From a virus: 29,325 bases of DNA. How positions within the stretch are numbered: the stretch's first letter is position 1; each line of letters starts with the position of its first letter. The position numbers and the translations under genes were made by a program. Below, piece by piece: positions 1 through 29,325 of this stretch. Location of the stretch: positions 1-29,325 of IMG/VR virus record IMGVR_UViG_3300043434_000013; one strand, given 5' to 3'. Below the pieces are notes generated by a model. It was not told the origin of the DNA. It did not search any database and worked only from the letters and a program-made list of their open reading frames with translations.

Positions 1-3000
1 CGTTCGCCGTGGTGGAAAGCCCAACCTGACATAGCGTTGAACTTACCCATCGGACCCGTACGGGTATCCCCTTGGATCATCTCATAGAGCTGAGATCGGT
101 CGAGCTGACCGTTGTCGGACCAGACCTTAATTGCATTGGCGTACTTTCTACCGATCGCTGTATCAGGACCGTAGTTAGCAATAGAAGGCATGACATCCAT
201 CAGCACTGTCTCACCGTCGGCACCGAGCATCTCGATCTGCGCCTTACGTCCGCTGTTCATAAAGATCTTGGTCGCATCCCCAAGAGCCCTAGATACACTT
301 GCGTCTGAGTACTTACCCATAAGGTAAGGAGCTACAATCATCGGGACGTTAGCCAAGTTGACCAGCGCCGAGGACAGGTTAAAGCCCAGCGTGTAGTGGA
401 ATGCCGTAGAAGACAATATGCTTCCTAGGTCATTTTTTGTCGGGTTGAGTACGTACTTGAGGTGCTTTTCGAACTCGTTGATGTACTTGGCATGAACAGA
501 ATTATCGCCGCCGGTCTTACCGATCGCAGTACCGTACTTGTGCATATCATCCAATGCACCACGGATCTTTGGGTTGTACCGGAGATTGGAAACTTGATGC
601 GCCATACCACGCATCTTCCTTTCAAACACCCCGATAGAATCCTTGTCGTAACCAGAACGACCCCCTTCTTTACGAGCCTGCATAGACTTAGCAAAAGCCG
701 TCTCAGGCAACGTAGAGATAAAGAGCCTCATCATCTGGTCGATCGCATCGTCAGCTACGCCATTAACCTTCATCAAATGGAAGACGCTGTTTACAAATGA
801 ACCAGCCGGCGCTCTACGGTAATCAACTTCGTTGATGTTGTTGTAGACGTTCATCTGCTCAGGATCGGAACCTTCAGCAAGGAGCTGTTCGATTCTTTTC
901 TGGCGTGCCAGCGTAGAGGTGAACGCTTCTACCGTGCGGTCAACCTGACCGTTCTTATCCTTGATCGTAGCGGACAACCAGAAATCACCTTGGCGACCCA
1001 GAGCAAAGTAAGGATCAATAAGGCCTTTCTTAGACATCTCTTTCATGATGTCAGCCTTGATCTTTTCCTTGGTGTCCTTAGACACGTCGGTGCCATCGAT
1101 ACGGTCATCGATGCCTTTCCTGATCTCTTCGTACATCCCTTTGTAGGCATCCCGCATACGTACGTACATGTTCTTCCATACGTCGTCGAGAGCTCTATAT
1201 CGGGTGTCTAGATCATCCCAGATCTTCTGTTTGTCAGGATCGTCCTTGTAGTAGTCCCTACGACGTGTGGGATCAACCATCTGGATCGTGCTTTCATGCA
1301 CCAGATCATCGAACCGGGAGTGCTGCAACCTAGAAGTTTTGATTGCTTGCTTAGCGAGATGGACGATCGGATCGATCATCTTATTCAATTTCTTTTCATA
1401 CCCGCCACGCTGATTGACCAGATCATTGATCCTATGCGCCATACCGGGGAAGTACTTTTCGGCGAGATCCGTCAAAGCATTGAGAGGTAGCAATGAAAGC
1501 ACCCCGCTGGATACCATATCGGACCCAGATCCAATCGCCTGACTCAGAGCAGATTTCTGTCTTTCATTGAGGAACGGAACAGCATCGATGATTTTATCGG
1601 TAGTTCCTATAGCAAATTTGGACCCCTTATTAGGCGCATACAGGATCGCAGCATCCCGGTATTGCGGGGCAGGAGAAGCCAACGCCGACAAGAGTGCATC
1701 CACCTTGTCATACGCGGAGTTCATCATCTTGGGTTCCATACCCATCATGCGACGGACAAAGTTTGAAACCGCTCGAACGAATCTATCCCACGCGCTATTA
1801 GGATTCCCATCGGGGTAGATGGACTGCAGGGTATTAGCCATCTCGGGGTTACCCCAAGATTCGGCGGCAAACTCCTGTACATCCTTAGCACCATACGCAG
1901 ATCCAAGGCTATCCTTGATCTTGTTGAATAGCTGAGTTAGGTTCCTAGTTAAAGGATTGTTCGGGTCAGCCAGAGCATGGGACATGACAGGATGCACAGC
2001 CTCATGGATCAGCACGTGCGAATTCAGCCCGTTAGTGGCATCCAGATGGATCGTATTGGTCCTAGGATCGTAATACCCAGCGACAGGTTTACCTGATTCA
2101 TCAGCTAGACCCAGAGACACAACGACCTTAGTACCCTCAAGGTTCTTAGCCAGAATCCTAGCGATACGTTCAGCAACACCGCCTACGTTTGCACCGTGTA
2201 GAGTCAATGCTTGGCGCAGATTACCTTTACGTAATGCCGAGATGACTTCGGGGCTGAGGACCTTGGCGAGCTTGGAGACTTCATTGCTAGGACCAGCCGT
2301 ACGCTCACCCTCTACTTGTGTGAGGATTTGTACAGGAGCGGACTCAGCCTGCTTAGCTTGGTTCCTATCGTAAAGATCGAGGTTGCCAGAAGCACCACCC
2401 ATAATAGAGGGAGCGCCGGGTTCCAATTCACCATATTCATTGCGTTCGGTAAGATCATCGATAGACCAGCGGGACTTGTCCATAGCAGAGGTCTTCTGCT
2501 CTTGGCGCTGTTGTTCCTGAATCAATCGATCCAGTTCAGCATTAGTCTCAGGGCTAAGATTCTTCTGCACCCAGCGAGCTGCGGCCTTGGCCGCTTCTCC
2601 ACCCGTTCCCCTGTACCGCTCGCCGGACTCAACACCTTCAACATCGGGGGCTAACCTGTGTCTTGGGGTCGGGTACACAAGATCATTAGCGATACTAGCC
2701 AGACTCTGTATAAGCGTCGGCATTTGATTGAAGTAAGCCTGAGCCGACTTCGCGTCGCCCTTGGGAGCCTTCACTCCCTTAAGAACGCCTACAGAGTTAT
2801 GGTCATCTTGGTTCTGGATATCTTCACTAGGTAAAGCTCTCGCCTGTTGGGTTGTAGGCACCGCTTTAGCCTTTTCACCCGCTCCGCTCTCCAGCTGATT
2901 AACTAGCCGAATAGCTTCCTTGTGGGTTTCTGTGTCACCTTCTTGGAGGGCCTGATCCGCGATCTCGCGTAGCTGGCGTATCCTTTGCTTAGTAGCAACC

Positions 3001-5204
3001 TGTTGGGCTTCTAATGTACGTTGCTCACCCGCTGTTCTTCCAGCAGGTTCAGATACAGATGGTGTACCGCCTGCCACTCCTCCGGTTTCAGATACTCCAG
3101 CTCCTTCGGTGGGTACACCTGCACTGGGTCCGCTAGGTAATTGAGGGCCAGCTCCAGCTCGTGCAACGACATCCTTATAGTCAAAGTATTCTGGTGCGGG
3201 GGGTTCTCTCCCTTCCCGTTTCCTATATACGCTCTCAGACCCCTCCCCGTACTCAGACTCAAATTGTGGCGCGAAGTATCCGGGTAGTTCTGTTTGCTGT
3301 GATGGTGAGGGGGTGAGGCCTCGGATGATTTGTCCGATTTCTTCTTTTCGCTCACGCGATATCTTGGAATTCGATTCGACTCGCTTAAGGACTTCTCCAA
3401 TAGCTCTTCTGTCTTCTTCGTTGCTGAGGTCTTTGCCAATGAGGTTCTTGTAGTAACCAGAGTTGGATTTAAACCCCAAGCGAGACAGAACGTCTTCATC
3501 GATAACCGTAGAAGGAGCTTGTGTGCTAGGAGTAGTAGTTTCACCACGTAGTTCATCAGTTCTCCCCATGCTTCCTTCGGCCAAGTAGGGGAAGCCCCAC
3601 ATATCAGCCTGTTGCGGAGTAGCCTCAGCCGCGCCCGGACCCCCATAAGGAGTCTGTGGAACGATACCAAGACCCGTAGGTGCAGGACCCCCCGACTGAT
3701 CTGTAGGAGGAGCAGCTTCTTGAGGTTGTGGTCTACGACCTGCTTGGAGTGCGGCACCGGGCGCACCAAATGCGCCACCACCAATGGCCCCGCGAATAGC
3801 GGAGTCAAAGACATTATCCATGAGGTCTTTACTAGACCCGGCGATCCTAGATGCTAAGTTATCAATAGCAGTCTGAGCACCTTCGGTAAGACCTTCGGTC
3901 GCCATAAGCTGACCGGTCTCAAGAGCGAAAGCCTTCTTCCAAGATGTGGGTACTACATCGACCTTTTCGCCGATCTTAGCTGTAAGCGCAGAACGTTCAG
4001 CATTCGTCAGCTGACCCCATATCTTTTGGGGTACGATCGTATCAAGCATGGCCTTAGCACCGCCCAAGGCGGTAGCGATACCGGGATGCAGTTCACCCGT
4101 ATCTTGATAGATCTGATTAAAAGTCTCAGGGATATTGAGGCCGGCAGAGGCCGCGCCAGTACCCACCCAAGATCCGACAATCGCCTTGTCCATCAGGCGA
4201 TCAGCAAAAGCGTTTTCAGCCGCAGCGGTCTCTAGACCCTGCTTGGTAGCGTAGTCCTTGATCTCATCGGCAAGAGCTCGCTTGGCTAATTTTCTACCAG
4301 CAAAAGAACCGATACCGGAACCACTGAGGAAGGCCACCATATCAGGGCCAGTCTCGCCGAGAGTTTCCGCAGCGTAGTCGAATGCCTGACCGATGCTACC
4401 AATGTCCTTGAATGACTCGTACGCGGTCGGGTACTGCGCTTGGATATCGGCCATGCGCTGGTTGTATTCTTCCAGCTGGTTCTTGGCGTACTCATCCTGA
4501 CCAAACATAGACCCGGCAAGAGCCGGGATAAGATCAAGAGCGGTGCCTTCGAGCCCCGCCATACCACGCTTCCAACCACCCTTAACAAGTTCAGAAGTAG
4601 GTAAATCTTTGGGATCAAGAATACGTCCACGACCATACTTGGCGTTCTGCTCTATGCCGCCGGGAAGGGAAGTCCATACACCAGACAAAGCACGAAGAGC
4701 GCCCTGCCGTAGCGCGGGATCACCAGAAGCCCAATCTTGTTCTAGGTTACGTCCGGTTTTGTTTTGGTAAGTCTCAGAAGCGAGGTTCCATGCAGCGGCA
4801 TCTTGACTCGCTGGTGACATGTCCTTAAGGCCAAGCTTCTTAGCTTGTTCTTTCCATGTGGGCTCAAGAAACTGATACCGACCAAAAGCAGAAGAAGTCT
4901 TACCGACATTCGGACCACTCATGATAGGCACGTCGATACCGGGGTGCTTAGATAGATCAGCTATCTTGCGACCACCATAGAGCGTGTTGTAGTCCGGGGC
5001 TTCCGTACCGGCGATCGTATCCAACAACTCTTTACGAGCTGAGGACATACCCTCCATAGGAGGGCGTTCCGGGGTCAATCCGGGGCGTTCCAGCCCCTTC
5101 ATGCTTTCTAATGTACTGGTAACTTTGGCGTTGATGTCTTCATCGGACATGCTCTCAGGGAAGTACATCGGCCCAATACCGGGCACATTGACGCGAGCTA
5201 CCAT
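1..5204 (-). CDS. Giant internal virion / polyvalent protein with GH104 lysozyme and HEAVH metallopeptidase-like domains (3' end outside window)
   Basis: A single frame stays open from an ATG at 5204 to the left edge, giving 1734 complete codons with no stop, so the C-terminus is missing. Residues about 55-215 look like a GH104 (lambda R-type) lytic transglycosylase. TIAGTEAPDYN carries candidate catalytic E68, GRYQF is at 108-112, and the SPASQDAA and GVWTSLPGG stretches match lambda endolysin landmarks. Residues about 290-480 contain several Gly/Ala-rich hydrophobic segments, as in ejection proteins. A low-complexity Pro/Gly/Glu linker follows. At 1067-1071 there is HEAVH, with EFAAE at 1111-1115 supplying possible third ligands, a gluzincin-like pattern common in large phage polyvalent proteins. 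Near the edge, the FNLSSALVNLANVP stretch is typical of such giants. It starts 6 bases after the preceding stop. Likely role (inference): ejected with DNA, opening peptidoglycan during entry. Small ORFs in other frames here are shadows. Confidence 0.85.
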   Translation of the reverse strand, partial: MVARVNVPGIGPMYFPESMSDEDINAKVTSTLESMKGLERPGLTPERPPMEGMSSARKELLDTIAGTEAPDYNTLYGGRKIADLSKHPGIDVPIMSGPNVGKTSSAFGRYQFLEPTWKEQAKKLGLKDMSPASQDAAAWNLASETYQNKTGRNLEQDWASGDPALRQGALRALSGVWTSLPGGIEQNAKYGRGRILDPKDLPTSELVKGGWKRGMAGLEGTALDLIPALAGSMFGQDEYAKNQLEEYNQRMADIQAQYPTAYESFKDIGSIGQAFDYAAETLGETGPDMVAFLSGSGIGSFAGRKLAKRALADEIKDYATKQGLETAAAENAFADRLMDKAIVGSWVGTGAASAGLNIPETFNQIYQDTGELHPGIATALGGAKAMLDTIVPQKIWGQLTNAERSALTAKIGEKVDVVPTSWKKAFALETGQLMATEGLTEGAQTAIDNLASRIAGSSKDLMDNVFDSAIRGAIGGGAFGAPGAALQAGRRPQPQEAAPPTDQSGGPAPTGLGIVPQTPYGGPGAAEATPQQADMWGFPYLAEGSMGRTDELRGETTTPSTQAPSTVIDEDVLSRLGFKSNSGYYKNLIGKDLSNEEDRRAIGEVLKRVESNSKISRERKEEIGQIIRGLTPSPSQQTELPGYFAPQFESEYGEGSESVYRKREGREPPAPEYFDYKDVVARAGAGPQLPSGPSAGVPTEGAGVSETGGVAGGTPSVSEPAGRTAGEQRTLEAQQVATKQRIRQLREIADQALQEGDTETHKEAIRLVNQLESGAGEKAKAVPTTQQARALPSEDIQNQDDHNSVGVLKGVKAPKGDAKSAQAYFNQMPTLIQSLASIANDLVYPTPRHRLAPDVEGVESGERYRGTGGEAAKAAARWVQKNLSPETNAELDRLIQEQQRQEQKTSAMDKSRWSIDDLTERNEYGELEPGAPSIMGGASGNLDLYDRNQAKQAESAPVQILTQVEGERTAGPSNEVSKLAKVLSPEVISALRKGNLRQALTLHGANVGGVAERIARILAKNLEGTKVVVSLGLADESGKPVAGYYDPRTNTIHLDATNGLNSHVLIHEAVHPVMSHALADPNNPLTRNLTQLFNKIKDSLGSAYGAKDVQEFAAESWGNPEMANTLQSIYPDGNPNSAWDRFVRAVSNFVRRMMGMEPKMMNSAYDKVDALLSALASPAPQYRDAAILYAPNKGSKFAIGTTDKIIDAVPFLNERQKSALSQAIGSGSDMVSSGVLSLLPLNALTDLAEKYFPGMAHRINDLVNQRGGYEKKLNKMIDPIVHLAKQAIKTSRLQHSRFDDLVHESTIQMVDPTRRRDYYKDDPDKQKIWDDLDTRYRALDDVWKNMYVRMRDAYKGMYEEIRKGIDDRIDGTDVSKDTKEKIKADIMKEMSKKGLIDPYFALGRQGDFWLSATIKDKNGQVDRTVEAFTSTLARQKRIEQLLAEGSDPEQMNVYNNINEVDYRRAPAGSFVNSVFHLMKVNGVADDAIDQMMRLFISTLPETAFAKSMQARKEGGRSGYDKDSIGVFERKMRGMAHQVSNLRYNPKIRGALDDMHKYGTAIGKTGGDNSVHAKYINEFEKHLKYVLNPTKNDLGSILSSTAFHYTLGFNLSSALVNLANVPMIVAPYLMGKYSDASVSRALGDATKIFMNSGRKAQIEMLGADGETVLMDVMPSIANYGPDTAIGRKYANAIKVWSDNGQLDRSQLYEMIQGDTRTGPMGKFNAMSGWAFHHGE

Positions 5205-5210
5205 ACTTAA

Positions 5211-6776
5211 TTACTCCGAGCTGCTGCTACCGCCTTCGCGGCTCCCACCTACGTATTGGAACTCTCTAACATTCTGAGCAAAGGCATTATCAATAGCCGC
5301 TCTAGCACTAGCTACTGCTCGTTGGTAGGTTCCAGATTCTTTCGGGTAAGTTAAGCCCTTAGTAGTTTCCGCGTCAAACATAACTCCGGAGCTGGTGGGG
5401 TCCATGTAAGCGTTTCTACGCCAGTCCTGAAGCTTGGACATAAACTGTCCTGCGCCGGGGGTTCCTTTGTACCCAGCGGCTACTTGTTTCAGTCTCTTAA
5501 TATCCTGCTCACCCGGAAGAAGAGCGGTACGCATCGTAGCTTCGTTTGCAGAAGCAAGCTGATGCGCGGCTTCAGCACCGTACAGTTCTTTCTGAGCCGG
5601 ATATAGACCTGATTTAGCTCGATTCTCCTCAGCCGCGGAAGCATAGTAGGGCTCCATCATCTTAGCCTTGGAGATATCGATGCCCATATCCATCGCTTTA
5701 TTCTCAAGTTCCTGACCCTTAAGGCCAAGGCTTGCAAGCTGTTGGATAATCTGACGATCGCCAGCACGAAGCTGCTCAAGACCCCTACCGTAAGACTCTG
5801 CACCCTCCAAACCACCCCGAGCGACGTTGACTCCGGCAAACGGAGACTGGCCGGCCATCATGCCAAAACCGGCCTTCATCAATGCAAGGTTACGGTTCTC
5901 AGCTTCCTGTTCAGCGCGGTCAGCTTTCTGCCCTAAGATCATGCTACGCAGTTCATCCCGATCGGCACGGCTACGTTCAAGATGCGCTTTATATATGTCA
6001 TCGATACCACTAAATGCGCTTGCCGCAGCATCTCTCGGTGTAGCCGGAGGAGCTTCAAGCCCACGTTCGATTTTGAACCCAGTATTAGGTGTAGCCGGAG
6101 GAGTAGCTGGCCCAGCCGGTGGCTGAGCTTGCGGAGAAGGTTGTGCTTGCGGAGGAGTTAGACCAGCGTAGGTACCGGGAAGTATGGGACTACGAGCCGT
6201 AGTACCCTTTGCACCAAAGAGATCCTGCATCCCTTTGTTCTGCTCTTCCATTCGCTTGATATCTTTCTTGGAATACACTTCATGAGGCATCTCAAATCTA
6301 CCTAAGATGCTTTTCCAAGAACCTTCTGGGCCAAAATCGGGGGAGTACCCCGGTGGGGTATCGTAGGGGCTATAAGATTCGTAGGGATCTTCGACCAGAC
6401 CCTCATCAGCGAACGCAACAATGCCACCACCCGCGTACTCTGCAGGCATATTACTTTGGGCTGCGTCGATACCCATATTAGGAGCAGGCTGCTGACGACC
6501 GGTCGCCGGTAGTGTGGGCGCGGGGGGTGCTACCGGACGGGTTACCTGATCCGCAGCCTGCATAACTTGATCGCTCACTGTGGTCGGAGGACCACCCTCT
6601 ATCTGTCGCATAAGAGCCTGCGCCATCTGGAGCTTCTGAGCTTCCTTGGTCTTTTTCTCAATGAGAGGGATACCGACGTAAGACGGGATAGACCCACTCT
6701 GTACACCCTTAACGATGTCGCCGATGCTGAGACCCTCAGCGCGGTTCATAGTCCCGTAAGTGCTAGTGATACTCAT
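5211..6776 (-). CDS. Putative internal virion protein, 521 aa
   Basis: The function is not established. The N-terminal 110 residues are helical, followed by the tag-like YAGGGIVAF at 114-122 and ADEG at 123-126. A Pro/Gln/Ala-rich linker (about 205-245) precedes a long charged, probably helical region (about 255-450) with many Glu, Arg and Ala residues. The C-terminus ends in a Ser run. There is no signal peptide or clear enzyme motif. Its start overlaps the stop of the upstream gene as TAATG, so the two are probably translationally coupled. It lies between the S74-domain protein and the giant lysozyme protein, which suggests a second or third component of the DNA-ejection apparatus. That assignment comes from context, not from a recognised domain. 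Confidence 0.75.
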   Translation of the reverse strand: MSITSTYGTMNRAEGLSIGDIVKGVQSGSIPSYVGIPLIEKKTKEAQKLQMAQALMRQIEGGPPTTVSDQVMQAADQVTRPVAPPAPTLPATGRQQPAPNMGIDAAQSNMPAEYAGGGIVAFADEGLVEDPYESYSPYDTPPGYSPDFGPEGSWKSILGRFEMPHEVYSKKDIKRMEEQNKGMQDLFGAKGTTARSPILPGTYAGLTPPQAQPSPQAQPPAGPATPPATPNTGFKIERGLEAPPATPRDAAASAFSGIDDIYKAHLERSRADRDELRSMILGQKADRAEQEAENRNLALMKAGFGMMAGQSPFAGVNVARGGLEGAESYGRGLEQLRAGDRQIIQQLASLGLKGQELENKAMDMGIDISKAKMMEPYYASAAEENRAKSGLYPAQKELYGAEAAHQLASANEATMRTALLPGEQDIKRLKQVAAGYKGTPGAGQFMSKLQDWRRNAYMDPTSSGVMFDAETTKGLTYPKESGTYQRAVASARAAIDNAFAQNVREFQYVGGSREGGSSSSE

Positions 6777-8722
6777 TAGACCGTCTCCATCCGGGTGCCA
6801 ATCATGTCGTAGTTAACGTACTTGTAGCCATTCGGCAATACCCCAACAGCTTCCGGCTTAATCTGCTCAACTTCTTGAGCCATAACACCACGATAGCGAA
6901 TACTAGGATCACCAAACTCAGGCCTATAGTTAAATTCGTACTGGGTAAGTCCGTTCTTCAAGCGACCAACAGCCTTGATATTGTCCTTGGTTCGAATGTC
7001 AGACATCGCCCCGTAAAGACCAGCACCCGCGATACCAAGACCAGCGACTTGAGACCAAGGATTAGGAGCCGCTTGATAAGTAGCCGTAGTTGATTGACTA
7101 GTGGGTAGGCCACGCAGCAAGCTATTAAGGAACGAGTACTGCTGGTACGGGTACTGTTGTTCGGTCTGGAAGTTCTGCATGGCAGCATTGATGACGTTCT
7201 GGTTCTGCTGTTGCTGTATACCGCCGAGTTGATTCTGAAGCCCGATGATTCCTTGTTGGGCTCCTAGCTGCATATTGCCAATGTTGGCAAGATTCATACC
7301 CTGCGCACCAACCTGACCATAACTTTGAAGGCCAAGCTGATTGGCACCGACGGCTCCTTGGACGCCTTGGATACCGGTTTGAGCTCCTTGGATACCAAGA
7401 CCTTGGCCTTGAAGAGCGGCCTGCGCCCCATGTATACCGAGCTCACCAGCGTTAATCTGCTGACCAACACCCTGAAGTCCAGTCTGATACCCTTGAAGCG
7501 CCGGGCTAATACCGGCTATACCGGTCTGAGCTCCCTGCATACCCGCAAGCTGCGCCTGAGTACCGGCCTGAAGACCTTGGAGCCCAAGACCCGAGCCATA
7601 CTGCATGGACTGAATAGCGTTCTGATATGCTTGGTTATAACCCTGACCGATCGCTTGCTGCGCGGCAAGATTGCCGGCCTGCTGGGAAAGAGCGTTAGCT
7701 AGCGCCGAACGAGAACCGCCAAAAGCGCCAGAAGAAGTAGCCGCGGCCTGCTGACCTGCCCCTTGAATACCGGTCTGTTGACCCAACAGCTGTAACTGTG
7801 GAGCAAGCGAAGCCTGAATATAGGGGTTCATGTATGCCTGAACAGCACCGGGACTCGTTGCTTGCGCCGCGTAGTTAGCGCCAGCTCCGTAACCCATACC
7901 TGCCATAGCGGCGGCATTAGCGCCATACCCAGCGCCTTGAGCGCCGTAGCCTAAACCTTGCAGACCGGTCTGAGCTGCTCCAGCCCCATAAACTTCAGCC
8001 TGCTGCGCGGCTCTATCAGCGCGACGCTGGGCATCCTGCCAAGCCCTAATACCAATTTCTGAAGCTTTAGCCCCATACCCAGCACCAGAAGCACCGTACC
8101 CCATCGAGGCGCTAGCCAAACCGGGGGTAAGAGCGGCGATACCCAGAGAACCCTGAGCCGCTTGATTAGCGTAATCTGTAGCTTGAGCAAACTGACCGGG
8201 GACCTGAAGCTGACGAGCAGCGTTCATAGCCTGAAGCTGCATAGGGCTGAAGCCCGCTACCGCAGCAGAACCACCCGCCGCGCCGCCGCTACCCGGTATT
8301 GGATTTCCTTGGGCATCATATTGGGTACCTAATAAGTTACCCTGCTCGTCCGTTTTGTACGCTGCCGTTTGTTTGTACGGCATGTACTGGGCTTGAGTAG
8401 CCTGCTGCAGAGCTCCCTGCGCGTTGGTTAACTGCCGTTGGGCTTCTGCGTAAGCTTCTGGATTATTCTTTTTCTGCCTGTCATTCCAACCTAGGATCGG
8501 ATTATTTTGCGCTTCGATTACCGCGTTATAAGCAGCGGGATCTACCCCGTACGCCTGATATGGACGAGTCCCAGTAACATTACCTTTACTATCGGTAGTA
8601 AAAGCCTGCTTCATAGCCCCGCCAAGCATTGCTTGGGCATAAGGCCGCATGTATTCAGGGATGTTACTTGTCGTTACCTGAGAGCTAGTATTTGCTGGTG
8701 CTCCAGCGCCGCTACCACACAT
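6776..8722 (-). CDS. Gly/Ala/Gln-rich virion protein with C-terminal Peptidase_S74 intramolecular chaperone domain, 648 aa
   Basis: The N-terminus begins MCGSGAGAP, followed by IPEYMRPYAQAML, an opening seen in aquatic phage internal proteins. Residues about 190-300 carry YGAxGAGYGA-like repeats. Residues 379-504 form a 7-residue repeat of the type LGIQGAQ/TGIQGVQ. The last 75 residues (574-648) match Peptidase_S74 (PF13884): SDIRTK with candidate nucleophile S574, D575 and K579, then YEFNY, RGVMAQEVEQ, PEAV and a final YVNYDMIG. In that family the domain trimerises the protein ahead of it, then cleaves itself off before the Ser. It is usually found on tail spikes and fibres. Here the neighbours are ejection-type proteins, so the protein could be an internal trimeric protein or a misplaced fibre. 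It begins one base after the GNAT stop. Confidence 0.85.
   Translation of the reverse strand: MCGSGAGAPANTSSQVTTSNIPEYMRPYAQAMLGGAMKQAFTTDSKGNVTGTRPYQAYGVDPAAYNAVIEAQNNPILGWNDRQKKNNPEAYAEAQRQLTNAQGALQQATQAQYMPYKQTAAYKTDEQGNLLGTQYDAQGNPIPGSGGAAGGSAAVAGFSPMQLQAMNAARQLQVPGQFAQATDYANQAAQGSLGIAALTPGLASASMGYGASGAGYGAKASEIGIRAWQDAQRRADRAAQQAEVYGAGAAQTGLQGLGYGAQGAGYGANAAAMAGMGYGAGANYAAQATSPGAVQAYMNPYIQASLAPQLQLLGQQTGIQGAGQQAAATSSGAFGGSRSALANALSQQAGNLAAQQAIGQGYNQAYQNAIQSMQYGSGLGLQGLQAGTQAQLAGMQGAQTGIAGISPALQGYQTGLQGVGQQINAGELGIHGAQAALQGQGLGIQGAQTGIQGVQGAVGANQLGLQSYGQVGAQGMNLANIGNMQLGAQQGIIGLQNQLGGIQQQQNQNVINAAMQNFQTEQQYPYQQYSFLNSLLRGLPTSQSTTATYQAAPNPWSQVAGLGIAGAGLYGAMSDIRTKDNIKAVGRLKNGLTQYEFNYRPEFGDPSIRYRGVMAQEVEQIKPEAVGVLPNGYKYVNYDMIGTRMETV
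7211..7588 (-). repeat. Coding heptad repeat region (18 tandem 7-residue units)
   Basis: Residues 379-504 of the S74-domain protein can be written in unbroken 7-residue units, for example LGLQGLQ, AGMQGAQ, TGIAGIS, LGIHGAQ, LGIQGAQ, TGIQGVQ. Hydrophobic residues recur at unit positions 3 and 6, the a/d spacing of a coiled coil, but Gly occupies position 2 and often position 5. On the DNA this gives imperfect 21-base repeats rich in CTGAGCTCC- and CTTGGATACC-like words. The register decays after about residue 470. Confidence 0.8.
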
Positions 8723-8723
8723 A

Positions 8724-9176
8724 TCACACCTCTTTCTTAAATATGGAGCCGACTACAGAATAGCCTAAGCGTTCATACAACCGACTTGTCCTTTCGGGTG
8801 CGACCATTGTTGTTGTGCCGGGGCACACTTCTTTAACCCCTTTTGATTTAGCCCAGTCTTCGAAAGCTTTAATCAACCTGACCGCGGTCATACCACCCCT
8901 GTGGTTTGGGTCAATAAACAGGCCTAAATCACAAGCTATTAAATCTTTACCAAAAAAGTATTCAGTAACGTATCCACAGTACCCACCAACCGTTTCTTCA
9001 GTATCGTTCTTAGCGATTGCAACAAAATAGTCCGGGCTGTTTACCCAGAAAGTAAAATTATTAGTCAGTTTAACTGTATCAAAATTAAATTTGCTATAGG
9101 CCGATTCCGCGTGCATAAGCGACGCCAACCTGACCATTTCATGAACATCTTTCCCTGTAGCAATCCGGATACTCAT
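8724..9176 (-). CDS. GNAT-family N-acetyltransferase, 150 aa
   Basis: The length and pattern fit a single-domain GNAT enzyme. An N-terminal RIATGKDVHEM segment is followed by a beta strand (FVAIAKN), the core strand CDLGLFIDP at 82-90, and the acetyl-CoA pyrophosphate loop NHRGGMTA at 91-98 (a variant of R/Q-x-x-G-x-G/A). The following helix is LIKAFEDWAK, and the C-terminal RLYERLGYSVVG is the usual GNAT motif B ending. The reaction would be acetyl transfer from acetyl-CoA to an unknown amine. Its ATG overlaps the upstream stop by 4 bases (ATGA) and its stop lies one base before the next ATG, so it is embedded in the ejection-protein operon. Related GNAT genes occur in the same position in other podovirus-like genomes. 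The substrate could be a virion protein or a host protein. Confidence 0.85.
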   Translation of the reverse strand: MSIRIATGKDVHEMVRLASLMHAESAYSKFNFDTVKLTNNFTFWVNSPDYFVAIAKNDTEETVGGYCGYVTEYFFGKDLIACDLGLFIDPNHRGGMTAVRLIKAFEDWAKSKGVKEVCPGTTTMVAPERTSRLYERLGYSVVGSIFKKEV

Positions 9177-10465
9177 ACTGGCAAAACATTACGCGCCTTT
9201 GAATCCACGGCGATGTTCTTTTTACCCATGGACTTCTTTCGTTTGTTTTGAATCTGATCGACCATAGCGTAGAGGCGTTTTGCACCAGCCTCGGTAGACC
9301 CATTACCTAACTCAGATACAGCGCGGGCGGGAACTACGAACTCACCATCAGCCAGACGAGCCGGCTGCTTACCAGCAATCGTTGCAGGGATATCGTCACT
9401 TACCCCATCACCCGGACCACGGGTCAAGTTGCCACCATCGGAATAATGTCCGAGATCAGAAATCCCACCCCCAGCAAAATGCGCCAAAGGTTCACCGGTC
9501 AGAGGGTTGGTCGCCGGTTCATAACTTGCTGCAGCCTGCTGTGCGCTAGTCGGCATTTGCGACGGCGCTGAATAGAAACTCAACTTCTGCTGACTCGTAG
9601 GATAAGCATCCTGCCCCATGAAATTAGTCTGGGCTGGACCCGACTGCATCATGTTTGAATTAGGATTCAATGTGGCGATACCACCGTCCGCATAGCCCGT
9701 ACGAATATACGTAGGTTGAGAAGGCTGGAACCTGCGAGGGTCAAACTTGTAATAGGAAAGAGGGTTCCATCCTTGGTTTGGCGGGGTAGCCTGTGTAGGA
9801 CCTGAATTTCCACCAAGATAACTACCAAGCATTGACCCAGCGCCGATGGTCATCAGTGGGTTTTGCCCAAAGAATGTACCCGCATAAGAAGGAGCAGCGG
9901 CTCCACTGAATAAACCACCAGCCTGTGGAAGAGCCGCGGTCCCCATGCCTGAACCAGCGCCAACCGCGCCAGTATTAGCAGCGGTTACTAAGCCATTAGT
10001 AACACCAACACCCGCATTAGCTGGGACAGCCCCAGCCAAATTACCACCCATAGCATTAATTACGCTACCCGGAGCAATCCCCCCGGTTCCGCTCGTAGCG
10101 ATTGTAGGTGCCGCATTAGCCGCCTGAGTAGCTAGATTAGTAGCCCCCTGCCCAACCAAAGAACTTGAACCTGAAGCAACAGGAGTAGTTACCGCGCCAG
10201 TAGCCGCGCCGGGAGCAGCGCCAGCAGCAGAACCGCCCATAGCTCCAACAGCAGAACCCAGACCACCTGTAATACCACCACCAAGAGCTCCGAATAGAGC
10301 TCCCTTACCCACATCCCCACCTGTAATAGCGGAGCCTAGAGCACCCAGACCTGCGCCACCGATCGCACCTGCACCGATCGCACCGACCGCGCTGGCAACA
10401 CCAGCGGTAGCACCTAATGCAGTAGCGCCGGCACCAATAGCACCTGCAAGAGCAACGAAACTCAT
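9173..10465 (-). CDS. Glycine-zipper internal virion protein, 430 aa
   Basis: The first 85 residues are almost entirely Gly, Ala, Val, Ile and Leu in alternating small/hydrophobic arrays (AIGAGATALGATAGVASAV), a glycine-zipper pattern able to form membrane helices. The middle is a Ser/Thr/Ala/Pro linker. Three short Gly-Gly tags follow: YADGGIATL from 258, HFAGGGIS from 329 and HYSDGG from 340. The C-terminal 90 residues contain SDDIPATI, LADGEFVVPARAVSELGNGS and AGAKRLYAMVDQI, a domain I recognise as recurrent but uncharacterised in aquatic phages. A very basic tail (KRKKSMGKK) follows. This suggests a membrane-inserting DNA-ejection protein like the small internal proteins of T7-like and P22-like phages, but that is inference. 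It overlaps both neighbours by 4 bases (ATGA). Confidence 0.8.
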   Translation of the reverse strand: MSFVALAGAIGAGATALGATAGVASAVGAIGAGAIGGAGLGALGSAITGGDVGKGALFGALGGGITGGLGSAVGAMGGSAAGAAPGAATGAVTTPVASGSSSLVGQGATNLATQAANAAPTIATSGTGGIAPGSVINAMGGNLAGAVPANAGVGVTNGLVTAANTGAVGAGSGMGTAALPQAGGLFSGAAAPSYAGTFFGQNPLMTIGAGSMLGSYLGGNSGPTQATPPNQGWNPLSYYKFDPRRFQPSQPTYIRTGYADGGIATLNPNSNMMQSGPAQTNFMGQDAYPTSQQKLSFYSAPSQMPTSAQQAAASYEPATNPLTGEPLAHFAGGGISDLGHYSDGGNLTRGPGDGVSDDIPATIAGKQPARLADGEFVVPARAVSELGNGSTEAGAKRLYAMVDQIQNKRKKSMGKKNIAVDSKARNVLPV

Positions 10466-11268
10466 GATGGATTCTCCAAGAAGCGTATAGCTTCAATGCT
10501 TACCTTACGCGCAAGTCTATAACATACGGTAACTTCTTGCCCCTTACTTATGGGGCGAATAGCAAACGCGTCGATACCACGGTCGCTTACTCTAAATTCG
10601 CAGTTTGGACGAGCACTATGATTAGTGAACCGACCTATCGGAGTGCGGAGAGTACCCAGTCGAGTAGCACCAATGCGGTCGCCTACTTCAAAGTCCTTAT
10701 TAGCAAAGACACCCATGCCCTCTAATGAGGACGGGCAAATCTGTACATTGTCAGCATCTTCCGGCAAAGCTGCGGTTAGCGTACGGGGATTCTCAGAAAT
10801 GGCGCGAGCCCACTTCTCATTCATGTTGTACTCAAGAAGGACCCGGTTGTAATCTTCGCGGTCGTATTCTTCCTGAGATTCACAGACTAGGGCTTCTTCA
10901 ATAGCGCCAAGATCCTTGAGCGCACAGGCATGCACCGTAACCCATTCAACATCGTCGTGCGCGTAAACCGCTCTCCGGGTACCCGGCTTTGTGACAAATA
11001 CTGCCGGAGCCACAACTTCTGTCTTAACACCGTTTTCATCCACTACTGTGCAATGGCCCTTGAGGGCGATCGTAATGTGTTCCGTCTTATGCACCTTGGT
11101 CATGATGGCTGTATCTTTATCAACGAAGATACGCCGACCGTATAGATCGGGAGTGTAGTAATGCTCAACGGGTGGATCTACTTGATCGACTTCTCCAGCA
11201 GCTATGGCATCGGCCAAGCTAGCCTTGAACTGATCTAATGTAACCCTAGGTTTTTCAACGGCTTTCAT
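10462..11268 (-). CDS. Cupin-SET domain fusion protein (putative protein lysine methyltransferase), 268 aa
   Basis: Residues about 39-115 resemble a cupin barrel: KVHKTEHITIALKGHCTV (H60, H64, G71) corresponds to cupin motif 1, and KPGTRRAVYAHDDVEW (H104) to motif 2. A linker with acidic helices follows (EEYDREDYNRVLLEYN). Residues about 178-252 resemble a compact SET domain: GMGVFA at 184-189 (SAM-binding GxG), GRFTNHS with N217-H218-S219, PNC at 221-223 and the closing EVTVCY at 245-250. SET proteins transfer methyl groups from S-adenosylmethionine to lysine. The segment between GxG and NHS is only about 30 residues, shorter than in most SET enzymes, so activity is uncertain. It sits at the head of the ejection-protein cluster and overlaps the 430-aa protein by 4 bases. 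Possible targets are virion or host proteins. Confidence 0.8.
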   Translation of the reverse strand: MKAVEKPRVTLDQFKASLADAIAAGEVDQVDPPVEHYYTPDLYGRRIFVDKDTAIMTKVHKTEHITIALKGHCTVVDENGVKTEVVAPAVFVTKPGTRRAVYAHDDVEWVTVHACALKDLGAIEEALVCESQEEYDREDYNRVLLEYNMNEKWARAISENPRTLTAALPEDADNVQICPSSLEGMGVFANKDFEVGDRIGATRLGTLRTPIGRFTNHSARPNCEFRVSDRGIDAFAIRPISKGQEVTVCYRLARKVSIEAIRFLENPS

Positions 11269-11293
11269 ACGCGGATGCTACCATTATTAAGCG

Positions 11294-11584
11294 TTATACG
11301 GTAGTTCCCGTAGCATCGACCCAATTCTGCCCATACCACCATATCGGTATCCCCAGCGTAGTATCAAAGTAAAACAAACCATCGGCTAACCCGACCGTAG
11401 GCCTGTCCACCGTAGGTCCAGAATAAGGTAGCGTAGATCCCAGCGTGAAGTTATCAATCTGGGCAAAGTACAATCTAAGTACGTTGAGTAACTGATCTAT
11501 ATACAGCTGACTGTACCCAACTGGAGCGATCGGTAAGTTAGGCGCTATCGTATGCCTAATTGGTGTGTTCTTAGGTGCGGCCAT
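11294..11584 (-). CDS. Conserved small phage structural protein, 96 aa
   Basis: The sequence reads like a widespread but uncharacterised phage protein. It has an N-terminal NTPIRHTIAPNLPIAP stretch, then an amphipathic helix YIDQLLNVLRLYFAQIDN. The C-terminal half resembles fibre-type GLFYFDTTLGIPIWWYGQNWVD segments, a short beta-hairpin motif seen repeatedly in fibre and tip proteins. There is no enzyme motif or membrane segment. It begins two bases after the end of the 783-aa nozzle-like gene, which suggests co-translation and a structural job near the tail. The function is unknown. Confidence 0.75.
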   Translation of the reverse strand: MAAPKNTPIRHTIAPNLPIAPVGYSQLYIDQLLNVLRLYFAQIDNFTLGSTLPYSGPTVDRPTVGLADGLFYFDTTLGIPIWWYGQNWVDATGTTV

Positions 11585-11586
11585 AA

Positions 11587-13938
11587 TTACCTTCTACCAT
11601 CCGGTCTGATATCGATACGGGGGCTACCCAGCTGCCAAGCAACACCAAGATCAGTAGATTCAATACGGAAGCTCATTTGGCGACCGCGAAGTCGGGTGTA
11701 CACCTGACCATCAAACTGTTGGACCGTATATTGAGGGATATGCAGATAATCTTGGTAGCTTTGCACTTTAGGTACGTCTGCCGTTCCGTAAGGTGTACCT
11801 GAATTCTGACGGGGTTTAACCGTCATGGTAACCGAAGGCATGTTCACGGAAGACCCGTTGAAGTTGATGTCTGGGAGGATACGCCAGACAAACCCGAAGT
11901 TATGCCCATCTCCGATGTCGAAATCAGAAGATTGAACGTAAGCCGTGATCGGTGCCGTAACTGACGTAGCATTATCGTCATTACCGTCCTCATGATAGAG
12001 AAGCCGGCCATTGTAGTCCGCAGCAATCGGGTAAGGCTGTGTGCCAGTCTGCAGCCATGCAGACCTATTCATGGTCCCGTAATACCAATTCCGATCGAGG
12101 TAGTTATAGACCACGTACCGGTCTACGATCGTGCCGCCACCACCCAGACTGACGTAGAACCACCAGACTTCATTGAATGCGTTGTTGGTACCACATACGA
12201 CCTGATAAGCCTGATCGATGTTGATATCTTCAAAGATGTATTGGCGCAGAGCGCAAGGAAGCACCTCCACGCGGCCAGAGTACATGTAGAACCGATCGCG
12301 TCCCATCCAGTATGTTACGTTGTTAACCGTAATCATGGAGTTGGGGGACATGACGGAGATATTGTCCATGATGATCTGGAATCCCCAGACATACGGAGCA
12401 CCAACATATTGCATCGAGTAGAGACAGGAATCGGTCCAAACTAGGATTTCCTGACGAGTCGTCTGGGCTCCCATGATGTACGAGCCATTGGTGAGCTGAT
12501 ATTCACCGGACTGATTCGTAATCTGCGGAATCCATTGCAGCGGGTTAGCCTGATCTGACCACCGTACCAAGAGTGGGTTGAAAGCGGTATTGGGATCACC
12601 CGGAACATAATTGTTTGCGCCAAAGGCGATCACAAACTCTTGAATAGATGACGCGATGACTTGGTACGTAGCAACGGGAGCGAAAGCCCCAGCGTAGGAA
12701 AAATAGTACGTGCCTGAGCTTGCCAGCGTCGTTGTAGCCGCGACCAGCGTCGTAGCATCGACAATCGGAACCGTCGTAGACCCAGTAACATAAGAAGGAC
12801 TGACGATCGTATTAGCCGGGATACCTGACCCTGTGATGTACATATAGGGGAAAATGTACGGCGCGTTTGCGCTAGTCACAGTGATTGAGGTCACACCCAA
12901 TAAGAACGTAGTGCCATCTGATATTGATGTAGTCGCGTTAGCTACCGAAGATACGGCCTCGGCGCGAGTAGCGATTGTCAGAGCATCCTGCCAATAAAAG
13001 ATAGGACCATCACGTGGAGCCAACAAAAGATTGGCACCGAAGTTATCGCTAGACCACAGTCTCAGCTGCTGCCCGATACCGGAAGAATAAGCCGTACCCC
13101 AGCCGTGAGCCCAAGGATCTAAAGCCGAGCCAGCGTTCCAAGGACCAGCACCCCAGCCCGTACCAATCGTGAATACGGCCTTACCATTTGGGTAAAGATA
13201 TTCAATGGTGACAGTGCCACCACCATTCGCCGCTGAAGTAGCCGGCGTGGGAGAAAGAATTGTGTACTGGGACGAAGACCCTACAGATGCAACGGTGTAC
13301 TCACCGCTAAGGGTAATACCACCAACAGCCGTAGCCCCTGAAATGATGACGTAATCACCCGCATTCGGGTTGTAGTCCGTGTCCGTAACGATGACGTTGT
13401 AACCTTGTACGGCGGTGCCGTTAGGATGCGTAGCCGCCGTAGTCCCGTTATACCCACGGGTTACTCCCGTCAAAGTGTTGCCTGACACACCGGAATAAGC
13501 GATCTGCTCCGAACCGATCAGAGCGACACCACCATACGTTACAAAAGACGCCCCAGAATTTACTGTGATTGAGGTAACCGTAGCATTGATATCCCCAAAC
13601 AGAGTCGAATAGGAAGTGTCGAAGGGATCGGTAAGAACATCCGTCTGGTATACAGGGGTGATGTCGTTGTAACTACCACCGTAATAAATGTAGTACTTTA
13701 CGTTCGTACCTACACCGATATAAGTCGCGCCCGCGCCCAAGTCCCCATCCAGCCAAACCCAGATGTCTCGACAAACCCCTTCGAACGTATCAGGAGACAA
13801 CTGCTGCCAGCCGCCAATTTTTTCTGGAAAACCAGAGCGGAAACGGATCTTATCCCCGTCGTACCAACCCCCTTCGTTCGAGTAGTCAGTACCTTCTCGG
13901 TTAAGGCCCGGTCTGAATTGAAGCTTCTGTAAAGGCAC
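11587..13938 (-). CDS. Tail nozzle / DNA-stabilisation-like structural protein, 783 aa, GTG start
   Basis: The N-terminus (LQFRPGLNREGTDYSNEGG, then WYDGDKIRFRSGFPEKIGGW) is a hallmark of a large structural protein found in many podovirus-like genomes downstream of the adaptors. By analogy it occupies the tail hub/nozzle position of P22 gp10 or the T7 gp12-like tubular protein B. It is beta-rich throughout. Residues 117-180 hold a small inserted beta domain ending RGYNGTTAATH that also occurs in the 310-aa adaptor. Residues about 340-425 look like another beta insertion. The 430-780 region carries LVRWSDQANPLQW, EILVWTDSCLYSMQY and YWMGRDRFYMYSG, typical of the family core. The start codon is GTG, supported by AAGGAG six bases upstream. 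An ATG-only caller would truncate the protein. Confidence 0.8.
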   Translation of the reverse strand: MPLQKLQFRPGLNREGTDYSNEGGWYDGDKIRFRSGFPEKIGGWQQLSPDTFEGVCRDIWVWLDGDLGAGATYIGVGTNVKYYIYYGGSYNDITPVYQTDVLTDPFDTSYSTLFGDINATVTSITVNSGASFVTYGGVALIGSEQIAYSGVSGNTLTGVTRGYNGTTAATHPNGTAVQGYNVIVTDTDYNPNAGDYVIISGATAVGGITLSGEYTVASVGSSSQYTILSPTPATSAANGGGTVTIEYLYPNGKAVFTIGTGWGAGPWNAGSALDPWAHGWGTAYSSGIGQQLRLWSSDNFGANLLLAPRDGPIFYWQDALTIATRAEAVSSVANATTSISDGTTFLLGVTSITVTSANAPYIFPYMYITGSGIPANTIVSPSYVTGSTTVPIVDATTLVAATTTLASSGTYYFSYAGAFAPVATYQVIASSIQEFVIAFGANNYVPGDPNTAFNPLLVRWSDQANPLQWIPQITNQSGEYQLTNGSYIMGAQTTRQEILVWTDSCLYSMQYVGAPYVWGFQIIMDNISVMSPNSMITVNNVTYWMGRDRFYMYSGRVEVLPCALRQYIFEDINIDQAYQVVCGTNNAFNEVWWFYVSLGGGGTIVDRYVVYNYLDRNWYYGTMNRSAWLQTGTQPYPIAADYNGRLLYHEDGNDDNATSVTAPITAYVQSSDFDIGDGHNFGFVWRILPDINFNGSSVNMPSVTMTVKPRQNSGTPYGTADVPKVQSYQDYLHIPQYTVQQFDGQVYTRLRGRQMSFRIESTDLGVAWQLGSPRIDIRPDGRR

Positions 13939-13948
13939 GATGATCTCC

Positions 13949-14374
13949 TTATGGGAGTTTTGCTATCTGAAAGTGCATGCCGTCAGGACGAGACCATTTA
14001 CCACCCCAGTCAAACCCGGCGTCGGTAAAGCACTTCACAAGTTCAGGACTCATCGTAGGAGTCTTACCAAACCCATTCCATGCGGCATTAAAGTCGATAG
14101 CCAGACCCCACGAATGCAGGGACATAGAAGTAGCACCGCGCTTCTTACGGATGTTGAAACAGCCATCCCAAGTCTTGACCTGCGCGGCAAGGCCACGTTC
14201 GTTGACGTTCTTAAACGCCTTCTCAAGCAGTGGTTTTAAGTCTTTGTTGCAGTAGACTTTCTTGGGTATAGCCCCATGCTCACAGCATTCAGGAACATCC
14301 CACACAACCATGAACTTACCTTCATTGGTCGAAGGATCGCCGTACCTAGCAAAACACTGTTGAGAAGTAACCAT
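13949..14374 (-). CDS. M15-family (VanY/L-alanyl-D-glutamate) peptidase endolysin, 141 aa
   Basis: The zinc-peptidase signature is clear: SLHSWGLAIDFN gives H87 and D94 in the SxHxxGxAxD pattern, and PDGMHFQ near the C-terminus gives H134. In the family these bind zinc and cleave peptide bonds in peptidoglycan stems. The length matches single-domain phage M15 endolysins. No signal peptide is visible, so a holin is probably needed for release. Six cysteines are present (positions 7, 30, 31, 42, 72, 115), which is unusual for a cytoplasmic phage enzyme of this size. It begins one base after the stop of the collar-domain fibre and lies just upstream of the nozzle-like gene. The holin-like gene at 16390-16563 is the nearest candidate partner. 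Confidence 0.88.
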   Translation of the reverse strand: MVTSQQCFARYGDPSTNEGKFMVVWDVPECCEHGAIPKKVYCNKDLKPLLEKAFKNVNERGLAAQVKTWDGCFNIRKKRGATSMSLHSWGLAIDFNAAWNGFGKTPTMSPELVKCFTDAGFDWGGKWSRPDGMHFQIAKLP

Positions 14375-14375
14375 G

Positions 14376-15113
14376 TTAGTACTTAATCATGTAAACAACC
14401 CCAGTAATGAGGTCCGGTATATTAGGTAGATTAAACGTAGTGGAGCCGTCGCCAGAACCAAATACGGTACCGATCAGAGCAAATAGATCAGCGTATGTAC
14501 CACGAGATACCGCTTGCCCAGCGCATTGCAAAAATCCACCCGGAACCGGAGTCGCCGGATAAGCCATAATGCACCCGACCGGAACAATGTTTGTAGCCCC
14601 TGTAACGGTAAGATCCCCACCTACACTTACATTACCGGACGTACCTAACTGACCCCCAATCAGGACATTACCGTCTACGCCTAGGTTGCCCTGCATTACG
14701 GAATCGCCATAAGACGCGGTAGGACCCGACAGAAAATCTGTACCATCACAGTACATGAGTACTGAGAATCCATTTGGTACAGTGACCGTAGCGCCAGATA
14801 CACCACCTACAGTGATATCGAAACCACCAGCAGTTTCATTGGATACCAAATACAGCTTATTAGCTAAGGGCGCGATGATCTGGTAGGTAGCTGACAAAGA
14901 TCCGGTGGCTACAATCACCATATTACGGGCCTCATCTAAGGCTCCGTTAAGATCCGTCAAAGTGTAGTCGGCATTAATCATCGTGATGGTTTGCACCCCG
15001 GTGATAGCCTGTTCTGTAAGTTCCCAGTTTGTATTCGTCGTGGTGCCCCACACACCAGACTGATCGCCATTAGCGATCTGATTAAACTTTAAGCTCGTCG
15101 TATACGTAGTCAT
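14376..15113 (-). CDS. Tail fibre protein with C-terminal phage tail collar domain, 245 aa
   Basis: The N-terminal TTSLKFNQIANGDQSGVWG followed by TNTNWELTEQAITG is a common opening of short fibre proteins in marine and freshwater phages. A beta-rich middle with triplet-like repeats follows (GNLGVDGNVLIGGQLGTSG, NVSVGGDLTVTG). The last 65 residues match the tail collar domain (PF07484): GCIMAYPATPVPGGFLQCAG, then SRGTYADLFALIGTVFG, GDGSTTFNLPN and final VYMIKY. Such proteins form trimeric tips that contact the host receptor. It is preceded by AGGTGA near its ATG and follows the 20-residue repeat protein by a few bases. Confidence 0.88.
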   Translation of the reverse strand: MTTYTTSLKFNQIANGDQSGVWGTTTNTNWELTEQAITGVQTITMINADYTLTDLNGALDEARNMVIVATGSLSATYQIIAPLANKLYLVSNETAGGFDITVGGVSGATVTVPNGFSVLMYCDGTDFLSGPTASYGDSVMQGNLGVDGNVLIGGQLGTSGNVSVGGDLTVTGATNIVPVGCIMAYPATPVPGGFLQCAGQAVSRGTYADLFALIGTVFGSGDGSTTFNLPNIPDLITGVVYMIKY

Positions 15114-15120
15114 GTGTCAC

Positions 15121-16335
15121 CTAGTTATTAATGATGTCCTTCCAACCGGGAGTGACGACCGTCGTACCGCCAGTGAACCCACTGAATGGGACATCGCCAA
15201 AAGGTGCTCCACCAAGCATAAGCTTACTGGAAGTTGTAGTCGATATGTCAGTGTTAATCAGGTTCCAGTTAGAGGCCTGAGTATCATCCACGTTAGCCCA
15301 TGCAGGGACAACAATCTGCTGACCGCCAGAATACCCGCTGAACGGAATATCACCAAACGGAGCGCCGCCTAACATCAGGGCGCTATTACCGAAGTTGTAG
15401 ATATCCGTATTGATCGGAGTCCAGCCTACTGACACCGGATAGTGGAAGTAGACAATCGTATCTGTCAGAGTAATCGATTCAGATCGAGATACGTTGAATC
15501 CGGCCTTACCAGACTCAGAAGACCCAGCGCCTAACGCCTCCGTTATGGATACAGAGTACCCAATGCTGATTGAGCTTAGATCCTTGTAATCAACACTCTC
15601 CGTAATTGAAGCTGAGAAGTCCCCAGTTACAGCCGAAGAATCATCAACCCCTACACCTTCGATAACATCAAAGAAATATCCTTGGGTTACTGTATAGGCA
15701 TCACCTAGTGAGGAGTTCTCGGCTATCGCCGTAGAGAAATCGGCGACGATAACTTCGATCGCCATCTCATCGATGGACTCAGAAATAGACGCGGAGAATG
15801 CAGCTGCTATAGATCTAAGATCAACGACACCTATGCTTTCAGTTATAGACGCAACGAACCCAGCCGTGATGGTATAGGCATCGGCTACCGTGGTTCCTTC
15901 GGTCGCACTTACATTGTATGTAGATGTTTGGGTGCTAGAGTCCCCAGCGGCTAAATTCTCTGTCTGGGTAGCTGCAAAAGCCGCATCGATTGATTCAGCA
16001 TCAGCGGATGTAACCCCTTCGGAAATAGACTTAGGGAAGTTAGCCGAAGCAGATCGAACGTCATCAAGGATCAACCCTTCAGAAAGGCTAACTATGAAGG
16101 CGGTACCAATAGTCGAAAGATCAGCAACGCTAAGGTTTTCTGTCCTAGATGCGGCAAATGCGGCAGTTAAAGACCGTATATCCCCAGAGGTAATACCTTC
16201 AGAGATTGATCGGGTTGAAGCCGTATTAGCAGTAGCTGAGTCACCTGAGCTCAGATTTTCTACGAGCGAGAAAATGTACTGAGCGTTCGCCAGCGAAGAA
16301 ATGGGGGCCTGAGAAAACGCAGCGAAGCCAAACAT
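15121..16335 (-). CDS. Repeat-rich fibre-like protein: 14 x 20-residue repeats plus two 42-residue C-terminal repeats, 404 aa
   Basis: No enzymatic domain is visible. After a 22-residue leader (MFGFAAFSQAPISSLANAQ...) the protein consists of fourteen consecutive 20-residue units (residues 23-302). Each starts near [ST]-x-[ST]-E-[GNS], with D usually at position 10 and an aromatic residue at position 18. Residues 305-346 and 357-398 are two copies of a second repeat built around LMLGGAPFGD[IV]PFSG and ending with VxPxW. The composition is rich in Ser, Ala and Thr with very few Lys or Arg. A constant 20-residue period fits a beta-solenoid or fibrous shaft (inference). The gene follows a 54-base gap containing a small hairpin, and an AAGGG Shine-Dalgarno-like sequence sits 7 bases before the ATG. 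It lies beside collar-domain fibres, so a fibre shaft or adhesin is the best guess. Confidence 0.8.
   Translation of the reverse strand: MFGFAAFSQAPISSLANAQYIFSLVENLSSGDSATANTASTRSISEGITSGDIRSLTAAFAASRTENLSVADLSTIGTAFIVSLSEGLILDDVRSASANFPKSISEGVTSADAESIDAAFAATQTENLAAGDSSTQTSTYNVSATEGTTVADAYTITAGFVASITESIGVVDLRSIAAAFSASISESIDEMAIEVIVADFSTAIAENSSLGDAYTVTQGYFFDVIEGVGVDDSSAVTGDFSASITESVDYKDLSSISIGYSVSITEALGAGSSESGKAGFNVSRSESITLTDTIVYFHYPVSVGWTPINTDIYNFGNSALMLGGAPFGDIPFSGYSGGQQIVVPAWANVDDTQASNWNLINTDISTTTSSKLMLGGAPFGDVPFSGFTGGTTVVTPGWKDIINN
15142..15423 (-). repeat. Two copies of a 42-residue coding repeat (LMLGGAPFGDxPFSG)
   Basis: Residues 305-346 and 357-398 of the 404-aa protein align without gaps: W-x-x-INTDI, then LMLGGAPFGD[IV]PFSG[YF], and VxPxW at the end, with a 52-residue spacing. 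The N-terminal leader FGFAAFSQAPISS loosely resembles the FGDxPFSG core. Confidence 0.85.
15430..16269 (-). repeat. Fourteen tandem 60-bp coding repeats (20-residue units)
   Basis: The units begin SLVEN, SISEG, SRTEN, SLSEG, SISEG, TQTEN, SATEG, SITES, SISES, AIAEN, DVIEG, SITES, SITEA and SRSES. All are 20 residues long with no insertion or deletion. Glu at unit position 4 is invariant in all fourteen. Position 10 is Asp in most. The nucleotide repeats are diverged, so this is old or selected protein periodicity rather than recent slippage. Units 9 and 13 lack the Asp. Confidence 0.88.
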
Positions 16336-16353
16336 TTTTTAACCCTTCGGCCC

Positions 16354-16369
16354 CCATTGAAGACAATGG
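16354..16369 (-). other. Small intergenic hairpin between holin-like gene and repeat protein
   Basis: CCATTG and CAATGG form a perfect 6-bp stem with a 4-base loop inside the 54-base gap 16336-16389. There is no T-run after it on the minus strand, so it is not a standard terminator. A TACAAT hexamer lies just upstream on the minus strand but has no matching -35. The role is unknown; it may be an RNA end or translation-control element. Confidence 0.35.
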
Positions 16370-16389
16370 CTAATTGTAACCGACTACAG

Positions 16390-16563
16390 TTAGCCCTTCT
16401 TGATGACGTTTATAAGCCCGAACACAGATGCACCTGTGGTGGCGATCTGTAAAGCCAGCTCTGGTTCGATGCGAACACCCGCAGCAGAGACCACAACAGT
16501 GATCCCCTGCCACGTAGATGCTTCGCTCAGACGTTCAATAACCCATTTGAATAAAGCGGCCAT
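16390..16563 (-). CDS. Small membrane protein, candidate holin, 57 aa
   Basis: The start is the ATG at 16563 overlapping the upstream TAA (TAATG). A GTG 12 bases further upstream would extend it but lies inside the preceding gene. The sequence MAALFKWVIERLSEASTWQG is followed by two short hydrophobic stretches (ITVVVSAAGVRI and ALQIATTGASVFGLINVI) and a KKG tail. This layout and the RLSEASTWQG motif occur in small phage proteins often found near lysis genes. It would act in the inner membrane to control endolysin release. The M15 endolysin is two genes downstream. The hydrophobic segments are short, so the holin function is provisional. Confidence 0.7.
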   Translation of the reverse strand: MAALFKWVIERLSEASTWQGITVVVSAAGVRIEPELALQIATTGASVFGLINVIKKG

Positions 16564-17063
16564 TAGCTGCTCCACTGTTCAGTAGGAAGCTGGGGCCATA
16601 CCGTAACCGGAGTGGTCGGTGGGTATACCGCGATTTCACGAACTGCTGAACGATAGGCCAAGAACGCGTCCTGATTCATCAGATACGGGTTAGAGTACTT
16701 GGGATCAGCAATGTCCACTGTAGCAGCCCAATCAGTCTGTTGGAGTAGTGAAACAGCCTGAGCTTTATTTTGAGCTTGAATTTCTTCCGGGGTAGGAGCC
16801 GGAGGAGGCGGCGGGTTAGCCGCTGCGGTCCATGCAGCGGTAGCATTATTAGCCCACGGTGGGAGCACTGAAATATCTTGGTTGGGAGATCCGTCTTTGA
16901 ACTCAATCCAACCGTAATAAGTTACATCGTCTATATCAAACGGAGCGTCATCGTTCCATTGGAGAGCATGTACATTGGCCGGAGTTCCGGTCCAAATAAG
17001 ATCAATGTAGCAAACCCCGTCTTCGCAGACGGTGCCGTCAGAAGGAATAATAGAAAGTTTCAT
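16563..17063 (-). CDS. Tail assembly chaperone-like protein (Phage_tail_APC type), 166 aa
   Basis: The N-terminal half (VHALQWNDD, then YYGWIEFKDGSPNQDI) resembles the QW-x-G/IEF-x-DG-x-PN module of short phage tail proteins. A run of Pro (NPPPPPAPTPEE) separates it from a helical C-terminal region: KAQAVSLLQQTDWAATVDIA, FLAYRSAVREIAVYPPTTPV and WPQLPTEQW. This matches the pattern of the Phage_tail_APC family (PF16778), with LL-x-x-TDW, YR-x-x-(L/V)R-x-IAV and a terminal W-P-x-x-P-x-x-x-W. Its role would be folding or attaching fibre proteins. It overlaps the upstream gene by 4 bases (ATGA) and the downstream one as TAATG. Confidence 0.78.
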   Translation of the reverse strand: MKLSIIPSDGTVCEDGVCYIDLIWTGTPANVHALQWNDDAPFDIDDVTYYGWIEFKDGSPNQDISVLPPWANNATAAWTAAANPPPPPAPTPEEIQAQNKAQAVSLLQQTDWAATVDIADPKYSNPYLMNQDAFLAYRSAVREIAVYPPTTPVTVWPQLPTEQWSS

Positions 17064-17290
17064 AGTTCAGCCTCGATAATCGCGGTAGAGGTTTTTCGAT
17101 CGATCGTTAAGAGTCCTCGGCATCCGATATTCCAATCTTCGCCTGTCTGTACAGAATAACTTACTGTATTAATCCTAACGTGTTTAAACAAATACTCTTT
17201 GTCCCCTTCAAATACACGCCACACATGTTCTAGAGTACCCCGCCCCGGTTCCCCTCGGGATTTATTAAATCGAATCAAGAACTCGGACAT
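17060..17290 (-). CDS. Conserved hypothetical small protein, 76 aa
   Basis: I recognise the sequence type (FLIRFNKSRGEPGRGT, HVWRVF, EYLFKHVRIN, GEDWNIGCRGLL) as a small protein recurrent in cyanophages and other aquatic phages, with no known function. It is basic and aromatic-rich with predicted beta strands and no membrane segment. It overlaps the C-terminus of the 2OG-Fe(II) oxygenase by 16 bases, so the two are coupled and may work together. Its stop overlaps the next ATG by 4 bases. Confidence 0.78.
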   Translation of the reverse strand: MSEFLIRFNKSRGEPGRGTLEHVWRVFEGDKEYLFKHVRINTVSYSVQTGEDWNIGCRGLLTIDRKTSTAIIEAEL

Positions 17291-17976
17291 GCCATTGGCT
17301 CCTGATTGGGATTCATCCTAGGGACCGTAGCCAGATTGAAATGGATGAACCGGATGGGTTCATCTGACCCATGCCGACCAAAAGAATGTGGTAACCAAGC
17401 GTTGGTAAACACCATCATACCGGGTTTAGGTTGTATAACTATGGTATCACTTGAATAGGTGATGTCCGTCTGAGATTTTTGAAATAAACCAATCTGTACC
17501 TTACCGGGTCTAGGGTCATGCACTATCAGAGGGCTGGCTTTTTCAGGGACATCAAGAAAATAAAACCCTATGACCTGCGTACCACCCGCGTGGCTATGCT
17601 GTTCCATCAATGAGTGTTTGTGGTGCTCTTGCATCCACATTTCAGTGAAGTACGTATGGTAATTCTCGGTAGCCACGCCCTGAAGATCCAGAATATCTAG
17701 AGCAATCTTCCCAACATAATTAGCAAACCCGTCTAGCCTAGGATCTAAAGATAGGTTTGTAGACATGACCACGGGGAAAATCTCATCATAATCTTTAGCG
17801 TCTTCAGAAACCGCCTCTATGGCTACAGATTTAACTAGCTCCAAATACTCAGGGACCTCCACTGTATAAATACTAGTAGGAAAGTATGTATGAACCTGTA
17901 CATTTGCGTCTTCCGCTTTTGGTAAACCCCCGTCTACCACGTCAGACTCATCATAAATAATCTCGACCGCGCCCAT
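17275..17976 (-). CDS. 2OG-Fe(II) oxygenase (2OG-FeII_Oxy_5-like), 233 aa
   Basis: The double-stranded beta-helix landmarks are visible. EQHSHAGGTQVIGFYFLDVP gives the metal-binding H127-x-H129 pair, ASPLIVHDPRP is the strand following it, and GMMVFTNAWLPHSFGRHG gives the distal ligand H197. PIRFIHFNL gives R209, the likely 2-oxoglutarate-binding Arg. This order matches family PF13759, which is frequent in marine phages. The enzyme would use Fe(II), oxygen and 2-oxoglutarate to hydroxylate an unknown substrate. It lies between a cysteine-containing conserved protein and a small conserved protein in the fibre module, which suggests modification of a tail or host surface component. That is inference. 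All expected active-site residues appear intact. Confidence 0.87.
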   Translation of the reverse strand: MGAVEIIYDESDVVDGGLPKAEDANVQVHTYFPTSIYTVEVPEYLELVKSVAIEAVSEDAKDYDEIFPVVMSTNLSLDPRLDGFANYVGKIALDILDLQGVATENYHTYFTEMWMQEHHKHSLMEQHSHAGGTQVIGFYFLDVPEKASPLIVHDPRPGKVQIGLFQKSQTDITYSSDTIVIQPKPGMMVFTNAWLPHSFGRHGSDEPIRFIHFNLATVPRMNPNQEPMACPSS

Positions 17977-17982
17977 TTAAAA

Positions 17983-18303
17983 TTACCCCTCAATCAATTT
18001 AGGATCAGGTGTTACATCTTTAACTGTATTCAACAATATCTGTTGCTGCACCTCGTTGGCTTTTATCATCTCATTACGGAATGATTCCACAGCTACTGTT
18101 GTAGATCGCTGCATAGAAGAATTCTCTATAAGAAGCATGGGTAGCCAATTTAATGAACAACGCTCATCATCTACCTCGTCTCCAGTGTTTTTGTCTACAC
18201 CACGAACCCGGACGAACCAATAACATTTGTGAATAGTACCGTCCTTAACCGATTCGCACTCCGCGCCCAAAGGGCAGAACCGTTTTTCGGGTATCTTTGA
18301 CAT
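17983..18303 (-). CDS. Conserved hypothetical protein, 106 aa
   Basis: The N-terminal half has four cysteines (CPLGAEC at 10-16, C27, C49) around KCYWFVRVRGVDKNTGDEVDD, followed by SLNWLPMLLIENSSMQR and a helical tail VAVESFRNEMIKANEVQQQ. The CYWFV...CxxxWLPxLLxENxxxxR...ESFRNEM layout recurs in aquatic phage tail-fibre regions. The spacing of the cysteines could bind a metal but does not form a classic zinc finger. It is encoded a few bases upstream of the 2OG-Fe(II) oxygenase. The function is unknown. Confidence 0.75.
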   Translation of the reverse strand: MSKIPEKRFCPLGAECESVKDGTIHKCYWFVRVRGVDKNTGDEVDDERCSLNWLPMLLIENSSMQRSTTVAVESFRNEMIKANEVQQQILLNTVKDVTPDPKLIEG

Positions 18304-18309
18304 ACTTTA

Positions 18310-18819
18310 TTAGCTCTTAATAGCCATGATGTTATCTATGTATTTAACCGCTAGATTAATAGCAGATCCAGAGAATGATGGCTGTGTAAATGTGTGGGTA
18401 TGTGAACTGCCGCCACCGGCAGTTGTGGTGGATACCGGCGCATAACTTACGGCACCGCTCTGTGAGCTAGCAACTGTATTGGGACCGCCGTTGTTATAAA
18501 CATAGACAGAATGGCTATGGCTTGGTATTTGGCACGTAGACAACGTAGTTGCAGCCACTGCGCCGCCTGAAACAGTACCCGATACAGCTTGCGAAGCAAA
18601 AGCCGTAGTAAAGTTTACCGTACCACCCGTACCACCACCCGTACCGTTGATGATACGCATTGAGTAACAAGTGTACGTCGTACACTGTGTCCAGCCCGTA
18701 GGGGCTGCGGCTTGGAAAAAGTTAGTCTTAGATCCAGAAGGGATAGACTGCGCCGCAGTCACCATTGTAGTACCGTCTGGGAACGTAAGCGTGGTAGCCG
18801 AGATAGAAAAGTTAGCCAT
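18310..18819 (-). CDS. Short tail fibre / tip protein, 169 aa
   Basis: It opens with ISATTLTFPDGTTMVTAAQS, the typical LTFPDGTT fibre module. The body is Gly/Ser/Thr-rich. The end contains two His-rich segments (CQIPSHSHSVYVYNNGG and GGGSSHTHTFTQPSF) and the closing NLAVKYIDNIMAIKS. Paired HxH motifs ahead of a terminal NLAVKYID segment are seen in trimeric fibre tips, where His residues can bind metal along the axis (as in T4 gp12 and related tips). That mechanism is inferred here. It follows the 286-aa fibre protein with an AGGTG Shine-Dalgarno. Confidence 0.8.
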   Translation of the reverse strand: MANFSISATTLTFPDGTTMVTAAQSIPSGSKTNFFQAAAPTGWTQCTTYTCYSMRIINGTGGGTGGTVNFTTAFASQAVSGTVSGGAVAATTLSTCQIPSHSHSVYVYNNGGPNTVASSQSGAVSYAPVSTTTAGGGSSHTHTFTQPSFSGSAINLAVKYIDNIMAIKS

Positions 18820-18827
18820 GTTTACAC

Positions 18828-19688
18828 CTAAGTAAAATTAACGATGTACCATTTTCCGGTACTACCAGTAGGTACAGTGATAGACCCAGATCCGCTAATA
18901 GTAACAGGACCTATACTGAAAGCACTTACATTTGCGGGTAAGGTATACGCTGTGGTTATGTTCAAATTAGCGGCATAGACGCTGTTGATCGCGTAGAACT
19001 CTAAAGAACTAAGCTGACCATTGCTTGGGTTGAACAAATAATTCGCGTTGCTTATATATACGTTAGACGTACTGCCGCTAGTTGCAGTAGCGAACATAGG
19101 GTAGTAAGACGCGACTGAAGTCGTATCATTGTTGATCGTAACCCCAGCCAGAGAGTTCCACCCCGGCGAGCTTCCTGAGTATCCTTCGAACACGTTATTG
19201 GTCGTGTTGTACCGGAGCATACCGGTAACCGGACTACCCGGCTGTTGACCCGTCGTACCCTTAGAAATAAGGAGTGCGCCCGTAGAGGTGAACGAGGAAT
19301 CCGCGCTAGCGGTCAGCGTAGTGAATGCGCCCGTGTTAGGAGTCGTACCACCAATGGCCGGAGGATATGCCAGCGTATCCGTCGTTACCGCCTTACCCGC
19401 GGGATAGGTCAGGAAGACATTCTGGGTACCGGAGCTGAAGTTAACCAGCGAACCCGTAGAAGAAGCCAGAACCGTAGTACGCGCCAGTGTAGCCGGAGCG
19501 GTAAAAGTACCTACCCCGACTTCCCAGTTTGAGCCATTCTGATCCGCGATCGTGTAATAACACGTATTGCCGTTACCTACCGCGGCGTTAAACGACTGAT
19601 ACCCAGTAACGGCACCAAGTAAAGTCGCAGACCCCGTGCCGGGACTAGAGCATGTCTCTAGTACGCGATCTTTGATAATTAACGCCAT
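18828..19688 (-). CDS. Tail fibre protein, 286 aa
   Basis: The N-terminal segment MALIIKDRVLETCSSPGTG, TLLGAVTGYQSF and NTCYYTIADQNGSNWEVGVG is a widely shared virion module of aquatic phages. It is followed by LARTTVLASSTGSLVNF and VFLTYPA. The middle contains fibre phrases (GGTTPNTGAFTTLTAS, then MLRYNTTNNVFEGYSG and PGWNSLAG), the latter a beta motif frequent in fibre tips. The C-terminal 100 residues are beta-rich with no catalytic signature. The first part probably attaches to the virion and the rest projects outward. AGGGGG precedes the ATG. It is grouped with four other fibre-like genes. Confidence 0.8.
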   Translation of the reverse strand: MALIIKDRVLETCSSPGTGSATLLGAVTGYQSFNAAVGNGNTCYYTIADQNGSNWEVGVGTFTAPATLARTTVLASSTGSLVNFSSGTQNVFLTYPAGKAVTTDTLAYPPAIGGTTPNTGAFTTLTASADSSFTSTGALLISKGTTGQQPGSPVTGMLRYNTTNNVFEGYSGSSPGWNSLAGVTINNDTTSVASYYPMFATATSGSTSNVYISNANYLFNPSNGQLSSLEFYAINSVYAANLNITTAYTLPANVSAFSIGPVTISGSGSITVPTGSTGKWYIVNFT

Positions 19689-19699
19689 CTAAGACCCCC

Positions 19700-20308
19700 T
19701 TAAGAAGTAGCGGTCGTGCTGTAGGTAACCGTAACGGTATCACCAGCTGTAGTCACCTTGGAAGAGGTGAAGTTCCCTTCGGAATACAGCGTACCAGCGG
19801 TAGAACTCTGGGTATTAACTGCACCAGTACCAAGGACCAAGAAGCAGCCGTAGACCGTACCACCAGCGCCCGTAATCAGGTAAGTGATTGAGGAAGCCGT
19901 AGAGGTAGTCACGTTAGACGGAGTAGAGCCAGCAGAAGAAGCTGAACCAAATACCGCCGTACCACGTACCGCAGAACCACCTACCGTGTAGTTGGTGAAC
20001 TCAGCCGCATTGGTCGTAACCAGCGTGGTCATCGTATCCGTAGCCGCCGGAGTCAGGCTGACCTTGGTCAGACCCAAGAACGGACCCGTTACTGAATAGC
20101 CACTTCCCTTGAGGAGCGTATCGAGCATGAGCTCTTTACCACCCTGTACAACAAGGTTAGGGAATTCATCTTCCCACTTCAGATTACCGTCCTTGTCATG
20201 GCATACGACATGGTAATGCCCATGAATACCCAGCTGTTCATCACCAGAAGCGTTCGCCTGCAGGGTAGCTACGGCGTGATCCCCAAAATTTGAAAGTTCG
20301 TTCGTCAT
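19700..20308 (-). CDS. Virion structural / fibre-associated protein, 202 aa
   Basis: The open frame extends further upstream, but the ATG at 20308 is chosen because AAAGAGGT lies just ahead of it and the protein then begins just after the previous gene ends. The N-terminal third reads HGHYHVVCHDKDGNLKWEDE, then FPNLVVQGGKELMLDTLLKG, a conserved module of aquatic phage structural proteins (GxYxVxCxDxxGNLKWxD...NLVVxxGKxxLLD). The C-terminal two thirds are a Thr/Ser/Gly-rich beta region. The first part resembles tail or head fibre proteins of unknown exact position. No enzyme motif is present. Confidence 0.78.
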   Translation of the reverse strand: MTNELSNFGDHAVATLQANASGDEQLGIHGHYHVVCHDKDGNLKWEDEFPNLVVQGGKELMLDTLLKGSGYSVTGPFLGLTKVSLTPAATDTMTTLVTTNAAEFTNYTVGGSAVRGTAVFGSASSAGSTPSNVTTSTASSITYLITGAGGTVYGCFLVLGTGAVNTQSSTAGTLYSEGNFTSSKVTTAGDTVTVTYSTTATS

Positions 20309-20318
20309 ACTGACCTCT

Positions 20319-20744
20319 TTAAGCAAACCTAATGATGGCGTTAGCTGCGTCATCCGTAGGGAAAGTAATAGTAAACGTGCTAGTCGCTGTCTTATCCGAA
20401 CCAAAGTCCAGCACGGCGACAGCTGCTCCCGTTGTGCTGTTGTATATCAATGCCCCACGGCAAGTAAACGACGCTGGATTCCATGTTACGTTCGCAAACG
20501 ATACGTACGCTACTCCTGCGTTTAAATCATACGCCGGAGCTACAGGATAGAGCTGTTCACCACCCGGAGAATATCCGGTCCCTGATACCTCATTATCGCT
20601 AGTATAGGCCAATGTCGTATTGTTTAACGTCGCATTAGCGGTATACAGGGCGATCTTGTAAATATAGGAAGAACCCGCGGTAAAGTCTTCCAGCCCACTT
20701 AAGCAGTTGGCTTTGAATATCGTGGTCTGACCTTGAGTAATCAC
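20319..20744 (-). CDS. Conserved virion structural protein, 141 aa, GTG start
   Basis: The start codon is GTG and shares GTGA with the stop of the adaptor gene, a 4-base overlap, so translation is coupled. Landmarks are YKIALYTANATLNNTTLAYT, SGTGYSPGGEQL, VAYVSFANVTWNPASFTCRG, ALIYNSTTGAAVAVLDFG and a final ANAIIRF. This pattern is very common in podovirus-like and other aquatic phages and is generally annotated only as structural. It is a compact beta protein, probably on the tail or a head fibre. The exact role is unknown. Confidence 0.8.
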   Translation of the reverse strand: MITQGQTTIFKANCLSGLEDFTAGSSYIYKIALYTANATLNNTTLAYTSDNEVSGTGYSPGGEQLYPVAPAYDLNAGVAYVSFANVTWNPASFTCRGALIYNSTTGAAVAVLDFGSDKTATSTFTITFPTDDAANAIIRFA

Positions 20745-21655
20745 GGGTTAACCTGCCCAATTCTAGCCTGCCCATCGCGGTACGCGTCGCCGCGTTCGAG
20801 GCCGGTACCCAGACGGTTAAGCTGCTGTAGAGCTTCCTGATACTTCTGTTCGTAATAACCCACAAGATCCTGCTCACCTTTCTGGAACAAGATAGCTTCC
20901 CGCATAGCGCCGTAGAACAGCACGGGATCGTAGTTATCACCAAGCCAGCTGGTGCCAGAAGAGTTGGAGACCTTATCTACAGTTACACTGAATCCGGTAC
21001 CTGATGTACCCAGAGAAGACGACCCAAGAATGTCGCCTACATTGTAGAAGTTACCGCCAAAGGCGAGTTCGCAAGAGTAGACCTGCCCACCAACAACCAC
21101 GATATTAGCGGTAGCCGAAAGGCCATTACCGCCCGTGAGGGGTACGTTCTGGTATACGCCGTTAGCGTATAAAGAACCCGGCTGAACATTGGTAAACGCT
21201 GTGATCTGCCCTTTGACAATCGTTGGTGGGTAGTAGAAGTAGTGCATCTCTACCGTGTAGTTCTGATCCGGCGTAGGAGCCATCAGATAGCTCAACTCAT
21301 TGACGTTGCCGTATTGAGAACCAAACAAAGAGTAGTACTTCGGGATACCTACTTCCCCTGCATCGGGGTAAGCCTCACGGATGAAGTTCACATCCTTGTT
21401 GAGCAAGTAGTTGTAGTTACCATCCAGATCGATCGCCGCAAGGGAATACGTCGACAGGTAATCATCAGGAAGCGACAGGTATTTGTTACCCGCCGTAGCC
21501 GTACCGGTTACGTTTCTACGAAGCGCAGGGATCTGCACCGTATTGTAAATACGAGCTTCGGCTTGCTGAACGAATACAGGGATATTCGCTACGAACAGTT
21601 GTTCTGTAGTTTCAGCGTACGCCTGAATCGTGTTGTATAGCGTTTCGTAGTTCAT
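20741..21655 (-). CDS. Head-tail adaptor protein (SU10 adaptor-like), 304 aa
   Basis: The N-terminal helix bundle (YETLYNTIQAYAETTEQLFV, IPVFVQQAEARIYNTVQIPA and LRRNVTG) and the segment YLSLPDDYLSTYSLAAID, NYLLNKDVNFIREAYP, then PKYYSLFG match the phage adaptor family described for SU10 (SU10_adaptor). A beta-rich insertion occupies about 165-235, rich in Gly and Val. The C-terminal helices return with DPVLFYGAMREAILFQKGEQ and YYEQKYQEALQQLNRLG. Adaptors form a dodecameric ring beneath the portal that the nozzle attaches to. Its position in the gene order, next to another adaptor-like protein, agrees with this. Confidence 0.82.
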   Translation of the reverse strand: MNYETLYNTIQAYAETTEQLFVANIPVFVQQAEARIYNTVQIPALRRNVTGTATAGNKYLSLPDDYLSTYSLAAIDLDGNYNYLLNKDVNFIREAYPDAGEVGIPKYYSLFGSQYGNVNELSYLMAPTPDQNYTVEMHYFYYPPTIVKGQITAFTNVQPGSLYANGVYQNVPLTGGNGLSATANIVVVGGQVYSCELAFGGNFYNVGDILGSSSLGTSGTGFSVTVDKVSNSSGTSWLGDNYDPVLFYGAMREAILFQKGEQDLVGYYEQKYQEALQQLNRLGTGLERGDAYRDGQARIGQVNP

Positions 21656-21661
21656 GTAGGC

Positions 21662-21880
21662 TTACGCCACCGGACCCCGGAGTTTCTTACCCTTAGTCGC
21701 TGCACCAGCACCGCGCATCGTGATCTCACCGTTCTTATTCTCCGGTGGATAGTTGCCTTTACTGAGGCCACCTACTGAGATATTCAGCTCAGAAATAACC
21801 TTGGAACCGGGCGTATAGGTCAGCTCAAAATCAGTACCGTTGGCGGCATAAGCTTCAGCCGGCTTGTTTTCCTTAGCCAT
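21662..21880 (-). CDS. Small hypothetical protein, 72 aa
   Basis: The ATG at 21880 is preferred over an upstream in-frame ATG because it follows the previous stop by 4 bases and has AGGGG just before it. The sequence (MAKENKPAEAYAANGTDFEL, GSKVISELNISVGGLSKG, NGEITMRGAGAATKGKKLRG) has a basic, Gly-rich C-terminus. The EITMRGAGAATKGKKxRGP ending is a motif I associate with small marine phage proteins of unknown function. It lies in the connector module between the adaptor and another Lys-rich protein. Confidence 0.7.
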   Translation of the reverse strand: MAKENKPAEAYAANGTDFELTYTPGSKVISELNISVGGLSKGNYPPENKNGEITMRGAGAATKGKKLRGPVA

Positions 21881-21884
21881 GGTA

Positions 21885-22064
21885 TTACCCCTGATTCTTA
21901 GCGCGAGCCAGATTACGACCAAATTTCTTCATATCAGCAGAAGTGACACCACCCTTCTTGAAAGGAAGCTTGGTCTTCTTGCCACCATGGAGCTGCTTAT
22001 CGTGAGCGCCAATCGCCTTCTTGATAAGCTTCTTATCTTCAACAATATCGTCGTGCTTAGCCAT
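21885..22064 (-). CDS. Small Lys-rich protein, 59 aa
   Basis: An ORF too short for many callers, with a perfect Shine-Dalgarno (AGGAGG, six bases before the ATG at 22064) and normal codon use. It reads MAKHDDIVEDKKLIKKAIGA, HDKQLHGGKK, LPFKKGGVTS and ends NLARAKNQG. The HDDIVxDKKLIKKA start recurs as a small protein in aquatic phages. About a quarter of its residues are Lys. It contains the FKKGG tag also seen in two other small proteins of this window. The function is unknown; DNA binding inside the head is possible. Confidence 0.78.
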   Translation of the reverse strand: MAKHDDIVEDKKLIKKAIGAHDKQLHGGKKTKLPFKKGGVTSADMKKFGRNLARAKNQG

Positions 22065-22073
22065 GATGGCCTC

Positions 22074-22502
22074 CTAAGTCGTAGTAATAGTGACTGTACC
22101 TACTTGTCCTATACAGATCAAGTTGTTAGGTGTTAGTCCAGTATCGTTTCCACGAGCTCCACCTACCGGAGCCCAACCCCATTGGATAACCCGGCTACCG
22201 CCAGCAGGATATCCAAACCCATCCAAGACAATACCATCCGTGAAATTATCCTGAAGACCGGTTGTGCCTGACATGTAATAACTCACGTCAGGACGGGGAT
22301 CACGCACGGCCTGCGGATCGTTCACTGGGAACATACCCAAATGCAGCTGGGGCTGGTCAGGGTCCCAACATGATTTACAGACCTTAACCTGCCAAGGCTT
22401 AGTCTTGAGAATCTGAGTCCTCAGATCCTTCAATTTGAACCGGAAGTTACACCGATCGCATTGCGATATCGAGTGCTTACCAGAGGCAAACTTACTAGGC
22501 AT
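22074..22502 (-). CDS. Zinc-ribbon-like conserved protein, 142 aa
   Basis: Two CxxC pairs, C15-DR-C18 and C42-KS-C45, flank a basic linker, which fits a zinc ribbon. This is followed by WDPDQPQLHLGMFPVNDPQA and RDPRPD, and a Gly-rich C-terminal half with IQWGWAPVGG. The order MPSKFASGKHSISQCDRC, FRFKLKDL, then VCKSCWDPDxPQ is conserved in podovirus-like genomes next to the adaptor. The ATG overlaps the upstream TAA (TAATG). It may help attach the tail to the portal, but no function is known. Confidence 0.8.
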   Translation of the reverse strand: MPSKFASGKHSISQCDRCNFRFKLKDLRTQILKTKPWQVKVCKSCWDPDQPQLHLGMFPVNDPQAVRDPRPDVSYYMSGTTGLQDNFTDGIVLDGFGYPAGGSRVIQWGWAPVGGARGNDTGLTPNNLICIGQVGTVTITTT

Positions 22503-23434
22503 TACCGGTTATAGAACATATTACGTGGCACGAACCGATCCGTAGCCTTCTCACGATCTTCTTCGGCTGCGAGCTGGAACTGCTGTTCATAGTCAGCCTT
22601 CAGCATACCGATGCGATTCGGATCGACTTCAGGGATCTTCATGCTTAGGTAGTAAGCCACACCAGCGACCATACAAGGAATAAACCTGAACGGGATATCC
22701 TGAGTCGTTGTACCGTTTCCCGCGTCCTGCATGCGACGCATCCGGTAGTACACAAACGTGTACTGATTTCCCGGAGAATTAGGCGTAGGCCATACGTTCA
22801 CACAAGGAAGCTTGTACTGATACACCGGAGTAATCGTCAGGTGGGAAGTAGCTGTCGTACCGTTCTGACCACGCCACGCGTTGAGGATCTGATTCCCCAC
22901 TACATTCTGATATCCGATGACCTCGTTTCCTACCTTGATAAACCCAGTCGTAGACAGGTTCGCCGTAGAAGTCAGAGTAATCGTCGTATCCGTAGCTGAG
23001 ATAGCGCCATCCAGCGTCGTCGTAGGTACCGTGGGAAGATCACCCGTTTGCCGATCGATCCAGAACTGAATCGGTCTACCGTATGCGTTCTTATTAGGAA
23101 TCGACATGTAAGTAGATTCGGAGATCCTCGATACGTTGATATCAATCTGGTTGGTGTTCTGGCCGTTGTACTGGCGCGTCACACAGTCGAGAAGATCGAT
23201 CGTATCAATAGGGAGAGCGTAGATCGCCTGCCCCGTATTCATCAGGATCTGACCCTGTTCGATCGTCCACAGATTGAGACCACGATTTGCCCACTCAATC
23301 GTGAGCAAGTTCATGGATCGCCGTGCGGTACGGAAGTCGTAACCACTACGCAGCTGCTTACCGCAGCGCTCAAACGCCTCTTCGAAAAGATCGTTAAGGT
23401 CTAGATTGAACGAAGCGGTACCTGACGTAGACAT
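22502..23434 (-). CDS. Head-tail connector / tail-tube-like protein, 310 aa
   Basis: The N-terminus reads FNLDLNDLFEEAFERCG, RSGYDFRTARRSMNLLTIEW, then ANRGLNLWTIEQ, a signature of adaptor/tail-tube proteins (in the place of P22 gp4 or T7 gp11). YALPIDTIDLLDCV and IPFRFIPCMVAGVAYYLSMK are the core landmarks. Residues 146-206 form an inserted beta domain (TTITLTSTANLSTTGFIKVG, IGYQNVV, NAWRGQNGTTATSH), which also appears in the 783-aa nozzle-like protein. The C-terminal helix LKADYEQQFQLAAEEDREKA then follows. It is preceded by a 57-aa protein ending in the TAATG junction. Confidence 0.82.
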   Translation of the reverse strand: MSTSGTASFNLDLNDLFEEAFERCGKQLRSGYDFRTARRSMNLLTIEWANRGLNLWTIEQGQILMNTGQAIYALPIDTIDLLDCVTRQYNGQNTNQIDINVSRISESTYMSIPNKNAYGRPIQFWIDRQTGDLPTVPTTTLDGAISATDTTITLTSTANLSTTGFIKVGNEVIGYQNVVGNQILNAWRGQNGTTATSHLTITPVYQYKLPCVNVWPTPNSPGNQYTFVYYRMRRMQDAGNGTTTQDIPFRFIPCMVAGVAYYLSMKIPEVDPNRIGMLKADYEQQFQLAAEEDREKATDRFVPRNMFYNR

Positions 23435-23607
23435 TACTTCTTAGCCTTTGCCTTCGGTTCTTCAACAACTTCTGCTACCGGAGCTTCAGCTACAGGAGCC
23501 GGTGCTTCCATAAACGCGAGAAACTTGTTGAGGATCTGTTCTTCGTAGCCAGAAGCTGAGAAGCCTTCGGCGCTGAGGAAGCTTAGTACGTCTTGTTTAG
23601 TCGCCAT
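23434..23607 (-). CDS. Small acidic/basic hypothetical protein, 57 aa
   Basis: Found by translating the gap: the ATG at 23607 overlaps the upstream TAA and the stop overlaps the next ATG (TAATG on both sides). The N-terminal 33 residues form a predicted helical domain (QDVLSFLSAEGFSASGYEEQ, then ILNKFLAFME). An Ala/Pro/Val/Glu linker and a Lys-rich end (EEPKAKAKK) follow. The domain-plus-linker layout suggests a small tethering or scaffold-like protein. No family is recognised with certainty. Confidence 0.78.
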   Translation of the reverse strand: MATKQDVLSFLSAEGFSASGYEEQILNKFLAFMEAPAPVAEAPVAEVVEEPKAKAKK

Positions 23608-23879
23608 TACTTGAATCCTTTTAATGTCTGCGCGAGACGTGCTCGCTGACCGAGTTTACCGGGAGCCTTAGCAGCCTTAGCCAGCTTCCCTGCTGGGATC
23701 TTCTGGCCTTCCTTAACCCCAAGGGATTTGCGAAGAGAGCCGGGCTTCTTGATAGCGTCAGCAATCCAACCACCCTTCTTGAAAACCTCAACCGAGTTGG
23801 GGTCATCCTTACGTTGGATAGTCTTCTTACTGGGCATCTTAGAAGGGTTTATGCAACCCATCCCGCGTGAGGCACGCAT
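23607..23879 (-). CDS. Small basic conserved protein, 90 aa
   Basis: The start at 23879 (TAATG overlap with the upstream stop) is preferred to an in-frame start 33 bases earlier. The protein then begins MRASRGMGCINPSKMPSKKT, an opening shared by small proteins in many aquatic phages. It continues IQRKDDPNSVEVFKKGGWIA, KKPGSLRKSLGV and a helical basic end LGQRARLAQTLKGFK. It contains the FKKGG tag. The net charge is strongly positive. It could bind DNA or another virion component. The function is unknown. Confidence 0.78.
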   Translation of the reverse strand: MRASRGMGCINPSKMPSKKTIQRKDDPNSVEVFKKGGWIADAIKKPGSLRKSLGVKEGQKIPAGKLAKAAKAPGKLGQRARLAQTLKGFK

Positions 23880-24253
23880 TACTTCTTGCCTTTCGCCATG
23901 CCGCCGCCACACATCTTGACCATCTTACCCTTGGTCTTACCGCGTTCTGCGATACCGTCCTTGCTGGGAGCTGCGGTCTTTACTTTGCCCATGGAGGTTT
24001 CACCGCCAGAAGCCATTTTCTTGCACTTAGCCATATCACCACCTTCTTTGAAAAGAGCCATACTCCCATGACGGGTCTTTGGCTTATTGATTTTCTGACG
24101 ATCTATACGACCGCCAAGACCAAACTTCTTGCCTTTATCGGCTTCAGAGAACTCTTTCGCTACTCCCACCGGTACGCCTACTTTCTTGGCGAACTCAGGG
24201 TTATGAGCCGCGGCTCTCATCAAACGCGCTTGCTTAGCAGATTTGCTAGGCAT
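23879..24253 (-). CDS. Basic Lys/Met/Gly-rich protein, 124 aa
   Basis: The frame is open from a TTG at 24274, but the ATG at 24253 is preferred. It begins MPSKSAKQARLMRAAAHNPE and has AGGTGA about 8 bases upstream. It overlaps the end of the upstream membrane-protein gene by 8 bases. FAKKVGVPVGVAKEFSEADK follows, a recurrent small phage domain. The C-terminal half is low complexity (MALFKEGGDMAKCKKMASGG, AERGKTKGKMVKMCGGGMA, KGKK). It contains the FKEGG tag and two cysteines in CKKM and MCGGG contexts. The function is unknown; nucleic-acid binding is plausible. Confidence 0.75.
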   Translation of the reverse strand: MPSKSAKQARLMRAAAHNPEFAKKVGVPVGVAKEFSEADKGKKFGLGGRIDRQKINKPKTRHGSMALFKEGGDMAKCKKMASGGETSMGKVKTAAPSKDGIAERGKTKGKMVKMCGGGMAKGKK

Positions 24254-24446
24254 CGTCGTCATCACCTTTGCCAATCAAACTCTGTACCGTCTTCGTTTCA
24301 TAAATACGGATAGCAGACCAGATAATTGAGAATAAAGCGGCTATCGATGGAAGCATGTGAGTCAGCGTCCCTACTACAGTGGCGATAGATACTGTATCGA
24401 CTGCATGCTTGATCGAATCGTTCATTGAATCAAGTATCTCAGACAT
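24246..24446 (-). CDS. Small membrane protein, candidate holin or head-membrane protein, 66 aa
   Basis: One hydrophobic segment of about 25 residues (VVGTLTHMLPSIAALFSIIW) precedes a conserved-looking SAIRIYETKTVQ, and a polyacidic tail GDDDDA closes the protein. The N-terminal 20 residues are amphipathic (MSEILDSMNDSIKHAVDTVS). The single transmembrane segment with a charged C-terminus fits a class II/III-like holin. However, it lies in the head/small-protein cluster about 10 kb from the endolysin, so a membrane role in entry or assembly is also possible. The start lies one base after the upstream TAG. Confidence 0.75.
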   Translation of the reverse strand: MSEILDSMNDSIKHAVDTVSIATVVGTLTHMLPSIAALFSIIWSAIRIYETKTVQSLIGKGDDDDA

Positions 24447-24447
24447 A

Positions 24448-24708
24448 CTAGCAATTCCACGCTCTCAGACTTTTATTGATCCGGCTGTTGGGATCATTAG
24501 CCGTCTTACTGGAAGTTAGCTTTTTCTTCATCCCTGACATCCGGGCACAGAATGATTTCCGTCGGCCAGCGTCTTCCTTAGTCTTCGGCTTCGGTGCCGG
24601 TGGCTTCAGGTTCATCCCTTGTGCTTTTGCACTGGCGCGACCTTTAGCGTTTAGACCGCCCTTGGGGTCTTTTCCTTCTTTACGAGTCCAAGCAGGTGAC
24701 TTAGCCAT
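24448..24708 (-). CDS. Small basic conserved phage protein (DUF6321-like), 86 aa
   Basis: The ATG at 24708 shares TGATG with the upstream stop; a GTG one codon earlier is less likely. Landmarks are AKSPAWTRKEGKDPKGGLNA, KGRASAKAQG, then RRKSFCARMSGMKKKL and RINKSLRAWNC. These match a small conserved family of phage proteins (SPAW-x-RKEGK(N/D)P-x-GGLN and RR-x-SFCARM), which I recall as DUF6321. It is strongly basic with no membrane segment and probably acts as an internal DNA-associated or assembly protein. The function is unproven. Confidence 0.78.
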   Translation of the reverse strand: MAKSPAWTRKEGKDPKGGLNAKGRASAKAQGMNLKPPAPKPKTKEDAGRRKSFCARMSGMKKKLTSSKTANDPNSRINKSLRAWNC

Positions 24709-24866
24709 CACTTTTTCCTCGCTGCACGTATGTTATCAACAAGATTCGGGTAAGGACGACCAGCCTTCTTTGCCGCGGCTTTGGCCGCTGACTTCTTGGC
24801 TGAGCTCAGCTTTTTAGGCTTCCCAAGACCTTTCGGCCTTTCTTTATCCCAAACTTCCTTAGCCAT
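24708..24866 (-). CDS. Small Lys-rich protein, 52 aa
   Basis: Found by translating the gap between the C1q-tip fibre and the 86-aa gene. The ATG at 24866 overlaps the upstream TAA and the TGA overlaps the next ATG. It reads MAKEVWDKERPKGLGKPKKL, SSAKKSAAKAAAKKAG, then RPYPNLVDNIRAARKK. The Ala/Lys run resembles histone-like tails. About a third of residues are Lys or Arg. Both ends fit the coupling pattern of neighbours, which supports a real gene despite its length. Confidence 0.8.
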   Translation of the reverse strand: MAKEVWDKERPKGLGKPKKLSSAKKSAAKAAAKKAGRPYPNLVDNIRAARKK

Positions 24867-25663
24867 TACGCTACCCTATTAACAGTAAGAATAACTGCTG
24901 GAACCGCTGGTCCCATAGTGGGTGAAGCAATATAAGTCACTTCAGCGTGGGAATCAGAGGAACCCCACATCAGCTGGAAATACTGGCCTGCGGTGACGTT
25001 CAACATCAGGTTCCATGCAGCGACCGTATAAGAGCTAGGACCTTGGATTGTGACCCGAGTGTTCGTTTCGGGTACTGCTGTTCCGTCAATCGCAGCCCAG
25101 ATATATACATCAATAGCGGAAGAACCGCCTGAGTTCTTGTTGAGCTGCGCTGAAAACTGAAAGTTGTACAACCCAGTAGTATCAATGGTGACCTTCGTGG
25201 GATCTCCAGCGCCGTCATTAACCACTTCGACGCCGTGGCCGTGAATATCAGCGGTATCAAACTGCATTGCCATCCCGGTTCCGGGCGTGACATTTGTCAG
25301 CGTCGCGTTATTCTGGAATACACCGTACTGGGTAACGATATCCCCAGCGCCAACCGTAGACCAAGCGGGAGCCGCAGAAGCTGATCCCGTACCTGTCTGA
25401 GAAAGAAATTTCTTAGTGGTCGTTGTGTTACCAGCCAGCTTAGACAGAACATTCGTAGCGGACGCATACAGCGTGTCGCCGGTCGTATATGTCGTGATGT
25501 CCGTGCCACCTTGGGCCGGAGTAGCTGGATTAACGTCTAGAGTTTGAGAGACGAAATCAGAAACAGTGGTCTGTACATTACCCCCAGCTTGAACAAGGGG
25601 TACGATCTCTGTGCCATCCAGAGTCGCTGCACCGGGCATCGCTGAGATTTTTGTATCAGCCAT
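24866..25663 (-). CDS. Fibre protein with C1q-like C-terminal tip, 265 aa
   Basis: The N-terminus (MADTKISAMPGAATLDGTEI, VPLVQAGGNVQTTVSDF) is a recognised virion-attachment start of aquatic phage fibres. The middle contains LYASATNVLSKLAGNTTTTK, a tip-neck motif. The last 140 residues look like a C1q/TNF-type jelly roll: GLYNFQFSAQLNKNSGGSSA, VYIWAAIDGTAVPETN, WNLMLNVTAGQYFQLMW and a closing PAVILTVNRVA. Such domains trimerise and bind surface ligands. It starts with a TAATG overlap with the 76-aa upstream gene. Confidence 0.82.
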   Translation of the reverse strand: MADTKISAMPGAATLDGTEIVPLVQAGGNVQTTVSDFVSQTLDVNPATPAQGGTDITTYTTGDTLYASATNVLSKLAGNTTTTKKFLSQTGTGSASAAPAWSTVGAGDIVTQYGVFQNNATLTNVTPGTGMAMQFDTADIHGHGVEVVNDGAGDPTKVTIDTTGLYNFQFSAQLNKNSGGSSAIDVYIWAAIDGTAVPETNTRVTIQGPSSYTVAAWNLMLNVTAGQYFQLMWGSSDSHAEVTYIASPTMGPAVPAVILTVNRVA

Positions 25664-25893
25664 TAGTCAATCTCCAACTCAATCTTACTACCGTCCTCTT
25701 GGAGGATGTAGCCAGAGGTTTCCATCAGGATATAGTACTTAGTTACAGGAACCGGGGAGGCATATAGATCAACTACCCCATGATCCCCAACATCGTCACC
25801 AAACCCATTATAGGCATTGGCTACAACACCGTCCGCGGTACCCGGCGACGTATTCGCTAGGTTTGCGACTCCTGTGTAGCCGACGTAGGCCAT
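25663..25893 (-). CDS. Small virion-like protein, 76 aa
   Basis: The protein opens AYVGYTGVANLANTSPGTAD and ends VTKYYILMETSGYILQEDGS, KIELEID. The ILMETSGYILxEDGSxIxLE pattern is a short beta module found repeatedly in aquatic phage virion proteins. The middle is Gly/Val/Asp-rich. It is coupled to both neighbours by TAATG overlaps. No enzyme or membrane features are visible. A minor structural protein is likely; the exact role is unknown. Confidence 0.72.
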   Translation of the reverse strand: MAYVGYTGVANLANTSPGTADGVVANAYNGFGDDVGDHGVVDLYASPVPVTKYYILMETSGYILQEDGSKIELEID

Positions 25894-26183
25894 TAGGTCA
25901 GACCCGCCTGAATAAGAGTGAGCGTAGCGATACCACCACCAGAATTCACCGTAAGACGAATCTGAAGAACGGGGAACGCGTAGTTACCGTCTTGATTCGT
26001 GGTCTTAGATGCGATGGTCGGATGAGGGAACCAAGTAGTCCCATCAAAAGTGTGTTCTACCGTGTAATTCACGGTACCACTGACGACAACGCCAAACCCA
26101 ATGTTGAAAGGGGTTACGTAGTTATCAGCTACATAGCCGGGGGTTGAACCCACTCCGGTCTGTGCAAAAGTTACTGGACGCAT
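25893..26183 (-). CDS. Small conserved virion-like protein, 96 aa
   Basis: The pattern MRPVTFAQTGVGSTPGY, DNYVTPFNIGFGVVVSG, YTVEHTFDGTTWFPHPTIA and FPVLQIRLTVNSGGGIATL recurs next to head genes in podovirus-like genomes (VxYTVEHTFD is the clearest landmark). It is all beta and probably a minor capsid or decoration-type protein. GAGGTGA sits four bases before the ATG, directly after the tail of the 26203-26220 terminator, so it has no room for its own promoter. Confidence 0.75.
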   Translation of the reverse strand: MRPVTFAQTGVGSTPGYVADNYVTPFNIGFGVVVSGTVNYTVEHTFDGTTWFPHPTIASKTTNQDGNYAFPVLQIRLTVNSGGGIATLTLIQAGLT

Positions 26184-26196
26184 ACTTCACCTCAAG

Positions 26197-26220
26197 GTTA
26201 AAGGGGGGCCGGAGCCCCCC
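26197..26220 (-). terminator. Rho-independent-like terminator (weak U-tract) after the 233-aa structural gene
   Basis: The minus strand reads GGGGGGC, a TCCG loop, then GCCCCCC followed by TTTAACC: a perfect 7-bp all-GC stem at 26203-26220. It lies 9 bases after the stop of the 233-aa gene. The U-tract is only three bases, which suggests partial termination or 3'-end stabilisation. Confidence 0.75.
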
Positions 26221-26228
26221 ACTCGCTA

Positions 26229-26930
26229 TTAGTCGAGATTACCGTAGGGGTAAGTCGTCAGCGTACCGATGTTACCGTCGGCCTGCGTGTACTGAATGGT
26301 GAAGTACAGAACACCGGTAATGCCGGTAGCCGTATCCAGATCCGTACCGTTGAGGTCCAGCGTGAAGACAACCTGAGACAGATTCGGCTGACCGTTACCA
26401 ACAAGGATATCGGTAGAAGTAGCCTGCCAGTTGCCGAGCTGGGTACCGGTCAGAGTCGCAAGCGACTGACGGCCAGCGGCAGTGATGTTAGCAATGCTAG
26501 CGTATGCAGCGGTGCCACCGTTTGCGGTGAAGCCGTTAGAGACATACAGGATAGCTGCGGTCAGAGCAGCGGTACCACCAGCTACTGCGGGTGCGGTGCC
26601 ACAATCAACAATGATGTCATTGATACGGCTACCTACGGGAAGGTAAGCAACCCATCCACGATATACGTTCGTAGCAGAGTCTGCAGTCGGAGTAGCGACA
26701 GCTGCCGGATACGTCGTAGAAGAAGCGGTGTAAACATTACCCGGAAGGTTCGGGATGTTATTGGAAACTACGAACTGACCAGAAGATCCAGCAAAGGTAG
26801 ATGAACCGGCGGTTACGTTAGATACATCGAAGCCAGCAGACTGAGCGAGAACGGCATAGCCGACATCGCGCTGCGGACCAAAACGATTGTCACCCGAAAG
26901 AATCGGGCCTTCGAAAGTAGAGCGTCCCAT
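26229..26930 (-). CDS. Abundant-type virion structural protein, 233 aa
   Basis: The ATG at 26930 is chosen over an in-frame ATG 18 bases earlier. The GAGGAC Shine-Dalgarno lies between the two, so the upstream ATG would put the ribosome site inside the gene. The protein begins MGRSTFEGPILSGDNRFGP, a conserved start in aquatic phage structural proteins. It continues with Gly/Ala/Thr/Val-rich beta sequence (VAYLPVGSRINDIIVDCGTA, AILYVSNGFTAN, SQVVFTLDLNGTDLDTA, GVLYFTIQYTQAD). It has its own promoter (27021-27049) and terminator (26203-26220), which suggests high expression like a decoration or secondary capsid protein. The role is inferred from this context. Confidence 0.78.
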   Translation of the reverse strand: MGRSTFEGPILSGDNRFGPQRDVGYAVLAQSAGFDVSNVTAGSSTFAGSSGQFVVSNNIPNLPGNVYTASSTTYPAAVATPTADSATNVYRGWVAYLPVGSRINDIIVDCGTAPAVAGGTAALTAAILYVSNGFTANGGTAAYASIANITAAGRQSLATLTGTQLGNWQATSTDILVGNGQPNLSQVVFTLDLNGTDLDTATGITGVLYFTIQYTQADGNIGTLTTYPYGNLD

Positions 26931-27020
26931 TATTGAGTCCTCATGCAAGAGCCTCGCACCGATCGTTGCATCGTCTGCTGGGTCAGTGGTGGTACGAGAA
27001 AAATCCCCAGAACTTGGTTC

Positions 27021-27049
27021 CTTATATGGTATTTACTTAAGGGTGTCAA
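27021..27049 (-). promoter_or_regulatory. Near-consensus sigma70 promoter
   Basis: On the minus strand, TTGACA (27049-27044) and TATAAG (27026-27021) are separated by 17 bases, so the -35 is perfect and the -10 matches 5 of 6. It begins at the stop codon of the 277-aa gene and sits about 90 bases before the 233-aa start codon. The rest of the gap 26931-27020 forms the untranslated leader and carries the ribosome site near its end. Confidence 0.75.
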
Positions 27050-27883
27050 TTACTTCCTTTTACGAGCTTTTTCAACCTCGTTGCCCCTCAATTCATAGGG
27101 TTCATCAGCCATAAAATTACTACCTAAATAGTTCTGTAGCCGCCTTATCCCTGATGGTCCGTACATCTGTATCCGTTCTTCATCAGGATCAGTCATGTAC
27201 GCTTTGAGCTTCTCTACTATAGATGGCTCCCATCTAGTAGCCACCGGACCTGCTGTCGTCATGTGGGCATAAAGTGCGCCTACTCCTCGGCGGTTCATTT
27301 CTTCCTGAATAGGCATCTCACCTGCTGGGAGCATAGCTTCTTTAGCGCCTACCCAAGCAACGGGTTCATAGTCCTCATACCCGATATTCGTACCAAATTT
27401 AGGTAACCTATCCCCAGCAGCTCGAATAAGCTGGTTGTACAGATAAGGAGGATTATCCCCTCTCTGCATAGCCGCCGCTTCCTTAGCGGGACCTTCAAAC
27501 GTATTACCATGAATGTTTTCGTGGACTATCGTATTTAGGAATTTATAGGGGTCATCTTCTATCGTACTTGCCCAAAGCCTACCGGACTTTTGCCTATGGG
27601 GGTCGTCTTCTCGGTAGTATTCCCCGGTAGCACTTCCCCTTTTACCTAGGCTTAGAGCATATCTAGTAAGTCCAGATTGATATCGAGGATCTAGATAAGC
27701 AGCGGGGTTTACCCCTACATTGGTGCCACTAAATTGCGGGTCATTTTTTATGAGTTCCGCTAGCACCTTGTTGTCGTACTTTACGGAGGGCATCCACGGA
27801 TCAGCGCCTCGTGGAATAACAACTTGGTCAAAATATGGATCACGGTTAACCGTATCCATCAAACCTCTAATGCCATCAGCCAT
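27050..27883 (-). CDS. HExxH protein, putative zinc metallopeptidase, 277 aa
   Basis: The family is not recognised. The key feature is TIVHENIHGN, with H121-E122-xx-H125 in a helix-like context (FLNTIVHENIHG), the zinc-binding signature of metallopeptidases. A candidate third ligand is E173 in GYEDYEPVAWVGAKEAM, giving the gluzincin-like HExxH...E spacing of about 50 residues. Around it are helical, charged stretches and a very basic end (EVEKARKRK). There is no signal peptide or membrane segment. It lies immediately after the major capsid gene and its terminator, and AGGAGA precedes the ATG. Its position suits a head maturation or virion-associated protease, but a host-directed role is equally possible. 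The HExxH reading could be coincidental. Confidence 0.72.
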   Translation of the reverse strand: MADGIRGLMDTVNRDPYFDQVVIPRGADPWMPSVKYDNKVLAELIKNDPQFSGTNVGVNPAAYLDPRYQSGLTRYALSLGKRGSATGEYYREDDPHRQKSGRLWASTIEDDPYKFLNTIVHENIHGNTFEGPAKEAAAMQRGDNPPYLYNQLIRAAGDRLPKFGTNIGYEDYEPVAWVGAKEAMLPAGEMPIQEEMNRRGVGALYAHMTTAGPVATRWEPSIVEKLKAYMTDPDEERIQMYGPSGIRRLQNYLGSNFMADEPYELRGNEVEKARKRK

Positions 27884-27892
27884 TATTGTCTC

Positions 27893-27920
27893 CTAAAGAA
27901 AAGGGGGCCGAAGCCCCCTT
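27893..27920 (-). terminator. Rho-independent terminator after the major capsid gene
   Basis: The minus strand has AAGGGGGC, a stable TTCG tetraloop, GCCCCCTT, then TTTTCTTTAG. The 8-bp stem (27901-27920) lies about 30 bases after the capsid stop. Its T-run runs directly into the Shine-Dalgarno (AGGAGA) of the 277-aa gene. Confidence 0.88.
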
Positions 27921-27953
27921 ATCCCGACCGGGAACTCCCAGTCCATTTTACGC

Positions 27954-28865
27954 TTAGAACGCGCCGGCAGAGCCGAAGATTCCCAGCGGATCAGACCAAC
28001 CGAACGAATAACGCTCGCGGCTCTTGTAACGTACGTTGCCGGTGTCGAAGTCACCGTCCATAGATTCCGAACGCGGAATACGTACGAAGTGCTTGAGGCC
28101 ATTCGGTACATCAGTGGTCAGGAACCAAGCATTCGGGTCGGTCAGGTAGTGGTTAATGGTAAACCCTTCCGGAATAACACCGTTGTTCTTGATCGCATTG
28201 ATGTCGTTGTTGTTGGTACCAACGCGGAGCTCGGTTTCGAGCAGGCGGGTAGCAACGAACTGAAGCTGCGGAGGAACGATCAGCTTCTTCGGCTTTGCAG
28301 CAATCAGCAGGCCACGTTCATCAGTCCACAGAGAGATCTGGATAACAGCCGCTTCAAGAGAAGTTTCGTTGAGATCTGCACCGGTTGACGGGGTGTTGCT
28401 GTTGGTGCCACCAGAAACAAGCGGGTGAGCACTAGAGAACAGAGAGACGCCATCGCCACCGGTATAGGTGGAGTTGAAGCCATTGTTCAGTACCGCTGCA
28501 GCCTTAACCTGCTTGGTGTAAGCCATAGCACGAGCCAGAGCCTTGGTATAACGAGCAGACAGTGAGTCATACAGGTTATCTTCAATCGCTTCTTCAGTGA
28601 TTGAGAAGCCAAGAGCGATGGTTTCGTGGTTGTATCGAGCGGTCCATGCTTCCTGTGCATTGTCATACGCGACGGCTTGGCCTTCGTTTTTGACAGGGGC
28701 TGCACTAAAGCCAGACAGCTTGGTTTCTTCTTCGAACGAACGCTCAGAAGTCTCGGTTTCGTAGATTTCCTTGTGTTCTTCGCCGTAACGAGCGTACTCC
28801 AAGCCGAACAGGGCGTTCAGACCGGGAAGGAGCTCTTTAAGAAGTTGGGCGCGTGAAATAGCCAT
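27954..28865 (-). CDS. Major capsid protein (HK97-like fold expected), 303 aa
   Basis: The protein has the length and flow of short HK97-fold capsid proteins. A helical, charged N-terminal region (AQLLKELLPGLNALFGLEYA, EEHKEIYETETSERSFEEET) is followed by LGFSITEEAIEDNLYDSLS, ARYTKALARAMAYTKQVKAA, AAVLNNGFNSTYTGGDGVSL, then FSSAHPLVSGGTNSNTPSTG. The ITEEAIEDNLYD...A..LA.A....K...AA.VLN.GF pattern with FS(A/S)HPL is a recognised capsid signature in aquatic phages. PKKLIVPPQLQFVATRLLET and SRERYSFGWSDPLGIFG close it. AAGGAG precedes the ATG. The decoration-like gene lies upstream and a strong terminator downstream, as expected for the most abundant head protein. Confidence 0.88.
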   Translation of the reverse strand: MAISRAQLLKELLPGLNALFGLEYARYGEEHKEIYETETSERSFEEETKLSGFSAAPVKNEGQAVAYDNAQEAWTARYNHETIALGFSITEEAIEDNLYDSLSARYTKALARAMAYTKQVKAAAVLNNGFNSTYTGGDGVSLFSSAHPLVSGGTNSNTPSTGADLNETSLEAAVIQISLWTDERGLLIAAKPKKLIVPPQLQFVATRLLETELRVGTNNNDINAIKNNGVIPEGFTINHYLTDPNAWFLTTDVPNGLKHFVRIPRSESMDGDFDTGNVRYKSRERYSFGWSDPLGIFGSAGAF

Positions 28866-28883
28866 TTATCTTACTCCTTCAGA

Positions 28884-29325
28884 TTAGACGCCGGACGCGT
28901 TGGTGTAGCTATGGAAACCTTGGTTCCAAACAACCAATGCTTCAGGGTACCCTACGAACGTAACCGCAGTGCCGCTAGCCAGCGTGATTGCAGAAGAGAC
29001 CGTGACGGTCGTGCTGCTTACGTTGGTGACAGCGATGAAGTTACCGCCCAGAGAACCCGTTCCAGACGGAGCGATCAGCTGCATACCCGGCTGAATCGCA
29101 GAGTTAGCTGCGGTCAGGGTAACCGTGGTGCTAGAACCAGAGGTGCTAGCAGTAGCTGCAACAGATACAGCAGTATCCGGAACCAGCTGAACAACACGGA
29201 AGGGAAGAGCTGAGGTAACGCGGGTGTTGCCGCTGGTGCCAGAGGAGATAACTCCACCAGAAACAGACATGGCAGAATCGCCCGTGGTGGTGCTACCGGT
29301 AGCGCCCGTGATGGCATATACGTTG
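28884..29325 (-). CDS. Head decoration-like protein, 5' end outside window (at least 146 aa)
   Basis: An open frame runs from the right edge to a TAA at 28884. An internal ATG at 29270 is not the start, because the frame continues without interruption to position 29325 with similar Gly/Thr/Ser-rich sequence (NVYAITGATGSTTTGDSAMS). It reads GNTRVTSALPFRVVQLVPDT, then Ig- or beta-barrel-like Thr/Val strands (SGSSTTVTLTAANSAIQPGM, VTNVSSTTVTVSSAITLASG) and ends in YPEALVVWNQGFHSYTNASG. Placement just upstream of the major capsid gene and the FRVVQLV...EALVVWNxGxHxY landmarks suit a decoration or head-stabilising protein. Confidence 0.7.
   Translation of the reverse strand, partial: NVYAITGATGSTTTGDSAMSVSGGVISSGTSGNTRVTSALPFRVVQLVPDTAVSVAATASTSGSSTTVTLTAANSAIQPGMQLIAPSGTGSLGGNFIAVTNVSSTTVTVSSAITLASGTAVTFVGYPEALVVWNQGFHSYTNASGV

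Follow-up and report, generated by a model that had tools for sequence, protein, structure and literature searches.

The window, a 29.3-kb IMG/VR virus fragment carrying a podophage virion operon on the minus strand, encodes a 268-residue protein that is almost certainly a cupin barrel fused to a stripped-down SET domain (mini-SET). Judged from its motifs and their conservation, the mini-SET is probably an active methyltransferase; that it acts on a virion or ejection substrate is our guess from the gene position, and we give it slightly less than an even chance. The gene belongs to PHROG 34170, a large uncharacterised phage family, and is widespread in short-tailed phages. The SET fold is already known and some phage copies carry SET names in databases. 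Within the open-licence literature, no study of phage SET or cupin-SET proteins was found and no virion proteomics naming the cupin-SET protein.

Locus and operon

The features of the locus are listed in Table 1. The open reading frame proposed in the first-pass annotation is genuine, as is its location in an ejection-protein operon: its stop codon shares bases with the start codon of the 430-residue gene, and the gene two further on encodes a member of PHROG 4287 ('DNA ejection protein'). A GGAG sequence just upstream of the start of the 430-residue gene lies within the cupin-SET coding sequence. The 430-residue protein gave no Pfam or PHROG match and is called ejection-like from its position and its Gly/Ala-rich start. 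The 521-residue protein had no family match in Pfam or PHROG, and the window protein itself had no match in NCBIfam.

Table 1
Features of the cupin-SET locus (positions in the window; residue numbers refer to the cupin-SET protein)
Feature	Position	Strand	Evidence
Capsid	27954-28865	-	Phage_capsid_4 (Pfam)
783-residue virion structural protein, upstream of cupin-SET	11587-13938	-	PHROG 3287, E = 9.8e-61
96-residue virion protein, directly upstream of cupin-SET	11294-11584	-	PHROG 20787, E = 3e-15
Cupin-SET protein, 268 residues	10462-11268	-	ATG to stop; PHROG 34170, E = 6.6e-43
Cupin (double-stranded beta-helix) barrel, residues 33-114	10927-11172	-	AF2 strands; Foldseek cupins; PHROGs 12032, 24280
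Helical linker (residues 120-158) joining the barrel to SET	10795-10911	-	AF2 helices 120-127, 132-146, 151-158
Mini-SET domain, residues 173-251	10516-10752	-	Pfam SET; isolated-SET model and Foldseek
GxG (G184-M185-G186), SET-N cofactor motif	10711-10719	-	G184 99%, G186 100% of 76 nonredundant members
R208-T209...G-R-F-T-N216-H217-S...P221-N222, SET-C cofactor motif	10603-10647	-	R208, T209, N216, H217 100%
E245-V-T-V-C-Y250, predicted catalytic tyrosine	10519-10536	-	E245 100%, Y250 99%
ATGA overlap, cupin-SET stop/430-residue gene start	10462-10465	-	Sequence
430-residue Gly/Ala-rich downstream protein, ejection-like from its position; its Lys-rich C-tail makes it a local candidate substrate	9173-10465	-	
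GNAT-family acetyltransferase, 150 residues	8724-9176	-	Acetyltransf_7, E = 2.7e-8; PHROG 1249, E = 1e-29
648-residue ejection protein, C-terminal S74 chaperone domain	6776-8722	-	PHROG 4287, E = 1.3e-26; Peptidase_S74
521-residue protein, same operon as cupin-SET	5211-6776	-	Open reading frame
>1734-residue protein, last listed in the virion operon, after the 521-residue protein		-	

Several neighbouring genes were noted in passing. The GNAT acetyltransferase gene lies one gene below cupin-SET, within the ejection operon; it was rejected as a regular partner of cupin-SET, the PHROG 1249 search being positive in none of 45 related genomes. A weak GNAT relative is present in locus L014, and P22 gp14 (DUF2824) may, we presume, be GNAT-like as well. 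At its C-terminus the 648-residue ejection protein carries a self-cleaving chaperone domain of the S74 endosialidase type, more familiar from tail fibres and spikes. The window also encodes a putative 2OG-Fe(II) oxygenase in the tail region (17275-17976; 2OG-FeII_Oxy_5, E = 5e-10), an M15 peptidase of the D-Ala-D-Ala carboxypeptidase type, probably the endolysin (13949-14374; E = 3e-16), and a cluster of small Lys-rich proteins close to the head genes (23607-24711), an 87-residue member of which occurs in 8/32 cupin-SET phages.

The SET domain

Pfam SET (PF00856) matched the window protein at 43.8 bits (E = 3.7e-11; cutoff 22.4 bits) and 63 of 66 family members at E <= 0.01. When a 70-member family profile was compared with PDB chains, the best match was the SET domain of MLL1/KMT2A (1.3e-11) and vSET of PBCV-1 scored 9e-8; with the SET-only phage proteins added to the profile these values became 2e-14 and 2.6e-11, respectively. 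The AlphaFold (AF2) model of the whole protein had a pLDDT of 92.7 and a pTM of 0.84. The SET half modelled in isolation (pLDDT 90.6) was submitted to Foldseek, and the best 50 PDB matches were all SET proteins. vSET (A612L, a viral histone H3K27 methyltransferase; PDB 1n3j/3kma) ranked first (E = 1.4e-6, TMq 0.71, 29% identity), TMq among the best matches to this predicted model was 0.71-0.76, and MLL1 was again a close match. Profile search and structure prediction thus both bear out the SET assignment made earlier from motifs, and the fusion of cupin and SET in one protein is genuine. The residues then named were correctly placed for H60, H64, G71, H104, GMG (184-186), PNC (221-223) and EVTVCY (245-250); NHS lies at 216-218, not at 217-219.

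The phage domain resembles vSET in being a small viral SET with GxG, NHS..PN and GEEIT.SY motifs, and Y250 aligns with the closing tyrosine of both vSET and MLL1. The core is shortened, as had been noticed on first reading: in pairwise alignments, SET-N and SET-C are separated by 5 residues here versus 27 in vSET and 40 in MLL1, making the phage domain about 22 residues shorter than vSET in this region and leaving it without about 35 SET-I residues of MLL1. By alignment, the SET-I insert of canonical SET lysine methyltransferases is therefore essentially gone. Unlike vSET, the mini-SET has an invariant, phage-specific RT (R208-T209) before GRxxNHS, is fused to a cupin, belongs to a tailed phage of bacteria and has no histone substrate; compared with MLL1, no post-SET zinc cysteines were seen and there is no chromatin context.

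Members of PHROG 34170 such as Rhodoferax phage P26218 gp30 and Pseudoalteromonas phage PH1 gp49 match over the full length and occupy the same gene slot. The window protein is 28-30% identical to these examples, its clade being a deep branch with other downstream genes.

Conservation and selection

Scans of viral contigs yielded relatives in at least 504 of 599 matched stretches, among the matches listed. The set of intact, full-length cupin-SET ORFs examined numbered 214, including some from contigs that entered it twice. In 76 nonredundant members S180, G186, R208, T209, N216, H217 and E245 were conserved at 100%, and G184 and Y250 at 99%. Since the large viral contig scan had used SET motifs as its patterns, conservation was rechecked on the members reachable by non-SET patterns: among 39 nonredundant proteins of this kind, S180, G186, R208, T209, N216, H217, E245, T247 and Y250 were invariant and G184 was present in 38.

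The dN/dS ratio of the SET part was 0.01-0.17 in all close pairs, and pooled pN/pS was 0.11 for SET and 0.09 for the cupin, the pooled values being approximate because some pairs are copies of the same contigs. These ratios indicate that the SET domain is under purifying selection. The suggestion that the short core might be a binding-only domain thus lost ground: with near-invariant cofactor and catalytic residues and purifying selection, a decayed or binding-only SET is unlikely.

The cupin barrel and linker

The cupin-like barrel was weakly indicated by Pfam alone (Cupin_2, E = 0.007, below the cutoff) and was confirmed by the model, the N-terminal half of which had cupins as its best PDB matches in Foldseek (3d82, E = 1.4e-6, and many further solved cupins). 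The fold is shared with Cupin_2 proteins such as 3d82 and TM1459; the phage family differs from these in having no conserved set of metal-binding histidines. In the 76 nonredundant members H60 was found in 53%, H104 in 43% and H113 in 29%, and only H64 was kept (99%), whereas the window copy retains all four. A family-wide role of the cupin as a metal enzyme was therefore rejected.

Elsewhere in the barrel R45, G71 and G96 were conserved at 100% and W109 at 95% of the same members. The Arg, Gly and Trp positions are invariant even when cupin-only relatives are included, which argues that the barrel has a conserved, probably structural, role of its own. Two cupin-only families of relatives carry tail names, PHROG 12032 ('short tail fiber protein') and PHROG 24280 ('tail fiber adhesin'); these database names are probably misleading for the cupin half.

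The gene slot before the ejection gene

An iterated profile identified the gene directly downstream as related to P22 gp7; this held for 189 of 208 cupin-SET loci and for 19 of 29 cupin-only loci. The profile is specific, since 208 of its 221 matches over all ORFs fell on the immediate downstream gene, and several of the remainder were downstream genes that the ORF picker had missed. An independent search with PHROG 598 was positive in 26 of 44 cupin phages and in P22. The window clade is exceptional: its 430-residue downstream protein has no gp7 match, yet it occupies the same position and likewise begins with a hydrophobic stretch rich in Gly and Ala.

Overlaps of 4 or 13 nt between the cupin-SET gene and its downstream neighbour are common, and the two genes are often translationally coupled. 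In several phages the codons for the final KGDLCQ of the cupin protein double as the ribosome-binding site and start codon of the ejection gene. The two signals fall within the 3' end of the cupin gene in a SET-positive locus (L175) and in a SET-negative one (L012) alike.

In P22 the slot directly before gp7 is occupied by gene 14 (DUF2824, PHROG 651). Its product is unrelated in sequence and does not co-occur with the cupin: the gp14 family was found in none of 44 cupin phages, P22 being positive. Homology of the two was rejected, as gp14 matched only PHROG 651/DUF2824 and the P22 region contained no match to P0001; the slot alone is shared. The cupin thus occupies the gp14 slot as a non-homologous protein, and it may replace gp14 in function.

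SET as an exchangeable cassette

Cupin-only relatives, some more than 90% identical in the cupin, retain the slot before the ejection gene, and the cupin tree requires at least four well-supported changes in SET presence. Locus L175 (SET-positive, 2239-3102) and locus L177 (SET-negative, 829-1383) have cupins of 92% identity, and local alignment puts the identity of their ejection genes at about 73-87%. The SET domain is thus a dispensable, exchangeable cassette, present or absent in near-identical phages. The L175/L177 pair is also a natural experiment on SET function.

The question whether cupin and SET always occur together is answered in the negative by three further arrangements beside the fusion: cupin alone, SET alone and the two as separate genes. 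A Paraburkholderia ferrariae prophage (L260:8650-10097) encodes cupin and SET as two genes with a 4-nt overlap, a natural split of the fusion, and loci L261 and L263 have SET without the cupin. A SET-only family of about 95-100 residues (PHROG 28741) is common in marine T4-like phages (L264-L343; L010:5157-5456), cyanophage P-RSM6 among its carriers. These proteins have the same compact SET with RTPxGxxxNHSxxPN; they differ in having no cupin and in lying, in most examples inspected, directly upstream of the baseplate wedge gene gp25 and not of an ejection gene. SET-only genes often follow a PAAR-like gene, PAAR being judged by eye.

Substrate candidates

The Lys-rich tail of the downstream protein had been put forward as a substrate. 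It stands as a local candidate in the window, in its closest relatives L002 and L003 and also in L072, and is rare elsewhere. As a general rule it was rejected: in 37 of 65 downstream proteins the last 45 residues are free of Lys, and in L118 the protein in the gp7 position (198 residues) has no lysine at all beside intact SET motifs. Several other phages have a single Lys in the adjacent ejection protein, so the downstream protein is not a general lysine substrate. The small basic proteins, also proposed, occur in just 8/32 and 2/32 SET-positive genomes and were discarded as a general substrate. No signal was obtained from the L175/L177 pair, where 7 of 8 aligned lysines of the gp7-like protein are kept without SET, or from the overall Lys content of downstream proteins (medians 2.0% in SET-positive and 2.3% in SET-negative loci).

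No universally conserved Lys-rich partner was found among the SET-positive genomes examined. Because these candidates failed as a general rule, the substrate may be a different virion protein, a protein of the host or an amine other than lysine.

Discussion

Our preferred explanation, an assembly-module methyltransferase of cupin and exchangeable mini-SET acting on a virion or ejection protein, falls a little short of being probable as a whole. The gene product would belong to the late assembly module and consist of two parts. Of these, the cupin barrel would be the ancient and indispensable one: structural, without metal, encoded in the slot ahead of the first ejection protein, co-translated with that protein and probably helping to build the ejection apparatus. 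The mini-SET would be an added cassette, inferred to be a working S-adenosylmethionine-dependent protein methyltransferase minus SET-I; since SET-I is lost, the substrate side, formed elsewhere by SET-I, probably falls to the barrel and linker. Its most likely target would be a single lysine or a small number of lysines (or another amine) on a virion or ejected protein, methylated while the particle is being assembled, and the modification, again as guessed from gene position, would tune packing, stability or fate after injection. The second mini-SET family, adjoining the gp25 baseplate wedge gene on its upstream side in marine T4-like phages, supports this explanation. Weighing against it are the dispensability of SET, shown by the cupin-only relatives, and the failure of the adjacent ejection protein as a general lysine substrate.

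An active SET could instead methylate a host protein late in infection, for instance a ribosomal protein, a translation factor or a nucleoid protein, with the cupin as a targeting domain and the operon setting only late, high expression. The conserved catalytic motifs, an operon holding no conserved Lys partner and the gain and loss of SET in the manner of an accessory function all agree with such a role; we nevertheless consider it unlikely, as the cupin half keeps to the ejection slot whether SET is present or not and the other mini-SET family likewise lies inside a virion module, that of the baseplate. Loss of SET-I, which in known SET enzymes contributes to the substrate groove, and the dispensability of SET would both suit a domain that binds SAM or a peptide without catalysis, as a structural module within an assembly protein. 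Relics of this kind usually lose the cofactor motifs and the closing tyrosine, however, and here these are conserved together at near 100% under strong purifying selection, so that this proposal is improbable.

Least probable, and distinctly so, is a short tail fibre or adhesin in which SET is a decoration or self-modifying domain. The matches of the cupin half to PHROGs 12032 and 24280 point in that direction; the support consists of database names, with no experiment found in the open-licence literature, and the gene lies between the head-closure/needle genes and the gp7-like ejection gene, not with the tail-spike genes.

The assembly-module explanation can be extended, tentatively and with more doubt than confidence, to a dedicated minimal SET family in tailed phages that would have been recruited separately into genome-delivery modules (the podophage ejection operon and the T4-like baseplate operon), where it would methylate virion or injected proteins during assembly as a protein-methylation step in phage morphogenesis.

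SET domains have been studied almost solely as histone or protein methyltransferases of eukaryotes and their parasites. A stripped-down version with apparently intact catalytic motifs is common in phages of bacteria, wired into the genes of the DNA-delivery apparatus, and some of this apparatus may be methylated by the phage itself. If the mini-SET is active, it would be a natural SET enzyme smaller than vSET, making the role of SET-I directly testable, and protein methylation would be something that phages carry out while virions are assembled or upon injection.
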